This document shows, piece after piece, positions 1 to 64,000 of a stretch of 64,000 nucleotides of DNA (positions are counted from its first letter, which is position 1; each line of letters begins with the position of its first letter). The position numbers and the translations under genes were made by a program. The notes below the pieces were generated by a model. That model was given only the letters and a program-made list of their open reading frames with translations, had not been told where the DNA came from and did no database searches. Where the stretch lies: contig NZ_CP132336.1 in assembly GCF_030758315.1 (NCBI RefSeq), positions 3,749,001 to 3,813,000 on the forward strand, given 5' to 3'. Source of the DNA: Pararhizobium sp. IMCC3301 (GTDB lineage: Bacteria > Pseudomonadota > Alphaproteobacteria > Rhizobiales > GCA-2746425).

Positions 1-428
1 ACCTGGGCACGGAACGCATCTGCAAGACGCAGGGCCTCGACACGGTGGTTACCGGTTCCGGCAACTTTGAGCAGTGCCAGTTCGCGTTCCAGCGGCTTGT
101 CATGGCCACGTTCATCTGCCAGCCGGGTCAGATCCACAACCCGGTGAATCGGCACCAGCCGTTCCAGCTGCGAGCGGATCTGGCGCAACACCTGCGGCGT
201 GCCAGTGGTCACAATGGTGATCCGCGAGAGGTGCTTGGCATGCTCTGTCTCAGATACAGTCAGACTGTCGATATTGTAGCCCCGGCCTGAAAACAGGCCA
301 ATGACGCGGGCCAGAACACCCGGTTCATTATCCACCAGCACAGACAGGGTGTGGGTTTCCAGCGTATCGACAAATTCGGGGATGAAATAGGCTGATCCAG
401 GCTGATCTTTTGGAGTTGCATCATTCAT
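1..428 (-). CDS. ilvH: Acetolactate synthase small (regulatory) subunit, 3' part cut off by window edge
   Basis: Small subunit that activates acetolactate synthase and gives it valine feedback sensitivity. Reading the minus strand from ATG at 428, the protein begins MNDATPKD and reaches the family's ACT domain, with ETHTLSVLVDNEPGVLARV about 24 residues in, followed by IGLFSGRGYNIDSL. About 142 codons are visible and no stop occurs before the edge, so the C-terminus is missing. It lies 44 bp downstream of ilvB on the same strand, the usual ilvBH arrangement, and should share the ilvB promoter and attenuator. Identification is firm from the ACT motif and the neighbour; the exact start is likely but not proven. 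Confidence 0.93.
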   Translation of the reverse strand, partial: MNDATPKDQPGSAYFIPEFVDTLETHTLSVLVDNEPGVLARVIGLFSGRGYNIDSLTVSETEHAKHLSRITIVTTGTPQVLRQIRSQLERLVPIHRVVDLTRLADERGHDKPLERELALLKVAGTGNHRVEALRLADAFRAQ

Positions 429-472
429 ATCGGTCTCGATTCCTTGGGGTCAGAAAGCGCGAAAGCGCTGGT

Positions 473-2254
473 TTACACCAGCGCCTTGCCTGCTTCATCA
501 ATCGCGGAGCCCATGGCTTCATCGCTCGCTTCGTCGGGTAGAAGCATCTCATTATGCGCCTTGCCCGATGGGATCATCGGCAGGCAGTTGGCAAGATTGG
601 CAACCCGGCAGTCAAACAGCACAGGGCGCTTCACGGCAATCATTTCACTGATCGCATCGTCCAGTTCATGCGGCTTTTCCGCCCGCATGCCAACGGCGCC
701 ATAAGCTTCCGCCAGTTTGACGAAATCCGGCATGGCTTCGGTATAGCTGTTCGACAGGCGGTTACCATGCAGCAATTGCTGCCATTGCCGCACCATGCCC
801 ATATACTGATTGTTGAGAATGAAAATCTTGATCGGCAAATTATGCTGCACCGCAGAGGACATTTCCTGCATGTTCATCTGCACCGAAGCATCACCGGCAA
901 TACACACGCACAGACTGTCAGGATGCGCCACCTGAACCCCCATGGTGGCCGGCAGGCCATAGCCCATAGTGCCCAGTCCACCGGAGGTCAGCCAGCGGTT
1001 GGGCTCTTCAAAGCCGTAATATTGCGCTGCCCACATCTGATGCTGGCCGACTTCCGTCGAAATGTAAGTGTCGAGATGCTTTGTCAGCTCATAAACCCGC
1101 TGAATTGCATATTGCGGCATGATGACATCCCGGTTCGGCTTGTAGGCCAGCGAATTGCGGTCCCGCCACTGGTCGATCTGTTTCCACCAGGCTTTCATCG
1201 CTGCCTTGTCGGGCTGCCGGCTGCTGCCGCGCACCAGACGGATCATATCTTCCAGAACATGCGCGACATCGCCGACGATCGGCACATCGACACGCACATT
1301 CTTGTTGATCGACGAGGGATCGATATCGATATGGATTTTCAGCGCATCAGGCGCGAAGGCATCAAGACGTCCGGTAATCCGGTCATCGAACCGCGCCCCG
1401 ACACAGACCATGACATCGCAATCATGCATCGTCATATTGGCTTCATAAGTGCCGTGCATGCCCAGCATCCCCAACCAGTTGTCGCCGGAAGCGGGATAGG
1501 CGCCCAGGCCCATCAGCGTTGAGGTGACGGGGAAATTCGTCAGGCCTACCAGTTCGCGCAGCAGATGCGTGGCTTCAGGCCCGGAATTGATCACGCCGCC
1601 ACCGGTATACAGGATCGGTTTCTTTGCGTTCATCATCATGTCGACGGCGCGGCTGATTTCGCTCAACTCGCCCTTGACCTGCGGATGATAGGTTTTGTGG
1701 GCAACATTTTTAGGGCCGGTATAGATACCCGTCGCAAACTGCACGTCTTTCGGCACATCGACGACAACCGGTCCGGGACGGCCGGTCGTGGCAACGTAAA
1801 ATGCTTCATGCAGAACGCGGGACAGATCATTCACATCGCGCACCAGCCAATTATGCTTGGTTGCGGGTCGGGTAATGCCCACAGTGTCGCATTCCTGAAA
1901 GGCGTCATTGCCGATCAGATGCGTCGGCACCTGTCCGGTGATGCAGACAAGGGGGATGGAATCCATCAGCGCATCGGTCAGCGCGGTGACCATGTTGGTT
2001 GCCCCGGGGCCGGATGTGACAAGCACAACGCCCGGCTTGCCGGTCGAACGGGCATAGCCTTCCGCCGCATGTCCGGCACCCTGTTCATGGCGCACCAGAA
2101 TGTGGCGTAATGTGTCCTGCTGGTGCAGTTCGTCATAAATCGGCAGCACAGCGCCACCGGGATATCCAAACAAATCAGTAACGCCCTGATCTATCAGAGC
2201 CTGAATGACCATTTCTGCGCCGGTCATTTCCTTGCCGTCCATATTGCGCGTCAC
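473..2254 (-). CDS. ilvB: Acetolactate synthase large catalytic subunit
   Basis: ThDP- and FAD-dependent enzyme that condenses pyruvate to acetolactate (or with 2-oxobutyrate to acetohydroxybutyrate), the first common step of valine, leucine and isoleucine synthesis. The 593-residue length is typical. Visible motifs are [13 protein letters not shown] near residue 30, the catalytic-glutamate region [17 protein letters not shown] near 55, and the ThDP/Mg motif [11 protein letters not shown] in the C-terminal third. The chosen start is GTG at 2254, which has GGGAG nine bases upstream; the ATG at 2242 is an alternative with weaker spacing. The gene is preceded by a leader peptide and attenuator and followed by ilvH. 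Confidence 0.96.
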
Positions 2255-2326
2255 GATGTCATACTCCCGTATCTCTACACGCCTGAAAGCGTCTGATGCT
2301 TTCTGTCTGAGGTCTTCCTGAGCAAC

Positions 2327-2350
2327 AAAAAAGGCCCCGTTCGGGACCTT
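2327..2350 (-). terminator. Intrinsic terminator of the ilvB attenuator
   Basis: On the minus strand a GC-rich hairpin (GGTCCCG, two-base loop, CGGGGCC) is followed by six T residues. It lies between the ilv leader peptide and the ilvB start and not behind a finished gene, so it most likely acts as a conditional attenuator and is not a simple end of transcription. Confidence 0.8.
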
Positions 2351-2354
2351 GGAT

Positions 2355-2400
2355 GCGCGTTACCATTCGGTACGAATTTCAATTCGCTCCGGCAACGCGC
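2355..2400 (-). promoter_or_regulatory. Pause/antiterminator hairpin of the ilvB leader
   Basis: On the minus strand GCGCGTTGCC (2400-2391) pairs with GGTAACGCGC (2364-2355) with one mismatch, and inner complementary stretches lie within. The hairpin spans the end of the leader peptide and lies just upstream of the terminator stem. This is the layout expected of translation-coupled attenuation, in which ribosome position on the leader codons decides which stem forms. The pairing is seen; the switching is inferred. Confidence 0.6.
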
Positions 2401-2432
2401 CTCCCCACCACAAGAATAACCGACTTCAACAT
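2379..2432 (-). CDS. ilv operon leader peptide (17 aa)
   Basis: A short ORF reads MLKSVILVVGRRVAGAN then TGA. Six of its first nine residues are Leu, Val or Ile codons, with VILVV in a row. GGAG stands six bases before its ATG. It sits upstream of the stem-loops and the T-tract terminator in front of ilvB. This is the classic design of branched-chain amino acid attenuation: scarce charged tRNA-Leu, -Val or -Ile stalls the ribosome here and favours read-through. An in-frame ATG at 2444 could extend it by four residues. It is too short for normal gene callers. Confidence 0.75.
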   Translation of the reverse strand: MLKSVILVVGRRVAGAN

Positions 2433-2482
2433 CAAATGCTCCATTTCTAGTGTCGGCAAGTTAGAGGCGGCGGGATATCGGG

Positions 2483-3445
2483 TCAAGCCTGTTTTTCCAA
2501 ATCTTGCGCGATTTGATCCAGGTCTTTCAACATCTTATCGCTGTCATCAGCCCACTGCATCGGATCAAGCCGCGGCCAGTTCGCCATCTGGTTGCGAAAC
2601 CATGTCATTTGACGCTTGGCGTAGCGCCGCGTATCGCGCACGGATTTTTCAATCACCGCATCGCGCTCACCAATAACGCCCTGACGGATATAAGCCGCAT
2701 AATGCGGTATGCTGATGGCATTCATGACCGGCAGTTGCGGCGCCAGCCCGCGCTGCAGCAACGCCAGTGCCTCCTGCTCGCCTCCGGCATCCAGCATGGT
2801 GCCAAACCGCTCTTCAATACGCTCATAGAGCCAGGCGCGGTCCGACGGCATCAGCACTCTGTAAATCGTATGGTGCAGCGGCAGAATGGCTGTCTGGCTG
2901 GCACGGAGCTGCCAGTCCGACAGGCTTTGCCCGGTCAGCTCCAGAATCATCAGGGCACGCAGCGTGCGCTGCCGGTCATTGCGTTCAATCCTGTCGGCAG
3001 CAGCCCGGTCTGCCGCGACCAGCCGGTCCTGCAGTTGCGGCGTCGTCAACGCAGCATGGCGGGCGATAAAATCGACATGTTCGCACTCGGAAATCTGCGG
3101 CGTTTCCGCGATTCCTTCTGTCAAAGCCTTGAAGTAAAGCCCGGTCCCGCCAATGATAATCGGCACCATGTTGCGCGTTGCGATATCCTCCAGCACCGGG
3201 GCGATGTCGCGCAACCATGCCCCCACCGAATAGCGTGTATCGGGAGCAACATGGCCATATAATCTGTGGGGCAGGGTGCGCTCATCTTGCGGCGTCGGGC
3301 GTGCGGTGAGAATTCGCAACCCGTCATAGACCTGCATTGAATCGGCGTTGACAATCACGCCGTTGACGCGCTTTGCCAGAGCCATGGCAAAGCCGGACTT
3401 GCCGCTGGCCGTTGGTCCGGCTATCAACACCGCGCGTTTCGTCAC
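2483..3445 (-). CDS. miaA: tRNA dimethylallyltransferase
   Basis: Transfers a dimethylallyl group to A37 of tRNAs reading codons that begin with U. The N-terminus carries the P-loop LIAGPTASGKS, followed by the conserved ADSMQVY, IGGTGLYFKAL and, in the C-terminal part, RYAKRQMTWFRNQ. Two starts are possible. GTG at 3445 (320 aa) has AGGGG eight bases upstream and matches the short N-terminus usual in the family. ATG at 3502 (339 aa) has no visible Shine-Dalgarno and would overlap the divergent serB start by two bases. I prefer the GTG. Confidence 0.93.
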   Translation of the reverse strand: MTKRAVLIAGPTASGKSGFAMALAKRVNGVIVNADSMQVYDGLRILTARPTPQDERTLPHRLYGHVAPDTRYSVGAWLRDIAPVLEDIATRNMVPIIIGGTGLYFKALTEGIAETPQISECEHVDFIARHAALTTPQLQDRLVAADRAAADRIERNDRQRTLRALMILELTGQSLSDWQLRASQTAILPLHHTIYRVLMPSDRAWLYERIEERFGTMLDAGGEQEALALLQRGLAPQLPVMNAISIPHYAAYIRQGVIGERDAVIEKSVRDTRRYAKRQMTWFRNQMANWPRLDPMQWADDSDKMLKDLDQIAQDLEKQA

Positions 3446-3500
3446 CTGTTTGGCCCCTGATCCTGTCCCGCCATCAATCCCGTTAAGCCCTGGAGTTTCC

Positions 3501-4379
3501 ATGTCATTTGTTCTGACGCTGATTGCTGCACCGGACTTTGCTGATTTTCCCGGTTTTGTCACCGCTTTCCAGCAGCGTCTGGCTATCACGCAACACCCGG
3601 TCTGGCTACATCCGGGCCATGCGGTCGATCTGGTTCTGGCGCCGGCAGAGCGCGCCGCTGCAGAGCAAGCGTTGCAGGGCCACGCCATTGATTACGGCTT
3701 TCAGTTGCAGGAGAGCCGGCGCCGCAAATTGCTGATCGCCGATATGGACAGCACCATGATTGGACAGGAATGCATTGACGAACTGGCTGCAGAAGTTGGC
3801 TTGAAGGAAAAAGTTGCCGCCATAACCGCATCTGCCATGCGCGGTGAAATTGAATTTGAGCCTGCCTTGCGTGAGCGCGTTGCCCTGCTGAAAGGATTGC
3901 CGGAATCCGTTGTCGATGAAGTTATCCGCAACCGCATTACCCTGACACCGGGCGGAACAACGCTGGTCGCCACAATGAAACATCATGGGGCCTATACCGC
4001 GCTGGTGTCCGGCGGGTTTACAGCCTTTACCAGCCAGATTGCCAACCGTATCGGGTTTGATGAAAACCGCGCCAATATTCTGATCGCGGAAGATGGCAGA
4101 CTGACCGGCGCCGTTCAAGAACCCATCCTGGGACGTCAGGCAAAAATCGAGGCGCTTGAACAGATATCAGCGCGTCTTGGCATAACGCCCGCCGACGCCA
4201 TGGCCGTTGGCGATGGAGCCAACGATCTGGGAATGATCCGTCTCGCCGGGCTGGGTGTCGCGATCCACGCCAAACCGGCTGTCGCTGCAGAGGCCGATAT
4301 ACGCATTGAGCACAATGATTTGACGGCGCTGTTGTATCTGCAGGGCTATGCTGAAGCTGAATGGGTGGCGTCAGATTGA
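3501..4379 (+). CDS. serB: Phosphoserine phosphatase
   Basis: HAD-superfamily phosphatase that releases L-serine from phosphoserine, the last step of serine synthesis. The 292-residue protein has the nucleophile motif DMDST (after LLIADM) near residue 83, a TALVSGGF motif II region, and GDGANDLGMI as motif IV. GGAG lies five bases before the ATG at 3501. It is divergent from miaA with almost no space between, so each promoter must lie at least partly within the other gene. A strong terminator follows the stop. Confidence 0.95.
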   Translation: MSFVLTLIAAPDFADFPGFVTAFQQRLAITQHPVWLHPGHAVDLVLAPAERAAAEQALQGHAIDYGFQLQESRRRKLLIADMDSTMIGQECIDELAAEVGLKEKVAAITASAMRGEIEFEPALRERVALLKGLPESVVDEVIRNRITLTPGGTTLVATMKHHGAYTALVSGGFTAFTSQIANRIGFDENRANILIAEDGRLTGAVQEPILGRQAKIEALEQISARLGITPADAMAVGDGANDLGMIRLAGLGVAIHAKPAVAAEADIRIEHNDLTALLYLQGYAEAEWVASD

Positions 4380-4414
4380 AAAAAGACCGCACATCTGCGA
4401 TGCGCGGTCTTTGC
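4378..4414. terminator. Bidirectional terminator between serB and degP
   Basis: AAAGACCGC and GCGGTCTTT form a nine-base-pair stem around a loop that can pair further (CAT with ATG). On the minus strand it is followed by six T residues, so it ends degP transcription well. On the plus strand only three T residues follow, giving a weaker stop for serB. Confidence 0.8.
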
Positions 4415-4448
4415 AATTAAAGCAGTCAGTGCTGTTTCAGCCTATGGC

Positions 4449-5963
4449 TTAATTGGCGTCTTCTTCTTCCAGACGCACGGCAACAAAGCGCAATTCATTT
4501 TCTTCGCTCAGCAGCAGCAGCAGAACAGAGCGGCGTCCGTCCTGTTTCATTTCCGCGACGCGTTTAATCACGTCTTCCACGCTGGAGACTTTTTCCTGAG
4601 AGATTTCCTGAATAACATCGCCCGGTCGCACCTGTTTTTCAGCGGCGTTGGAGTTCTCCACGACTTCTGTAATCAGAACGCCTTCAACATCAGCGCCAAG
4701 CTCGAATTTCTCGCGGGATGCGTCATCAATTTCGCCAAGAATCATGCCAAGAACTTCGACCGGCTTTGCCGCCTCTTCCTTGGCGTCTTCTTCCTGAGCC
4801 GCAATCAGTTTTTCGCCTTCTTCCAGGCGGCCGAGCGTGACCTTGATTTCAACCTCTTTGCCGTCCCGTAAAACAGTCACGGCGACGGCCTTGCCGACAG
4901 CGGAATCGGCGACAATGCGGGGCAACTCACGCATGCTGGAGACGTCTTTGCCATCAAAGGTCAACACCACATCGCCGGGAACAATACCGGCGTCCTCGGC
5001 CGGACCACCGGCGGTTACACCGGCAACAAGCGCGCCACGGGCCTCGCCCATATCGAGGCTTTCAGCAATGTCATCCGTGACCTGTTGAATGCGTACGCCA
5101 AGCCAGCCGCGGCGGGTTTCACCGAATTCCTGCAATTGTTCGGACACGCTGGCTGCAAGGTTTGAGGGGACCGCAAAGCCGATTCCGATTGAGCCGCCGC
5201 TTGGCGAGATGATCGCTGTGTTGATACCAATCACCTTGCCTTCGGCATTGAACAGCGGTCCGCCCGAATTACCCCGGTTTATGGCGGCATCGGTCTGGAT
5301 GAAACTGTCATAGGGACCAGAATTGATGTCACGGTTCTGAGCCGAGATAATGCCAACCGTGACCGTGCCGCCCAGACCAAAGGGATTGCCGATCGCCATC
5401 ACCCAGTCACCGACCCGCATTGATTTGGAATCGCCGAATTCGACAAACACCAGCGGTTCTTCCGTCTCAACCTTCAAAACAGCCAGATCGGTTTTGGGAT
5501 CGGTGCCGATGATGGTCGCCGTCAGTGCTGCGCCATCGGAAAAGTTGATCGTGATTTCGTCGGCGCCATCAATCACATGATTGTTGGTGATGATGATGCC
5601 GGATGGATCAATCACAAAACCCGAACCGAGCGACTGGACCTGACGGCTTCTCGGGCCGCGCGGGGTTTCACCCTCCGGCCCGGTTCCTTCACCATTCCGC
5701 TCGCCGAAAAACTCGTCAAAAAATTCCTGAAACGGCGAACCGTCCGGCGCTTTGGGAACTGGTACGCGGCGCTGGTCGGTGGCTTCGACCTTTTGCGATG
5801 TGGAGATGTTGACCACGGCCGGCAGGAGTTTTTCCGCCAGATCCGCGACCGAGTCGGGTCGGTCGGTCCGCGCGGAAACAGCAGCCGCGAATGTCATGGT
5901 CACAATCAGGCCTGTTGCAATGAGGCCGCGTCTTACTGTCCGAACAGCCGCTTCATGGAACAT
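4449..5963 (-). CDS. degP: Periplasmic serine protease/chaperone, Do (HtrA) family
   Basis: Degrades misfolded envelope proteins. A basic N-terminus and hydrophobic segment ending near AAAVSA form a signal peptide or anchor. The trypsin-like domain shows the catalytic triad in context: His in TNNHVID, Asp in TDLAVLKV and Ser in GNSGGPLF. Two PDZ domains follow, about residues 290-385 and 400-495. The 504-residue length is normal for alphaproteobacterial DegP. It lies downstream of hflK, hflC and DUF2065 on the same strand, 204 bp after the last, and is probably in the same quality-control operon or partly independent of it. Confidence 0.95.
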   Translation of the reverse strand: MFHEAAVRTVRRGLIATGLIVTMTFAAAVSARTDRPDSVADLAEKLLPAVVNISTSQKVEATDQRRVPVPKAPDGSPFQEFFDEFFGERNGEGTGPEGETPRGPRSRQVQSLGSGFVIDPSGIIITNNHVIDGADEITINFSDGAALTATIIGTDPKTDLAVLKVETEEPLVFVEFGDSKSMRVGDWVMAIGNPFGLGGTVTVGIISAQNRDINSGPYDSFIQTDAAINRGNSGGPLFNAEGKVIGINTAIISPSGGSIGIGFAVPSNLAASVSEQLQEFGETRRGWLGVRIQQVTDDIAESLDMGEARGALVAGVTAGGPAEDAGIVPGDVVLTFDGKDVSSMRELPRIVADSAVGKAVAVTVLRDGKEVEIKVTLGRLEEGEKLIAAQEEDAKEEAAKPVEVLGMILGEIDDASREKFELGADVEGVLITEVVENSNAAEKQVRPGDVIQEISQEKVSSVEDVIKRVAEMKQDGRRSVLLLLLSEENELRFVAVRLEEEDAN

Positions 5964-6167
5964 GAATCGTCTCTTTTTCTGCTTATGTTAAAATTGTGGC
6001 ATGAGAATTGTCATATGACACCGGGAATGCAAGCCCCTAACCCAAAATGCGAATTAAACTTCGTTCATGATACGGCTTTGATAGCAAGGTGTGTCGGCCA
6101 ACTCGTCTGGCCTGTTCGTTTGGCTGATTCCTCTGGCCGGGCTGGATCAGCAGCCGGATGAAACGGC

Positions 6168-6353
6168 CTAGTGCCGCAACAGCCAGACTATCACAAACCC
6201 AAGACCCATCGCAATCAGGCCGCCCTGTCGCAATTGGCTGTCAGAAACAGTCATCATTTGCTGAAGCGCACGTTTCATCGCCCCAGGCGCCAGCGCATAC
6301 AAAACGCCCTCGATCACGAGTACGAGACCGAGGGCGGTAAGAAGATCATTCAT
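6168..6353 (-). CDS. DUF2065 small membrane protein (YjeT-like)
   Basis: A 61-residue protein starting MNDLLTALGL with two hydrophobic stretches (about residues 2-22 and 43-60) separated by a polar segment containing MKRALQQM. Length and pattern fit DUF2065, found next to hflC in many proteobacteria. No biochemical role is established. ATG at 6353 is ten bases after the hflC stop, so it is an operon member between hflC and degP. A longer in-frame version starting within hflC is unlikely. Confidence 0.8.
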   Translation of the reverse strand: MNDLLTALGLVLVIEGVLYALAPGAMKRALQQMMTVSDSQLRQGGLIAMGLGFVIVWLLRH

Positions 6354-6363
6354 GCAGGATCCG

Positions 6364-7413
6364 TCAATTGGTGGTGGCAGTTCCTGTTTCGGTCTCGTCG
6401 GTAACAGCGGCATCCGGTGCGGTCTCTGGCATAGCAGGTTCAGCAGGAGGATCTGTTATCTGGTCTCCGGCGGCTTCCGCTGCTGGTTGCTCCACACTAT
6501 CAGCTTCCGCACCAGGGGTTACGTTTGCGGCAGCTGGAACCTTCGAACTGCCCGGTGCCCTGAAGAACTGGAAAAATTCGCTGTTGGGCGAGATCACCAA
6601 TTGCGTGGTTGCGCTGTCAAGACTGCGTTCATAGGCCTGCATCGAGCGGTAGAAGGAAAAGAACTCGGGGTCCCGGCCAAATGCATTTGCAAAGATTTCA
6701 TTTCGCTTCGCATCACCTTCACCACGGACCCGCTGGCTGTCCCGCTCGGCTTCGGCGCGGATCACAATCCCGTCGCGGTCCGCTCTCGCCCGGATACGCC
6801 GGCCGGCTTCTTCACCGCGGGCTCGAATATCAGTTGCCTCGCGTTCACGTTCCGTCTGCATGCGCTTATATACCGCCTGGCTGTTGGCCTCTGGCAGATC
6901 GGCACGGCGAATGCGCACATCCACAACCACTACACCAAAGTCGCTGGCTTCGCGGTTCAGTGACGTGGTAATTCCGGTCATCAGGGTCTGGCGGTCATCG
7001 CGCACCAGCTCTTCAAAGGACGCTTCACCCAGAACGCGCCTTGTTGCCGAGTTCAGAACAGTTTCAAGCCGTTGGTTGACATTGGCTTCCGAACCGGCTG
7101 CCTGGAAAAACCGCAGCGGATCTACGATTTTATAACGGGCAAAGGCATCGACAACGATACGCTTCTGATCCGATGCGATGATTTCCTGCGCCGGTGCCGA
7201 CAGGCTGAGAATACGTTTGTCAATATATTCGACATTGTCGATCAGCGGCAATTTGAAGCTGAGACCGGGTGTGGTGATGACATTAACCGGCTGACCAAAG
7301 CGCAGCACCAGAGCCTGCTGGGTTACATTGACTATGAAAAAGCTGCCATAGGCGAGCAGCAACAACAAACCGATGATAACAAGGCCTGCGCCTCCGAACA
7401 GACTTTTCTTCAT
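6364..7413 (-). CDS. hflC: HflC, SPFH-domain subunit of the FtsH-modulating complex
   Basis: Inner-membrane protein with one N-terminal transmembrane segment (about residues 8-30) and a periplasmic SPFH/band-7 domain. With HflK it forms a large cage around the FtsH protease and modulates turnover of membrane proteins. Family signs are VLRFGQPV, PLIDNVEYIDKRIL and the charged helix with RMQTEREREA. The C-terminal about 60 residues are rich in Ala, Pro and Glu and are an unusually long low-complexity tail. It overlaps hflK by ATGA, indicating translational coupling. Confidence 0.95.
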   Translation of the reverse strand: MKKSLFGGAGLVIIGLLLLLAYGSFFIVNVTQQALVLRFGQPVNVITTPGLSFKLPLIDNVEYIDKRILSLSAPAQEIIASDQKRIVVDAFARYKIVDPLRFFQAAGSEANVNQRLETVLNSATRRVLGEASFEELVRDDRQTLMTGITTSLNREASDFGVVVVDVRIRRADLPEANSQAVYKRMQTEREREATDIRARGEEAGRRIRARADRDGIVIRAEAERDSQRVRGEGDAKRNEIFANAFGRDPEFFSFYRSMQAYERSLDSATTQLVISPNSEFFQFFRAPGSSKVPAAANVTPGAEADSVEQPAAEAAGDQITDPPAEPAMPETAPDAAVTDETETGTATTN

Positions 7414-8570
7414 TGCGTAACTCTCTTATTCTGGCTGTTCAGTTCATTCAGCGGCAAATATGGCACCACGCCGGAGCCGGCATTTTCTTCGATGATTACC
7501 TTATTCGTTCCGGCATAGACTTTTTCCATGGTTTCCAGAAACATGCGTTTCCGCGTCACTTCAGGCGCCAGGGCATATTGCTCGTAGATGCTGATGAAGC
7601 GATCCGCCTGACCATCTGCTTCCGCGATCGTCTGTTCACGATAGGCCGCAGCGTTTTCAAGAATTCGCGCCGCTTCGCCTCGGGCTTTTGGCAGGATGCC
7701 GTTGAGATAGGCCTGAGCTTCGTTCTGCGAGCGTTCCGCATCGGCACGCGCCGCCTGAACATCGCGGAATGCATCAATGACCTGGCTCGGTGGATCCACT
7801 TTCAAAAGCTGCACCTGAGTAATCAGAATTCCCGACTGGTAGCTGTCCACTGTGGTCTGCATGACCTCCTGAACAGCGGCTTCGGTAATCTGCCTTGCCT
7901 GTGTCAGGATTGGCTGAATATCAGAACTGCCGACCACTTCGCGCATCGCACTTTCCGCAACCGCCTTCACTGTGGCGTCCGCATCCTTCACGTTGAACAG
8001 ATAATCCGCAGCATTGTTGATCACCCAGAAAACCGCGAAATCGACATCGACGATGTTTTCATCACCGGTCAGCATCAGGCTTTCTTCAGGCACATCGCTG
8101 ATGGCGGTTGATCTTGGACCATTGTCACGCATGCCCACATCAACCCGGTTCACGCGGGTCACGGATGGGGTATAGACGGTTTCCAGAGGATAGGGCAGGC
8201 GGAAATTCAGGCCGGGCTGGGTGGTTCGGTGCATTTCGCCAAACCGCAGAACTACGCCCTGCTGTTCCGGCTCCACGCGGAAGGTGAAAAAATTGTAGAG
8301 AACAAATCCAAGGATTGCGAGTGCGGCAAATCCGATCAAAACCGGATTGGCACCACCAAGTCCGCCAGAGCCACCTCCGCCCGGCAGCACCTGCTTCAGC
8401 CGTTCTTGACTCCTTCGGATGAGGTCTTCGAGATCAGGCGTGTTATCGCCGCCGCCATTCTGGCCACCACCCCACGGTCCCTGATTCTTGGGTCCGTCAT
8501 TTTTCTTGCCGGATCCCCACGGCCCGCCACTGCCGTTCGATCCGCCACCGGTTTGGTTGCTCCATGGCAT
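7410..8570 (-). CDS. hflK: HflK, SPFH-domain partner of HflC
   Basis: Partner of HflC in the FtsH-regulating complex. The first 90 residues are cytosolic, rich in Gly, Asn and Trp (NQTGGGSNGSGGPWGSG and similar), typical of HflK. A transmembrane segment near residues 95-115 is followed by the SPFH domain (VVLRFGEMHRT, PYPLETVYTP) and the helix with RSQNEAQAYLN. First gene of the hflK-hflC-DUF2065-degP run; the 200-bp gap to the divergent ccmC must hold its promoter. Confidence 0.95.
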   Translation of the reverse strand: MPWSNQTGGGSNGSGGPWGSGKKNDGPKNQGPWGGGQNGGGDNTPDLEDLIRRSQERLKQVLPGGGGSGGLGGANPVLIGFAALAILGFVLYNFFTFRVEPEQQGVVLRFGEMHRTTQPGLNFRLPYPLETVYTPSVTRVNRVDVGMRDNGPRSTAISDVPEESLMLTGDENIVDVDFAVFWVINNAADYLFNVKDADATVKAVAESAMREVVGSSDIQPILTQARQITEAAVQEVMQTTVDSYQSGILITQVQLLKVDPPSQVIDAFRDVQAARADAERSQNEAQAYLNGILPKARGEAARILENAAAYREQTIAEADGQADRFISIYEQYALAPEVTRKRMFLETMEKVYAGTNKVIIEENAGSGVVPYLPLNELNSQNKRVTQ

Positions 8571-8773
8571 AATTTTGTCCTTATACGGAAAAGATATCTT
8601 GAGGGGGTTATAAGCATGGCTTCGCTGGCTTTCAATGCGATGAATGGAATGAGCCTGTTGAAAGTAAATATTTTTTGATCACAATACACATCCACAGCTG
8701 TTGTGACGGCCAGGATGACACCGTATCTGCAAGTTTGATTGCATAAATTTCGCGCGCCGCTAAAAGGATGCTT

Positions 8774-9514
8774 ATGAGCTGGTTTTCAGATTTAGCAAAT
8801 CCATCACGGTTCCTGAGCCTGTCATCAAAAGTGTTGCCGTGGCTGTGGGGGATCGCGGCCGCGATCCTCGCCGTCGGCTATTACATGGCGTTTTTCGTGG
8901 CGCCCGAAGACTATCAGCAGGGCCAGACGGTTCGCATTATATTCATCCATGTTCCATTTGTCTGGCTTGCGATGGCCAGTTACGGCCTGATGACCCTTGC
9001 CAGCATCGGAACGCTGGTGTGGAAACATCCTCTTGCGGATGTTTCGGCAAAAGCCGTGGCCCCGCTGGGAGCGGCCTTTACTCTGATTGGACTTTTGACC
9101 GGCTCGTTCTGGGGCAAGCCGATGTGGGGTGCCTGGTGGGTCTGGGATGCGCGATTGACATCCTTTCTGGTTCTGTTTTTGATGTATCTCGGCCTGATCG
9201 CGCTGTGGAACGCGGTTGAAGATCCGATCCGCGCCGGCAAGGCCGCTGCGGTGCTGACCCTCGTCGGTTCGGTCAATCTCCCGATTATAAAGTTTTCGGT
9301 GGATTGGTGGAACACGTTGCATCAGCCTGCCAGCGTGTTCCGCTTTGACGGTCCCAAAATTCATGAATCCATTCTGGTGCCGCTTTTGCTGACAGCAGTC
9401 GGCATGACAGTGTTGTTTCTGGCGCTTCATATGGTGGCGATGCGCACTGAAATTTTGCGCCGCCGTGTGCGTACCCTGCAGTTGATTGAAGCCTCGAAAG
9501 TTGGAGAAGTTTAG
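8774..9514 (+). CDS. ccmC: Heme exporter/delivery protein CcmC
   Basis: Six-helix inner-membrane protein that presents heme to CcmE during cytochrome c maturation. The tryptophan-rich heme-handling loop is clear (GAWWVWDARLTS near residue 118), with the flanking His residues of the family (FIHVPFVW; LHQPASV). Of two ATGs six bases apart, the one at 8774 is preferred because AAAGG then lies six bases upstream. It heads a tight ccmC-ccmD-ccmG cluster. The ABC genes ccmA and ccmB, often directly upstream, are not here: divergent hflK occupies that place. Confidence 0.95.
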   Translation: MSWFSDLANPSRFLSLSSKVLPWLWGIAAAILAVGYYMAFFVAPEDYQQGQTVRIIFIHVPFVWLAMASYGLMTLASIGTLVWKHPLADVSAKAVAPLGAAFTLIGLLTGSFWGKPMWGAWWVWDARLTSFLVLFLMYLGLIALWNAVEDPIRAGKAAAVLTLVGSVNLPIIKFSVDWWNTLHQPASVFRFDGPKIHESILVPLLLTAVGMTVLFLALHMVAMRTEILRRRVRTLQLIEASKVGEV

Positions 9515-9516
9515 CC

Positions 9517-9717
9517 ATGCCGCATTTCGGCTTTATTCTGGCAAGCTATTTGTCCTCGATTGCTATTATGGCGGCGATGGCGCTGTGGCTGTTCCTGGAT
9601 AACAGGAAACAGAAAAATGCGTTGCGCGCCCTTGAAGCGCGCGGCGTGCGCCGCCGCTCTGATCCGGCGTCTAAAACCAGCGCCACGCCGCGCACGACCG
9701 GACAGGTGACGGAATGA
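9517..9717 (+). CDS. ccmD: Heme exporter small subunit CcmD
   Basis: A 66-residue protein with a single N-terminal transmembrane helix (about residues 6-27) and a basic cytosolic tail, the pattern of CcmD, which helps release holo-CcmE from CcmABC. It starts two bases after the ccmC stop and its own stop overlaps the ccmG start (ATGA), so the cluster is translationally coupled. Confidence 0.87.
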   Translation: MPHFGFILASYLSSIAIMAAMALWLFLDNRKQKNALRALEARGVRRRSDPASKTSATPRTTGQVTE

Positions 9718-10304
9718 ACAAGCGCCGACTGCTGGCTTTTGTGCCGTTGCTGCTGTTCGCCGGGCTGGCCGGACTGTTCTTCATCCAATTGTCGAGAGGC
9801 GGTGGCAGTAATGTCGTGCCCTCGGCGCTGATTGGTGCCCCCGTGCCGCAGATCGAACTGGTTGCTCTGGACGGGCTGATCAGGGATGGTCAGCAGATTC
9901 CCGGATTAACTCCCGAGCTGTTGCAGGGCAAGGTCAGCATCGTCAATATCTGGGCAAGCTGGTGTGCGCCTTGCCGGGCCGAACACCCGATCATGATGCA
10001 ACTCTCCGAGGATGACCGCTTTCAGATGATCGGCATCAACTACAAGGACAAACCGCAAAACGCGCTGCGGTTTCTGGGCTCGCTCGGAAACCCTTATGAT
10101 TTTGTCGGGGTCGATGAGGATGGCCGCTCGTCGATAGAATGGGGTGTTTATGGCATCCCGGAGACCTTCATTGTCAATGCGCAAGGCAAGATCGCCTTCA
10201 AACATGTCGGGCCGCTGTCTGCGCCATTGATGGTGAATAGATTTATGCCGGCATTGGAACAGGTGCTGGCGTCCCGTGCTGCTGCCGGGTTGAAGGTCGA
10301 TTGA
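9714..10304 (+). CDS. ccmG: Membrane-anchored thioredoxin CcmG/DsbE
   Basis: Periplasmic thioredoxin that reduces the CXXCH cysteines of apocytochrome c or its chaperone. An N-terminal anchor (residues 5-25) precedes a thioredoxin fold with the active site WCAPC near residue 83, the family's acidic loop around GVDEDGRS and the cis-proline region YGIPETF. Length 196 aa is typical. The start overlaps the ccmD stop, and the next gene starts on its stop (TGATG). Confidence 0.95.
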   Translation: MNKRRLLAFVPLLLFAGLAGLFFIQLSRGGGSNVVPSALIGAPVPQIELVALDGLIRDGQQIPGLTPELLQGKVSIVNIWASWCAPCRAEHPIMMQLSEDDRFQMIGINYKDKPQNALRFLGSLGNPYDFVGVDEDGRSSIEWGVYGIPETFIVNAQGKIAFKHVGPLSAPLMVNRFMPALEQVLASRAAAGLKVD

Positions 10305-10837
10305 TGCCACCAGAAACAGGCGGGCCGGTTCAGCCGATCCGGATTGAATTGTCGCGCAATGTTGCAATTCCGTTGACCCTCATCCTGTTGGCCATGTCCG
10401 GATGGCTGGCCCTGACGCTGATTGGGCTGCCCGTCCGCGACGAATTCGGCGTGGCCGTTTCGGTGCAGGATCTGATAGCAGGTTATGTTCTCGGCGGCTC
10501 GCTTGCTTTGGCAATGGCAGCACCCGCCTACACAATGATCCGCGCCATGATGATGAACCGGCCATTTGCCTGTTTTGACGAAACCGGTGTGCGCGCCCTC
10601 AACTGGCCGCTGATGCGCAACAGCATAACCTGGCAGGATGTCGACAAACTCACCGGAAAAGGTATCTGGGTGGTGATGCTGGACCGGAAAAACCGGCGCC
10701 ACAAGATGATTGAGAGCATGGTCGGAGCCAAAGGATTGTGGCTGCCAACAATCCTCGCCAAAGGCGGCACCGCGCCTATTGCCGAAGCGATCAGGACCTA
10801 CCGGCCAGATCTGTTCAGCGTGGAAAAGCTTTCCTGA
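10304..10837 (+). CDS. Uncharacterised two-helix membrane protein following ccmG
   Basis: A 177-residue protein with two predicted membrane helices (about residues 19-40 and 58-80), followed by a soluble part containing DETGVRALNWPLMRNSITWQD, reminiscent of small membrane-linked PH-like proteins. No family could be named with certainty. The ATG at 10304 overlaps the ccmG stop as TGATG, so it is coupled to the ccm genes, which may or may not mean a role in cytochrome c maturation. Confidence 0.7.
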   Translation: MPPETGGPVQPIRIELSRNVAIPLTLILLAMSGWLALTLIGLPVRDEFGVAVSVQDLIAGYVLGGSLALAMAAPAYTMIRAMMMNRPFACFDETGVRALNWPLMRNSITWQDVDKLTGKGIWVVMLDRKNRRHKMIESMVGAKGLWLPTILAKGGTAPIAEAIRTYRPDLFSVEKLS

Positions 10838-10998
10838 AACGCACGCAGCTTGAAGTGAGCGCGTTTTGAGTGTTGGGCCCAATGCATCCGGAAATCAGAA
10901 ACTCTGTTCTGCGGGCCTGCCCGCACGGACAAATTATCCAGAATAAACAGGCAACTTCTGAATTTCGGTTGAGATGGTTGAAAATCCACAAGCCCGGC

Positions 10999-11038
10999 AA
11001 AAAAAAAGGGCCTGTCATAGTTAAATGACAGGCCCTTT
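10999..11038 (-). terminator. Strong terminator behind the double-barrel outer-membrane protein gene
   Basis: A 14-base-pair perfect stem (AAAGGGCCTGTCAT with ATGACAGGCCCTTT) with a six-base loop is followed on the minus strand by a run of nine T residues. It ends transcription of the minus-strand gene at 11099 and, with only three T residues on the other strand, possibly also the ccm cluster. The rest of 10838-11098 shows nothing else. Confidence 0.85.
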
Positions 11039-11098
11039 CCTCAAAAAGGATAAACTGTGGATCAGTGCGCTATGTCATGAGCGAAAGAAACAGTTTCC

Positions 11099-12334
11099 CT
11101 ATCCACCAAACTTCACGTTGAACAGTATCTTGCCAGTCCAGACACCATCGATTTTGCCTTTATCATCGCTGGCCGAGAATTTTCCGGTTTCGCCATAATA
11201 CAGACCTTCCGCACCGATGGAGAGACGCTCGTCAAGGGCAACTTCAACACCAGCACCCGCAACATAGGTCAGTTCGGCAAAATTGTCCTTTTGGCTCGGC
11301 AGGGTCGAACTGAACCCGGCACCGACAACCAAGCCCAACCCGCCGGTTCCGTAGACCACGACTTTTTCGTCAAAGGCAAATCCGAGTTTGCCACGCAACG
11401 AGGCAAGATAGTCTATCTCGGCAAAGGCATAATCCCATTCGCCGACTTCCATGCCGGTTGCACTCGCCTCAGCCACGGCACCCCAGACAATATCTCCGGT
11501 TTGCCAATTATAACCGGCCTGAAGACCACCGATGAAATTGCCTTCGTTGAAAGGTCCGCCCGTTGCGCCATCGGAATCGAACCAGAAATCCTCAACCTTG
11601 CCGTATCCAAGATGTCCGCCTGCATACAGACCTTCCCAGCGGGCATAGCTGCCGCCATCTGCGGGACTCATTGGACCTGCAACAGATCCGTCTCCGCCGA
11701 GTTTCACATTCAGCGTAGTGCGGCCCGTCCAGATTCCTTCGATTTTGCCCTTGTCATCACCGCCGCCAAAGCTGTCGGTTTTGCCATAATAAAGGCCCTC
11801 GATACCGACGGAAATTCTATCATCAACGGCGTATTGCATGCCAACACCGCCAACCGGCACTGCGCGCGCGAAATTTTCCCGGTTCGTCGGGTTGGTGCTG
11901 CTTGCAGCAGCTCCGTAGACAACGCCGACACCGCCGGTACCATAGACCAGAATATCACCGAACGCGTAACCGAGTATACCGCGGAGGGAGGCAAGAAAAT
12001 CAACTTCCGCCTGAATATAGTCAATGTCGCCACCTTCCATGCCGGTGGCGCTGCCATCCACCTGGAGGCCCCAGACGACGTTGCCGCTCTGCCAGTTATA
12101 GCCCGCCTGCAGACCGCCCAGAAGGTTTCCGTCGTTACGTGGCTGACCAGTTGAATCAAACCAGTAATTATCGGCCTTGCCATAGCCAAGGTGTCCGCCG
12201 ATATAGAGACCAGCCCAGCGAGGCGATTCAAATACAAGCGGTTCCTCGACATACAAATCCGCAGCCAATACCGGACCTGATAGCATAAGCACGAGTGCAG
12301 AAGCAGACACACCGTTCAACAGGTTGCGTTTCAT
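11099..12334 (-). CDS. Outer-membrane protein with two tandem beta-barrel domains
   Basis: A signal peptide (MKRNLLNG to about residue 24, cut after VLAA) is followed by two copies of one domain. Copy 1 (about 37-215) and copy 2 (about 233-411) share WAGLYIGGHLGYGK / WEGLYAGGHLGYGK, GGLQAGYNWQ, YGTGGVG / YGTGGLG and IWTGRTTLNVK / VWTGKILFNVK. Each copy resembles the eight-stranded barrels of the Omp25/Omp31 (RopB) family and ends in the expected strand with terminal aromatic or hydrophobic residues. The start at 12334 has GGAGAA eight bases upstream; a longer ORF start at 12376 is not preferred. Single-barrel relatives are about 200-250 residues, so this is a duplication and fusion. Confidence 0.85.
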   Translation of the reverse strand: MKRNLLNGVSASALVLMLSGPVLAADLYVEEPLVFESPRWAGLYIGGHLGYGKADNYWFDSTGQPRNDGNLLGGLQAGYNWQSGNVVWGLQVDGSATGMEGGDIDYIQAEVDFLASLRGILGYAFGDILVYGTGGVGVVYGAAASSTNPTNRENFARAVPVGGVGMQYAVDDRISVGIEGLYYGKTDSFGGGDDKGKIEGIWTGRTTLNVKLGGDGSVAGPMSPADGGSYARWEGLYAGGHLGYGKVEDFWFDSDGATGGPFNEGNFIGGLQAGYNWQTGDIVWGAVAEASATGMEVGEWDYAFAEIDYLASLRGKLGFAFDEKVVVYGTGGLGLVVGAGFSSTLPSQKDNFAELTYVAGAGVEVALDERLSIGAEGLYYGETGKFSASDDKGKIDGVWTGKILFNVKFGG

Positions 12335-12801
12335 GATAGATGTTCTCCAGACAAAATTATTGCAATTAGCGATCAATAGGGATTCTCACTTGCAGTTTCG
12401 TTAAAATCCTCATGAAGTCAACGGCAGGTTTTCCACACTTTCCTGGAAAAGAAGCCCATATTTCGGTCTAACTTCCCGCCAGCGAGTCTTCGACGCCGAC
12501 CTGTAAATCCTTCCCTTTCTTGGAAATCTCATATTCGAATTCGTGAATTGTGGCGATAATTTGATGTATTTCAACGAATTAACGTACGAAAGACTCTGTC
12601 CGCCGGGAAAAAGACTCGTTGGATGAGTTGGCACAAATCCAAAATCAGTGCGTCAATTATTTGGCTGTTGCAAAAATGCCGCAATTCATGAAAATTTGCT
12701 TGATGTTCGAGTCCTGGTGGAGATGACGGCAGCCTACAGCACAAAATACTACTCTTACGTGTGGGACTCGAACAATAACCGGTTCCAAACCACAGCGAAA
12801 T
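12335..12801. other. Intergenic region between divergent outer-membrane and TPR-sulfotransferase genes
   Basis: About 470 bp without a convincing gene. It must contain the promoters of both flanking genes, though I could not fix -35/-10 boxes with confidence. It holds a perfect 11-bp inverted repeat, TGTTCGAGTCC at 12704-12714 and GGACTCGAACA at 12764-12774, with 49 bp between the arms, ending 27 bp before the TPR-sulfotransferase start. The short ORFs here lack ribosome binding sites and look random. Confidence 0.5.
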
Positions 12802-14373
12802 ATGACAGCAATCGGAGATCAGGAACAAAAGGACCAACAGTCATTGGCTAAGATCGGATCCAAAAACAAGCAACATCTTGTGCAGACATCTGACAACCCG
12901 TTCAAAGATGCCCGTGAGAGGCTGGAACAGGCAGAATCGTTTCGCAGGCAGGGTAAGTACAATCAGGCAGAGAAAATTTGTATCGGTTTGCTGAACCAGC
13001 ATCCGAATTATTTTGCCGCGCTTCATACACTGGGCCTGACCTATGCGGACAAGAAAGAAAGCGCCCGCGCTTTGGGCCCGCTTTTTCAGGCTGCAACACT
13101 GAATCCCAACAGTTGGATAACACTGACGGCGCTGAGTGGGGTCTGCCTTAACCTTCACGCTGGAGAAATGGCCGCTCAAATTCTTGAGCGCGCGAGGCTT
13201 TTAAAACCGAATGACCCGACTGTGCTTGCAACGCTTGGATTGATTTACCGTCAGGAAAGGGAATATGAGCTCAGTCGCGATGCCTTTCTGGAAGCCCTCA
13301 AGCGGCAGCCGGAATTTCTCGATGCCAGTATGGGCCTTGCCCGGACCTATATTTCACTCGGCGACGACGCGGACGCGGCCAGAGTAATCAAACCCCTTCT
13401 GGCACGAGGCATTCATTCGCTTGATATGTTGACCACTGTCATTCATCTTCCCGAAGATCTGATCGACATCGATCTGATGGACGCTGTCAAAAAACCTGTC
13501 AGCCGGCACGACGGACTGAGACGCGACAAAACGGAAGAGCTGGCCTTCGTCAAGGCTCATGCCCATGACCGGCGGAGTGAATTTGAAGAGGCCTGCGAGG
13601 AATTGCGGGTTGCGAACCGAATTTACGCGAACCGTTTGCAGGACCAACTGGCGAAAATGAGGGAGCGGCAAAAATACAGTCTTTTGTGGCTTGAAAAACG
13701 CGCGCCGGGTACAGGGATCACGACCAGGGGTGTGCCTCTCACGCTGTTCATTTTCGGTCCCTCACGATCCGGCAAGACAACGTTGGAGAGACTTGTCTTC
13801 GGGCTTGATGGGGTCAAAAGAGGGTTTGAAAACAGTGGCCCGGAAAACGCCATAAATCGCACCTTTCAGGATGCAGGTCTTATCACCAGCTGGAGTCTGG
13901 AACATTTGCCGCCCCAATTCTATCCTCAGTTTCAGATGAATTATGTGGAGGAACTGCAACGCCGGGCCGGATCTGCGAAAGTATTTACCAATACACACCC
14001 GGCTTACATGCAAAATGCCGCGGAATTTGCAGATCATATTCCGAATTGTCGTTTCATATTCGTGAAACGAAATATCGATGACCTGACGTTGCGGATTTAT
14101 ATGAGAAGCTATCAAAGTGGAAATGCCTATGCCTACGATATTTCCACAATTCGCGAACACATTGCCTGGTATCAGAAAATGATGGACCTCATGGCAGAGA
14201 AATTCCCTGATATCGTTCGAATAGTCACCTATGAAGATATGGCGACTGATGCGAAGGGCGTTCTGAAAACCGCCGCTGCCCTGTGTGGTCTTCCCGCGCC
14301 CGAGGGCGAGATCGGTACGATATTCGATGATCGGAATTGCGCAGATCCGTATCGAGAATTGCTGGCCCTTTGA
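12802..14373 (+). CDS. TPR-repeat sulfotransferase-like protein
   Basis: A 523-residue protein. Residues about 30-190 contain four or five TPR-like helix pairs (e.g. AESFRRQGKYNQAEKICIGLL, ALHTLGLTYADKK). Residues about 310-515 resemble the family-1/3 sulfotransferase fold: IFGPSRSGKTTLERL is the phosphosulfate-binding loop position, and CRFIFVKRNIDDLTLRIYM the 3'-phosphate region. Related TPR-sulfotransferases act on unknown acceptors, perhaps polysaccharide or protein. The loop is more P-loop-like (GKTT) than the usual PRSGTT, so a PAPS-using role is inferred. No clear Shine-Dalgarno precedes the ATG. Confidence 0.75.
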   Translation: MTAIGDQEQKDQQSLAKIGSKNKQHLVQTSDNPFKDARERLEQAESFRRQGKYNQAEKICIGLLNQHPNYFAALHTLGLTYADKKESARALGPLFQAATLNPNSWITLTALSGVCLNLHAGEMAAQILERARLLKPNDPTVLATLGLIYRQEREYELSRDAFLEALKRQPEFLDASMGLARTYISLGDDADAARVIKPLLARGIHSLDMLTTVIHLPEDLIDIDLMDAVKKPVSRHDGLRRDKTEELAFVKAHAHDRRSEFEEACEELRVANRIYANRLQDQLAKMRERQKYSLLWLEKRAPGTGITTRGVPLTLFIFGPSRSGKTTLERLVFGLDGVKRGFENSGPENAINRTFQDAGLITSWSLEHLPPQFYPQFQMNYVEELQRRAGSAKVFTNTHPAYMQNAAEFADHIPNCRFIFVKRNIDDLTLRIYMRSYQSGNAYAYDISTIREHIAWYQKMMDLMAEKFPDIVRIVTYEDMATDAKGVLKTAAALCGLPAPEGEIGTIFDDRNCADPYRELLAL

Positions 14374-14385
14374 TTATCAGCCCCC

Positions 14386-14421
14386 GTATCTGACGAGAAG
14401 GCCGTACCTGACAAGAAGGCC
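14386..14421. repeat. Two-copy 18-bp tandem repeat
   Basis: Two adjacent 18-bp units (14386-14403 and 14404-14421), 16 of 18 bases identical and centred on CTGACGAGAAGGCC / CTGACAAGAAGGCC. They sit in the short gap between the convergent sulfotransferase and ispE genes. Function unknown; probably slippage. Confidence 0.6.
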
Positions 14422-14485
14422 GGCGGACTGTTTCAAATCGTATGGTTCGCAGCCGCAGGAGGGCAGGGCACATCAGCAGTGCGTG

Positions 14486-15376
14486 TCAGAGTGTTTCGGT
14501 GGTGACCACCCACCAGTTCGGATGCGCCACTGCAATGGTGTTCGCTGCAGCCGAGGATTGTTCGCCATTTTCAAACAGCCCGAAACACGTCGCGCCGGAG
14601 CCTGACATGCGCGCCAGCAGCGCGCCCGACTTTTCAAGTGCGCCGACCACCTGCAGAATGTCAGGGCAAACTGTGACGGCAGGCTCGAACAGATCGTTGC
14701 GGGTCTCTTTCAACCAGGCAAGCCAGAGCGGCAGACTGGCTTCCTCGGGTAAAGCCGGTAGACCTGCATCGTCAGATTTGTTCAGCGCTGCAAACACATC
14801 CGCTGTCAGGACACCTGTTCCGGGATTGACCAGAACCATTGAAAAAACCGGAATTCGATCCGCTGTGACAGCGGTAACCCGTTCACCAATACCGCTCATG
14901 TGACAGGCCCGTGCACCGACACAGGCGGCGACATCGGCGCCCAAACCTGCACCTATCAGCTCCAGTTCCTGCAGTGTCAGCTCAAGATTCCACAATTGAT
15001 TCAGCGCGCGCAAAGTGGCGGCGGCATCCGCCGAACCGCCTCCGATGCCGGCCGCGACAGGCAGATTTTTCTGCAAGGATATGGCGGCGTTGCCCGGTTC
15101 CTGGCCGCGCAGCGCGGCGCTTTCCTGTAGCGCATAGGCCGCCTTCAAGACAAGGTTGTCGGGCTCACCGGCAATCGCTGCAGCATGCGCGCCGGCAATC
15201 GTCAGTGACGTTGTTCCGGCCTTGCTGACTGTCACGACATCGGCCGCTTTTGCGAAGACCACGAGTGAATCGAGCAGATGCAAGCCATCATCCCGTTTGC
15301 CGGTGACGTGGAGAGCAAGATTGATCTTGGCCCAGGCGTTTTCGCAAACTACGCCGGGATCAAGCATAGGGGACAT
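14486..15376 (-). CDS. ispE: 4-diphosphocytidyl-2-C-methyl-D-erythritol kinase
   Basis: GHMP kinase of the non-mevalonate isoprenoid pathway. Shows AWAKINLALHVTGKRDDG at the N-terminus, the ATP-binding glycine loop LPVAAGIGGGSADAAA near residue 105, and the C-terminal motif ARMSGSGATCFGLF. Length 296 aa is standard. It lies 14 bp after the TPR-LysM gene on the same strand. An isoprenoid-chain synthase gene is nearby, so two steps of isoprenoid supply lie within 4 kb. Confidence 0.95.
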   Translation of the reverse strand: MSPMLDPGVVCENAWAKINLALHVTGKRDDGLHLLDSLVVFAKAADVVTVSKAGTTSLTIAGAHAAAIAGEPDNLVLKAAYALQESAALRGQEPGNAAISLQKNLPVAAGIGGGSADAAATLRALNQLWNLELTLQELELIGAGLGADVAACVGARACHMSGIGERVTAVTADRIPVFSMVLVNPGTGVLTADVFAALNKSDDAGLPALPEEASLPLWLAWLKETRNDLFEPAVTVCPDILQVVGALEKSGALLARMSGSGATCFGLFENGEQSSAAANTIAVAHPNWWVVTTETL

Positions 15377-15390
15377 CAGGGTCCCGGCGC

Positions 15391-17391
15391 CTATTTGCGA
15401 TCTGGAAGGTTCAATTCCGTGCCAGCCACCAAGGGGCCGTTTTCCGGCAACCGATCACGGTTCAAAGCCAGAATGTCGAGGAACGCATCGCCGTCACCCA
15501 GCAAAGCTTTCGCGATATCCCAAAGGCTTTCACCTTCTGCGACAATATGGGTCTGCTGCGCTTTTCCCTCATCATTGGCCAGATCCACCACTGTGTCGCC
15601 TGCATTTGCGGCAACTTTTGTCGGTGCCAGAGGCGGCAGCCCGTTTTCCAGCTTGGCGAGGATTTTTGCCAGTGCGTCCGCGTCTTCCGGTTCCAGATCG
15701 CGGGCATGAGCCCATTGGAACTGAGCCTCCAGAATTCGGCCCGCCCGCCAATAGGCATCACCAAGATGATCGAGAACCAGCGGATCACCGGCCATCTTGT
15801 CGGCGGCTTTCTCCAACTCGGTAACAGCCTCTTCATAACGTCCAAGCTGGTAGTAGGCCCAGCCCAGACTGTCGAGAATGAAACCTTCGTCAGGGCGCTG
15901 TTCAACCGCTTTCTGGATCATCGTCAGCGCTTCATCCAGATTGATCCCCTTGTCGACAAACGAATATCCCAGATAATTCAGCACAAGTGGCTGATCGGGA
16001 AACAGCTCCAGCGCTTTTCTGAAATCAGCCTCTGCAGCGTCCCATCTGTCAGTGCGTTCATAGGTGATGGCGCGGGAATAAAACAACGACCAGTGCCGCT
16101 GCTCCAATTCTTCAACGCCTTCAATTATGATGTCGTAGATTGCATTGGCTTCCTCGAAGCGTTTTTCAAACCGCAGCAGATTGGCCAGCGTAAGATTTGC
16201 AGAAAACGGATCTTCTGCGACGCGCGCCACATTGGTCAGGCGCCTGATCGCCTCATCGACCTGTTCCATGCGAGCCAGATTGCGCGCCGCTTCGACTTTT
16301 GCAGCATAGCTGAAAACCGATTCTTGCGGCAATGCATCAACCAGTTTGACAGCCTCGGCGTATTTTTCATCCTGATTGTAGATATCAACCAGTGCCATGA
16401 TCGCCAGATCCGAGCGCGGATTGAGATACAGCGACAGCTGCAGATAGATTTTCGGCAGCTCGGTGCCGCCATCGCGGCCAAGCGCCGAGCCCAATCCGAA
16501 CAGCACCTCGGCAGCGCCATTTCTGGCCGTCGTCGTCAGATCGACCTGCCTGCCAGCCTCCAGATCGGCTTCCACGCGGTCCATATAGGGATGGCGAGGC
16601 GCTTGTTGTTTGAATGCCCTTATCGCAGCCTGGCCTTTTTCCGGAGCGTTTTTCAACGCCTGCAGGCGGGCAAAACCTTCCACAATACGAAGTGCTGACT
16701 GATCATATTCATAGGCTCTGGCGATGCGCTGAAAGGCCTGCTCACGGTTTCCCAGGTGATCGGCAATCAATCCGCCATGAAATGAGCGGAAACTTTCATA
16801 CCAGTCCGGGCCTTCCAGCATGTCGACGCGCGCCAAAGCGCCAGTCAGATCATCTTTGCCGGCTTCCGCCCAGGCTGCCAGCAGCTGGTTTGTCAGCAGC
16901 TCCAGGGGTGTTTTTCCCGAAGCTTCCTCAAATTCGTCGATCGCTTCACCGTAATTGCCCTGCTTCAGGGCCGAGATGCCGAGGACCGTGCGGGCCAGAT
17001 CATTGGACGAGTCGAATTGCAGAATTTCCGCGGCGTAGGGCAGCGCGCTGTCAACATCACCGTTCATGAGATGCAGGAAAAACGCCTGCTGGATCAGGAC
17101 CGGATTGGTCGGGTCTTTGCCCAGCGCGCGTTCAAAAAACTGCACTGCCGCGAGCGTGTCCTTGTCGTCGGCGGCAATCCGCGCGGCCAGGAAATTACCG
17201 GACAATCCGCGCGCAAAGCGCAGCGATTCGGTATCTTCGCGGGCTGATGAGGGCAGTGAGGGCACGATGATGGCGCCGGCCAGCAGCACCACTGCAGCCA
17301 GGGACCTCATTGTCGCTACGCCGCGGGACTTACGCCCGTTTGCAGAGGTCGAAAAATTTATAGCTGCTGTTTGTGATGCCATTTGTTCCAT
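15391..17391 (-). CDS. Exported TPR-repeat protein with C-terminal LysM domain
   Basis: About 666 residues. An N-terminal extension is followed by a hydrophobic segment (MRSLAAVVLLAGAIIVPSL) that looks like a signal peptide, then many TPR units (clearest: LVLNYLGYSFVDKG, FILDSLGWAYYQLGRYEEA, LVLDHLGDAYWRAGR). The last 50 residues, from HIVAEGESLWDIAKALLGDG to AGTELNLP, fit a LysM peptidoglycan- or glycan-binding domain. TPR proteins in this position beside ispE are common in alphaproteobacteria; the LysM tail is unusual. Start uncertain: ATG at 17391, 17382 or 17310, none with a strong Shine-Dalgarno. Confidence 0.8.
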   Translation of the reverse strand: MEQMASQTAAINFSTSANGRKSRGVATMRSLAAVVLLAGAIIVPSLPSSAREDTESLRFARGLSGNFLAARIAADDKDTLAAVQFFERALGKDPTNPVLIQQAFFLHLMNGDVDSALPYAAEILQFDSSNDLARTVLGISALKQGNYGEAIDEFEEASGKTPLELLTNQLLAAWAEAGKDDLTGALARVDMLEGPDWYESFRSFHGGLIADHLGNREQAFQRIARAYEYDQSALRIVEGFARLQALKNAPEKGQAAIRAFKQQAPRHPYMDRVEADLEAGRQVDLTTTARNGAAEVLFGLGSALGRDGGTELPKIYLQLSLYLNPRSDLAIMALVDIYNQDEKYAEAVKLVDALPQESVFSYAAKVEAARNLARMEQVDEAIRRLTNVARVAEDPFSANLTLANLLRFEKRFEEANAIYDIIIEGVEELEQRHWSLFYSRAITYERTDRWDAAEADFRKALELFPDQPLVLNYLGYSFVDKGINLDEALTMIQKAVEQRPDEGFILDSLGWAYYQLGRYEEAVTELEKAADKMAGDPLVLDHLGDAYWRAGRILEAQFQWAHARDLEPEDADALAKILAKLENGLPPLAPTKVAANAGDTVVDLANDEGKAQQTHIVAEGESLWDIAKALLGDGDAFLDILALNRDRLPENGPLVAGTELNLPDRK

Positions 17392-17423
17392 CTTCAATAC
17401 GACTGGTTCTGCAGTCTTGGGCG

Positions 17424-17461
17424 CCAGACTCTCTCGTCATGTCCAGACTCTCTCGTCATGT
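17424..17461. repeat. Perfect 19-bp tandem duplication in an intergenic region
   Basis: CCAGACTCTCTCGTCATGT occurs twice head to tail with no mismatch, in the gap between the polyprenyl synthase stop and the start of the TPR-LysM gene, just upstream of the latter. It may be a recent slippage event or a doubled protein-binding site. Confidence 0.8.
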
Positions 17462-17531
17462 GCTGCCGCAAATCCGGCAAGATCACCGGAAAGTTCAGCT
17501 GACATGCATTTCAGATCATTTTATGGCGCTT

Positions 17532-18548
17532 CTAATGGCCACGATAGATGCAGAATTCCACAGTCTCCAATAAACTTTTCTTCATGTTGCTGTCCGGAAA
17601 CGCCGCAAGGGCATCTTTGGCAACTGCCCCGTAATGGCTGGCACGCTCCACCGTGTCTTTAAGCGCGTCCAGCCGGGTCATGGTGGCAATCGCGGTTTCC
17701 AGATCGCCGTCCTGCACCTCGCCCTCCATCAGCACCCGGTCGAAGAACGCCCTGTCGGCATCGCTTCCCCTGCGGTAGGACAGGACTACAGGCAAGGTGA
17801 TTTTGCCCTCGCGCAAATCGTCGCCGACGTCTTTGCCAAGGTCTGCCGCCGAGCCGCCATAATCCAGCGCATCATCAATCAGCTGGAACGCCAGACCAAG
17901 ATTGGTGCCATAGGAACGGAATGCAGAGCGGGCCGATTTAGGCGCATTCGCCAGCACCGGTCCGACTTCTGCTGCAGCGGAAAACAGCGCGGCGGTCTTG
18001 GCCCGGATGACATCAAGATATTCATCTTCCGTGGTGGCGGTGTTTTTGGCCGCAACAAGTTGCATCACTTCGCCTTCGGCAATTACCGAGGAAGCCGTGG
18101 ACAGGATATCGAGCGCATCGAGCGATCCGACCTCAACCATCATCCGAAACGACTGGCCCAGAAGATAATCACCAACAAGAACGCTGGCCTGGTTGCCCCA
18201 CACCATACGCGCAGATTTTTTTCCGCGCCGCATGTCGCTTTCATCCACCACATCATCATGCAACAGGGTGGCGGTGTGCATGAACTCGACACAGGCCGCC
18301 AGTTTGACATGGCCGCCGCCTTCATAGCCGCACATTTCGGCAGCAGCCAGTGTCAGCATCGGCCGCAGGCGTTTGCCGCCCGAAGAAATCAGATATTCCG
18401 CAATTTCCGGAATCATCTCCACATTCGCACTCGCCATTTTAAGAATCAGGTCATTGACCTGATTCATGCCGGGTTTGGTCAGGGCAACGAGATTTTCAAT
18501 GCTCGGCGGCTGATCTTTTCCCGCGGCGAGGGAGACAACAATTCCCAT
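17532..18548 (-). CDS. ispB: Long-chain polyprenyl diphosphate synthase (probably octa/decaprenyl)
   Basis: Builds the isoprenoid side chain of ubiquinone from farnesyl- and isopentenyl diphosphate. Both aspartate-rich motifs are present: LLHDDVVDESDMRRG near residue 100 and LIDDALDYGG near 225; the substrate motif SSGGKRLRPML is near residue 50. The start MGIVVSLA at 18548 matches the family; an ORF extension to 18638 is not needed. Chain length cannot be read from sequence with certainty. It is divergent from a DUF2007 gene. Confidence 0.92.
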   Translation of the reverse strand: MGIVVSLAAGKDQPPSIENLVALTKPGMNQVNDLILKMASANVEMIPEIAEYLISSGGKRLRPMLTLAAAEMCGYEGGGHVKLAACVEFMHTATLLHDDVVDESDMRRGKKSARMVWGNQASVLVGDYLLGQSFRMMVEVGSLDALDILSTASSVIAEGEVMQLVAAKNTATTEDEYLDVIRAKTAALFSAAAEVGPVLANAPKSARSAFRSYGTNLGLAFQLIDDALDYGGSAADLGKDVGDDLREGKITLPVVLSYRRGSDADRAFFDRVLMEGEVQDGDLETAIATMTRLDALKDTVERASHYGAVAKDALAAFPDSNMKKSLLETVEFCIYRGH

Positions 18549-18773
18549 TAAACTGCTTTCTGAAATTGAGACATGAGGGTGTCGGATATTTAGTGAAAAA
18601 CCAGCCCTTAGGATAGAAGCTTGATCGCGCAATAACAACTGGTGCTTCAGTTATTCCTAAATCGCCCGGTTTCGCGTCACCTTGCAGAACCGCGACTTCC
18701 GCAAAGATTTTGTCGAACCGGGAATTCTGTGGTCATATATGGTTGCGACGGCGCGCACAATGGAGACCAGGGT

Positions 18774-18998
18774 GTGAAAGAAATCCTTAGAACAAACGAT
18801 ATGGTACTGATTTCGTTTGTCGAATCGCTTTTTGACGAAGCAGGAATCGATTACCTTGTGCTGGACCAGAATATGAGTGTGCTGGACGGATCGATTGGCG
18901 TTCTGCCACGGCGGCTGCTGGTGGCGGAGGGGCAGGAAGCTGAAGCTCGAAGCCTGTTCAATGAGGCCGGTATCGGTCACGAATTGCGCAGCGATTAG
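18774..18998 (+). CDS. DUF2007 protein
   Basis: A 74-residue protein starting at GTG 18774 (GGAGACC upstream), reading KEILRTNDMVLISFVESLF then EAGIDYLVLDQNMSVLDG and RRLLVAEGQEAEARSL. This is the small ferredoxin-like putative signal-transducing DUF2007 fold, GlnB-like by structure but of unknown role. It is followed 15 bp later by the methyltransferase on the same strand, a pairing frequent in Rhizobiales. A longer ORF upstream has no supporting signal. Confidence 0.82.
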   Translation: MKEILRTNDMVLISFVESLFDEAGIDYLVLDQNMSVLDGSIGVLPRRLLVAEGQEAEARSLFNEAGIGHELRSD

Positions 18999-19013
18999 GG
19001 CAGGCCCGATGGG

Positions 19014-19784
19014 ATGACGACGCCAGCATCCAAAGATCAGTTTATCGGCGGAGGTGCCTACGTTCTGCAGCCGCGTGCAGAAGGCCACCGCTCCGGTATG
19101 GATGCCGTGTTTCTGGCGGCAGTGGTTCCGGCCGACGCGACCGGGGTTCTGTATGATCTTGGTGCGGGAAGCGGAGCCGCGGGGTTTTGTGCGGCCGCCC
19201 GCGCACCTGGTCTCAGCGTATGTCTGGTTGAACGCGATGAAGACATGCTGGAGCTTGCGGAAAAAGGCCGTCAATTACCCGAAAACAAAGGCTTCGCAGA
19301 CCGCATCCAAATCATCCAGGCTGACATTTTGATGCCGGCACCAGCCCGCGAAATGGCCGGACTTGCGGCCAATTCCGCCGACTGGGTGATCGCCAACCCG
19401 CCATTCTATCTTCAGGAGAAAGTCCGCAGTTCTCCACATCCGCATCGCCGCGAGGCGCATGTGCTGGGGGAGGGCGATCTGGAAACCTGGTTCCGCCTTG
19501 CCGCTATGTTGTTGAAGCCGGGCGGGCATATGGCGCTGATTCACACCGCCAATGCTCTGGTTGAAGTGCTTAAACTATGCGAAGGTCGGTTCGGTGGAAT
19601 CCAGATCAGACCGATCCATCCGCGCGCCGGAAAAAAAGCCAACAGAGTGGTGGTATGCGGACAAAAGGGCAGCCGCGGCGAACTGACATTGCTGCCGGAT
19701 TTTATCGTTCATGATGAGGCCGGAAACACGGCACAAGCCAAAGCGATCCTGCGGCAGGGTAAGGGATTTCCGGATTTGGAGTGA
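19014..19784 (+). CDS. tRNA1(Val) A37-N6-methyltransferase-like protein
   Basis: S-adenosylmethionine-dependent methyltransferase of 256 residues. Motif I is LYDLGAGSGAAGF near residue 45, the acidic strand is CLVERDEDML, and the catalytic motif is ANPPFY near residue 127, typical of N6-adenine methylation and of the TrmN6/YfiC group. The N-terminal FIGGGAYVLQPRAEGHRSGMDAVFL also fits that group. It is second in a DUF2007-led operon. Substrate assigned by family only. Confidence 0.85.
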   Translation: MTTPASKDQFIGGGAYVLQPRAEGHRSGMDAVFLAAVVPADATGVLYDLGAGSGAAGFCAAARAPGLSVCLVERDEDMLELAEKGRQLPENKGFADRIQIIQADILMPAPAREMAGLAANSADWVIANPPFYLQEKVRSSPHPHRREAHVLGEGDLETWFRLAAMLLKPGGHMALIHTANALVEVLKLCEGRFGGIQIRPIHPRAGKKANRVVVCGQKGSRGELTLLPDFIVHDEAGNTAQAKAILRQGKGFPDLE

Positions 19785-19853
19785 CCCCTTTAAATCCGCT
19801 TCGCAATAGACCATCTAACAAGAATTGTTCCCCCTCTCTTCCGGAGTTCTCCC

Positions 19854-20720
19854 TTGTTCACTGCCTTTAAAAACCGAATTCGCGTTTATCTTCCGGAAAA
19901 GTACCGCACACCGCCCCCTGTTGTGCCGGTGATCCGGCTGAGCGGCGTCATTGCCTCGGGCAGCCATTTGCGGCCCGGTCTGAACCTGGCAGCCATTGCT
20001 CCGGCGCTGGAAAAGGCTTTTTCATACAAGGATGCGCCGGCGGTGGCGATTGTTGTCAATTCTCCAGGCGGTTCGCCTGTCCAGTCGAATCTGATTTTCC
20101 AGAGAATCCGGCAACTTGCTGAGGAAAAGGAGAAAACGGTTCTGGTGTTTGTCGAGGACGTGGCAGCTTCGGGCGGCTATTTCATTGCAGTGGCGGGTGA
20201 TGAAATCATCGCCGATCCATCCTCGGTGGTCGGGTCAATCGGTGTCATCTCCGCCAGTTTCGGCTTGAACAAGGCGATCAGCAAACTCGGCGTTGAGCGC
20301 CGCGTCTATACCTCGGGCAAGAGCAAATCGACACTCGACCCGTTCCTGCCGGAAAAGAAGGAAGACGTCGCCCACCTCAAACAGCTTCAGGAAGAAATCC
20401 ACGAAACCTTTATCGATGTAGTAAAATCCCGGCGAGCCGATGTGCTGAAGGAAGATGACGAAACCTTGTTCAACGGATTGTTCTGGACCGGCAAGACCGC
20501 GCTTTCATTGGGATTGATTGACGGCATAGGCGAAATTCGCTCGACATTGAAAGAGCGCTATGGTGAAAAAACCCGGCTGAAACTGATCGATACCAAGAAG
20601 GGCTTCAGCATGCGCAGGCTGTTTGGCGGAACAAGTCAGGATAATCTGGCGCGTCAGCTCAGCGATGGCCTGGTTGGTTCGCTGGAAGACCGTGCCCTCT
20701 GGGCACGCTTTGGTTTGTAG
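19854..20720 (+). CDS. S49-family serine peptidase (SppA/SohB-like)
   Basis: Membrane-associated signal-peptide peptidase-type protease of 288 residues. The nucleophile Ser lies in EDVAASGGYFIAVAGDEI and the general-base Lys in TSGKSKSTLDPFLP. It has no clear transmembrane helix, so it resembles short cytoplasmic-face S49 enzymes. The start is an unusual TTG at 19854, supported by GGAG eight bases upstream and no better start nearby. Followed nine bases later by a small membrane protein gene. Confidence 0.9.
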   Translation: MFTAFKNRIRVYLPEKYRTPPPVVPVIRLSGVIASGSHLRPGLNLAAIAPALEKAFSYKDAPAVAIVVNSPGGSPVQSNLIFQRIRQLAEEKEKTVLVFVEDVAASGGYFIAVAGDEIIADPSSVVGSIGVISASFGLNKAISKLGVERRVYTSGKSKSTLDPFLPEKKEDVAHLKQLQEEIHETFIDVVKSRRADVLKEDDETLFNGLFWTGKTALSLGLIDGIGEIRSTLKERYGEKTRLKLIDTKKGFSMRRLFGGTSQDNLARQLSDGLVGSLEDRALWARFGL

Positions 20721-20729
20721 GATTTCCTC

Positions 20730-20936
20730 ATGCTGGCAAAACTTCTGATTCTGGTTGGCATTATTGCGGCGGTTTATATCGCGGCAAAACGGCATAAATT
20801 TTTTGCCCATCTGACCAGCGGCGGTGGCGAGCCAGACCAGCCTGACAAGAGCGAAAACAACACGATTGAAGAACTGGATTACGACCCGGAAACCGGCCGC
20901 TATTCGGTCCGCAAAAACAAGCGCGACCAGAACTGA
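20730..20936 (+). CDS. Small single-helix membrane protein
   Basis: A 68-residue protein with one N-terminal hydrophobic helix (LLILVGIIAAVYIAA) and a charged tail including EELDYDPETGRYSVRKNK. No named family recognised. It sits between the S49 peptidase and glyQ on the same strand, a place where Rhizobiales genomes often carry a short protein. Confidence 0.7.
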   Translation: MLAKLLILVGIIAAVYIAAKRHKFFAHLTSGGGEPDQPDKSENNTIEELDYDPETGRYSVRKNKRDQN

Positions 20937-21024
20937 GCATCGCACTGCTTGACCCGTTGGCCGCGTCATGGCAACACCGCGCCACAATTGCCAATGCTTT
21001 CTTCCGGACAATCCAGGTCATTTC

Positions 21025-22014
21025 ATGTTGCAACCAGACCAGCAGTTCCCGGCAGCCGACCTGCCGCCACATATGCGCCCGGAGCGGTCCTTTCAGGGCC
21101 TGATTCTGGCTTTGCAGCGCTTCTGGGCCGATTATGGCTGTGTCGTATTGCAGCCTTACGATATGGAAGTGGGTGCGGGCACGTTTCACCCCGCCACCAC
21201 TTTGCGGGCGCTGGGGCCAAAACCCTGGCGGGCGGCCTATGTCCAGCCCTCGCGTCGTCCCGGTGATGGCCGCTATGGCGAAAACCCCAACCGGTTGCAG
21301 CATTATTACCAGTTCCAGGTGCTGTTGAAACCCTCTCCGCCGGATCTTCAGGAGCTCTACCTGAAAAGTCTTGCAGCGATTGGTGTGGATACCGCCCTGC
21401 ATGATGTGCGTTTTGTCGAAGATGACTGGGAAAGCCCGACCCTGGGGGCCTGGGGGCTAGGCTGGGAGTGCTGGTGCGACGGCATGGAAGTCTCCCAGTT
21501 CACCTATTTTCAGCAGGTCTGCGGCATTGAGTGCAGCCCGGTGGCGGGCGAACTGACCTACGGGCTGGAGCGCCTTGCCATGTATGTTCAAGGTGTCGAT
21601 AATGTTTACGATCTGAATTTCAATGGTCGCGATGGCGATGAGCGCATTTCCTATGGCGATGTGTTCCTGCAGGCCGAACAGGAATATTCGCGGCATAATT
21701 TTGAACATGCCGACACCGACATACTGTTTCAACATTTCAGGGATGCCGAGGCGGAATGTATGGCATTGCTCGCCGCTGGGGCGCGCCAGCGCGAGGAGGC
21801 TGGAGACGGCATCCACAAGGTTGTGCTGCCAGCCTATGATCAGTGCATCAAAGCCAGCCACATCTTCAACCTTCTGGATGCACGCGGCGTCATTTCAGTA
21901 ACTGAGCGGCAAAGCTACATTCTGCGCGTTCGCGACCTGTCCAAAGCCTGTGGCGAAGCTTTTCTGCAGACCGAAGCGGGCGGTGCGCTCGCCGGGGAGG
22001 CCGTCCATGCCTGA
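21025..22014 (+). CDS. glyQ: Glycyl-tRNA synthetase alpha subunit
   Basis: Catalytic subunit of the bacterial alpha2beta2 glycyl-tRNA synthetase. Diagnostic stretches: [60 protein letters not shown] and [14 protein letters not shown]. The start ATG 21025 (MLQPDQQ) gives 329 residues; an upstream in-frame ATG at 20968 has no support. The stop overlaps the glyS start by eight bases. Confidence 0.96.
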
Positions 22015-24109
22015 TCTCATGCTGGAGCTGTTTTCCGAAGAAATCCCGGCGCGCATGCAACAGCGCGCCAGTGAGGATCTGCGCAAGCTGGTCACCAACG
22101 AACTTGTCGAAGCCGGGCTCACCTATGAAGGCGCCAGGGGATTTGCCACTCCGCGCCGCCTGGCGCTGACCGTTCACGGTCTCACGGCACGTTCTGCTGA
22201 CACGCGTGAAGAGCGCAAGGGACCGAAAGTCGGCGCGCCGCAAAAAGCGCTGGACGGCTTTATGCGCGCCGCTGGCCTTGACTCGATTGCCGCCGCGCAG
22301 ATTCAAAGCGATCCCAAAAAGGGCGAGTTCTATGTCGCCGTGATCGAGAAGCCCGGCCGTCCGGCACAGGACATTATTGCCGCGATAATGCCGTCCATCA
22401 TCCGAAATTTCCCGTGGCCGAAATCCATGCGCTGGGGCGCGCGCTCGACGCAACCCGACGCCTTGCGCTGGGTCCGGCCGCTGCGCTCCATCCTGTGTAC
22501 CTTCGGGCCTGAAGCCGAGGACACGGAGATCGTCGCTTTTGAAGTTGACGGTATCGCATCTGGCGATCGCACCTTCGGCCACCGCTTTATGGCACCGGCT
22601 GCGATCCGCATCCGCCGCTTCGATGATTATACCGACAAGCTGAACGCCGCCAAAGTCGTTCTGGACGGCTCCCGGCGCGAGGAAATCATTCTTCAGGAAG
22701 CCAAGAATCTCGCCTTTTCGCAGACGCTCGATCTGGTTGAAGATGCCGCGTTGCTGCATGAAGTCGCCGGCCTGGTGGAATGGCCAGTGGTGCTGATGGG
22801 CACCTTCGATGAGCGTTTTCTGGCGCTGCCCGATGAGGTTATCCAACTCACCATCCGCGTCAATCAGAAGTGCTTTGTGCTGCGCGATCCGAAAACCGGC
22901 GCTCTGACCAACCGGTTTATTCTGGTTTCCAATCTGCTTGCCAGTGATGGCGGCCGGCAAATTACAGCGGGCAATGAAAAAGTTGTGCGCGCACGCCTGT
23001 CAGACGCGATGTTCTTCTGGGATACCGATCTGAAGACGCCCCTTCAAAACCGGGTCGAAAAACTCGGAAATATCATTTTTCATGAAATGCTGGGAACCCA
23101 GCTGGAACGGGTGGCCCGGATCAAGGCGCTGGCGAGTGAGCTTGCACCCATTGTGGGTGCCGACCGCGAAGAAGCGGGCCGCGCGGCAGATTTGTGCAAG
23201 GCAGATCTCGTCACCGAGATGGTTGGCGAGTTTCCCGAACTTCAGGGCCTGATGGGCCGCTATTATGCAAGCGCGCAGGGCGAAAGCGATGCTGTGGCCG
23301 CCGCCTGCCAGGACCATTACAGACCGCAGGGGCCGGGCGATACAGTGCCATCGGACCCGGTGTCTGTCTGCGTCGCTCTGGCCGATAAGCTCGACACGCT
23401 TGCCGGGTTCTGGCTGATCGACGAGAAGCCCACAGGCTCCAAGGATCCCTATGCCCTGCGGCGCGCGGCGCTCGGCGTGATCAGGTTGATCCTGGACGGT
23501 GATTTTTCCGTTTCACTTGCGCCTGTCATCCGCCAGGCCGGCCTGCGGCAATCTGGCGGCAGCGATGCGGGAGCTACGGCGATTGCCGACGACCTGCTGT
23601 CCTTCCTGCATGACCGGCTAAAGGTCTATCTGCGCGATCAGGGCCGCCGGCACGATCTGATCGATGCGGTGCTGGGCGAGGGCGCTGACGATCTGCGGCT
23701 GGTCGCCCGCCGGGTTGAAGCGCTTGGCGCGTTTCTGGAAAGTGATGATGGCGTGGCGCTGCTGGCGGGCAGTAAGCGCGCCGCCAATATATTGCGCGCC
23801 GAGGAGAAGAAAGAGCGAAAATCCTTCACAGGTGCCGTCTCCGCCAACCTGTTGCAGCTGGATGCGGAAAAGACATTGGCGAAGGCGGTCGAGAACGCTG
23901 TTGTACAGGCCCGCACCGCGGTAGAGGCCCAGGACTTCGCGGCCGCAATGACCGCCTTGTCGCAATTGCGCACTCCGGTTGATGCTTTTTTTGACGAGGT
24001 TATGGTCAATGATGATGATGCCGCCATACGTGAAAACCGGCTCAATCTTTTGAACCGTATTCGCGAGGCGACACTGACAGTTGCTGATTTCTCTAAAATC
24101 GAGGGATAA
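22007..24109 (+). CDS. glyS: Glycyl-tRNA synthetase beta subunit
   Basis: Binds tRNA-Gly and partners GlyQ. The 700-residue protein begins [18 protein letters not shown], the classic GlyS N-terminus, and has GLPEL-type internal repeats such as [14 protein letters not shown] and the HD-like region, ending in an anticodon-binding helical domain ([21 protein letters not shown]). GGGGAGG precedes the ATG at 22007. An ORF extension back to 21950 lies within glyQ and is rejected. Confidence 0.96.
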
Positions 24110-24237
24110 TCACAACACTATGGTGAATCACATATTAGCGTGCTTTTTTGTGCCACATGGATTATTGGAAACGTAAAGATCGGCAGACGGTCACGATTCA
24201 GCTATAAAACAAGTCAGATCTACCCAGGGGATTACTC

Positions 24238-25221
24238 ATGAACAAAGCAATTGTTGGAATTCTAGGCCTCGTAGTCGGCGCTGCAGGCGGCTATTTTGTC
24301 CAGGATGCGAATGTCAGAAAAGCTGCGGATGAAATTACCGTGCTGTCTGACAAGGCATCCGGTCTGGAAACCATGGTCAGCGATACCAAAACAGCTGCAG
24401 AAGCGGACGCCGCTGCGCTGACAGAAGCACAGGCTGCTCTGGAAGCCGCCCAGTCCGAAACCCAGGCCGCTGTGGAATCCGCGCAAGCTGAAGCCCGGAC
24501 CGCTCTGGAAACTGCGCAGGCTGAAACCGAAGCTGCCAGGGCGGCTGCTGAAGAAGCTACCGCTGCGCTGGACGGAGTCCGGGCCGAAGCCGCCATCGCT
24601 CAGGCTGCGGCCAAGGCGGATGCAGAGGTCGCGGTGATGTCGGCAAAAGCTGAAGCAGAAGCGAGGGCTGCCAAGACTGACAGCACAATGACGACCGAGT
24701 TGAAAAACGAATTGACGGCCTATCAGGATCAGGTTGCAGCTCTGACCTCCGATCTTGCCAGCAAGGAAGTCATGGCGACCGATCTGGGCTCGGCGGTTGA
24801 CGGGCTGAAGTCGGAACTGGCAGCCAGCAAGGAAATGACGACCAGTCTCAACGCCAAGGTGGATGAATTGCAGGCCGAAGTTGCGGCCAAGGAAAAAATC
24901 GCGTCGGATCTGAACGCGAGGGTCGAGACATTGCGGGCAGAAGTGGCTGCCAAGGAAGAAATGGCCGGCGGTCTCAACAGCACAGTTAATGCGTTGCAGA
25001 GTGAAGTTGCGGCGAAAGCAGACATGACAACAGGCCTTAACTCGACGATCGATGAGCTGAAGGCGGAAGTCGCGACCAAAGACCAGACCATTTCCGAGCT
25101 GCGCGCAACGATTGAACAGTTGCAGGCTGAGAATGCCGAAAGAGACGCAACTCTTGCAGAATTGGCAGCAACTGTTGAAAAGTTGAATGCTGATTTGGCA
25201 GAGGCTGCCAGCGACAATTGA
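24238..25221 (+). CDS. Membrane-anchored long coiled-coil protein with 21-residue repeats
   Basis: A 327-residue protein. Residues 4-20 are an uncleaved hydrophobic anchor or signal segment. Residues about 25-150 are an Ala/Glu-rich helix (AETEAARAAAEEATAAL). Residues about 165-315 are some seven repeats of 21 residues (three heptads), each like AKEKIASDLNARVETLRAEVA. Such an array should form one long rod in the periplasm or on the cytosolic side of the inner membrane. No enzymatic domain. AGGGG precedes the ATG and a good terminator follows, so it is a single-gene unit. Function unknown. Confidence 0.8.
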   Translation: MNKAIVGILGLVVGAAGGYFVQDANVRKAADEITVLSDKASGLETMVSDTKTAAEADAAALTEAQAALEAAQSETQAAVESAQAEARTALETAQAETEAARAAAEEATAALDGVRAEAAIAQAAAKADAEVAVMSAKAEAEARAAKTDSTMTTELKNELTAYQDQVAALTSDLASKEVMATDLGSAVDGLKSELAASKEMTTSLNAKVDELQAEVAAKEKIASDLNARVETLRAEVAAKEEMAGGLNSTVNALQSEVAAKADMTTGLNSTIDELKAEVATKDQTISELRATIEQLQAENAERDATLAELAATVEKLNADLAEAASDN

Positions 25222-25250
25222 TCTGTTTCTCAAGAATTGCCGATTAAAAC

Positions 25251-25282
25251 GGGCGGTCCCAAAGCGGATCGCCCCTTTTTTT
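25251..25282 (+). terminator. Terminator behind the coiled-coil gene
   Basis: GGGCGGTCC and GGATCGCCC pair (one G-T-type mismatch) around a six-base loop, followed by C and seven T residues on the plus strand. A standard intrinsic terminator 30 bp after the stop. Confidence 0.85.
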
Positions 25283-25401
25283 ATAGGCTCACCGGTCTTT
25301 TCCCGATCTGCCGGCGGGCTCCGATGAAAATCTGTTTTCATGCTTCTTTAAGTGAAAACCCGGCATAAACCTGCCGGTCAGGGAACATATCGGATGATGC
25401 A

Positions 25402-26823
25402 TTGCAGGACTCTGTTGCTTCACAAAAATCGTTGAAAAGCAGACTGAAAGCAGTCCTTGCCCTGCTGCGGCCTGTCAGAAATCTGCCGTCAGGCGAGGAT
25501 GGTTCAGACCCTGAAGCTGGCTCTGACACGGCTTCCGCAGGGCGCGCCAGCCTCTACGCCCTGATTATCCGCCTCGCAAATGCCGCCGTTGCCTATGTCA
25601 CCCAGATCATTTTTGCCCGCCTTCTGGGCGAATTTGAATACGGGATTTTCGCTCTGGGCTGGGTCTGGATCGCCATCCTTGGCCATACAACGACCTTCGG
25701 CTTTTCGATGAGCGCCATCCGCTATCTCGCGCGCTACCGGACCACCGGGGAAACCCGGCTGGCGGCGGGGTTTTTCCGGTTTTCTCTCATCATTCCGCTG
25801 CTGTTCAGCAGCCTTGCAGCGGTTCTGGGTGTCAGTATTCTGAAGTCCGGCCTGTTGCCGATACCGGATTATTATCTCCTGCCACTGATGCTGGCAGCGG
25901 TCTGTGTGCCGCTGTTTGCGCTACAGGACATGATGGAGAGTTTCGCCCGTGCCCGTCACTGGGTTCTTCTGGCATTGATCCCGACCTATTTGCTGCGCCA
26001 CGCATTGCTTGGCCTGTTTCTGGTTCTGGCGGTTGTTTCCGGCTTTGCCGCAACAGCGACCACTGCGCTGCTCGTTGCCTTTGCCGCGATCGGCCTGTCG
26101 CTGGCCATCCAGGCGGTGATCCTGGCGCGGCGGCTGTCTGCCGAGCGGCGCGCTCTGCCAATTGCCACTGTCCCAGCCTATGAGCGCCGCACTTGGTTCA
26201 GGACTTCCGCACCGCTGGCTTTGCAGGATGGTGCCTCGCTGCTGGTGTCCTACTCCGATATTCTGGTGCTCAGCTTTTTTGTCGGCCCGACCGAGATCGG
26301 CATATATTTCGTGGCGACGCGGATTGCTCAGATTGTCGGCTTCGTGCGCTTTGCTGCCTCTGCCGGAACCGCGAATGTGTTTTCAAAACTCAATGCCGAA
26401 GGAAAAACCGACGAGTTGAAAACATTGTCCCGGGCCACGATCCGCATTTCCTTCTGGCTGTCCGTCATCGCCTGTGCCGGTCTGGCCGTGGCCGGTCCGT
26501 TGCTGCTGAAACTGTTCGGGGCAGGCTTTACCAGCGGTTACCCGGTTCTGCTTGTGCTGATGGCGGGCCTGCTGGTTCAGGCGGCCTTTTCCTCCGCCGA
26601 GGATCTGCTCAACATGACCGGCCACCAGGGCATGACAGCGTCATCCTATTTCGGCGCGCTGCTGGTCAATCTGGTTCTCAATTTGGCGCTGATTCCCTAT
26701 TTCGGCCTGCTGGGCGCTGCGGTGGCAACCTCGATTTCCATCGGTTTCCGGGTGATCTATCTGGCGTTCGGCGTGCGCGCACGCCTCGGCATCTCCCTGT
26801 TCGGCGCTCAGTTCGGCCGATGA
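25402..26823 (+). CDS. Polysaccharide/lipid-linked oligosaccharide flippase, MOP superfamily (Wzx-like)
   Basis: A 473-residue protein with about 12-14 hydrophobic segments after a 45-residue polar N-terminus. YALIIRLANAAVAYVTQIIFARLLGEFEYGIFAL is typical of the first helix pair of O-antigen and polysaccharide exporters of the MOP superfamily. Its cargo cannot be told, since no glycosyltransferases are adjacent. The best in-frame start is TTG at 25402; the Shine-Dalgarno is weak, so the start is uncertain. Confidence 0.85.
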   Translation: MQDSVASQKSLKSRLKAVLALLRPVRNLPSGEDGSDPEAGSDTASAGRASLYALIIRLANAAVAYVTQIIFARLLGEFEYGIFALGWVWIAILGHTTTFGFSMSAIRYLARYRTTGETRLAAGFFRFSLIIPLLFSSLAAVLGVSILKSGLLPIPDYYLLPLMLAAVCVPLFALQDMMESFARARHWVLLALIPTYLLRHALLGLFLVLAVVSGFAATATTALLVAFAAIGLSLAIQAVILARRLSAERRALPIATVPAYERRTWFRTSAPLALQDGASLLVSYSDILVLSFFVGPTEIGIYFVATRIAQIVGFVRFAASAGTANVFSKLNAEGKTDELKTLSRATIRISFWLSVIACAGLAVAGPLLLKLFGAGFTSGYPVLLVLMAGLLVQAAFSSAEDLLNMTGHQGMTASSYFGALLVNLVLNLALIPYFGLLGAAVATSISIGFRVIYLAFGVRARLGISLFGAQFGR

Positions 26824-26835
26824 TTGGCCTCCGGG

Positions 26836-27510
26836 CTAATCCGCTGTCAGGAAAAACTGCCAGACACCGTCCGGTGAAATTCCGACGCGGAAGAAATTAT
26901 AGGCCCCGAACGCCTTCATGCCCTCATAATCGCCAGCGGTAACAAGGGTGAACAGTTCAACCCGTTGCTCTGGCGTCAGCGTATCCAGAGGGACATAGGC
27001 AAAATACGGCCAGACATAAATTTCTGCCTCAGTCTCCGCATCGACCCGGGCATATCCCGCTTCCAGCATTTCCAGCAGAATGGCGAGGATTTCCTGCCCC
27101 TCTTCATCACCGGATAATTCCCTGAGATGCCCGACCGGATCGTCAATCTCGTCAAAAGCGACGACCGGTGGCTGGCCATTTGCTGAAATGACTGAGTTCA
27201 ACGCGGCCAGATTGCCCGACCGGGCTGCGGCGATCAGAGCTGCCCGGGTTTTCTGCACTGCCTGCGGCAGCAGGCTGATATCGTAGGAAATTCGCGGGGC
27301 TATCCCCGGCTGACCCTTCTGGCCGGCGTCAGCTCCGGGAATGGTTCCCTGCTCACCGGCTGGCGGAACGGATTGCGGTTTCAGGGAAAAGGTTTCGGTC
27401 TCAACCGTTCGGGCGGCATGAAGCGCGGGTCCTGACAGGGCGAAAGAGAAGCTCAGGGCACAAGCCAGCAGATTCCGGACCAGCCGGACAGAGAGATAAT
27501 TTATGATCAT
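26836..27510 (-). CDS. Exported protein of unknown function
   Basis: 224 residues with a signal peptide (VRNLLACALSFSFALSGPALHAA). The mature part has a Pro/Gly-rich linker (about 45-70) and a helical domain with RAALIAAARSGNLAALNSVI, which resembles a single ankyrin-like hairpin, and ends GISPDGVWQFFLTAD. No named family recognised. It is convergent with the flippase gene, the two stops only 12 bp apart. Confidence 0.7.
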   Translation of the reverse strand: MIINYLSVRLVRNLLACALSFSFALSGPALHAARTVETETFSLKPQSVPPAGEQGTIPGADAGQKGQPGIAPRISYDISLLPQAVQKTRAALIAAARSGNLAALNSVISANGQPPVVAFDEIDDPVGHLRELSGDEEGQEILAILLEMLEAGYARVDAETEAEIYVWPYFAYVPLDTLTPEQRVELFTLVTAGDYEGMKAFGAYNFFRVGISPDGVWQFFLTAD

Positions 27511-27573
27511 GGGTGACAGCTAAAGGTCACATGGCCTGATCTGTCAAATGTTTCAACGCAGCGGTGAACGGAT

Positions 27574-27843
27574 TTAGTTCAATACCCGGTACAGCGTGAA
27601 TTCGCCATTTTCGATGCGTTCCGGCAGTTTTGCGCAATAATCCGCGGCAGCACCTTCACTGCTTTGCAGAATAATCTGGGACAATGCAGCAAACAGGGAT
27701 GTTTCGATCAGGATGTCCTGCTCAACGCCTTGTTCCAATGCCTCTTCCCAGGCGGCCTGAAGTGAATTCAAGGCAGTTTGCTGGCGGTCCGCCAGTCCGA
27801 AATCCTCTTCGAAATCTTCTTCGTCTTGCCACAGATCCTGCAT
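27574..27843 (-). CDS. Small acidic protein of unknown function
   Basis: 89 residues from ATG 27843 (GAGG about ten bases upstream), beginning MQDLWQDEEDFEEDFGL, very acidic at the N-terminus and helical after. No signal peptide or known motif. The composition and ribosome binding site support a real gene; the ORF can be extended 14 codons upstream without support. Confidence 0.6.
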   Translation of the reverse strand: MQDLWQDEEDFEEDFGLADRQQTALNSLQAAWEEALEQGVEQDILIETSLFAALSQIILQSSEGAAADYCAKLPERIENGEFTLYRVLN

Positions 27844-27951
27844 TGCCAACCTCACTATCCGGAAACATTGTCGAGAATTTATCACAAAGCTGAACCAATT
27901 GGCGGAGTTAACGCCTTTATAGTCAACAAAGCCTGAAATGGCCTGAACAGC

Positions 27952-28437
27952 TCAATCAGTGTGGGCGGGTGCCGGCTCCGGGGCCGTTGCAGGGTCATTG
28001 ATGACAGCTGCAGTTTCGGGCGCGACAGCTTGTGCCGGGCGGTAGGTGGTCGCCATAAGCCGTGTCAGTTCAATGGCTTCGGTTTCGTAACGCTGGGTGA
28101 TCAGTTCGGCAGCCGGCGTGCATGTACGGTAGAGTTGCTCCAGCAATGCGTAAGCCTTGTTGTAGCTGGCCATCATCCTGGCGCGCCGCGCAGGCACCGG
28201 TTCTTCCGCCTCCAGAAGACCGGCCATTTGCGCCTTCCAGACCCCGCTTGGTTGCCGCTTGCACAGCGGATGCAGAAATTCCAGCGAACCGATGATGCTG
28301 ACGAGCCTCAAAAGGTCAGTTTCGTAAGGCGGCTGCCCGTCACCCGGCCGTGCTGCCTGCCCATGCGCTGACATCATCAGCACAGGCAGCAGACAAACAG
28401 CAAAAAAAGAGACGGCGCGGATACGTTTGGAGATCAT
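27952..28437 (-). CDS. TIGR02301-like exported alphaproteobacterial protein
   Basis: 161 residues with a signal peptide (VSFFAVCLLPVLMMSAHGQA) and the motif IIGSLEFLHPLC, then a helical segment ending in a Cys (YRTCTPAAELITQRY). This matches my recollection of the TIGR02301 family, restricted to alphaproteobacteria and often near a Nudix gene, as here. Two conserved cysteines could form a disulfide. The C-terminal 35 residues are Ala/Pro-rich. Function unknown. Confidence 0.75.
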   Translation of the reverse strand: MISKRIRAVSFFAVCLLPVLMMSAHGQAARPGDGQPPYETDLLRLVSIIGSLEFLHPLCKRQPSGVWKAQMAGLLEAEEPVPARRARMMASYNKAYALLEQLYRTCTPAAELITQRYETEAIELTRLMATTYRPAQAVAPETAAVINDPATAPEPAPAHTD

Positions 28438-28495
28438 AAACGCACCGTGCCGCGAAGGCTTTCAAAATTCAAGAATCTTCTTGCTCTTGTTACCC

Positions 28496-29575
28496 CTATT
28501 TCTGAAGTATTTCTGCTCCGGGATGAAATGCCAGATAGGCAAAGGCGAAGGTCACGTCATAGACCACCTCGTCGCCCCGGCTACCATCGGCTTTGATTTC
28601 GTAAGCCGTGACGTTGCCCACATCGCGGCCTTCGGAAATTCGGTCTGTGTCCAGCGCGGAATTCTGGCCGCTTTCCCATGTCAGTTCCACATTGCCAAGC
28701 CTGACGGAAGCTTGTTCCCGCAAATGGGTCAGTGTGGTTGCCTTCGGCGCGCCGTCCTGTTTCACCACCACAACACGCAGCATCGGATCTATGTCATTTG
28801 GCAGATCACCGCGGAACAGCGGGTAGGGTGTGTTGCGGCTGTCATAACTGACATAAGGGTTGGAGCCGTATCTGCGCATTTTCGGATTGTTCGGCACCAG
28901 CACCTTGCCATCAGGGTTGGCATTGAGAAAACGCTCAAAGCTTTCCACGCGGCTTGGGATCATCCGCAGATCGGTGCCCAGCAGCTTGCCGACAATCGCG
29001 GTTCCGGTAAATTGCTGCCACCAGGATTCAGTCTGACGGTCATACATCACCAGATCGGAATTTCTGAGTTTTCCGGTCGTTCCGAATTCAAGCGTCAGCC
29101 CGTTGCTGGTGCGGTCAAACACCAGCGCCGAGTTGCAGAGCGGGCAATAGGTGACAGCCACGGGGGTGCCGCCAACGATGTCGTTGACGATTTCATGCCA
29201 TGTCATCACCTGCAGGGGATAGGCCCGGATATCGCCATTTATCTCAACTCTGATGACCGGCTCCAGGGCTCCCAGATTGGAAATATCCTTTGCCGTAACG
29301 AATTTCGGATCGTCAATTGACGGAATGCCGTCCCGCGGCGGGCCGCCGGACAATATCTCGTCGAAAGTGATGCTGCTCTGCGAAAAATCCGTTTGCCAGC
29401 CCTCGGATCGCCACTGATCCGGATTGGCCAGCGCCTGGCTGGCAAAAACCGCCAGAAGCGGAACGATGGTCAGAGAGAGCCAAAGCCGCGAAGCGCTGAT
29501 GGTTGCAGATTCATCCGGTGCCGCTGCCACAGCAGGTGTCGCACAGTATATGGGGGCAAACGTCAGATTCAGCAT
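28496..29575 (-). CDS. DUF3179 domain protein
   Basis: 359 residues. A hydrophobic N-terminal segment (LWLSLTIVPLLAVFASQALA) directs export. The core shows the DUF3179 signature AVTYCPLCNSALVFDR, with the preceding VMTWHEIVNDIVGG and following GKLRNSDLVMYDRQTESWWQQF. The paired cysteines (CPLC) suggest metal binding or redox, but no activity is established. The annotated start leaves a 25-residue leader before the hydrophobic part, so the true start may be further in. Confidence 0.85.
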   Translation of the reverse strand: MLNLTFAPIYCATPAVAAAPDESATISASRLWLSLTIVPLLAVFASQALANPDQWRSEGWQTDFSQSSITFDEILSGGPPRDGIPSIDDPKFVTAKDISNLGALEPVIRVEINGDIRAYPLQVMTWHEIVNDIVGGTPVAVTYCPLCNSALVFDRTSNGLTLEFGTTGKLRNSDLVMYDRQTESWWQQFTGTAIVGKLLGTDLRMIPSRVESFERFLNANPDGKVLVPNNPKMRRYGSNPYVSYDSRNTPYPLFRGDLPNDIDPMLRVVVVKQDGAPKATTLTHLREQASVRLGNVELTWESGQNSALDTDRISEGRDVGNVTAYEIKADGSRGDEVVYDVTFAFAYLAFHPGAEILQK

Positions 29576-29692
29576 GCTGTCCTCCCTGAAATTCCTCCGA
29601 GAATTTTGGTAATTCCGTGTTCATGCGAGAGTGGCATAGATGCCTGAAATCACAAATCAATCCTGTTCACAGACCTGTGAGGAGCTGCGATG

Positions 29693-30112
29693 TTACGGGG
29701 CAGGAGGGCTGTCGGCTCTGCTGCGCCGAAGAATTTCGGTCAGTCCGGGAACCGTCTGCAGCGTTGCAATGTCGTCAGGGCTGTACCAACGCGCTTCGGA
29801 CGCGTCATCTCCGGCCCGAAGTTCCCCGGCTGGATTTACTGCGCTGAGACAATGCAGTTGATAATGAAATCCGGCGCCGACGATCTCTTTCCTGTGAAAG
29901 ATATCGTGCAGCTCTGCACGCAAATTGGTTTCCTCAAACAATTCGCGCTTTGCCGCTTCCAGGATTGTCTCTCCCGGATCAACCTTGCCGCCCGGCAAAG
30001 CCCACAAATCCTTGTTCGGCTCGCGGCCCCGGCGCACCAGCAGCACCATCTCGTCATGCCAGACAGCGATACAGACCGCCGGAACCGGGGGTGCTTCAGC
30101 CGTTCGGGTCAT
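29693..30112 (-). CDS. Nudix hydrolase (ADP-ribose pyrophosphatase-like)
   Basis: 139 residues with a complete Nudix box: GGKVDPGETILEAAKRELFEETNL near residue 41, split here for length as GGKVDPGE...AAKRELFEET. Cleaves nucleoside diphosphates linked to another moiety; the exact substrate cannot be told, though the size and AVWHDEMVLLVRRG opening resemble NADH/ADP-ribose-type hydrolases of Rhizobiales. Single gene on the minus strand. Confidence 0.88.
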   Translation of the reverse strand: MTRTAEAPPVPAVCIAVWHDEMVLLVRRGREPNKDLWALPGGKVDPGETILEAAKRELFEETNLRAELHDIFHRKEIVGAGFHYQLHCLSAVNPAGELRAGDDASEARWYSPDDIATLQTVPGLTEILRRSRADSPPAP

Positions 30113-30271
30113 TGCTCAGCATTCATCGTCACTGTCCAGACATACCAGGTTCGCAGCCAGGGAATTTGACCGCAGTAAATCGCATCATCACCGTGATTTC
30201 CAGATTGAATCACTGTATAGCTGGCGGCGTTGCCGTTTCAGACCGGTCTGCTTCAGGAGGTTCATCGTCAG

Positions 30272-31006
30272 GTGTGCGGACGCTTTACACTTACCCATCC
30301 CAATGAGGCTGTGGCCGCACTGTTTGATTATCATCAGGAAGACCGGGCTGCGGAAGACTTTCCGCCGCGATACAATATCGCGCCGACCCAGCCAATTGCC
30401 ACCATCCGTGTGGAACAGGCGCGGCGGGTTTTGCGTCTGGTGCGCTGGGGGCTGGTACCCGAATGGGTCAAAGAGCCGCAGACATTCAGCCTGCTGATCA
30501 ATGCCAGAACGGAAACCGTTCTGGAAAAACCCAGTTTCAGGGGCTCGATACGGCATCATCGCTGCCTCGTCCCTGCGTCAGGCTATTTCGAATGGCGCCG
30601 CGATGGCGAGCGCAAGCAGCCCTATTATATCCGGCCCAGACATCACGGCGTGTTCGCCATGGCCGGTCTGTGGGCGGAATGGTCCGGACCCGACGGTAAT
30701 CTGATCGATTCGGGGGCCTTGCTGACCCAGGCGGCAAATCAAACGCTTTCAAAAATTCATCACAGAATGCCTGTTGTGCTGCCGGCAGAGCACTTTGACG
30801 AATGGCTCGACGTCACCCATGTGGATTCCAAACAGGCCCACAAGCTGTTGCATCCCGTATCGGATGATTTCTTCGAAGCGGTGCCGGTCAGCACCCGCGT
30901 CAATTCTGTGCGCAATGACGATCCTGAGCTGGTGAGCGAAATCGTCATGGAAAATCCGCAAAAGCCTGAACCGGCCGCACCGGCCTCGCAAATGGATTTG
31001 TTTTAA
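30272..31006 (+). CDS. yedK: SRAP-domain (HMCES/YedK) abasic-site crosslinking protein
   Basis: Forms a covalent thiazolidine link to abasic sites in single-stranded DNA and so shields them. The catalytic Cys is residue 2 (start then CGRFTLTHP), exposed after Met removal. Other conserved elements are YNIAPTQ, LVRWGLVPEW, INARTETV, RCLVPASGYFEW (active Glu) and IHHRMPV (active His). The start is GTG at 30272, fixed by the need for Cys2, with AGGAGG 11 bases upstream. Length 244 aa. Confidence 0.93.
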   Translation: MCGRFTLTHPNEAVAALFDYHQEDRAAEDFPPRYNIAPTQPIATIRVEQARRVLRLVRWGLVPEWVKEPQTFSLLINARTETVLEKPSFRGSIRHHRCLVPASGYFEWRRDGERKQPYYIRPRHHGVFAMAGLWAEWSGPDGNLIDSGALLTQAANQTLSKIHHRMPVVLPAEHFDEWLDVTHVDSKQAHKLLHPVSDDFFEAVPVSTRVNSVRNDDPELVSEIVMENPQKPEPAAPASQMDLF

Positions 31007-31061
31007 AGGGTGGCGCAATGCTGCATGCCTTGCAAGTTAGCCAAATCGGACAGGCAGAGTA

Positions 31062-31709
31062 ATGGAATTGAATGCTGTGACTGAAATTGATGTGCAACAG
31101 GCGTTCAATATTTTCGCCCTGATCGGTACGGCCGTGTTTGCCATCAGCGGTGCATTGCTCGGTCTGCGCAACCGGATGGATGTTGTCGGGGTTTCATTCG
31201 TTGCCACGGTGACCGGTGTCGGCGGCGGCACCCTGCGCGATCTTCTGCTCGGTGCGACACCGGTAAGCTGGGTCGTGCGGCCTCTGGAACTTGAAATCTG
31301 CATTGTCAGCGCCGTACTGGTCAGCCTGCTCAATTCCAGATTGCTGGGCCGCCGTATGCAGTGGCTGCTCTATGCTGATGCTGCCGGACTGGCGCTGTTT
31401 TGTGTGCTTGGCGCAGCCAAAGCCGAAGCGGCCGGGGCGCATCCGCTGGTGGCGATCCTGTTTGGAGCGATGAGCGCCAGTTTCGGCGGGCTGTTGCGCG
31501 ATGTGATCTGCAATGAGGTGCCGGTCATCATGCGTCGTGAAATCTATATCACTGCGGCGCTGGCGGGCGCTTCAGTCTATATACTGCTGCCCGCGTCGCT
31601 GGGATTTGACGTGCGTGGCCTTGCCGGATTGATCGTCGCTCTGGTGCTGCGCGTCTCGGCAATTCACTTTGGTTGGAACCTGCCATTTCCCAAATATAAG
31701 TCTGATTAA
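31062..31709 (+). CDS. TRIC-type cation channel family protein (UPF0126)
   Basis: 215 residues, about six or seven membrane helices, built of two repeats: the glycine-rich RD motifs GVGGGTLRDLLLG and FGGLLRDVICNE lie at matching positions. Prokaryotic homologues of trimeric intracellular cation channels conduct K+ or Na+; the physiological role is not settled. Stand-alone gene. Confidence 0.87.
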   Translation: MELNAVTEIDVQQAFNIFALIGTAVFAISGALLGLRNRMDVVGVSFVATVTGVGGGTLRDLLLGATPVSWVVRPLELEICIVSAVLVSLLNSRLLGRRMQWLLYADAAGLALFCVLGAAKAEAAGAHPLVAILFGAMSASFGGLLRDVICNEVPVIMRREIYITAALAGASVYILLPASLGFDVRGLAGLIVALVLRVSAIHFGWNLPFPKYKSD

Positions 31710-31844
31710 GCCGGCGATCCGAAAGGGGAATGCCAGTTGATGTTATCCCATTGCCAGAGTTTGACGCAGTTAGTACCGTGAAAACCGCGCAATCAGCCAT
31801 CCAGAAGCGATGATCGTCTGGTTGCCTCCAATAGCCAACTCGTT

Positions 31845-32489
31845 ATGCAGGATGCATGCTCAAGGAAGTTATCTTTGCTCAAACATAAAACCTACAATCG
31901 TATCGCCCGGCTTTATGATATCCTGGATCTTCCATTTGAACATGGCCGCTACAAACCCTTGCGAAGAGTGCTGTTTGACGGAGTGAATGGCGCTTTGCTC
32001 GATGCCGGCGTTGGCACAGGGCGGAATTTCCCTTTTTACCCAAACGGGTCAAAGGTCGTCGGGATTGATCTCAGTTCGGCCATGCTGGCGCGCGCCAGGC
32101 AACGCAGGGATAAGCTCGGCACGCCGGTTGATTTACGTGAAATGAATGTGATGGAAATGGATTTTGCCGATGACAGTTTCGACGCTGTCGTCTCGACCTT
32201 TCTTTTTTGCGTTCTGGACGCCGAGCACCAGCTGCCCGCCCTCAAAGAACTGAACCGGGTTTGCAGACCGGGCGGCACAATCCACATTCTGGAATACGCA
32301 TTGTCAGAAAATCCCCTGCGTCGTTCCATCATGAAGCTATGGGCACCTTGGGTGCGTTTCGCATATGGCGCTGAGTTCAATCGCAACACGGAACAATATC
32401 TCGAGGCCGCAGGGTTGGACCTGGTTGAAAAGAAGTTCCTTTATAAGGATATCATCAAGCTTTTAACGGTTCGGCCGAAAACAAGCTGA
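31845..32489 (+). CDS. Class I SAM-dependent methyltransferase
   Basis: 214 residues. Motif I is LLDAGVGTGRNFPFY, followed by VVGIDLSSAML; motif post-II is FDAVVSTFLFCVLD. The N-terminal YNRIARLYDILDLPFE is like UbiE and the short phosphatidylethanolamine N-methyltransferases of alphaproteobacteria. A phospholipid methylation role is possible but not shown. Start uncertain, weak Shine-Dalgarno. Confidence 0.8.
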   Translation: MQDACSRKLSLLKHKTYNRIARLYDILDLPFEHGRYKPLRRVLFDGVNGALLDAGVGTGRNFPFYPNGSKVVGIDLSSAMLARARQRRDKLGTPVDLREMNVMEMDFADDSFDAVVSTFLFCVLDAEHQLPALKELNRVCRPGGTIHILEYALSENPLRRSIMKLWAPWVRFAYGAEFNRNTEQYLEAAGLDLVEKKFLYKDIIKLLTVRPKTS

Positions 32490-32514
32490 TACGGCATCAA
32501 AGCCCGCCAGGCCC

Positions 32515-33924
32515 TCACAACTCTGGCGGCAACAGGGCCCCGGGATTGAACAGGCCGTCCGGATCAAGGCACTGTTTGACGCGGCGCATCAGGTCCAGTT
32601 CAACGTCCGATTTGATCTGTGGCATCAATTTGGCTTTGAGCCGGCCGATGCCGTGCTCAGCGGATACAGAGCCGTTATAGTCGGCGACAATGTCGTGCAC
32701 CACAGTGTTGATCCGGTCCCATTGCGCCAGAAACGCCTCCTTGTCGCCGCCAATCGGCTGGCTCACATTAAAATGGATATTGCCGTCGCCTAGATGCCCG
32801 AAAGCGACCGGCCGGCAGTTCGCAATAATGGCTTTCACCGCCGCACTGGCCTCAACAATGAAATCCGGCATTCTTGACACCGGCACAGAGACATCATGTT
32901 TAATCGATCCGCCCTCATGTTTCTGCACTTCCGACAATCCATGTCGCATACGCCAGAACTCGGCCTGCTGGCTCGAAGAGGCGGCCAGGGCCGCATCGGC
33001 AACATGGCCCTTTTCGGAGGCCGCCTGAAAGGCTTCGAGCATCAGCGCTTCCGCTTCTTCCTCGGACCGGCCGCTGGAAATTTCAACCAGGGCGTACCAC
33101 GGGTAGGAGCCCTGCAACGGGTCGCGTGCCCCTTCAAGATGCCGGATGGTAAATTCGACCCCGATGCGCGGCATCAGCTCAAAGCCGGTGAGATTGGATC
33201 CGGCAAGGCCCTGGGCGATATTCAATGTGGCCAGCGCCGCATGCGGCGAGGCGAAGCCCATGAAGGCGACCTGCCGCCCTTTCGGCTTGGGAAACAGTTT
33301 CAGGACGGCCGCGGTGACAAAGCCCAAAGTCCCTTCGCCGCCGATGAATAATTGTTTCAGGTCGTAACCTGTGTTGTTCTTGTGCAGGGCGCGCAGACCG
33401 TTCCAGATTCGCCCATCGGCCAGCACAACTTCCAGTCCAAGCACCAGATTACGCGTATTGCCATAGGCCAGCACGCCGGTTCCGCCCGCATTGGTGGAGA
33501 TGTTTCCGCCGATCTGACAGGAACCCTGCGCGCCCAGGGCCAGCGGGAAAAACCGCTCTGCGGCATCGGCTGCCTGCTGTATCCGCTCCAGCACGACACC
33601 GGCTTCCACAGTGATGGAATTGCCGTCTGAATCCAGCTTGCGAATGGCGCTTAGCCGTTCTGCGGAAAGGATTATATGTGCCTTGGCATCATCCGGTATC
33701 TGACCGCCCACAAGCCCTGTATTGCCGCCTTGCGGGACGATCTTCAACTGGTGTCGTGCCGCCAGGCGGACGGCGTCTGAAACCGCCTGTGTGCTGGATG
33801 GTCTCAGCACTGCAAGTGCCTGGCCGTGAAACAGGCCGCGCCATTCGCTCAGATAGGGTGCCATCGCTTCAGCGCTGCTGAGAACAGCGCCTTTGCCAAG
33901 TGCGTTTTCGAATTCCTCTAGCAT
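32515..33924 (-). CDS. FAD-linked oxidase (D-lactate/D-2-hydroxyacid dehydrogenase-like)
   Basis: 469 residues of the GlcD/DLD group. The FAD-binding PCMH domain has VPQGGNTGLVGGQ near residue 64 and GSCQIGGNISTNAGGTGVLAYGN near 135. The C-terminal cap has VAFGHLGDGNIHFNVSQP (metal/substrate histidines) and SAEHGIGRLK. It oxidises a D-2-hydroxy acid, possibly D-2-hydroxyglutarate or D-lactate; the substrate is not determined. It is convergent with the methyltransferase gene and divergent from fabI. Confidence 0.9.
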   Translation of the reverse strand: MLEEFENALGKGAVLSSAEAMAPYLSEWRGLFHGQALAVLRPSSTQAVSDAVRLAARHQLKIVPQGGNTGLVGGQIPDDAKAHIILSAERLSAIRKLDSDGNSITVEAGVVLERIQQAADAAERFFPLALGAQGSCQIGGNISTNAGGTGVLAYGNTRNLVLGLEVVLADGRIWNGLRALHKNNTGYDLKQLFIGGEGTLGFVTAAVLKLFPKPKGRQVAFMGFASPHAALATLNIAQGLAGSNLTGFELMPRIGVEFTIRHLEGARDPLQGSYPWYALVEISSGRSEEEAEALMLEAFQAASEKGHVADAALAASSSQQAEFWRMRHGLSEVQKHEGGSIKHDVSVPVSRMPDFIVEASAAVKAIIANCRPVAFGHLGDGNIHFNVSQPIGGDKEAFLAQWDRINTVVHDIVADYNGSVSAEHGIGRLKAKLMPQIKSDVELDLMRRVKQCLDPDGLFNPGALLPPEL

Positions 33925-34086
33925 AGCTGCATTTCACCGGGCCTGACTGATTGTTGCAATTGCTTGATGCGGCAAAGCGGCTGTGGCATAAGCCGCTTCG
34001 ATCCAGGGTCTGGACTCAGACCATAAACATCACAGACATTGCATCACCCGACGGCTTGCTTGCAAGACTATTCAAGGACGTTTTTC

Positions 34087-34920
34087 ATGGCTGACCAACC
34101 CGCCACTTTTTCCGGTAATATCATGAAGGGCAAGAAGGGCCTGATCATGGGTCTTGCCAATAATCGCTCAATTGCCTGGGGCATTGCCAAAGCCTGTCAC
34201 GAGCAGGGCGCGGATCTGGCATTTACCTATCAGGGCGATGCGTTGAAAAAGCGGGTGGAACCACTGGTTGCAGAATTGGGTGGCCATGTGGCCGGCCATT
34301 GTGATGTGACGGATACAGCTTCAATGGATGCTGTTTTTGCCGATCTGGAACAGCATTGGGGCAAGCTCGATTTTGTCGTGCACGCCATTGCATTTTCCGA
34401 CAAGGGCGAACTGACCGGGCGTTATGTCGATACGTCCGAGGCAAATTTTCAGAGAACGATGCAGATATCGGTGTACTCGCTGACTGCCGTTGCCCAGCGG
34501 GCTGAAAAACTCATGAGCGATGGCGGCTCGATCCTGACCCTGACCTATTATGGTGCGGAAAAGGTAATGCCGCACTACAATGTCATGGGCGTTGCCAAAG
34601 CCGGGCTGGAAGCCTCGGTGCGCTATCTGGCGGTGGATCTTGGTCCGAAGAATATCCGCGTCAATGCCCTGTCAGCCGGGCCGATCAAGACACTGGCAGC
34701 CTCCGGCATCGGTGATTTCCGCTATATTCTGGAATGGAATGAAAACAACTCGCCCCTGCGCCAGACCGTGACGACCGATCAGGTCGGCCGTTCGGCGTTT
34801 TATCTGTTGTCGGATCTCAGCTCCGGTGTCACCGGCGAGGTTCATCATGTGGATTCCGGATATCATGTAGTTGGCATGAAGGCGGTTGATGCGCCTGATA
34901 TCGTCGTCGACAGAAAGTAA
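34087..34920 (+). CDS. fabI: Enoyl-acyl carrier protein reductase (NADH)
   Basis: Last reductive step of each fatty-acid elongation cycle. 277 residues. NAD-binding segment GLIMGLANNRSIAWGIA, catalytic Tyr and Lys in YNVMGVAKAG (Tyr-x6-Lys), and the substrate-loop AGPIKTLAASGIGDF. The start ATG at 34087 (MADQPATF) fits the family; a longer ORF from 34039 is not supported. Just upstream (34007-34022) a GGTCTG/CAGACC hairpin contains the sequence that recurs near 39,100. Followed by a phosphatase gene seven bases later. Confidence 0.95.
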   Translation: MADQPATFSGNIMKGKKGLIMGLANNRSIAWGIAKACHEQGADLAFTYQGDALKKRVEPLVAELGGHVAGHCDVTDTASMDAVFADLEQHWGKLDFVVHAIAFSDKGELTGRYVDTSEANFQRTMQISVYSLTAVAQRAEKLMSDGGSILTLTYYGAEKVMPHYNVMGVAKAGLEASVRYLAVDLGPKNIRVNALSAGPIKTLAASGIGDFRYILEWNENNSPLRQTVTTDQVGRSAFYLLSDLSSGVTGEVHHVDSGYHVVGMKAVDAPDIVVDRK

Positions 34921-34927
34921 GACCGCA

Positions 34928-35506
34928 GTGAAACACGTCATTTATTTCGTCCGCCACGGCGAGACGGACTGGAACCGTCTGGGCAAGCTGCAGGGCCAGC
35001 AGGACATTCCCTTGAATGCTCTGGGCCGGGATCAGGCGCGCCGCAACGGACGCACGCTCAAGGCGCATCTGCCCTCTCTGGACCTGCCATTTCTGGCCAG
35101 CCCGATGAAGCGCACCAGCGAAACCATGGAACTTGTGCGCGGCGAACTTGGTCTGCCGGTATCGGATTATGCAACTGACGAGCGGCTGAAAGAAATCCGC
35201 TTCGGAAAATTTGAAGGCTTTACGGCCGATGAAATTGAACAGCAGCAGCCGGAACTGGCTGCCAAACGCCACAAAGACAAGTTTCACTTCACGCCGCCCG
35301 ACGGCGAGAGCTATGCCATGCTGATGCAGCGGGTCCGCGCTGTGGTTGAGGAAATCGACAGCGATATGGTGATCGTATCTCATGGCGGCGTCAGTCGGGT
35401 GTTTCGCGGCATTCTGCAGAATTTGCCTGAAGCCGATATCATCTCGCTGCCGACGCCGCAGGATCAGGTCATGCAATTTGTCGACGGGCGTGTCGTGCTG
35501 TTGTAA
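34928..35506 (+). CDS. Histidine phosphatase family protein (phosphoglycerate mutase-like)
   Basis: 192 residues starting at GTG 34928 with KHVIYFVRHGETDWN, the RHGE phosphohistidine motif. Second catalytic His in VIVSHGGVSRVFRG. Too short for, and lacking the insert of, a cofactor-dependent mutase, so a phosphatase is more likely. Known neighbour of fabI in Rhizobiales. Substrate unknown. Confidence 0.88.
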   Translation: MKHVIYFVRHGETDWNRLGKLQGQQDIPLNALGRDQARRNGRTLKAHLPSLDLPFLASPMKRTSETMELVRGELGLPVSDYATDERLKEIRFGKFEGFTADEIEQQQPELAAKRHKDKFHFTPPDGESYAMLMQRVRAVVEEIDSDMVIVSHGGVSRVFRGILQNLPEADIISLPTPQDQVMQFVDGRVVLL

Positions 35507-35579
35507 GCGCGCCGTGTCGTTTGACGAAAAGCCTGCACTCACATAAACACCGAACAACACAAATTAGCGGCGTAGTTCC

Positions 35580-36668
35580 ATGTCTCACAACAGTTTCGGT
35601 CATCTGTTCCGCATTACTACCTGGGGCGAAAGCCACGGCCCGGGACTGGGCTGTGTGATCGATGGCTGTCCGCCCCGTCTCGTCATATCGGAAGAGATGA
35701 TCCAGCAATGGATGAACAAGCGCCGCCCCGGCCAATCGCGCTTTACCACCCAGCGCAAGGAGCTCGATCTGGTGCGCATCCTCTCCGGCGTTTTCCCCGA
35801 CGAGGAAACCGGCGAATTGCTGACCACAGGCACGCCGATTTCACTGATGATCGAGAATGTCGATCAGCGTTCCAAGGATTATTCGGAAATCAAGGAAAGC
35901 TATCGGCCTGGCCATGCCGATTTTACCTATGACGCCAAATACGGCATTCGCGACTATCGCGGCGGCGGCCGCTCTTCAGCGCGCGAGACTGCGGCGCGGG
36001 TGGCTGCCGGTGCGATTGCTCGCCAGGTGATCAATCCGATGCGGGTGCGCGGCGCTTTGGTCCAGATCGGGGAAATCGCGGTCGACCGCAACCGCTGGGA
36101 CTGGGATGAAATCGACAATAACCCGTTTTTCTGCCCTGATCCGGTGGTCGCCAAGGAGTGGGAATCCTATCTCGATGGCATCCGCAAATCCGGGTCCAGT
36201 ATCGGCGCAATCATTGAAGTGGTGGCCGACGCAGTGCCAGCCGGACTTGGCGCGCCGGTCTATGGCAAACTTGATCAGGATATTGCCTCTGCGCTGATGT
36301 CCATCAATGCAGTCAAGGGCGTGGAGATCGGCAATGGGTTTGAAGCTGCGCGTTTGAGCGGCGAGGACAATGCCGATGAAATGCGCATCGGCGCCGATGG
36401 CAAGCCGGTGTTTCTGTCAAACAAATCCGGCGGAGTTCTTGGCGGCATTTCATCGGGAGAGCCGGTCGTCGCCCGTTTCGCCATGAAACCAACGTCGTCA
36501 ATCCTGACCACCCGCAAAAGTGTCACCCGCAGCGGCGAGGAAGTGGATCTGCGCACCAAGGGGCGTCACGACCCTTGCGTCGGCATCCGGGCAGTTCCCA
36601 TCGGAGAGGCGATGATGGCCTGTGTACTGGCCGATCATCTGCTCCGTCACCGTGGCCAAAACGGATAG
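35580..36668 (+). CDS. aroC: Chorismate synthase
   Basis: FMN-dependent last step of the shikimate pathway. 362 residues. Diagnostic motifs: [12 protein letters not shown] at the N-terminus, [13 protein letters not shown] near residue 47, [24 protein letters not shown] near 120 and [17 protein letters not shown] near the C-terminus. ATG 35580 fits. It is followed 16 bp later by ribB. Confidence 0.97.
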
Positions 36669-36684
36669 ATTAACGGATAGATTT

Positions 36685-37806
36685 ATGAGTGAAGACAATT
36701 TGCGTGTGCGTCAGGCTATCGAGGCCTTCAAAGCTGGAGAAATGATCGTCGTCACCGATGATGATGATCGCGAGAATGAGGGCGATCTCATTGTTGCCGC
36801 GGTGCATTGTACGCCGGAACATATGGCCTTCATGGTCCGTCATACCAGCGGCATTGTCTGTGCGCCGCTCAGCCGCCAGGAAGCAGCGCGCCTGCAGTTG
36901 CAACCCATGGTGGCGCATAATGATGCGCCTCACAGCACCGCATTCACGGTGTCGGTGGATTATCGCCACGACACCACCACCGGTATTTCCGCTGCAGAAA
37001 GATGTTCGACGGTTCGCGCTTTGGCCAATCCCAATGCCGGCGCGGCGGATTTCGTGCGTCCGGGACATATCTTTCCGCTGGTCGCCAAAGAGGGCGGTGT
37101 GCTGACGCGGTCCGGCCATACTGAAGCGGCGGTGGATCTGTGCCAGTTGGCGGAGCTGCCGCCAGTTGGCGTTATCTCCGAACTCGTCAATGATGACGGG
37201 TCCGTCAAGCGCGGACCGGACGTTGCCAAATTTGCCGCAGAGCACGGCCTGAAGTCGATTTCGGTCGCCGAACTGATCGCCTACCGGCAGCGCCGGGAAA
37301 AGCTGGTCGAGCGGGTCGGCGAGCGCCGTATTCAAACACGCTTTGGCGCAGCACTTGCGATTTCCTATCGCACGCCATTTGATCCGATGCAGCATCTGGC
37401 GCTGGTATTCGGCAATATTCATGATGGCAAGCCGGTGCCGGTGCGGCTGCATTTGGAAGATGTTCTGGGCGATGTGTTCGGCACCAATCAGGCCTTGCAG
37501 AGCGGCGTTGCCTCAATTGCCGAAGGGGGCAGGGGCATAATTGTCTATCTGCGTGAGGGCGCGGCCGGCGTAACCCCGGATTCCGAGCGCGGAGCGCGTG
37601 GACCGAGCCATTCTGACGATCAGGCAGAAAGCCACGCTTCAACGAAAATCCGCGAGGACAGTTGGCGCGAAATCGGGCTCGGCGCTCAAATTCTGCGCGA
37701 TCTGGATGTCTCCGACATCCGTTTGCTGGCCTCCCGCAAACGCCATTATGTCGGCCTCAGCGGATTCGGTATTACAATTTCAGAGACTGACATCCTGGAC
37801 GTTTGA
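36685..37806 (+). CDS. ribB: 3,4-dihydroxy-2-butanone 4-phosphate synthase with a degenerate GTP-cyclohydrolase-like domain
   Basis: Riboflavin synthesis enzyme making DHBP from ribulose 5-phosphate. Residues about 1-205 are the DHBP synthase with DDDDRENEGDL, TTTGISAAERCSTV and RSGHTEAAVDL. Residues about 210-373 resemble GTP cyclohydrolase II, but the zinc-binding Cys cluster is gone: where active RibA has a CxxD..C.C pattern this has LHLEDVLGDVFGTNQAL. So the second domain should not cyclise GTP. Such RibB plus RibX-like fusions are known in alphaproteobacteria. A direct repeat (ACGGATAGATT) at 36661-36683 overlaps the start region. The last 27 bp overlap the convergent MFS gene. Confidence 0.92.
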   Translation: MSEDNLRVRQAIEAFKAGEMIVVTDDDDRENEGDLIVAAVHCTPEHMAFMVRHTSGIVCAPLSRQEAARLQLQPMVAHNDAPHSTAFTVSVDYRHDTTTGISAAERCSTVRALANPNAGAADFVRPGHIFPLVAKEGGVLTRSGHTEAAVDLCQLAELPPVGVISELVNDDGSVKRGPDVAKFAAEHGLKSISVAELIAYRQRREKLVERVGERRIQTRFGAALAISYRTPFDPMQHLALVFGNIHDGKPVPVRLHLEDVLGDVFGTNQALQSGVASIAEGGRGIIVYLREGAAGVTPDSERGARGPSHSDDQAESHASTKIREDSWREIGLGAQILRDLDVSDIRLLASRKRHYVGLSGFGITISETDILDV

Positions 37807-38991
37807 CGCCAGTGCAGGGTGCACCAGCACAAACCGCGTCAGCAAAAAGGCAATGATCGCGCAGATGGTAATGGCAATCACCATCGGTGTTGCGGTGCCA
37901 TCGAAAAACGGTCCGGCGACGAGTACGGCAAGTCCGCCCGCCACCATTTGCAGCGTGCCACCAAGCGAGGACGCCAGTCCTGCAATCTCGCCATGCTCTT
38001 CCAGCGCCAGCACCATGGTTGTCGGGATCACCAGCCCGAGACAGGCATTGGCCAGAAACAGGAAGGTCACAATCACTGGCAGGGTTCCGTAACCGGCCAG
38101 TGTCAGCCCCACCAGCAGCAGCGAGAACACCATGAAACCGGCGACGGCAGCAGAGATGGTGCGCACCATGCCAAACCGCTCCGCAAACGGTGCCGCCAGT
38201 TGCGAGGCGGCAAAAAACCCGATTGCGTTGATGGCAAAGGCAATGCTGAAACCGGTCGGGCTGAGGCCGAACTGGCCAGTATAGACAAAGGATGCGCTGG
38301 CGATGAAAACGAAGAAACTGGCCAGTCCGAACGCGCCGATAAAGGTCAATCCTATAAAACCGCGATCGCGCAGCAACAGCGCTGTGCCGGAGGCAAGGTT
38401 GCGCACATTCACCGCCACGCGTTTTTCCACTGCAAGGGTTTCCGGCAGCAGAAAGCCGGTCATCAGCAGGCTGAGAACGGCGGCAACGCCCAGCACGGCA
38501 AAGATGGCACGCCAGTTGCCGATGTAAATCACACCACTGCCGGCCAGCGGCGCCAGCATTGGCGAGATGCTGACCACCAGCATGATCAGCGCCATCAGCC
38601 GGGTTGCTTCCGCACCGGTGTGCATGTCACGGATAATCGCCCGCGGTACCACCATCAGCACTGCGGCGCCCATTCCCTGGACAAAGCGAAACGCCACCAG
38701 AGCGCCGATGGAGGGCGCAAAGGTGCAGCCGATTGAGCCGAGGATGAAAACCGCGAGGCCGATATAGAGCGGCGGCTTGCGGCCAACCTGATCAGCCAGC
38801 GGCCCATAGATCAGCTGGGCCAGGCCAAATGCGATAAAATAGGCCGTCAGCGTCATCTGCGCTGCGGCAATCGGACTGCCCAGATCTTCGGCAACATTCG
38901 GCAAGGCAGGCAGATACATGTCGATGGCAAACGGACCGACCGCCGACAACAGACCGAGAATTGCTGCTGAACGAAAGAGTCCATGGGACAT
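37780..38991 (-). CDS. Bcr/CflA-family drug exporter (MFS)
   Basis: 403 residues with 12 membrane segments. The N-terminal ILGLLSAVGPFAIDMYLPALP and the loop GPLADQVGRKPP with QGMGAAVLMVVPRAIIRD are typical of the Bcr/CflA branch of proton-linked drug exporters. Substrate unknown. The 3' end overlaps ribB by 27 bp in a convergent arrangement. No regulator gene is adjacent. Confidence 0.92.
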   Translation of the reverse strand: MSHGLFRSAAILGLLSAVGPFAIDMYLPALPNVAEDLGSPIAAAQMTLTAYFIAFGLAQLIYGPLADQVGRKPPLYIGLAVFILGSIGCTFAPSIGALVAFRFVQGMGAAVLMVVPRAIIRDMHTGAEATRLMALIMLVVSISPMLAPLAGSGVIYIGNWRAIFAVLGVAAVLSLLMTGFLLPETLAVEKRVAVNVRNLASGTALLLRDRGFIGLTFIGAFGLASFFVFIASASFVYTGQFGLSPTGFSIAFAINAIGFFAASQLAAPFAERFGMVRTISAAVAGFMVFSLLLVGLTLAGYGTLPVIVTFLFLANACLGLVIPTTMVLALEEHGEIAGLASSLGGTLQMVAGGLAVLVAGPFFDGTATPMVIAITICAIIAFLLTRFVLVHPALASNVQDVSL

Positions 38992-39095
38992 GATCTTGCC
39001 TTTTCTTAAACCGGAAACAAAACGACGCGCCCGAAAGCGCGCCGCTCTTTACCGGTTTAAAAGATGCCTGTCACATCAATAATAATGAATCGTCA

Positions 39096-39139
39096 GCTAG
39101 GGTCTGAACTCAATCTCCCAATTGAGTCCAGACCCTAGC
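39096..39139. repeat. 44-bp near-perfect inverted repeat
   Basis: Arms of 19 bases (GCTAGGGTCTGAACTCAAT and ATTGAGTCCAGACCCTAGC, one mismatch) with a six-base loop, in the gap between the dsbA-like stop and the MFS gene start. No T-run follows either way, so it is not a plain intrinsic terminator. The core AGGGTCTGGACTCA also occurs at 34005-34018 in front of fabI, suggesting a dispersed intergenic palindrome family. Confidence 0.8.
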
Positions 39140-39164
39140 CCAATGTCATCATGAAACGAGCTGA

Positions 39165-39932
39165 TCAGCTCTTCTCATCGCGCGCCGCGTCAATGCTGTC
39201 ACGCAGTTCCTGTTCGCCCACTGCGCCGAACAGCACTTTGTTGCCAACCACATAGGAGGGTGTGCCTGTCAGACCCAGTCCATCTGCCAGCATATAGACT
39301 TCCTGAATGGTTTCAGCTGCCAGATCGGATTTGGTCACCGCTTCCAGTTCATCAGGATCAATCCCCAGGCTTGTGGCAACCTTGATCGCTTTCGCCGCAT
39401 TGGCCTGGCCTGGCCCCAGCAGGACCTGAAGGTGGAACTCGGCAAATTTCTCGGGTGCCAGCTCGTTAACGGCTATGCTGACGCGGGCAGCTTCAACCGA
39501 ACCCTGCCCAAGCACAGGAAATTCTTTCAGGACAAATCGCAAGCCGGGGTCTGTTTCCAGCAGCGCCAGCATGTCCTTGTGGGCGCGTTTGCAGAAACCG
39601 CAATTATAATCGAAGAACTCCACCATCGTCACATCGCCATCAGGATTGCCCATCACCACCTGATAGGGAGAATCGAAAATCTGCTCCTGCAGATTGGTCA
39701 CAGCATCCAGTCGGGCGGTTTCCTCCGCAAGTTTCTGGCGGGTGCCCAGCGCATCCAGTGCTTCCGTGATCACCTCAGGATTTTCCATGAGATATTCGCG
39801 GACGATGGTTCGGATTTCTTCCTTTTCCGCTTCCGGAAAAGTCTGGGCAGAGGCCGGCGCCATCAGAGGCACAAGCAGCAAAGCCGGCATGAATTTTCGG
39901 GCCAGATAGGAGAAGGTCAGATTAATAGGCAT
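39165..39932 (-). CDS. DsbA-family periplasmic thiol oxidoreductase
   Basis: 255 residues. Signal peptide ends near LMAPASAQ. A helical N-terminal segment (FPEAEKEEIRTIVREYLMENPEVI) is of the type found in ScsC/Com1-like proteins, where it drives oligomerisation. The thioredoxin part holds the active site CGFC in FDYNCGFCKRAH and the cis-Pro loop TGTPSYVVGNKVLFG. It probably forms or isomerises disulfides in exported proteins. Upstream lies a repetitive tract (39983-40040). Confidence 0.9.
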   Translation of the reverse strand: MPINLTFSYLARKFMPALLLVPLMAPASAQTFPEAEKEEIRTIVREYLMENPEVITEALDALGTRQKLAEETARLDAVTNLQEQIFDSPYQVVMGNPDGDVTMVEFFDYNCGFCKRAHKDMLALLETDPGLRFVLKEFPVLGQGSVEAARVSIAVNELAPEKFAEFHLQVLLGPGQANAAKAIKVATSLGIDPDELEAVTKSDLAAETIQEVYMLADGLGLTGTPSYVVGNKVLFGAVGEQELRDSIDAARDEKS

Positions 39933-40446
39933 GGTGCGGTCCTGATGTAATGGATTTGAATTGAATGTAACGGTTTCTGCTGTGTTCTGCCAGCCTGTTC
40001 GCTAGCCTGTTCTGCCAGCCTGTTCGCCAGCTTGTTCGACAGGTCCCGGCAATGCTGGCGATGGGCGCGTCACGGCCACCATCGCATCAGCCATGGCATG
40101 GAGCCGCGCTGTATGCGATGCTACGGAGACAGGCGCGGGCAGGATGAGCGTCAGCTCCAATGTCTCCGGCCTATAAAGCTGGGCGCTGCCCATCTCTGGA
40201 GTGTCTCTGGTGTCTCGCTGATATGTTTCTGAAGTGTCGCCATCCACGTCAAATTCCCGCCGGTTTGAAGAGCGCCAAACCTAAATTTTGCCGCCAGCAA
40301 GGTCAATTTAAGCTTTTGTCATGAAACCATCAGGCGGGAGCACCCGACCAATTGATCCACCATCAACTGGATTTCACGACGGAACCAGCCAATCCAAACA
40401 AAAAGTGCAGCACTGCAAGTATCAGCGCAAGCTTGAGCTGAATACT
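39933..40446. other. Intergenic region without a convincing gene
   Basis: About 510 bp between the dsbA-like gene and the cyclo-ligase gene, both on the minus strand. It contains the tandem repeat listed above and a minus-strand ORF of 81 codons (40002-40247) whose ends are low-complexity (SETYQRDTRDTPE; EQAGEQAGRTG) and which has no ribosome binding site or known motif. I see nothing else; the dsbA-like promoter should be here. Confidence 0.5.
39983..40032. repeat. Two-copy 25-bp tandem repeat with 12/13-bp substructure
   Basis: Units at 39983-40007 and 40008-40032 each contain TGTTCTGCCAGCC followed by TGTTCG(C)(T/C)AGC; a partial third begins at 40033 (TGTTCGAC). The repeat sits just upstream of the dsbA-like gene. 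As the period is not a multiple of three, it is unlikely to be coding. Confidence 0.7.
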
Positions 40447-41094
40447 TTACCAAACTATTCCGTCGCTGAGGATCACCCGGTGCATCGGGATGTCCCAGGG
40501 CATTGGAAATATGGTTTTCAGTTTGGAAAAATCATGACCGACGCCGATGCAAATGGTACCGGAGCGCATCCGCGCCAGAGTGCGGTCGTAGTAGCCGCCG
40601 CCATTGCCGAGCCGGAACCGGTTCTCGTCAACACCCAGCAGCGGAATGACAATAATATCGGGCTCGACAGAGTGCACTGTTTCGGGGACAGGAATGCCCC
40701 ATATGCCACGCCGCATCGTGCTGTCGGGCGACCATCGGTGAAATGCGACGGGCTGGTCACGTTCAACCACAACCGGCAATGCGACAGTGGCGCCCTGAAG
40801 ATGAACCTCGTTCATCCAGCCGCGCAGATCCAGTTCGCCGCGGATTGGCCAATAGACCGCTATGACCGCGCCTTCGACCTCCGCAATTTCGCGATCCAGA
40901 CCGTCAGCAACAACAGCAGCCATGTGTTTGCGCTGTTCCAGCGGCACTGCCTTGCGCAGGGCGTAGAGACGCTGTCTCTCGCTTTTGCGGAACCGTGCGA
41001 CATCTCTTGCCGTATCCGGATCGACGACGTGGCCATCCACCACCATGTGAGCAAAACACGGTTCTGAACCACCACCCTGTTCATCCTCATTCAT
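40447..41094 (-). CDS. 5-formyltetrahydrofolate cyclo-ligase
   Basis: Recycles 5-formyl-THF to 5,10-methenyl-THF with ATP. The 215-residue protein has the N-terminal basic helix (FRKSERQRLYALRKAV) and the signature LGVDENRFRLGNGGGYYDRTLA. About 35 extra residues precede the usual family start. The gene directly downstream of a candidate 6S RNA on the same strand reproduces the 6S-ygfA arrangement known across proteobacteria. Confidence 0.92.
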   Translation of the reverse strand: MNEDEQGGGSEPCFAHMVVDGHVVDPDTARDVARFRKSERQRLYALRKAVPLEQRKHMAAVVADGLDREIAEVEGAVIAVYWPIRGELDLRGWMNEVHLQGATVALPVVVERDQPVAFHRWSPDSTMRRGIWGIPVPETVHSVEPDIIVIPLLGVDENRFRLGNGGGYYDRTLARMRSGTICIGVGHDFSKLKTIFPMPWDIPMHRVILSDGIVW

Positions 41095-41132
41095 CAGGTT
41101 TGCCCTGTCATATCTGCTCTGGAAGCGAGTTT

Positions 41133-41311
41133 ACAGCCTCAACACCTATCACGCAAAGGCAAATGATATGATCTGGCGCACAGGCTGAAATGCCGTGCCT
41201 GACCATTGTAACACCTGGAAATCGGCCTTTGCCGGATAATGCCTACCGCTCGTCAGCCGGTATGGTTCTTGAACCTTCACCGATGGCGGTTTAAGAACCC
41301 GCTGAAGCTGT
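41133..41311 (-). ncRNA. ssrS: Candidate 6S RNA (SsrS)
   Basis: 6S RNA mimics an open promoter and binds sigma70-RNA polymerase. The region lies on the minus strand immediately upstream of the cyclo-ligase gene, the conserved position of 6S RNA. It can form a closing stem, ACAGCUUCA with UGAGGCUGU (nine pairs, one G-U), enclosing about 160 nt that fold back along their length: CUGAC with GUCAG, and a CGGC/GCCG terminal hairpin with an AAAG loop. The 5' part also has a GGTTCTTAAACC / GGTTCAAGAACC complement pair, like the UUGAACC/GGUUCAA pair in E. coli 6S. Its about 180-nt length fits. Ends are estimated; no covariance search was possible. Confidence 0.45.
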
Positions 41312-41346
41312 TTTGCAAAAACTCCAACCGGTATGATTCAACCTTC

Positions 41347-42516
41347 ATGAAGCCTCCAATTCTCCAACATGCAGCGTCTTTGCGCAGCGCGGTCGATCCG
41401 TTTTTAGCCATGGATGTCATGGTTGCCGCCCAGTCGCGCGCGGCCGAGGGCAAACCTGTCCTGCGCATGGAAGTCGGCGAGCCTGGACATCAGGCCCCGA
41501 TAATTGTGCGCGAAGCCGCCAAGGCGGCGATTGATCAGGACCGGATTTCCTATACGCCGGCCCTTGGGCTGCCGGCTTTACGCGAGCGCATTTCTGCGCA
41601 TTATCAACTGCAATATGGTGCCACTGTGCCGCGTCAGCGCATTGCCATCACCACCGGTTCATCCGCCGGTTTTATCCTCAGTTTCCTGTCCGCATTTGAC
41701 AGCGGGGCCCGTGTCGGTCTGGCCGCACCCGGCTACCCGGCCTATCGCAATGTCATGAAAGCACTTGGACTTGTTGCCGTTTCCATTCCGGTGAGGGCGG
41801 AAAACCGCTATGTCATCACGCCGCAGGATGTTGAAGCTGTTCATGCACAAGCGCCGCTGGACGGGTTGTTGATCGCCAGTCCCGCCAATCCGTCCGGGAC
41901 CATGCTGATGCCGCAGGCCTTTACCGCCCTGATCAAAAGCTGCAACAGGTGCAATATCAGATTGATTTCCGACGAAATCTATCATGGGCTGGTCTATGAG
42001 GGGACCGCCGAGACTGCCTTGTCCCACACAGACCAGTCGATTGTGATCAATTCCTTTTCAAAATATTATTGCATGACCGGCTGGCGTATCGGCTGGATGA
42101 TTCTGCCGGAAGATCTGGTGCGGCCAGTCGAGCGGCTGGCACAATCACTTTATATCTCAGCACCGTATATTTCACAGATTGCCGCCATAAAGGCGTTTGA
42201 TGCGACCCCGGAGCTGGATGCAATCAGAGAACTTTACGCACGCAACCGGCAGAAGCTGCTGACCGCCCTGCCGCAGATTGGCTTTGAAAGCCTGCATCCC
42301 GCAGACGGTGCCTTCTATGTCTACGCCGATGCGCGCCGCTTCACCAACGATGCGCTCGACTTTTCCCGAACGCTGCTTGACAGCACCGGCGTGGCGGCCA
42401 CGCCAGGGGTCGATTTCGACCCTGATAACGGCCAGACCATGATGCGGTTTTCCTATGCCGGTGATGCGGCGACAATCGACCGGGCAATTGCAGCCATGGC
42501 GCGCTGGCTGGAATAG
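41347..42516 (+). CDS. Class I/II pyridoxal-phosphate aminotransferase
   Basis: 389 residues, fold-type I. The PLP lysine lies in NSFSKYYCMTGWRIGW near residue 238; ASPANPSGTM (Asn of the PLP ring) and SDEIYHGLVYEG are also typical. Closest in style to aspartate/alanine-type aminotransferases that use pyruvate or oxaloacetate; the amino donor is not determined. ATG 41347 is chosen over the long ORF start at 41239, which would run into the candidate 6S promoter region. Six bases separate it from the LysE-family gene. Confidence 0.9.
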   Translation: MKPPILQHAASLRSAVDPFLAMDVMVAAQSRAAEGKPVLRMEVGEPGHQAPIIVREAAKAAIDQDRISYTPALGLPALRERISAHYQLQYGATVPRQRIAITTGSSAGFILSFLSAFDSGARVGLAAPGYPAYRNVMKALGLVAVSIPVRAENRYVITPQDVEAVHAQAPLDGLLIASPANPSGTMLMPQAFTALIKSCNRCNIRLISDEIYHGLVYEGTAETALSHTDQSIVINSFSKYYCMTGWRIGWMILPEDLVRPVERLAQSLYISAPYISQIAAIKAFDATPELDAIRELYARNRQKLLTALPQIGFESLHPADGAFYVYADARRFTNDALDFSRTLLDSTGVAATPGVDFDPDNGQTMMRFSYAGDAATIDRAIAAMARWLE

Positions 42517-42522
42517 ATATTG

Positions 42523-43131
42523 ATGGACCAGCTCGCACCTGCCGTGGCCGGCTTTTCACTGGGCAGCGGGTTGATCATGGCGATTGGCGCGCAAAACGCA
42601 TATGTGCTGCGGCTCGGACTTTTGCGCCGTCACGTCTTTGCCGTCTGTCTGCTCTGCGCGCTGTCTGATGCGTTGCTGATCGTGCTCGGTATTGCCGGGC
42701 TTGGCAGCCTTTTGCAAGGCTCGGAAGTGTTGCTGTCAGCGGTAACCTATGGCGGCGCCGCATTCTTGTTTATCTATGGTTTGTTGGCCTTTAAGCGGGT
42801 TTTTTCACCTGGCACTCTAAAAGCGGCGACCCAGCAGATACCCACATTGCGCGCTGCATTGGCGACTGCGCTGGCATTCACATTTCTCAATCCGCATGTC
42901 TATCTCGACACAGTGCTTTTGCTTGGCGGTTTTTCAGCAAAATACCCGATGCCGGGCCGCATTGCCTTCGGGCTTGGAGCTGTGACGGCTTCGTTCATCT
43001 GGTTTTTTGCTCTGGGCTACGGGGCGCGTTTGCTCGCGCCCTTGTTCGCACAGCGCGGTGCGTGGCAGGTCCTCGACCTGTTGATAGGCAGCGTCATGTG
43101 GACGCTGGCTCTGTCTTTGCTGTTTGGCTAA
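42523..43131 (+). CDS. argO: LysE/ArgO-family amino-acid exporter
   Basis: 202 residues, about six membrane helices. N-terminal GFSLGSGLIMAIGAQNAYVLRLGLLRRH is the hallmark of ArgO/LysE exporters of basic amino acids; FLNPHVYLDTVLLLGG is the second conserved region. Coupled six bases after the aminotransferase. The exported amino acid is assigned by family. The stop overlaps by four bases the stop of a convergent small gene. Confidence 0.9.
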   Translation: MDQLAPAVAGFSLGSGLIMAIGAQNAYVLRLGLLRRHVFAVCLLCALSDALLIVLGIAGLGSLLQGSEVLLSAVTYGGAAFLFIYGLLAFKRVFSPGTLKAATQQIPTLRAALATALAFTFLNPHVYLDTVLLLGGFSAKYPMPGRIAFGLGAVTASFIWFFALGYGARLLAPLFAQRGAWQVLDLLIGSVMWTLALSLLFG

Positions 43132-43307
43132 GCGCTTTTGTACGGCTTTGCAATTGCCTTTGTCACTTCAACCGGCTTGGCCTTGCTGCAAAGTGCTTGT
43201 GCGGCTTGAACAGACCTGATGCCGATGGCACCATAATGTCTGGTGAGTTCAAGATCTTTTGCACGATCTTCCTTGCAGCGAAAACCTTTTGATTTCATCA
43301 ATTGCAT
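43128..43307 (-). CDS. Small protein of unknown function (59 aa)
   Basis: Reads MQLMKSKGFRCKEDRAKDL, then ELTRHYGAIGIRSVQAAQAL and a basic tail. GGAG lies seven bases before ATG 43307, an ideal ribosome binding site, and the sequence has natural-protein composition with two Cys and many basic residues. It is convergent with argO with a four-base stop overlap. No family recognised. Support is the ribosome binding site and composition only. Confidence 0.5.
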   Translation of the reverse strand: MQLMKSKGFRCKEDRAKDLELTRHYGAIGIRSVQAAQALCSKAKPVEVTKAIAKPYKSA

Positions 43308-43512
43308 GACGCAACTCCACACTCATATACGGGTCACAAAATCGCTGACATCACACTCTATCAGCAGATTACTTTCAAGTCTGCGCCTGTTAGGTGAATC
43401 AAGTCTTAAACGAAAGCATCAAATTGTCTTGGTTGGCAGCGGCATGCAATTGCATAAATGCGTCAGACATCACAAAACTGATCAGCAGATTTTTTCTGCA
43501 CAGGAAACCGGC

Positions 43513-44841
43513 TTGACCCAAACAGTTGCAAAAAGCACCCGGCCTGAGCTGCATCAGGCCTCCTGTGAGGACGAGCAACGCGGCGGCAGGGTGGCCGTGG
43601 AACCGGCCGCGAAGGATCTGGCCATGCTTGCGCTGCGCGGCATGGTCTTGCTGACGCTGACGCTGGGGCTGTACCGGTTCTGGTACGTCACGCGCCTGCG
43701 GCGTTTTTTCTGGACCCACACCCGGATCGGGTCTTATCCACTGGAATTCACCGGGCAGCCGGCAGATCTGATCGCCGGGTTTTTTATGGCTGTCGTTATT
43801 CTGCTGCCGCTCTATCTCAGCCTGTTTGTCATCTCGCTGGGTCTGCCCTACGGCGTCCTGGCGGCAAATCTGGTCGCAATCGGCATGCTCTGGTTTCTCA
43901 GCCAGTTCGCGCTTTACCGGGCCCGGAACTATCGCCTGAGCAGAACCTTGTGGCGTGGGTTGCGGTTCCGCCAGGGCGGGTCGGGAGTGGTCTATGCGCT
44001 CCTGTCGATGGTCTGGTTCAGCATTGGTGTGCTCAGTTTTGGCACGCTCTGGCCCATGCGCAGGCGGGCTTTGCAGAGCTACAGGATGCGCCATACTTTC
44101 TATGGAAATCAGAAAGCGGAATTTTCAGCCGCGCTCGGTCCGCTTTATCGTGCCGGATGGCCGCTGTTTCTGGGCATAGCCCTGATTACCACCTGGGCCG
44201 CCGTTGAAATTGCTGGTCTCTGGTCAACTGTCCCTGAAACCTTTGTGTTTGCGGACCTGCTCAACACAAGCTTTCGCAGACTTTTTGCATCTGATCCTCT
44301 ATCCGGCGTGCCGCTTACCGCTCTGCTACGGATCAGTGGAATTTCGGGGGTTGCGATGATTGTCCTTCTGGCCTTCACCGTTCCTGCCTATCTTGCTGCT
44401 GAAACTCGGCATTTCGCCAATTCCACTACCTTCGGTTCAGTGAAACTCCATTCCAGCTTCTCCCGGCAGGCAATGATTGCGGTGTGGGGCAAATTTCTCA
44501 TTGTGCTGACCGGTTTCGCTCTGCTCTATCTGGGGCTGGGCGCGGTTTTGTTCGCCGGGTTTCTGAAGTCCGGCCTGCCTGTTGGCGTGATTGACAGTGC
44601 CACGACGCGGTTCGGGTTTTTTGCAGCCCTTTTCCTGTATTACAGCCTTGGCATTATCTTCTATTCGGTGATCCGTGTTGTGTTCCTGCGCTACCGGCTT
44701 TGGCAGGCGATCGGTAATTCCCTGTCAATTACACCGATCACCCTGGTCTCGGCCATTGTGGCCGGTCCTGCGGAGCAGCTTCGCCGCCGTGACGGATTTG
44801 GCGAGGGCATCGCGGATGCCCTGGACGCGGGCGGGCTATAG
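43513..44841 (+). CDS. DUF898 (YjgN-like) membrane protein
   Basis: 442 residues with about six to eight membrane helices. LTLTLGLYRFWYVTRLRRFFWTHTRIG and a later copy-like GVLSFGTLWPMRRRALQSYRMRHTFYG and LGIIFYSVIRVVFLRYRLWQAIGN are the DUF898 pattern of a hydrophobic helix followed by a basic FW/YR segment. TTG at 43513 is preferred because AGGAAA stands seven bases upstream; the ORF is open back to 43243 but that part is not homologous-looking. Usually next to an M48 peptidase, as here. Confidence 0.78.
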   Translation: MTQTVAKSTRPELHQASCEDEQRGGRVAVEPAAKDLAMLALRGMVLLTLTLGLYRFWYVTRLRRFFWTHTRIGSYPLEFTGQPADLIAGFFMAVVILLPLYLSLFVISLGLPYGVLAANLVAIGMLWFLSQFALYRARNYRLSRTLWRGLRFRQGGSGVVYALLSMVWFSIGVLSFGTLWPMRRRALQSYRMRHTFYGNQKAEFSAALGPLYRAGWPLFLGIALITTWAAVEIAGLWSTVPETFVFADLLNTSFRRLFASDPLSGVPLTALLRISGISGVAMIVLLAFTVPAYLAAETRHFANSTTFGSVKLHSSFSRQAMIAVWGKFLIVLTGFALLYLGLGAVLFAGFLKSGLPVGVIDSATTRFGFFAALFLYYSLGIIFYSVIRVVFLRYRLWQAIGNSLSITPITLVSAIVAGPAEQLRRRDGFGEGIADALDAGGL

Positions 44842-44849
44842 ATCGTCTC

Positions 44850-45977
44850 ATGGCTACAACCAATCCATTGACGCCATCTGATGCGGCCGCGGAAGAAAAC
44901 CGCTTCGCTGCGGTCTATTTCGATGGACAATCGGCGGAAGCGCTGCCGGTTATGGCGGAATTCGGCGACAGGCTTTGTCTGTACGACAGGGGCGGCAAGG
45001 CGATTGACGGCTTTGGCAGCGCGGATCTGCTGCGCAGCGAAACCGCTTCAGATCAGCTCCAGATCGCCCTTCAGGACCACCGTGACAATCGGCGCATCCA
45101 GATTGACAAAGCCGCAGTGCCCAGTGCCACCTGGGCCGCCTTGCACCGGCTTTCAAGCGTTCGGCGCCGGGCCGCGCGCCAGCCTCTGCGCGTCATTGCG
45201 GCCTGTATCGCTGTTGTGCTCGCCGGATTATCGATATTTGCAATCCTCATACCGGCGGCAGCCGACCGGCTGGCACCTCTGGTTCCGGCCAGTTTTGAGA
45301 CAACTTTGGCCAACCGGCTTGAGACATATGTGATTGATCCGGAGGCGCGGAAAATCTGCGCCTCAACCGAGGATAATGCAGTTTTGGCAGGCTTCATCGA
45401 AGCCTTGCAGGCGGCAAGCGGATTTTCCGGACCGGTCAGCCTGCGCGTCATGGATATGCCCGGTGCTAACGCTTTTGCGCTGCCTGCTGGACGCATAATC
45501 ATCACCCGGTCCTTGCTGGAGCTCAGCGCAACGCCTGAAGAACTGATCGCGGTCCTTGCCCATGAACTCGGCCACATTCAGGCCCGACATGCAGTGCGCC
45601 TGAGCCTGCGCATTGGCGGCACCTCCACGCTTCTGGGCTTTCTGCTTGGCGATTTCACCGGCAGCGCCGCCGTGGTCGCTGTCGGCCAGGCCCTGATCGG
45701 CACAGCCTACAGCCGCGATTTTGAACGGCAGGCGGATCGGCTGGCAGTCCGCACTTTGCGCAATATGAGCATTCCGCCCGATGATCTGATTTCTGTGCTG
45801 GAAAGGCTGGAAAGCACCAACGAAGGCGCCGGATGGCTGTCCACCCATCCATCAACGGCGGAACGCCGGGATTTTCTCATGCAAGTTGCTGCCGAAAATC
45901 GTGAAACACCTTCTGATTTACGTTTGGAAGAAGCTGCACAACAGAACTGGATAATGCCGAACTTGATTTGCGATTAA
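44850..45977 (+). CDS. M48-family zinc metallopeptidase (membrane-anchored)
   Basis: 375 residues. Residues about 115-135 are a membrane helix (VIAACIAVVLAGLSIFAILI) after a cytosolic N-terminus; the C-terminal domain carries the zinc motif HELGH in VLAHELGHIQARHAV near residue 235 and the third ligand region FERQADRLAVRTL. Ends STHPSTAERR, common in M48C. Oma1/BepA-like role in envelope quality control is possible. It starts eight bases after the DUF898 stop, so the two are an operon. Confidence 0.9.
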   Translation: MATTNPLTPSDAAAEENRFAAVYFDGQSAEALPVMAEFGDRLCLYDRGGKAIDGFGSADLLRSETASDQLQIALQDHRDNRRIQIDKAAVPSATWAALHRLSSVRRRAARQPLRVIAACIAVVLAGLSIFAILIPAAADRLAPLVPASFETTLANRLETYVIDPEARKICASTEDNAVLAGFIEALQAASGFSGPVSLRVMDMPGANAFALPAGRIIITRSLLELSATPEELIAVLAHELGHIQARHAVRLSLRIGGTSTLLGFLLGDFTGSAAVVAVGQALIGTAYSRDFERQADRLAVRTLRNMSIPPDDLISVLERLESTNEGAGWLSTHPSTAERRDFLMQVAAENRETPSDLRLEEAAQQNWIMPNLICD

Positions 45978-46033
45978 TTGGAATCACTGGTAAAAAATCG
46001 GTAAATGTTGGGTTTAGGGGCAGTGTATTTGCC

Positions 46034-46993
46034 ATGACTGCGGTCGATTTTGAGTATCACAGCTTTGGAAAAGCGGGGAGCGGTTATCAGGGAGCTTCTT
46101 TTGCACGCCTGAGCTCAGGGCAGGGCCCCGATGCCGATGTATCGCGTTCCGCAATCTGGGCCCGCAAATTTGCACCGCTGGGCTTTGCCACCGTCGTGCT
46201 CGGTGCCCTGCTGCACCGCTTCGGCTTTATTCCCGTTGACGAAATGCTGTCCGTCCTTGGTGCCGGTGCGTTTTTGGCGCTGTTGTCTGTGGGCATGTGC
46301 CTCAACGCATTCATTGACATCTGGCAATTGGGATTGCGCGGATTTTTTCGTGCGGCCAGCGCCCTTGTCATCAGTCTTGTGACACTTGCACCTTTTGTGC
46401 TTGTGGTCCTTGCCCTGCTTTATCTGCCGAAGGTCAATGGAGTCACCACGAATGCGCTGGACCCCCCCCTGATGCTGGCGGATATCGCCTTTGGCCGGGT
46501 CGATGGACAGGTTCTGGAAGTGCAGAAGGCTGCCTATCCGGCGTTGCGGACGCAGGAATTTCCCCTGCCGACACCTCAAACCTACGATTTGGCGCGCAGT
46601 GCGGCGCAGCGCTCTGGCTTGACCATCACCTTCGAATTGCCGCCGATCGTCGTTACCAAAGCTGCTGATTTCGAAGAGCAGTCTATCGTCAGCGTAGCCC
46701 GGCCGAAGCCCAAACCGGTTGTCCTGGCCGATGGGTCTGTGATGCAGCGCACCGTCGCCAAATTCTATACCGAAGCTTCGGCGGAAGGCGTGTTTGAAGC
46801 CGTCGCGAAAACGCCTGTCTTGGGCTTTATCGATGATTTTGTCGTTCGCGTGCGCGCAACAGATACCGGTTCAAGCGTTGATGTGCGTTCCGCATCCCGG
46901 ATCGGCAATCATGATCTGGGCACCAATGCCCGCCGGGTGCAGGCGTTCCTCAGGGAACTTGATCTGTCCGTCAAAGCGACCACCGTTCAGTAA
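46034..46993 (+). CDS. DUF1499 membrane protein
   Basis: 319 residues with three or four membrane helices in the first half (FAPLGFATVVLGALL, AFLALLSVGMCLNAF, LVISLVTLAPFVLVVLALL) and a soluble C-terminus carrying the DUF1499 end motif DVRSASRIGNHDLGTNARRV. Function unknown. ATG at 46034 is chosen over the earlier in-frame 45968, which overlaps the M48 gene. Third in the DUF898-M48-DUF1499 run. Confidence 0.83.
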   Translation: MTAVDFEYHSFGKAGSGYQGASFARLSSGQGPDADVSRSAIWARKFAPLGFATVVLGALLHRFGFIPVDEMLSVLGAGAFLALLSVGMCLNAFIDIWQLGLRGFFRAASALVISLVTLAPFVLVVLALLYLPKVNGVTTNALDPPLMLADIAFGRVDGQVLEVQKAAYPALRTQEFPLPTPQTYDLARSAAQRSGLTITFELPPIVVTKAADFEEQSIVSVARPKPKPVVLADGSVMQRTVAKFYTEASAEGVFEAVAKTPVLGFIDDFVVRVRATDTGSSVDVRSASRIGNHDLGTNARRVQAFLRELDLSVKATTVQ

Positions 46994-47014
46994 GATCAGC
47001 CAGCCGATCTGCCT

Positions 47015-47932
47015 TCATCGGCCATCAGCAACCCTGAATTTCGATTGCAGTGTGACTGGCCTATCGCTTGAGCTGATTTTGCCCGAAGCGATCAGGCATT
47101 CCAGATGCGCCAGAACAGTCATGGCCGCCGCACCGTGCAATTTCGCCGGCACCCTCCGATACAGAGCCGCAACGATGTCTGAAATGCTGTCTGTGCCATT
47201 GGCTATCTGCTCATAAATTGCCGTTTCCCGCATGATGCGGTGGGTTTTCAACCCTTTGACATAAGGAAGGGCATTTGCAATTGCATCGCCATGGCCGGGC
47301 AGATAATGCGCTTCCGGACGCGACAGCAAAATGTCGAGCGAGCGCAGATAATCGGCCATTGATCCGTCGGGCGGCGCGACAATTGTAGTCGACCAGCCCA
47401 TCACGTGATCTCCGGAAATCAGCATCGGGGTTCCTGCAATTGCAAAGGCGGCGTGATTCGCCGTGTGGCCCGGCGTCAACACAGTTTCAAGCTGCCAGTC
47501 GGCACCGTGGATGATCTGGCCGTCAGTCAGTGTGCGGTCAGGAACAAAGGCCAGATCGGCACTGCGCCCCAGAAGCGCCAGCTCCTCTGCAGACAGATCC
47601 CGATAAGGCCGGTGCGGCCCGGCCGCATAGACCGGCGCTCCGCTGTGCGCTTTCAGCCTGGCAGTCAGAGGCGTGTGATCCAGATGGCTGTGGGTCAGGA
47701 TGATGGCCTCGACTCGTCGCCCGCCAATGGCCTTGGTCAGAGCGTCAAAATGGTCTGTATCGTCGGGCCCCGGATCCACAATCGCCAGAGAAGCCGTGCC
47801 GATCAGATAGGTGTTCGTACCTTGAAATGTATACGGCCCGGAATTGGGTGCGGTAAGGCGCTTCACGCCGGACCCCACTTCAACGGTAGACCCATGCCGT
47901 GGGTCAAACCTTGTATTGAATGTCAGGGCCAT
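47015..47932 (-). CDS. MBL-fold metallo-hydrolase
   Basis: 305 residues. The two-zinc motif is ILTHSHLDHTPL near residue 80, then PGHTANHAAFAI and SGDHVMGWS. Together with the N-terminal GPYTFQGTNTYLIG this resembles the LACTB2-like group (nuclease or lactonase activity). Substrate unknown. ATG 47932 has GGAG six bases upstream. It is convergent with the DUF1499 gene and divergent from bioY. Confidence 0.88.
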   Translation of the reverse strand: MALTFNTRFDPRHGSTVEVGSGVKRLTAPNSGPYTFQGTNTYLIGTASLAIVDPGPDDTDHFDALTKAIGGRRVEAIILTHSHLDHTPLTARLKAHSGAPVYAAGPHRPYRDLSAEELALLGRSADLAFVPDRTLTDGQIIHGADWQLETVLTPGHTANHAAFAIAGTPMLISGDHVMGWSTTIVAPPDGSMADYLRSLDILLSRPEAHYLPGHGDAIANALPYVKGLKTHRIMRETAIYEQIANGTDSISDIVAALYRRVPAKLHGAAAMTVLAHLECLIASGKISSSDRPVTLQSKFRVADGR

Positions 47933-48116
47933 CAACAACTCCGCCGGTTCGCAACCGCATCGGTATCTCCGACAGGGCCAGTTTTCTTGAGCGCGGTTTA
48001 TCTGGGAACTTGTCTCAAAACAAGCAACCGGCTAAAAGCAGTCGTACCACAGCAAAGCTGGCCGCAGCAGCACCGGCTCGGCCAGGCCTTTACAAGACCT
48101 CGTAAGGAAAACATCT

Positions 48117-48725
48117 ATGAGCGCCCAAAGTCTGACATCTCCAACACCCCTTGCCACCGCCCTTTGGCCAACAGGAGCGGACAGCAATACGCAAGCCATG
48201 TTGCGCTTTGTTGCGCTGACTATTATCGGAGCAGCTCTGCTGGCGATCTCGGCTAAAATCCGGGTGCCGTTTTTTCCGGTTCCAATGACGCTGCAGACGT
48301 TTGCGATCATGGGTCTTGGCGCGGCCTATGGCATGCGCCTTGGCCTGGCAACTGTGCTTCTCTATCTTGCCATCGGTGCCTTGGGCATGGATGTCTTCAC
48401 CAGTTCAACCGCCGACAATAACGGTCTGAGCTACATGCTCGGCAGCACCGGCGGCTATCTGGTCGGATTTATTATTGCCATGGGGATTATCGGTTATTTC
48501 GCGGAACGCGGATGGGACCGTTCGCCCTTCAAACTGTTCGGGCTGATGCTGGGTGCCGATGCTCTGATTTTTGCCCTCGGCCTGCTTTGGCTGGGTACAA
48601 TTGCCGGCTGGGACAAGCCCATTTTGCAGTGGGGTCTTTATCCGTTTATCGCCGGTGATCTGGTCAAGATAGCTCTGGCAGCAGCCGTAATCCCCGCAAT
48701 TTGGGGCTGGATGAAACGCCGCTGA
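48117..48725 (+). CDS. bioY: Biotin transporter substrate-binding component BioY
   Basis: S-component of the ECF biotin transporter; some BioY proteins work alone. 202 residues, six helices. Typical stretches are ISAKIRVPFFPVPMTLQTF and YLAIGALGMDVF, and the C-terminal LIFALGLLWLGTIAG. AAGGA lies eight bases upstream. No bioM/bioN genes are adjacent. I looked for a clear BioR operator upstream and did not find one; a loose match (TTTATCTGGGAAC) near 47998 is not convincing. Confidence 0.92.
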   Translation: MSAQSLTSPTPLATALWPTGADSNTQAMLRFVALTIIGAALLAISAKIRVPFFPVPMTLQTFAIMGLGAAYGMRLGLATVLLYLAIGALGMDVFTSSTADNNGLSYMLGSTGGYLVGFIIAMGIIGYFAERGWDRSPFKLFGLMLGADALIFALGLLWLGTIAGWDKPILQWGLYPFIAGDLVKIALAAAVIPAIWGWMKRR

Positions 48726-48749
48726 TCGCGCCAGCTGAGCTGAATTTCG

Positions 48750-48776
48750 AAAAGCCCGGCCTCGTGCCGGGCTTTT
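48750..48776. terminator. Bidirectional terminator between bioY and tdh
   Basis: An 11-base-pair perfect stem, AAAAGCCCGGC with GCCGGGCTTTT, and five-base loop. The T-run on each strand is four or five bases, so it can end both convergent genes. Confidence 0.85.
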
Positions 48777-48779
48777 CTT

Positions 48780-49847
48780 CTATAAGCCGGAATTGTCCGA
48801 TCCAGCCCAGTTCAGCACGACTTTGCCGGATGCGCCCTCATTCATGACGGCAAATCCCTTTTCGTAATCCGCAATGTCGAATCTGTGGGTAATGATGCGC
48901 TTCACCGGCAGACCGCCCTGGATCAGCGCAATTGCCTTGTACCAGGTTTCAAACATCTCCCGTCCATAAATCCCTTTGATGGTCAGGGCCTTGAACACGA
49001 TTTTGGTCCAGTCGACCATGGTGGGCTTTGGCGGAATGCCCAGCATCGCGATTCGGCCGCCCATAATCATGTGACTGACCATCTGGTCGAATGCGGCGGG
49101 CGCTCCGCTCATTTCCAGCCCCACGTCAAAACCTTCGCCGATATTCAGCCGGGCGCGGGCGTCAGCAAGCGTTTCCTCAGCGACATTCACCGGAACGATA
49201 TCGGCGCAGCGGCCGGCAAGCTCCAGCCGTTCAGCATTGATATCCGTCACCACAACTTTGCGCGCACCGACATGCCGGGCGATCATCGCGGCCATGATGC
49301 CGATTGGTCCGGCACCGGTAATCAGAACATCCTCGCCGACCAGATCGAACGACAGGGCGGTGTGCACCGCATTGCCGAACGGATCGAGAATGGCGGCGGT
49401 TTCATCATCGATATCGTCCGGCAGCTTGATGACATTGAAAGCCGGCAGCGACAGATAGTCGGCAAACGCGCCGGGAATGTTGACACCAATACCTTTTGTC
49501 TCCGGGTCGAGATGATATTTCCCGGCCCGCACTGCCCGGCTGCGGTGGCCGACAATATGGCCTTCGCCGGTCACCCGCTGGCCAATTTCCAGATCGCGCA
49601 CATGCGAGCCGAGCGCGACAATTTCGCCAGAATATTCATGACCCACGATCAACGGAACAGGCACTGTGCGCGCCGCCCAGGAATCCCAGTTCCAGATATG
49701 CATATCTGTGCCGCAAATCCCGGTCTTGTGGATTTTAACCAGAACGTCGTCGATGCCGATGTCCGGCACGGCAGCGTTCTGCAGGGACAGGCCGGCGGCA
49801 GCTTCGGTCTTGACCAGCGCCCGCATTGTACTGTTGGTAAACTTCAT
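48780..49847 (-). CDS. tdh: L-threonine 3-dehydrogenase
   Basis: Zn- and NAD-dependent oxidation of L-threonine to 2-amino-3-ketobutyrate. 355 residues of the medium-chain dehydrogenase family. Catalytic zinc ligands in [13 protein letters not shown] and GHEYSGEIV; Rossmann [14 protein letters not shown] near residue 180. An upstream in-frame extension (to 49913) runs back into kbl and is rejected. The start is ten bases after the kbl stop, giving the standard kbl-tdh operon. Confidence 0.95.
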
Positions 49848-49857
49848 TTCATTGCCT

Positions 49858-51060
49858 TCACAGAATACCGAGTGATCGCCCGACTTTGGCGAACGCTTCA
49901 AGCGCTTTATCAAGATCGGCCCTGGTCAGTGCCGCATTCATCTGGGTGCGGATGCGGGCCTGGCCTTTCGGCACCACCGGAAAGAAGAAGCCGGAGACAT
50001 AAATCCCTTCCGCATTGAGGCCCGAAGCCATTTGCTGCGCCAGCTTCGCATCTCCCAGCATCACCGGAATGATGGGATGTTCGCCCGGTAGAAGCTCAAA
50101 CCCGGCCTTTGCCAGACCCGCACGCCAATAAGTGGCATTGTCGAATAAGTGTTGCCGCAGATCATCGCCCGCCTCGACAATTTCCAGAGCCTTGATCGCG
50201 GCCCCGACTACCATCGGCGGCAGAGCATTGGAAAACAGATAGGGCCGGGCGCGCTGGCGCAGCAAGTCAATTGCACTCTGGGGACCCGCTACATAGCCGC
50301 CCAGCGCGCCGCCCAGCGCTTTGCCGAACGTGCCGGTCAAAATATCGACCTGGTCGGCGACACCGGCATGATGAGGTGTGCCACGGCCCTGCGGCCCCAT
50401 GAAACCGGTGGCATGACAATCATCGACCATTACCACAGCTTCGTACTGCGCTGCCAACCGGGTGATGCCTTGCAGATCCGCCAGATAGCCATCCATCGAA
50501 AACACGCCGTCGGTGGCGATCATGATGTGTCTGGCACCATCGGCTCGTGCCGCTTTCAACTGGTCTTCCAGGGCGTCCATGTCATTATTCGCATAGCGAT
50601 AGCGTTTCGCCTTGCACAAGCGGATACCGTCAATGATGGAGGCATGGTTGAGGGCATCGGAGATGATGGCGTCCTGCGGTCCCAGTAGCGGTTCAAACAG
50701 GCCGCCATTGGCATCGAAACAGGCAGCAAACAGAATGCTGTCTTCCTTGCCGAGATAGGCGGCGAGACGCTTTTCCAGCACCCGGTGCAGTTCCTGTGTG
50801 CCGCAGATAAAGCGCACAGAGGCCATGCCGAAGCCATGGATTTCGATGGCCTCGATGGCGGCTTGTGCCAGCCGCTCATCATCCGCCAGGCCCAGATAAT
50901 TATTGGCGCACAGATTGATCAGCCGCCGGGTTGTATCTCCGTCGACAACCTCGATATGGGCACTTTGTTTGGAGGCCAGCGGCCGTTCGATCTTTTCAAG
51001 GCCTTCACTGCGAATGTCATCCAGTGTCTGCTGCAACTGGCTGTAGAACGACGCGGACAT
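49858..51060 (-). CDS. kbl: Glycine C-acetyltransferase (2-amino-3-ketobutyrate CoA ligase)
   Basis: Splits the Tdh product with CoA into glycine and acetyl-CoA. PLP enzyme of the alpha-oxoamine synthase family, 400 residues. Signs: [17 protein letters not shown] near residue 48, [26 protein letters not shown] and the PLP lysine in [19 protein letters not shown] 51060 has GGAGG five bases upstream; a longer ORF start at 51084 is not needed. First gene of the kbl-tdh operon. Confidence 0.95.
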
Positions 51061-51207
51061 GGCTGCCTCCAATGCTGTCTCCAATTTTCAGGCTGAAATT
51101 GCCTGCTTTGCTATAGCGCGGGGAGGGCGGAATTCCGACCTGTTTTTCACAAATTCTCACAACGCATCAAAACCGCAACGGCGAGCGGATTTTCTGTTTT
51201 TCGCGTC

Positions 51208-51236
51208 TTGCGGTCGCCAAAAGACATCGCTATAGA
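51208..51236 (+). promoter_or_regulatory. Probable sigma70-type promoter of tRNA-Gln
   Basis: TTGCGG (51208-51213) and TATAGA (51231-51236) are separated by exactly 17 bp, and the -10 box ends about 45 bp before the tRNA gene. Orientation and spacing fit a strong stable-RNA promoter. Confidence 0.6.
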
Positions 51237-51280
51237 CTGGTCGGCTTAGGATGTCTGCCCAACGGCGCGCATTCACCGGA

Positions 51281-51355
51281 TGGGGCGTAGCCAAGTGGTA
51301 AGGCAACGGCTTTTGATGCCGTGTACCGTAGGTTCGAATCCTACCGCCCCAGCCA
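51281..51355 (+). tRNA. tRNA-Gln (anticodon TTG), CCA encoded
   Basis: A 75-nt cloverleaf. Acceptor arms TGGGGCG and CGCCCCA pair fully, followed by discriminator G and encoded CCA. The anticodon stem ACGGC/GCCGT holds the loop TTTTGAT with anticodon TTG, reading CAA. The T arm has the expected GGTTCGAATCC. It marks the boundary between core genome and the accessory segment: the next gene is a site-specific recombinase. Confidence 0.95.
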
Positions 51356-51575
51356 CCATCCAAAACATTTTGAGTACCATGGAGAATTATCGGATTTCCG
51401 CCGTGTTTCCGGGGTTATTCTCAGTTGTCACATTACCCCAGACTGCCGATCTGCGCCCATATTGGCAGATTCTGTCAAAAGTCTGGGAACCGTTTTTCGG
51501 CGGTAGCAGTTTGACGGTCGTTGCTGGTAAGATTGTTGTGACTTTTGCAACAGCTTAGCACGTCTGGGTTGCTGC

Positions 51576-53252
51576 TCAGAGTGCCTTGAACAGTTCCCGC
51601 TGCTCGTTCCACATTGGGGTGAACGCATGGGATTTCAACCATTGGGATGTGAGGCCGACTGGCTGCCCGCCTTGCCAAACATCTCGGATGACGTCGGGAG
51701 CGAGAAACGCCAGTTCAACAAGATGCTGGATCCGCCGTTTCGAGGCACCTTCAGCTTGAGCGATTTCCGTATAAGTTTTGCCGGATCGGATCATTTCGAA
51801 GTATCGATGCGCCAAAGCAATGTTTCTGAACAGCGTGTCATCGCGCGCCCCGATCGCATCGGCCAGGACCAATTTTGTTTCGACACCGCGCTTGCGGTGG
51901 CGGAAGTCAGACTCGAGGCTCAGGTGTTCATCAGTGATGCGCTCCTGCTCGACGTTCAGATATTCGGCGATCGTTTTCGCGGCGATGGTGATCACGAGCT
52001 TTCCCGGCGCGATCTGCACACGTTCGATCAAGCTGAGAAGTGTCCTGTTTGTCTCTTCATCGGTGTTGCTTCCAGCAACGCTCAAACCCGTCATCCGTTG
52101 CGCGATTAATGCGATCTCTTCCGTTGTGGCCGGACTGACAATATCAGTTTGCACAGTCGGAACACCCAGGTGCTTTCTGACAAGAGTAGCAATCAGGGTT
52201 TCAAGTTCTGGTGCGGGCAACCGCCATCCACTGGGGTCTTTCGGGCCAGAGCTGCGGATCAGACGATGAGACACATAGTAGCGCAGCCTACGTCCCTTGC
52301 CGGTCTTGGTATGGCTGGGTGTCAGCCGGTCACCGGTTTCGTCAAACACCTTCCTGGCAAGGAGCGAGACCTGCTTTTTCTGACCATCGCTGTGGCGTCC
52401 TTGTCCCGCGCGCGACCGGATGGCACCGGCCATCAGTTTTTCCTGCAGCGCATCCCAACGAGCAGGCTCAATAAGTGCCGGGTGCTGACCAGGCCAGACC
52501 TTTTCCTTGTGCCTGATACGGCCTGCGTAGATCGGGTTGGTCAAGATGTGATAGATGTGGCCAAAACTGAACTGTGTTCCACCCTTAGGCCGCCCTGACG
52601 ACAATGTACGGATCGCTGTCTTCAACCCTCGCTTGTCAGCCTCGGTTTTGACGATCCGGACATTGCGGTGCCTGTCATAGAGATCATAGATCATACGGAT
52701 CGTCGCAGCATCTGCCTCAGTGATCTTCAGCGTTCGCCCATCGGGTTCATAACCAAGAGGCACATTGCCGCCCATCCACAACCCCTTCCTTTTGGACGCA
52801 GCGATCTTGTCCCGGATACGCTCCGCAGTCACCTCGCGTTCAAACTGGGCAAAGCTCAGCAGCATATTCAGTGTCAGCCGCCCCATGCTGGTGGCGGTGT
52901 TGAACGATTGGGTGACAGACACAAACGACGCACCCGTGTTATCCAGAACATCGACAATCTTGGCAAAATCAGCCAGCGATCGGGTCAGCCGGTCGATCTT
53001 GTAAACCAGGATATGATCGACCGCCCCGCGATCAACGTCGGCCAGAAGCCGCTGCAGACCAGGCCTTTCCAGAGTACCTCCGGAGATGCCGCCGTCATCA
53101 TAGCGATCCGGCACCTGCACCCAGCCTTCGTTCTTCTGGCTGGTGATGTAGGCTGCACAGGCCTCGTGCTGCGCATCCAACGAGTTGAAGTCCTGCTCCA
53201 GACCGTCTTCCGAACTCTTGCGGGTATAGATGGCGCAGCGGATTTTTTTCAT
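51576..53252 (-). CDS. Large serine recombinase
   Basis: 558 residues. Resolvase domain at residues about 5-150 with the nucleophile Ser in YTRKSSED (Ser13) and the conserved DRLTRSLADF; a recombinase domain follows (PLGYEPDGRTLKITEADA... and ILTNPIYAGRIRHK). Zinc-ribbon cysteines typical of phage integrases such as phiC31 are not evident; this is the alphaproteobacterial subgroup associated with DUF2924 and DUF3489. It probably integrates or excises the element. Its start overlaps the DUF2924 stop (ATGA). It reads toward tRNA-Gln, 220 bp away. Confidence 0.92.
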   Translation of the reverse strand: MKKIRCAIYTRKSSEDGLEQDFNSLDAQHEACAAYITSQKNEGWVQVPDRYDDGGISGGTLERPGLQRLLADVDRGAVDHILVYKIDRLTRSLADFAKIVDVLDNTGASFVSVTQSFNTATSMGRLTLNMLLSFAQFEREVTAERIRDKIAASKRKGLWMGGNVPLGYEPDGRTLKITEADAATIRMIYDLYDRHRNVRIVKTEADKRGLKTAIRTLSSGRPKGGTQFSFGHIYHILTNPIYAGRIRHKEKVWPGQHPALIEPARWDALQEKLMAGAIRSRAGQGRHSDGQKKQVSLLARKVFDETGDRLTPSHTKTGKGRRLRYYVSHRLIRSSGPKDPSGWRLPAPELETLIATLVRKHLGVPTVQTDIVSPATTEEIALIAQRMTGLSVAGSNTDEETNRTLLSLIERVQIAPGKLVITIAAKTIAEYLNVEQERITDEHLSLESDFRHRKRGVETKLVLADAIGARDDTLFRNIALAHRYFEMIRSGKTYTEIAQAEGASKRRIQHLVELAFLAPDVIRDVWQGGQPVGLTSQWLKSHAFTPMWNEQRELFKAL

Positions 53253-53686
53253 GCGCCGCTCCCTGTGGCTCTACACAATCCAAAGAAGCGGGGCCCCGAC
53301 CAGCTTGTGCCGGTTATGTGCAGGGCAATGGCTGAGAGCGATTTGAAGCGCTCGCCGTTCAGCACAAAGCCGTTCTCCGTGGCATCAACCTGATACCGGC
53401 GACCGTTCCATTCCCGAACCAGCTGCGTTCCGGAGCGGATCGCCAGAGCCGAGCCACGCACGGACTTACCGCCTGCCGCTGCCTTTAGGGCGCGTTTAAG
53501 GTCCCGGGGCAGCCCTCCGAACCTGCGGCATTGCGCGTCCCAAATCAGCGCCTTGCGCATAAAGATCATCGACAGGAAGTGTGGGGGTACCTCCCCAAAC
53601 CCTTTCGCCCACGCGACGCGCAGAGCGGAGCGGTCCATTACCTCCAGTTCCGCCCACCGTGACGCTATGACAGCGTCGGTTGCCAT
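53249..53686 (-). CDS. DUF2924 protein
   Basis: 145 residues, basic. Holds GLPRDLKRALKAAAGG, LAIRSGTQLVREWNGRRYQVDATENGFVLNGERFKSLSAIALHITGTSWSGPRFFG (cited only as the DUF2924 core: GTxLxREWxGxxxxV then SLSxIAxxITGTxWSGPxFFG). Found almost always between DUF3489 and a serine recombinase in alphaproteobacteria; thought to assist DNA binding but unproven. Overlaps both neighbours (TGATG upstream, ATGA downstream). Confidence 0.9.
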   Translation of the reverse strand: MATDAVIASRWAELEVMDRSALRVAWAKGFGEVPPHFLSMIFMRKALIWDAQCRRFGGLPRDLKRALKAAAGGKSVRGSALAIRSGTQLVREWNGRRYQVDATENGFVLNGERFKSLSAIALHITGTSWSGPRFFGLCRATGSGA

Positions 53687-53988
53687 CAGGCAGTTTCCGC
53701 ACCGGTCAGCCCGACTATCTGGTATCGCGAGGGCTTTCCATTGTCAGGCTTGACCGAAGTAATCTCATGGCCCGCCTTGCGGAGGCCTGTCAGGGCTGCC
53801 CGAGTTGTATGTGGTAACCAGCCGAGAGTATTGCTGAGGCTTGGCACATCAGCTCCGCCCTTCTGGCTTAGAAGGGCGATCAGCCTTGCCTTCTTTGTGA
53901 CCTTTGCAATTGTAGAAACCTGTTTTGGCGCTCGTGCCGTAGCAGATTTTCTTGCACTCTCTCGTTTTGGATTTATCGTTTTGGTCAT
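53686..53988 (-). CDS. DUF3489 protein
   Basis: 100 residues. A Lys/Arg/Thr-rich N-terminus is followed by a winged-helix-like domain: KARLIALLSQKGGADVPSLSNTLGWLPHTTRAALTGLRKAGHEI. The HTH suggests DNA binding, possibly control of the recombinase. GGAGAA lies about five bases before ATG 53988. First gene of the three-gene recombination module. Confidence 0.88.
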   Translation of the reverse strand: MTKTINPKRESARKSATARAPKQVSTIAKVTKKARLIALLSQKGGADVPSLSNTLGWLPHTTRAALTGLRKAGHEITSVKPDNGKPSRYQIVGLTGAETA

Positions 53989-54504
53989 GATGTTCTCCTT
54001 CTTCATCAGATTGGGCCAACAAGGTCCCGGTACTGACGAGAGCCCGGAGTGCCGGGCGGAGAAGGCGGCACCTTGCTGCAGGGTGCGTCGGTCCGGACAG
54101 TACCGCTCTGTTCGGCAAGCAAGTCCAGTCGTATCTGCCATGAAACCCACAGGAGTTTTCTATGAACTGCAGGCTCATCAATCAATGTACCGATCGTTGG
54201 TATCCGATGCACACAGCCACACCATACCTCAAATTCAGACGTTGAGAGTTTGCGTTGTAATAGTTCCGTGTTTTAGGGGGCTTGTCGTTTTGTTGTGGGC
54301 GATTGTTCTCAGAGGGCTCCAAAAACGAACAGACGACAACCACCACCGACTGTTAGCACGCCCTTCGTCTGTTTCTAATTCCAAACCACAAGCAAGATTC
54401 ACAAGTTTAATTTTACCGTCCACCCATCCATTAATGCGCGCGGTGCGTTCGCCCTGGGGAAAATATTTGAAATGACGATAAATGGGTGCAGTGGCCTCGT
54501 TGAT
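53989..54504. other. Intergenic region upstream of the recombinase operon
   Basis: About 515 bp, noticeably A/T-richer in its right half than the core genome. It must hold the promoter of the DUF3489-DUF2924-recombinase operon and may hold an attachment site or control region. I found no convincing gene, tRNA fragment or long repeat in it. Confidence 0.45.
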
Positions 54505-54708
54505 TTACTGGCGCACGGCGCGCTGAAAGTTGCGCCAAAGGGAGTCTTTAAACCAGCCCAATGAGGACGAAATACGCGGAAATCCATCGGGTTCGCGGCG
54601 ACGATATTTTGGGCCGCATTCACAAGCCGAATATACGTCAGCAACCGTGAAGCCAATCCAGCTGCCTAAGGCGTTGCAAAAAGCCGGGGTACATATACGT
54701 CCACACAT
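54505..54708 (-). CDS. Small putative DNA-binding protein (67 aa), possibly AlpA/excisionase-like
   Basis: Starts MCGRICTPAFCNALGSWIG, then FTVADVYSACECGPKYRRRE and PDGFPRISSSLGWFKDSLW. GGAGGGG seven bases before ATG 54708 is an excellent ribosome binding site and the best reason to accept it. The pattern 'TVADV ... RR..DGFPR......W....L' weakly recalls AlpA-type HTH regulators of mobile elements. Four Cys near the N-terminus are unusual. It lies between the recombinase module and the WYL regulator gene on the same strand as both. Function not established. Confidence 0.4.
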   Translation of the reverse strand: MCGRICTPAFCNALGSWIGFTVADVYSACECGPKYRRREPDGFPRISSSLGWFKDSLWRNFQRAVRQ

Positions 54709-54752
54709 GACAAAACCCCTCCAATCCATAGTTTGAAAGGGGCATGTGATGG

Positions 54753-55550
54753 CTAGAATTTCTTAGCCAAGGCAACCACCCTTACTGGGCTTGTGTATCC
54801 TTCCGCGTGATTGTCGGACAAATAAGGGACGATGGCGCGACGTTCGCGAAGAATCCGCTGGCCGTGGCCATCCAAACCAAAATCCATGATCACACCCTCG
54901 GACAGGACACCCTCTCTGGCCTCGATGAGAATGTTCTCGCAGTCGTTCCACTCGCTATCCTTTTCGTTCCCGACATACCGCATACGGCCAGCAAATAACG
55001 ATGCTGAAGTGATCCGCGAGAGAATAAAGTCGCCAAAGCGATTTTTAGAATGATCAAATGCCCGCACGTGATACCGCCCCACAACGTCGACGAGTGTGTG
55101 GGGCGAGATACTGCGCTCGCGGCGCTCTGACCGGGACGAATAATCGATATGCACGATCCGCTGCGACGTAATTGCTCCGATGATCGTGCGCAGGATCGCG
55201 GGTTCGGGGTTGACGCGTAAAGCTGATTTCGGCTTCTCGAAGCAACGCCCCATCGCGTCCTCGAGCCAGCGATCCAGACCCGGCGTATCGAACACGTGGC
55301 GCTTGGGAATGTCAGCATTTTCACTCACCAAAAGTCGGCCACCTTTGAATGAGCCGGTTTGCGTCCTCCGGAACACCTCCTGCCCGCAAGCCGCCTCGAA
55401 AGCCTCTGCGAAGCGCAATTGATGCCGGGACATCGATGCTTCAGATACGCCAAAGATGCGCATGTACGCAGACTTTTCATAAGCTGCAAATGCACCGGCA
55501 TAGCGGATAGCAGCTTCGATCCAACCAAACCTGACTTCATTGATACTCAT
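54753..55550 (-). CDS. WYL-domain transcriptional regulator (BrxR/CapW-like)
   Basis: 265 residues. N-terminal winged-HTH-like segment (about 1-70: AAYEKSAYMRIFGVSEASMSRHQLRFAEAF), a central WYL domain (about 125-195, with RIVHIDYSSRSERRERSISPHTL and GRYHVRAFDHSKNRFGDFILSRI) and a C-terminal extension. WYL proteins with this layout (BrxR, CapW) are repressors of BREX, CBASS and other defence systems. Here it diverges from a type I-F cas operon with 136 bp between, so it is the prime candidate for its regulator. The direct repeats in the gap are the candidate operator. Control of cas genes is inference. Confidence 0.82.
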   Translation of the reverse strand: MSINEVRFGWIEAAIRYAGAFAAYEKSAYMRIFGVSEASMSRHQLRFAEAFEAACGQEVFRRTQTGSFKGGRLLVSENADIPKRHVFDTPGLDRWLEDAMGRCFEKPKSALRVNPEPAILRTIIGAITSQRIVHIDYSSRSERRERSISPHTLVDVVGRYHVRAFDHSKNRFGDFILSRITSASLFAGRMRYVGNEKDSEWNDCENILIEAREGVLSEGVIMDFGLDGHGQRILRERRAIVPYLSDNHAEGYTSPVRVVALAKKF

Positions 55551-55611
55551 CTAAAAATATCTTTCATTTTGCAATAATTTATCCTTAGGATTAGCTAGTC
55601 GCTTGCTTTCC

Positions 55612-55663
55612 ACATGGCAACACCTATGGTTTATTTGACGTACATCGCAACACCTATGCTTTA
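55612..55663. promoter_or_regulatory. Two 22-bp direct repeats, candidate operator for the WYL regulator
   Basis: ACATNGCAACACCTATGNTTTA occurs at 55612-55633 and 55642-55663, identical at 20 of 22 positions and exactly 30 bp apart, close to three helical turns. The second copy ends 23 bp before the cas8f GTG. TTGACG (55635-55640) between the copies could be a -35 box. An ATCCT-T-AGGAT palindrome lies at 55581-55591, nearer the regulator start. Repeats are seen; binding is inferred. Confidence 0.6.
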
Positions 55664-55686
55664 GCTGAAATCAAGTGGAGACTACG

Positions 55687-56823
55687 GTGACAGAAGACGT
55701 TGAAGAGGGTAGCGAAGCCAAAAAGAACGACGTTCTGACCTTCAAGGTGCCAGGTCGAATTCTTGATTTGAGCGGATTGGAAGCAGAGTTCAGGGCCATT
55801 TCTGCTGCCTGTGGCAAGGTGCTAACGGCGGAGATCGCCGCGCGCGTCTGCACCAAGAGCGGTACACATTTGATCAAATTGGTCAGTCCTAGAACCGACG
55901 GTGATCACGCTGTGTTGCGGGTCGATGCCGAGGGCGAAAATGCCAAACAACAGCTCCTTCCATCAGTGAATGCGCCAGACATTCCCTTTGCGAAGATCCT
56001 GTTTCGCCCTCTTGAGGTCACCGGGTATCCGACGAAGTCCGTCATTCAACATGTGATGTATTCGGACGACATTTCGGAGATTGTTCTAAGGGCATTCACT
56101 TCGGTCTTCGGCGCAGATGTCCTGAAGTCGATCAGATCGGTCATTCTCGGACCGCCACCAGAGATCCTTAAGCTTTCACACGGAGAGTTTCCGATCATTT
56201 TCATTCCCTCCCCCGACGGAGGTGACTTGCAGATTACACCGGTTTCTCCGGCCGCGGCCTTCATGGACATCAAGGAGGTTTCCGGTCTCTATTTTCAGAA
56301 GCAGGTCAAGGACGCCCCTCGCGTGCCGCGTGGGCGCTGGCACAAGCAGGCCGTGAGTTCAAAGCCGCAAAACATCTCCGGCGCCATTGGTGGCCAACGT
56401 TTCCGCTTCTTGGCAGAGATGCCGCGGGGACTCGCGCAGTATGATGCGGAACTTTACCGTTACGTGAATGGTGGCAGCTTCCCGAGATGGCGCGACCCGG
56501 ATGTCGCGGTCTGGGTGATGCGATATGCAGACCTCATCGACAGGGATAAGGAATACAACAACCAGGATACGCGCGCCGGCTTGGACCGCCTTGCCGATCG
56601 TCTGATCAATGACGCGCTGGCCTTCACTGAAGAAATCGTCCGCGAGGCCGCCTCAATGGCGAATGCTCATGATATTGCGGTCGAAAGCCTTGAGAAATCA
56701 CCACGCCCCGCAACCGTTCTTCTGCGCCGCTCGTGGCAAAAGGACGGATTTGACAGGGCCCGGCTAGTTCTTGGCGGTGCTCACTTCGACTATCGCGAAA
56801 AACAGATCCGGAAGGATGTCTGA
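55687..56823 (+). CDS. cas8f: Divergent Cas8f (Csy1), large subunit of the type I-F Cascade
   Basis: Recognises the PAM and 5' handle in type I-F complexes. 378 residues, clearly shorter than the usual about 430. The best match to Csy1 is SKPQNIS near residue 223, followed by GGQRFRFLAEMPR (compare KPQNISQLN...LLPSLPP in classical Csy1). Near the N-terminus GTHLIKLVSPRTDGDHAVLRV weakly matches the classical THSLKPIHPDARGSNLY. The rest is strongly diverged. GTG at 55687 has GTGGAG six bases upstream; the earlier GTG 55675 has none. Identity rests on motif plus position ahead of cas5f. Confidence 0.78.
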   Translation: MTEDVEEGSEAKKNDVLTFKVPGRILDLSGLEAEFRAISAACGKVLTAEIAARVCTKSGTHLIKLVSPRTDGDHAVLRVDAEGENAKQQLLPSVNAPDIPFAKILFRPLEVTGYPTKSVIQHVMYSDDISEIVLRAFTSVFGADVLKSIRSVILGPPPEILKLSHGEFPIIFIPSPDGGDLQITPVSPAAAFMDIKEVSGLYFQKQVKDAPRVPRGRWHKQAVSSKPQNISGAIGGQRFRFLAEMPRGLAQYDAELYRYVNGGSFPRWRDPDVAVWVMRYADLIDRDKEYNNQDTRAGLDRLADRLINDALAFTEEIVREAASMANAHDIAVESLEKSPRPATVLLRRSWQKDGFDRARLVLGGAHFDYREKQIRKDV

Positions 56824-56826
56824 ATC

Positions 56827-57660
56827 ATGCTGTTTGCCTTGAAGAACTTGCGCGCCAGCCGCGTGAACCTCCTGATGAACGACTTTGCAGCGGGTCTGCC
56901 AAGCCCGCTTTCGTTTCTGGGCTTTGGCGATACAATTGTACGTCGGTTGGGTTTGACGCCTTGGAGTGCCAGGACCCTTCCGATTCTTCATCGTGTCGAC
57001 GCCACAGATGGCCGGACCAAGCCAGAGATGGAGAACAAGACGAACATCTTCTCGCCTATCGAGACGATGGAAGATCTCACAGGCACCGTCGATGTTTCGC
57101 TGCTGCTCGAAATCCCCTATCTTGATAGCGAGGCCGCGCTGCGTGAGGTCGTGCCTCAGTTACGTATCGCCGGCGGCATTATTCAGAACGACGATTACAC
57201 CGTAGAGCGTGTGACCCCGGATGGCTCTGCGTTCAGCAATATGCGCCGCGGCTATGCGATGATTCGACCTGAACAAGATGACCGTCGCCTTATCTGCAGC
57301 GGGGACAAGGACGGTCTCACCTCAATTGCTGCTACTCTTTTCCCGACTGTAAGAGCCCCAGGTTCTGGATGGATTGTGCCAGTCTCGGTTGGATACCACC
57401 TGATCGAAGACCCTAAAACGGCACCGAAACGGATCCGCACGCGAAGCCGGGACGTCCCGCATGTCTTCGCGGAGCCGGTCCTGGGCATCGCCGAGATGGT
57501 CTCGGTCCGCAATCAACGACTGACTAACCTGACAGAAGAAGAATTTTCAGCGCTGCTTTGGTCCTGGGAGGCGCGAGGCAAACATGTCCTTGGGCATCCT
57601 GATTATCATGCGAAAAACTCCGAAAACCGCAACATCGAGAAAGTTGAAAATCATGGCTAA
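56827..57660 (+). CDS. cas5f: Cas5f (Csy2)
   Basis: Caps the 5' end of the crRNA in the I-F Cascade. 277 residues, shorter than the typical about 320. LPSPLSFLGFGDTIVRRLG near residue 24 matches the Csy2 'P(S/T)..F.GF.HA' element; MRRGYAMIRPEQDDRRLICS corresponds to the conserved GFALV strand. It starts three bases after the cas8f stop and overlaps cas7f by eight bases, so translation is coupled. Confidence 0.82.
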   Translation: MLFALKNLRASRVNLLMNDFAAGLPSPLSFLGFGDTIVRRLGLTPWSARTLPILHRVDATDGRTKPEMENKTNIFSPIETMEDLTGTVDVSLLLEIPYLDSEAALREVVPQLRIAGGIIQNDDYTVERVTPDGSAFSNMRRGYAMIRPEQDDRRLICSGDKDGLTSIAATLFPTVRAPGSGWIVPVSVGYHLIEDPKTAPKRIRTRSRDVPHVFAEPVLGIAEMVSVRNQRLTNLTEEEFSALLWSWEARGKHVLGHPDYHAKNSENRNIEKVENHG

Positions 57661-58732
57661 GCCAACAACATCCAATATTTCATTTGAAACTGGCATGCTG
57701 GCTTACGCCCGCTCCATCCAGATCACCGAAGGTTTGTTCTTCGGCACCCGCAGCGAGAATGGCGAGACAGTACGTACGCCGATCGAGATTTTGGAAAAGG
57801 GCGTTCGCGGTCAGTCTTCGGAAGACAAGGCCAAGAACCCTGGATTGAGCAACCCGCAATCTGTCGAGTTCGCAGTGGTCCCCATGGGGTGCGACGGTGT
57901 CGAGCTCGCGTTCGTCATGCGTGTGATGCCCCTTGCGATGAAGCCGCACGCTTGTGGTAACACTGAGGTTGGTGAAACATATCGGCGCTTTGCTGAAAGC
58001 TACCGTGCGGCCGATGGGTTCCGTGTTCTGGCCGAACTCTACATCTGGAACATCGCGAATGCCCGTTTCGCCTGGCGCAACAGATTCCAGTCGGACGATA
58101 TGAGCGTGACGATCAGCTTCGAGGGCCGGAAAATCACGTTCGATCCGTTCCGGTTGCGCTTCGACGCACCTGCGGGTTCAGGCGATCTGGCGCAGGCAAT
58201 GACCGCAGGAACCGCGGAAGATCTCGACGCGCTGGTATCTGGTGTGACACGCGGGCTATCGGAGAACGCATTCAGTGCCGGAGTGGTATGGTCGGCCCGT
58301 ATGCAACCCGGTCAAGAAGTCTTTCCATCTCAGGATTACGTTCGCGAAGAGAAGGTTGACAAGAACTTGAGCCGCGTCCTCGCGAAATTGCCGACGTTTT
58401 ACGCTGGTCGTGAAATCAAGCAGGCCTCAATGCACTCGCAGAAGATTGGCGCGGCGTTGCGCCATATCGACGTCTGGCACGGCAGCGACGAATGCGCCGC
58501 GATTGCGGTCAACCCTTATGGCGGCGTCCAGGAGACGGGCGCGGTGCTGCGCAATCCGAAGACGAAGAATAGCTTCTATGACATCCGCAGCAAAGCAACA
58601 GATCTGCTGGAAGGGGTCAGCGCGGCTACGAATGCGTCGGAGATTAGCAGTGAGGCCCACTTTGTAATGGCGAACCTCGTCCGCGGTGGCGTTTTTGGCT
58701 CCAGCTCCAAAAAGGCCGAGGTCAACGGATGA
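57653..58732 (+). CDS. cas7f: Cas7f (Csy3), backbone of the I-F Cascade
   Basis: Forms the helical crRNA-binding backbone. 359 residues from ATG 57653 (MAKPTT), overlapping the cas5f stop by eight bases; the ORF is open to 57584 but that part reads within cas5f. Strong Csy3 signatures: NARFAWRNR, GQEVFPSQDY, MHSQKIGAALRHIDVW, NPYGGVQETGAVLRNPKTK, FVMANLVRGGVFG. These match canonical I-F1 Csy3 (not the I-F2 or the Tn7-linked type) closely. Confidence 0.95.
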   Translation: MAKPTTSNISFETGMLAYARSIQITEGLFFGTRSENGETVRTPIEILEKGVRGQSSEDKAKNPGLSNPQSVEFAVVPMGCDGVELAFVMRVMPLAMKPHACGNTEVGETYRRFAESYRAADGFRVLAELYIWNIANARFAWRNRFQSDDMSVTISFEGRKITFDPFRLRFDAPAGSGDLAQAMTAGTAEDLDALVSGVTRGLSENAFSAGVVWSARMQPGQEVFPSQDYVREEKVDKNLSRVLAKLPTFYAGREIKQASMHSQKIGAALRHIDVWHGSDECAAIAVNPYGGVQETGAVLRNPKTKNSFYDIRSKATDLLEGVSAATNASEISSEAHFVMANLVRGGVFGSSSKKAEVNG

Positions 58733-59382
58733 GTGTAGATCTTAATATTGGAACGGGGCAGTGCCAAGGCACTACTCGCCTTCTCATAAAGCCGGTCGAG
58801 GCAGTGATCGAGCTTGGCGCATCTGTGGATGTCATGACAAAGGCGCTCGGCGCCGTGCATCATGCCAACAGGCACGCAGCCATCGACGATTTCATTGCGG
58901 TTGCCCTGCCCGGCATGCGGAAGGGGCGCAATTGCATGTTACCAGGCCATGAGATCGAATTGATCGGCTCGGAGGTGTCATTGATGAACCTGTTGGCCCT
59001 TGATGGCATCTCTTCGCTCAAAAAACGCGGCATGTTGACTGAAACGGAGATCTTCGAATGCTACAGTGACGCCGGCGAAACCGGCGCTGCCTATGTGCGT
59101 GATAACACATGCGCAAAGCATACTGCAGGATGGGTCAGACGGAGCATTGAGCGTGCCGAACGGCGAGGAAAACCTGTTGGTCAGCCCGTGAAGGTACGCG
59201 ACAACGATCTCTCCGCCCTGAAACTCCAAATTGGAAGTGGGATCATTCATGTGCGGGAAGTGCTCGGCGTCATCGGGGAAGGGCCAATCATGGTCAGTAC
59301 CTACGGCTTTTCTTCTCCAAACTCACTCGCCATCCTTCCTGTCATGCCCGACTCAGCGGGCGTAGTCATCAATGCAACTTAA
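58729..59382 (+). CDS. cas6f: Cas6f (Csy4) crRNA-processing endoribonuclease
   Basis: Cuts the repeat RNA 3' of its stem-loop and stays bound. 217 residues. The N-terminal helix holds His44 in AVHHANRHAA, in the position of the catalytic His29 of P. aeruginosa Csy4; the arginine-rich RNA-binding helix is GWVRRSIERAERRG; the C-terminal strand region STYGFSSPNSLAILP corresponds to the FTCYGLSKGGFVPWF end. Diverged but recognisable. Overlaps cas7f by ATGA and cas1 by 11 bases. Confidence 0.82.
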   Translation: MSVDLNIGTGQCQGTTRLLIKPVEAVIELGASVDVMTKALGAVHHANRHAAIDDFIAVALPGMRKGRNCMLPGHEIELIGSEVSLMNLLALDGISSLKKRGMLTETEIFECYSDAGETGAAYVRDNTCAKHTAGWVRRSIERAERRGKPVGQPVKVRDNDLSALKLQIGSGIIHVREVLGVIGEGPIMVSTYGFSSPNSLAILPVMPDSAGVVINAT

Positions 59383-60355
59383 AGGCGGTCCCCGTCTTCT
59401 GGTGACTGATCGTGAAGGCGCGCTCTATCTCGAGCGCGCCCGAATTCACGTCGAGGGTAACCGGATCGTTTATCACATTGCAGATGATGAAAATCGGCGC
59501 GAATACAACATTCCTCACGTAAACCTCGCGGTACTTTTTATCGGGCAAGGCACATCTATAACGCAGGATGCGATGCGCCTGCTCGGAGAAGAGGGCGTGC
59601 ATCTTGCAGTCACTGGCACTGGCGGCACACCGTTACATATGGGAGGCTTGACACACTACAGCTCTACCCGGCATTTCAGGGAATTGCTGCCTGTGTACCT
59701 TAATCCTCAAATGTCCCTACAGGCTGCCATAGCAGCCATGCACGACAGATCCGCCAGGATGAAGAAGATCGGTGGCGCAGGTGCGCAGAGGTACCTGAAG
59801 CAGCGCGATACGGCGCATATTTCGAAGATTTGCGCCCGCTTTGAAGGAAGTCTGAAAGACTGTCGGGATACACAGCAGCTGCTTGGCTTCGAGGGCAACT
59901 TCTCCAAGGCCTGCTATGCTGAATTCGCAAGAATGTCCGGGGTGACAGGAGCGACGCCTTTCAGACGTGAAGCTGGCGAAGGGTCCAAAGCAAAAAAATC
60001 TGACATATCTGATCCAATAAAACAGATCAATCGCCTGATCGATCATGGCAATTACCTTTGCTATGGCATGGCCGGTGCGGCACTCTGGGCCCTTGGCATC
60101 CCGCCCCACATGTCGCTTTTCCATGGGAAGACCCGTGCCGGCGGCCTCGTTTTTGATCTGGCGGATTCATTCAAGGACGCGTTGGTTCTACCATTGGCTT
60201 TTAGTGCCGCGAGATTGAAGGACGAAAATCCAGAGAAGACATTTCGCGCCAGGTTGATCAGCACTTTTGATGACAGGGCCATCCTTTCCGAGGCAATCGG
60301 GACGGTGGAGCGGATGCTGGCGGCGGGGTCCGCCGGAGTAAAAGCTGATGCGTGA
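59372..60355 (+). CDS. cas1: Cas1 integrase (type I-F)
   Basis: Inserts new spacers as a Cas1-Cas2/3 complex. 327 residues. Catalytic residues line up as Glu174 in LLGFEGNFSKACYAEF, His251 in LFHGKTRAGGLVFDLADSFKD, and Asp262/265. Also typical: GEEGVHLAVTGTGG and YGMAGAALWALGIPPHM. The gene is downstream of the effector genes, while in classical I-F loci it is first. It overlaps cas2/3 by eight bases. Confidence 0.95.
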   Translation: MQLKGGPRLLVTDREGALYLERARIHVEGNRIVYHIADDENRREYNIPHVNLAVLFIGQGTSITQDAMRLLGEEGVHLAVTGTGGTPLHMGGLTHYSSTRHFRELLPVYLNPQMSLQAAIAAMHDRSARMKKIGGAGAQRYLKQRDTAHISKICARFEGSLKDCRDTQQLLGFEGNFSKACYAEFARMSGVTGATPFRREAGEGSKAKKSDISDPIKQINRLIDHGNYLCYGMAGAALWALGIPPHMSLFHGKTRAGGLVFDLADSFKDALVLPLAFSAARLKDENPEKTFRARLISTFDDRAILSEAIGTVERMLAAGSAGVKADA

Positions 60356-63300
60356 AGTCATTGTTGTCTGCAGGTCAGGAAAGAAGTCCCGCGTCAGAAC
60401 TGCTCAGGTGCTTGATCGCTACTTTTGGCGTATCGGAGATCGAACGTGGCGCGGAAAAGCGACAAATGCCTGCCTCGACAGAGTTGCCAGAGAGCTTCGT
60501 CATCGCGCGACGCGCAACACGGCCGTTGCGATTCATGAAATCAGGAGCACTCACGAAAGCCGTATGCCACTGATCCGCATCGGTTCGAAAACAGCGTTTT
60601 CCGAAGATGGATTGACACCGGTCTCATCACACCCCGCTGCGGCTGCGCGCGCACAGAGCGCGAATTCTGCCCTATCAAGTGCTGGCGCTGCGGTCAAAAT
60701 TGCTACCCTTTTTCACGATTTGGGAAAAGCGACCAAGCTCTTCCAAAAAAAGTTAAGCCGTGCGTTGAATGGTGAGGTGCCCGAAGCCGACGCAATCCGT
60801 CATGAACTGCACTCGGCTGTCGTTTGGGACACACTCTTTGGGTCGGCAAGTGATAACGACCTGATCGCCGCGCTGACGACCGTAGGGCCAGTGGCGATAG
60901 ATGACGCTTGTTCTCACGCTGTCGACGGTCTCTTCCGCATGCATTGCCATCCAAATTCAAAGATGGACCTCGCTTTCTTGCAGCGCTCCGGAACACTGTC
61001 GCACCTCATCGGAATGCTCGTCCTGACACACCACCGGCTCCCCACAGGCGACAGCAACTATGTGGACATGTTGCCTGTCCGGCACATCAACGAAAAGATA
61101 GATTTCGATAGGGCCGATCTTGCGGTAGCGTCAGGTACCCCGTTCTGGCATGAGGGATGGTGGCTGAAGCGCTTGCAGCGTGACGCTGCACTTTTGCGCC
61201 CGGATCAGCATGTATCCAGCGTTGACATAGCGCTGCGCGCATCTCTCATGTTTGCGGATCACCTGGGGTCTGCAGCCAGTCGTGTTTCAGACGTAAAACC
61301 GGACCACCTCGCAAACACCCGCGCCGATCCTTCAGGCGGCAGTCGATCGGTTGCGGCCGATAGTCTTTCCAAACACGTTCAGCGCGTCTACGCGCGGACG
61401 GGCAGCTCGTTTGACATGCTGCATCGATACAGGAACCGCTTCCCTGCTCTCTCGGAAAACGACATACCTCTCGATGTGATGCTTCCTTCGACTTCATGCG
61501 ATGCGAGGTTTGCCTGGCAGGCGGCGGCGGCGGATGCCGCAAAAGAGATGTGTGCCAGAAACGAAGGTGGTTTTTTTGCTTGCCTGATGTCCGGAACCGG
61601 AACGGGGAAGACGCGCGGCGCACCCACTATTCTCGCAAACGCGGCAATGGTAGATACGCGCCCGGAGCGGAGATATCTGCGGATGAACCTGGCGCTGGGG
61701 TTGCGGGTTCTCGCAACGCAATCCGCGCGTGAATATGTCGATGACCTGGGGTTTAGAGATGAAGACGTGTCTGTGCTTGTTGGGCAGGAACCCCTCGCAT
61801 TTGACCCTGATACCTCCGAAAGCACAACCGGTTCGGAGAGTCTGATCACGATCCCCGACTGGCTGCATGTCGAGAAGGTAAGCGGAGCGATCCCGCAAGA
61901 GGGAGATGAGAAGGAAGCGGACTGGCTTCGCTCGCTTTCCCTCGACACCGACAGTGTCCTTCCTGCATTTTGCGATTTGGTCCTAGAAGCGGCCGGAAAG
62001 AACGGTGCGAAGGGAAGGCGGCTGATTGCCCCTCCCATTATGGTGGGCACGATCGACCACTTGATGGGTGTCGCATCGCCGGTAAATTCCAGATTCCTGA
62101 TTCAATCCATCAGGACTTTGACGTCTGACCTCATTCTTGACGAGATCGACCAATTCGATGGCGAGGATATCGCGGCCATCGGGCGTTTGGTCTTTCAGGC
62201 CGGTGCCGCCGGGCGCAGGGTTATCATCATGTCAGCAACCTTGACGGATGATATCGCCCATTCACTACACGCGTCGTATAGCCTCGGCTGGTCAGATTTT
62301 GCGCGCTCGGAGGGCATTTCGGAACATGTAAACCTTCTCTGCACCGGAGATGCGCTGGGCTCGTGTTTCACAAATGAAAATGGTGCCAGCCTGCAGGATG
62401 TGGTGGCTCAAAGCCAGCGCGTTATCATAGAAAACCTTGAGTCCTGCCATCCGTTGCGCCGCGGTGAGATCCTTCCGGCCTGTGATGCCTGGGAAGATCT
62501 TGTTATGCAAGTCGATGTGGGCTGCTCCCGAATGCATGACGCCCATGCTGTCGAAATCGAAGACTTCCGCGTCTCTGTCGGCCTGGTCAGACTCACTCGG
62601 ATTTCGCACACCTCCGCCATGGCCGCACAGTTGGCTTCCGGCAGTGTCCGGGGTCGGCTTCGTGTCATCCTATGTCTTCACTCGAACTTCCCGCTTCTTC
62701 ACAGATCCTGGATCGAGACGCGTCTAAAGCGGGCACTGACCCGCAAAGGCACAGATCCCGAGGGTGGCGTGAGGGATCTATGCAGATCTGAAGGCCTTTT
62801 CGCGCGCGCCTCCGCGATTTCAGCCAATGACATCGAAATTATCGTGGTTACATCACCAGTCATTGAGACCGGAAACGACTTCGACTTTGACTATGCGATC
62901 CTCGACCCGATCTCTATGCGGTCCATCGTGCAGTCAGCTGGACGCGTATGCCGTCACCGGGCGCAGTCGGGCATGCTCCCCAATGTTCTCATTTTGGGGC
63001 GTAGTCCTGTTGCGATGCAGGGCGGCAAGCTTGCAAGGCCGGGCGTCGAGACGAAGCCTGCGGGCGATACCGGGGTGGGATGGAGATCGCTTGAACAGTT
63101 CGAGGGGCGTCACCTAACGGATCTCGCAGGGACGGAACGTTTTGCGGCAATTGACGCGCGTCCGATCATCTCGGAAGAACACGATATCCCACTGCGGACC
63201 GAGGAGAGGGCGCTGCGTGGTGCCATGATTGACGTCCGCGAAGGAGCCGCTCTCGGAAAATATATCAGGAAGCTCAATAGTCGTCTAAATTTAAGAATGA

Positions 63301-63719
63301 CGGTCACTCGAAAATTCCGTCGCTCCAATCTATCCGAGGTTGTCTACTTTCTGGACGGCGAAAATCTTTCAGATGCGGAGTGGTATATCGATCTAGCACC
63401 GGGCAGGCGTGAAAGATCAATCGCGGTCGCGAGCCAGAGAGGACTCGAGGTCTCAAATGTCGTTGGGTCTCGTCTCTTCATCGACCTGACGTGTTCCGCC
63501 TGGCTCGACTACAATCAAGGCCGCTCAGACATGACATCTGCCGATCTGCGCTCTTTGATGACTACGCGGGTCACTGATTATGGCAATGATGTTGACCTGC
63601 CGATGGTCTATACTGAGTTTACGGGGTTCACTCGGGGCAAGTCAGATGATCTTTTTTCCCCTTTTGGACAATCCGTTGTTAATAAAGACTTATTAACGCT
63701 CTTTGAAAATTTAGCCTAA
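60348..63719 (+). CDS. cas3f: Cas2-Cas3 fusion nuclease-helicase (type I-F)
   Basis: Adaptation and interference protein specific to type I-F. 1123 residues. Residues about 1-90 are Cas2: VLDRYFWRIGDRTWRGKAT and TRNTAVAIHEIRS, matching I-F Cas2. HD nuclease: LFHDLGKATKLFQKKL near 120-135 (His123-Asp124). Helicase: P-loop SGTGTGKTRG near 417; LILDEIDQFDGEDI near 597 (the I-F DExD variant); MSATLTDDI; VIETGNDFDFDYAI and QSAGRVCRHR near 863. Slightly longer than the classical protein. ATG 60348 lies inside the end of cas1. Confidence 0.95.
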   Translation: MREVIVVCRSGKKSRVRTAQVLDRYFWRIGDRTWRGKATNACLDRVARELRHRATRNTAVAIHEIRSTHESRMPLIRIGSKTAFSEDGLTPVSSHPAAAARAQSANSALSSAGAAVKIATLFHDLGKATKLFQKKLSRALNGEVPEADAIRHELHSAVVWDTLFGSASDNDLIAALTTVGPVAIDDACSHAVDGLFRMHCHPNSKMDLAFLQRSGTLSHLIGMLVLTHHRLPTGDSNYVDMLPVRHINEKIDFDRADLAVASGTPFWHEGWWLKRLQRDAALLRPDQHVSSVDIALRASLMFADHLGSAASRVSDVKPDHLANTRADPSGGSRSVAADSLSKHVQRVYARTGSSFDMLHRYRNRFPALSENDIPLDVMLPSTSCDARFAWQAAAADAAKEMCARNEGGFFACLMSGTGTGKTRGAPTILANAAMVDTRPERRYLRMNLALGLRVLATQSAREYVDDLGFRDEDVSVLVGQEPLAFDPDTSESTTGSESLITIPDWLHVEKVSGAIPQEGDEKEADWLRSLSLDTDSVLPAFCDLVLEAAGKNGAKGRRLIAPPIMVGTIDHLMGVASPVNSRFLIQSIRTLTSDLILDEIDQFDGEDIAAIGRLVFQAGAAGRRVIIMSATLTDDIAHSLHASYSLGWSDFARSEGISEHVNLLCTGDALGSCFTNENGASLQDVVAQSQRVIIENLESCHPLRRGEILPACDAWEDLVMQVDVGCSRMHDAHAVEIEDFRVSVGLVRLTRISHTSAMAAQLASGSVRGRLRVILCLHSNFPLLHRSWIETRLKRALTRKGTDPEGGVRDLCRSEGLFARASAISANDIEIIVVTSPVIETGNDFDFDYAILDPISMRSIVQSAGRVCRHRAQSGMLPNVLILGRSPVAMQGGKLARPGVETKPAGDTGVGWRSLEQFEGRHLTDLAGTERFAAIDARPIISEEHDIPLRTEERALRGAMIDVREGAALGKYIRKLNSRLNLRMTVTRKFRRSNLSEVVYFLDGENLSDAEWYIDLAPGRRERSIAVASQRGLEVSNVVGSRLFIDLTCSAWLDYNQGRSDMTSADLRSLMTTRVTDYGNDVDLPMVYTEFTGFTRGKSDDLFSPFGQSVVNKDLLTLFENLA

Positions 63720-63775
63720 ATGAAGTTTGGCACCTAAATTGCTGATATTTCTTTTCTTTTAGTGGAAAAGGACCA
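63720..63775 (+). promoter_or_regulatory. Presumed CRISPR leader
   Basis: The 56 bp between the cas2/3 stop and the first repeat are rich in pyrimidines and A/T (GATATTTCTTTTCTTTTAGTG). It is a very short leader, so either the array promoter lies within cas2/3 or the array is read through from the operon. No IHF site could be identified with confidence. Confidence 0.45.
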
Positions 63776-64000
63776 GCTCCCTGCCGGATAGGCAGCTGAG
63801 AGGTCATACGCGCAGTTGACAAAATCAAGACCCTCGCTCCCTGCCGGATAGGCAGCTGAGAGGTTATCTTCATACTCTTTCGCCCATTCCCACAAGCTCC
63901 CTGCCGGATAGGCAGCTGAGAGAACCACCACTCTGCATTGTTTACGTGCCTATCAGCTCCCTGCCGGATAGGCAGCTGAGAGAATACGACGAAGAGATGT
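63776..64000 (+). CRISPR. Type I-F CRISPR array, cut off by window edge
   Basis: Four repeats with 28-bp units start at 63776, 63836, 63896 and 63956, an exact 60-bp period with 32-bp spacers (three complete, the fourth partial). The repeat is 5'-GCTCCCTGCC then GGATA then GGCAGCTGAGAG plus a last base that is G, G, A, A in turn. Its stem CTGCC/GGCAG and 28/32 geometry are those of type I-F repeats (classical GTTCACTGCCGTATAGGCAGCTAAGAAA, cited in two parts: GTTCACTGCC / GTATAGGCAGC...). The plus strand is the crRNA sense, so the leader side is on the left. The array continues beyond 64000. Confidence 0.97.

Follow-up and report, generated by a model that had tools for sequence, protein, structure and literature searches.

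In type I-F1 (Csy) systems, cas1 and the cas2/3 fusion precede the effector genes csy1-4, and the PAM of subtype I-F is 5'-CC. Type I-F2 works without Cas8f and carries Cas5fv and Cas7fv, while the transposon-linked I-F3 has a Cas8-Cas5 fusion together with TniQ and Tns genes, without Cas1 or Cas2/3. In type I-E the adaptation genes end the operon, as in casABCDE-cas1-cas2 of E. coli K-12, with other effector proteins and a separate cas3 in first place. In I-F4, as defined in PMC12669027, an HNH nuclease is fused to Cas8f and Cas3 is typically absent. Here we analyzed a stretch of 64,000 nucleotides of Pararhizobium sp. IMCC3301 (hereafter the window), which carries a type I-F operon with the two gene modules of I-F1 in reverse order.

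Gene content and layout of the operon

The operon is complete and compact and occupies positions 55675-64000 of the window on the forward strand, in the order cas8f-cas5f-cas7f-cas6f-cas1-cas2/3 followed by a CRISPR array, as given in a preliminary description. That description located the locus correctly but began it at 55687, 12 bases inside the GTG start of cas8f. The large subunit gene cas8f (55675..56823) encodes 382 aa of a short, divergent family, and is followed by cas5f (56827..57660, 277 aa), the backbone gene cas7f (57653..58732, 359 aa), the divergent crRNA endonuclease gene cas6f (58729..59382, 217 aa), cas1 (59372..60355, 327 aa) and the cas2/3 fusion (60348..63719, 1123 aa; PF21384 and PF22590), in which the HD, Walker A, DExD and helicase motifs were located. 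Because cas8f is followed by a 3-base gap and the remaining four junctions overlap by 8, 4, 11, and 8 bases, the genes were rightly said to overlap or touch. The cas7f start at 57653 was picked from an alignment with two plasmid relatives, which do not support the start of a longer ORF at 57584. Profile matches and motif location showed six frames open throughout and intact catalytic motifs.

Cas7f matched PF09615 with 220 bits (cut-off 25) and TIGR02566 with 204 bits, above both cut-offs. Cas1 reached 208 bits on the Cas1f model TIGR03637 (cut-off 150), and the Cas2 domain of the fusion 53 bits on PF21384 (cut-off 27). These three proteins are clearly I-F, as first proposed; on the full-length equivalog TIGR02562, Cas2/3 scored 394 bits and did not reach the cut-off (566). 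Cas5f matched PF09614 (55 bits, cut-off 25) and the PADLOC Cas5f model (73 bits), and TIGR02565 with only 22.8 bits (cut-off 154). It is a subunit separate from Cas8f, which was recognized by the PADLOC model PDLC01145 (446 bits). Both are shorter than usual, as had been noted: 277 aa compared to 292-354 aa in seven annotated I-F loci for Cas5f, and 379-398 aa in 13 loci of the clade described below, counted from the first start codon, compared to 401-444 aa in the seven annotated loci for Cas8f. Cas6f is longer, with 217 aa compared to 177-212 aa in six annotated loci.

The exclusion of I-F2 and I-F3 also held. Cas8f is present and Cas7f lies above the Csy3 cut-offs, which separates the system from I-F2; Cas8f and Cas5f are unfused and Cas1 and Cas2/3 are present, which separates it from I-F3, and no Tns family was found among 10 flanking proteins scanned. 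It also differs from I-F4 as defined in PMC12669027, since the 382-aa Cas8f has no Pfam match and Cas2/3 is present. With I-F1 it shares the six proteins, the Cas2-Cas3 fusion, a 28-nt palindromic repeat with 32-nt spacers, the KPQN loop of Cas8f and probably the 5'-CC PAM.

Divergent Cas8f and Cas6f

PDLC01145 was the only model that identified the window Cas8f, and it matched 12 of the 12 clade Cas8f scanned. The Cas8f family of the clade had therefore been catalogued by 2023, in a model entry that is silent on gene order, clade and host. Matches to this model were rare: 1 of 385 genomes of the class and 2 of 297 of the order, the window's own genome included in each count, and 1 of 5 genomes of the genus, which was again the window's own. 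The second match in the order was a 47-residue fragment with two stops. In an hhalign comparison with seven canonical Cas8f, the clade profile reached a probability of 90.7 and a pairwise E of 1.3e-6, pairing SKPQNIS with TKPQNIS. The KPQN loop corresponds to residues 230-233 of the window Cas8f; the K and N of this PAM loop were invariant in 12/12 clade Cas8f, and the full motif was kept in nine of them.

The window Cas6f had no family match above noise in Pfam, NCBIfam or PADLOC, so that its Cas6f/Csy4 identity is seen at the level of the clade. PF09618 (Cas_Csy4) matched 5 of 11 clade Cas6f (best E 2.5e-5) and TIGR02563 one of 11, at E 0.12 only, while the clade profile aligned with nine canonical Cas6f at a probability of 94 (pairwise E 1.3e-7). 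An HH pair at 44-45 and a C-terminal YG(F/L)S were invariant in 11/11. For the P. gei Cas6, the sole PADLOC match was a type IV Cas6 model (21 bits), which the one canonical Cas6f scanned also matches (38 bits). The profile comparisons and the PF09618 matches tie Cas8f and Cas6f of the clade to the canonical families.

The AlphaFold models of both proteins were poor, with pLDDT values of 67.0 (Cas8f) and 53.5 (Cas6f), and Foldseek gave no match at E ≤0.001 for either. The best matches were I-F3 Cascade chains, 9gs9_A for Cas8f (E 0.2) and 9gs9_H for Cas6f (E 1.3e-3); in the Cas6f ranking, Csy4 came tenth and an unrelated aminohydrolase fourth, with shell proteins close behind. These model-based results agree with the I-F identity but do not prove it. 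Sequence searches against solved structures returned nothing for Cas8f except a designed protein (E 0.18), and an I-F3 Cas6 for Cas6f (E 0.1).

The two proteins of the clade escape most family models and are too divergent for the NCBIfam models to detect. The annotations of two plasmid relatives list Cas6f as a hypothetical protein, and Cas8f either likewise or as "Sec7 domain-containing".

Relatives, gene order and phylogenetic placement

Thirteen relatives were found, 12 of them alphaproteobacterial by record and one on a short contig in a "WS1" bin; scans of viral contigs with the clade Cas8f, Cas7f and Cas1 found no relative. The alphaproteobacterial affiliation of the host is supported by the relatives of the operon and, weakly, by plasmid relatives of one window protein; a search for 16S in the genome found none. 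The 12 relatives with uncut loci span several genera and families, and all had the same gene order with the array after cas2/3, an arrangement thus common to 13/13 uncut loci including the window. By comparison, cas1 came first in 20 of 22 sampled loci with readable order. The effector-first order alone is not diagnostic, because one locus whose proteins fall inside I-F1 (L068) has its effector genes upstream of cas1, with the array in between.

Five trees were built. The full Cas1 tree left out the partial Cas1 of L077, L081, and L082, the Cas7f tree L109, and the full Cas2/3 tree L052 and L075. The reduced trees, built after the first trees had been seen, left out L077, L081, L082, L087, L078, L104, and L101 (Cas1) and the I-F2 rows, L087, L092, L108, L052, L075, L078, L094, L095, L101, and L103 (Cas2/3). 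In the Cas1 trees, the I-F2 label of L061, whose contig stops just after cas1, is a guess. Thirteen rows including the window formed one clade for Cas1 (100/95), Cas7f (100/100) and Cas2/3 (100), and whichever I-F1, I-F2 and I-F3 rows a tree contained fell outside this clade. The clade was also separate in the two reduced trees. These trees and the gene-order survey bear out the earlier suggestion of a distinct I-F lineage. From its sequences, the window system is assigned to a separate, scattered and mainly alphaproteobacterial branch of I-F.

With I-E as the root, the clade lay outside I-F1 in both Cas1 trees and in the reduced Cas2/3 tree. A second lineage (G484), also outside I-F1 in these three trees, has the same order, cas8f-cas5f-cas7f-cas6f-cas1-cas2/3-array. 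It differs from the window in a Cas8f that weakly matches other PADLOC models, in NPQN instead of KPQN, and in its repeat; hhalign of the clade Cas8f and Cas6f against single G484 sequences gave no match. The same lineage includes G448, in which the parts lie on two contigs. Cas1 of G484 and G448 scored 298 and 309 bits on TIGR03637, compared to 208 in the window. Both belong to one class of the same phylum, at a guess Magnetococcia.

An alternative, which we consider unlikely, is an I-F1 system whose proteins evolved fast after it moved into alphaproteobacteria. Its deep placement would then be an artefact of long branches, and its gene order would have changed late, at the base of this clade. 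The tree program warned of meeting long branches in all five trees, and the full Cas2/3 tree left the window clade, the G484 lineage and two I-F1 groups without a resolved order, with I-F2 first. AU tests on the reduced Cas1 set allowed other placements of the window clade and the G484 lineage (p 0.195 and 0.181), and the plasmid and probable island carriage described below implies transfer. On the other hand, Cas1 of I-F1 and I-F2 formed one clade against the window clade, the G484 lineage and I-E, at 98/98 in the full tree and 97/90 with long rows removed; I-F1 was one clade at 99 in the reduced Cas2/3 tree; and the same-order G484 lineage likewise fell outside. A deep position of the clade within I-F is therefore likely but not firm, since the full Cas2/3 tree leaves its placement relative to I-F1 open.

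The order was initially called rearranged. It is opposite to the textbook order, but the direction of change may be backwards, with the textbook order derived. Because the distant G484 lineage has the same order outside I-F1, effector-first is possibly the older arrangement. We tentatively suggest, at slightly less than even confidence, that ancestral I-F had its effectors first and cas1-cas2/3 last by the array, as in I-E, that this state survives in the window clade and the G484 lineage, and that a later move of the adaptation pair to the front produced the I-F1/I-F2 order.

Array, genomic setting and proposed function

The array begins at 63776 (63776..64000, forward strand) with the first 4 of its 61 repeats in the window, and extends 3.4 kb beyond to window-equivalent 67404. 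A repeat pattern search of the genome (≤1 mismatch) gave 61 sites, every one within this array, and 57 repeats were identical to the consensus. The leader (63698..63775, forward strand), recognized by aligning 13 leaders, includes a conserved block at 63698-63714 within the last cas2/3 codons; the distance from the cas2/3 stop to the first repeat was 56-124 nt in 13 loci. An Rfam scan of L001:4600-16700 gave no match.

Against 50,697 phage records the window array gave two matches, both at chance level (E 4), and its sole matches among plasmids were to the arrays that the two plasmid relatives carry. Among the other clade arrays queried against phages, the convincing match came from L004; L008 and L015 each had a single match at chance level, and L016 had no match. 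A P. gei spacer was 30/32 identical to Rhizobium phage RHph_X2_25, with CC in front. The window array was also searched against 61 genomes including its own, and a comparison of 60 spacers to the top 19 foreign loci (≤6 mismatches) yielded three matches. Spacers 19 and 27 each matched an ORF at 27/32 with CC in front, both apparently terminase-like phage genes, and spacer 23 matched an ABC-transporter-like gene at 27/32 without CC. Hence 5'-CC precedes 3 of 4 candidate protospacers, of which one, from the relative's spacer, is strong.

Upstream, a WYL-domain regulator gene (54753..55550, reverse strand; PF13280, 43.7 bits) diverges from the operon and may regulate it. Homologues occupy the same divergent site in 6 of 13 relatives (L004, L006, L007, L014, L015, and L016). 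Serine recombinase, DUF2924 and DUF3489 genes (51576..54150, reverse strand; Pfam) lie between the operon and a tRNA-Gln (51281..51355, forward strand; ARAGORN), a possible anchor of an operon-bearing island. Two genomes of the same genus are collinear with the window to about 54178 and 54133, not beyond, and the operon probably sits on an island. Two relatives are plasmid-borne, and this carriage together with the probable island points to transfer of the system.

We conclude that the locus very probably encodes a complete adaptive immune system of type I-F, one that belongs to a separate lineage within the subtype. Its function looks ordinary for I-F, judging from the intact catalytic motifs, the two PAM-loop residues kept in Cas8f and the CC at 3/4 candidate protospacers. 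As in I-F1, the array would be transcribed together with the cas genes or downstream of them, and Cas6f would cleave the 28-nt repeats and be retained in a Csy-type complex with Cas8f, Cas5f and the Cas7f backbone. Cas8f would read the 5'-CC PAM via the KPQN loop, upon which Cas2/3 would be recruited and the target degraded. Cas1 and Cas2/3 would add spacers at the leader end, directly after and partly overlapping cas2/3. The contrasts with I-F1 lie in lineage, divergence and order: the interference genes lead, and the adaptation genes close the operon next to the array, as they do in type I-E. The system is probably working, and a decaying or silent copy is improbable: an IS110-like fragment lies behind the last repeat and the phage search of the window array gave only chance-level matches, but the frames are open, 57/61 repeats are identical and two terminase-like matches carry CC. 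That an ordinary I-F1 system was reshuffled locally in this genome, for which L068 offers a parallel, is scarcely credible and is contradicted by the same order in 12/12 uncut relatives that form one clade with the window.

The Cas8f family was already known from PADLOC, and the literature searched yielded no account of the lineage. Because Cas8f and Cas6f escape the NCBI models and mostly those of Pfam, loci of this kind are probably undercounted. Since its subunits are divergent but keep the PAM-loop residues, the system would suit tests of which I-F surfaces anti-CRISPRs need. If the ancestral-order reading is true, the clade would deserve its own variant number. The finding extends one of the most thoroughly studied CRISPR subtypes by a branch and provides a clue to which I-F gene order came first.

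Operon, array and leader

The window ends in six genes on the forward strand, cas8f-cas5f-cas7f-cas6f-cas1-cas2/3 (55675-63719), and a CRISPR array which begins at 63776, 56 nt downstream of the cas2/3 stop, and continues beyond the window end. The complete I-F operon described in the preliminary description, with its unusual order and array, was borne out. Its remark that each gene overlaps or touches the next was right: 3 bases separate cas8f from cas5f, and the remaining four junctions have overlaps of 8, 4, 11, and 8 bases. A WYL-domain gene (54753-55550) precedes the operon and is divergent from it.

In the genome sequence, the array comprised 61 repeats of 28 nt on one strand at a spacing of 60, and a whole-genome search for the repeat core with at most one mismatch found these 61 places only. 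Fifty-seven repeats were identical to the consensus; the exceptions were repeats 1 and 2, each deviating in its final base, an inner repeat with 3 changes, and the terminal repeat with 1. The two leader-proximal repeats (12777-12864 of L001, the window's own locus with the array) ended in G and the others in A, a pattern that could reflect the copying of a repeat variant during acquisition. Spacers 12 and 13 of this array were identical, and spacers 36 and 44 had 4 differences in 32 positions and could come from related phages. An IS110-like transposase fragment lay at the far end.

When the leaders of 13 loci were compared, a block near GCTCTTTGAAAATATGGT recurred about 75-80 nt upstream of the first repeat. 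It was matched at 15/18 or better by 10 of the 13 leaders (counted by hand, L015 with one inserted base), at 12/18 by L004, and poorly by L009 and L016. The block of the window (63698-63714) falls within the last codons of cas2/3, and the C-terminus of the window Cas2/3 extends beyond that of both plasmid relatives aligned.

The canonical I-F PAM is CC. Spacer 7 of the Pararhizobium gei relative matched a methyltransferase gene in Rhizobium phage RHph_X2_25 at 30/32 positions with CC in front. The window spacers 19 and 27 each gave a 27/32 match with CC in front, in genomes G792 and G794, respectively, in ORFs that, by our own reading, encode putative terminase large subunits. Spacer 23 matched an ABC-transporter-like ORF of G745 at 27/32, and CC was absent. 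The CC before three of four candidate protospacers, among which only the P. gei match is strong alone, fits the canonical PAM.

Relatives and identity of the Cas proteins

A plasmid search with Cas8f retrieved the two plasmid-borne carriers of the clade, on P. gei p3 and on a Neokomagataea tanensis plasmid. Two short Cas8f peptides were scanned against 84,980 species genomes, and this non-exhaustive scan added at least 11 further relatives, from Cypionkella, Roseivivax, Albidovulum, a further alphaproteobacterium, Gemmobacter, Neokomagataea thailandica, two Aestuariivita, Thioclava, Marivita, and L006. The last is a 4.9-kb contig from a 'WS1' MAG, truncated in cas5f, and our guess is misbinning. 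Gene order around the homologues, proposed earlier as a check, was that of the window on a single strand in all 12 relatives that were not cut off. Their arrays started 86-124 nt downstream of the cas2/3 stop; the repeats were 28 nt long (26 in L009 by the extension rule used) and ended in GGCTGAGAGA. A WYL homologue occupied the same divergent position in 6 of the 13 relatives.

Cas7f, Cas5f, Cas1f, and the Cas2 domain of Cas2/3 scored above curated Pfam or NCBIfam cut-offs. Against individual NCBI models, full-length Cas2/3 reached 394 bits with TIGR02562 (cut-off 566) and Cas5f 22.8 with TIGR02565 (cut-off 154), both below the cut-off. The motifs FHDLGKA, GTGTGKT, LDEID, and SATL of the window Cas2/3 were all retained.

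The window Cas8f had no match in Pfam or NCBIfam and matched PADLOC PDLC01145 at 446 bits. This model matched all 12 clade Cas8f scanned, two of which gave an additional weak match to a canonical model (E 0.0068 at best). For the two canonical Cas8f scanned, the matches were to other PADLOC models. In hhalign, whose E-values here are pairwise and not database-wide, the 12 clade Cas8f aligned with seven Cas8f annotated as Csy1 (probability 90.7, E 1.3e-6), with SKPQNIS aligned to TKPQNIS. Within the clade, K and N of this loop were invariant (12/12) and KPQN was retained in 9 of 12. In P. aeruginosa Cas8f, K247 and N250 are part of the loop that recognises the PAM, and either substitution, K247E or N250D, abolished DNA binding (PMC9001735). 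From the residue spacing, we infer that these residues would be the K and N of KPQN.

The window Cas6f gave nothing above noise in three family libraries. Five of 11 clade Cas6 matched Pfam Cas_Csy4, and one of 11 matched NCBI's Csy4 model, at E 0.12 only. The P. gei Cas6 scored 21 bits against the PADLOC type IV Cas6 model, compared to 38 for a canonical Cas6f. By hhalign, the 11 clade Cas6 aligned with nine canonical Cas6f at probability 94 (E 1.3e-7, pairwise).

Phylogenetic position of the clade

The trees suggested earlier as a check recovered the window and its relatives as one clade, V, of 13 rows. A 66-row Cas1 tree had as its root 13 presumed I-E rows, namely E. coli K-12 and 12 weak matches of the Cas1f model that were not individually typed. 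In this tree, V was supported at 100/95, and I-F1 and I-F2 formed a single clade (98/98) with V and M outside, M being a second effector-first lineage from genomes G484 and G448, represented by L079 and L080 or L110. The branch joining M to I-F1 and I-F2 was weak (89/40). After removal of long rows (62 rows), support was 100/100 for V, 97/90 for I-F1 with I-F2, and 95/77 for V with M; AU tests on this set did not reject trees with only M outside (p 0.195) or only V outside (p 0.181). The Cas7f tree, with 48 rows of I-F1 and I-F3, no I-F2 and no independent root, gave V at 100/100.

A quick Cas2/3 tree of 61 rows gave V at 100 with I-F2 branching first, left V, M, L087, and two I-F1 groups unresolved, and placed V with M and L092 at 94. 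In a reduced 47-row tree, I-F2 and the odd rows were left out and the outgroup was cut from nine rows to five, three of which were under half filled; I-F1 was one clade at 99, with V outside and M between at 72. The tree program warned of meeting long branches in all five trees. Based on these five trees, V is firmly a separate clade and likely lies outside I-F1, and it may or may not group with M. The distinct I-F lineage proposed in the preliminary description stands as a separate clade in Cas1, Cas7f, and Cas2/3, but its place outside I-F1 is only likely, the full Cas2/3 tree being unresolved.

Among the literature matches listed, the titles and abstract openings described no I-F lineage that is alphaproteobacterial or effector-first. 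The 2025 classification treats I-F3, I-F4, and "a I-F variant that seems to be an intermediate between I-F1 and I-F2" (PMC12669027); its main text contains neither 'alphaproteobacteria' nor 'gene order', and its figures or data files may show such a locus. Passages of a plasmid survey (PMC9071438) and of a Bombella paper (PMC12282179) do not describe an effector-first I-F lineage.

Gene order, transfer and ancestry

Cas1f scored above the cut-off in 37 of 398 genomes sampled across the phylum, including the window's own, and the other 36 loci were retrieved and their order was read by hand. The cas1-cas2/3 pair came first in 20 of them and the effector genes in two (L068 and L080); six, which had a short, low-scoring Cas3 and matched neither the Cas7f nor the Cas5f profile used, were provisionally assigned to I-F2, and eight were cut or broken, L061 and L079 among them. 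L080, of lineage M (G484:C346, 30-13969), had the full gene order of the window. Its array has 96 repeats of a sequence different from the window's, and its Cas8f has NPQN where the window has KPQN.

The plasmid sample held 36 records with a Cas7f match, two being the clade's own, and 13 of the other 34 were retrieved. Here, cas1 was first in L083, L084, L085, L086, L091, and L107, L088, L089, and L106 were I-F3, and no cas1 lay within the retrieved stretch of L090, L092, and L108. In L087 (Allochromatium tepidum pAt1, 4697-16459), cas2/3 on the opposite strand was followed by the effector genes, cas1, and an array of 53 repeats; this is a divergent I-F whose Cas8f matches only the N-terminal part of PADLOC PDLC01425. 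L092 (Pseudomonas amygdali pMPPla107, 7585-15236) is a very divergent plasmid-borne I-F with weak Cas8f and Cas5f matches, Cas7f, Cas6f, and then a large cas2/3-like gene.

The same-genus genomes G746 and G744 were collinear with the window to about 54178 and 54133, respectively, with no match beyond, and the collinear stretch covers tRNA-Gln and serine recombinase/DUF2924/DUF3489 genes (51281-54178). PDLC01145 was absent from all four same-genus genomes searched. The 165 bp adjoining tRNA-Gln has an 86% copy 98 kb downstream (C1:3898405-3898569), perhaps the far end of an island, and an island probably carries the operon as cargo. The P. gei and Neokomagataea loci nested among rhodobacterial loci in the Cas1 and Cas7f trees, which suggests horizontal transfer within the clade.

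Two independent rearrangements could also have produced the effector-first order, and L068 (G706, 5852-15827) shows that such changes occur inside I-F1: its proteins are I-F1, and the effector genes, with Cas8f assigned by position, come first, then the array and then cas1-cas2/3. The effector-first order is common to two lineages placed outside I-F1, V and M, and in type I-E of E. coli cas1-cas2 are also last. Based on these two points, the simplest reading is that the effector-first order is older and that the cas1-first order dates from the ancestor shared by I-F1 and I-F2.
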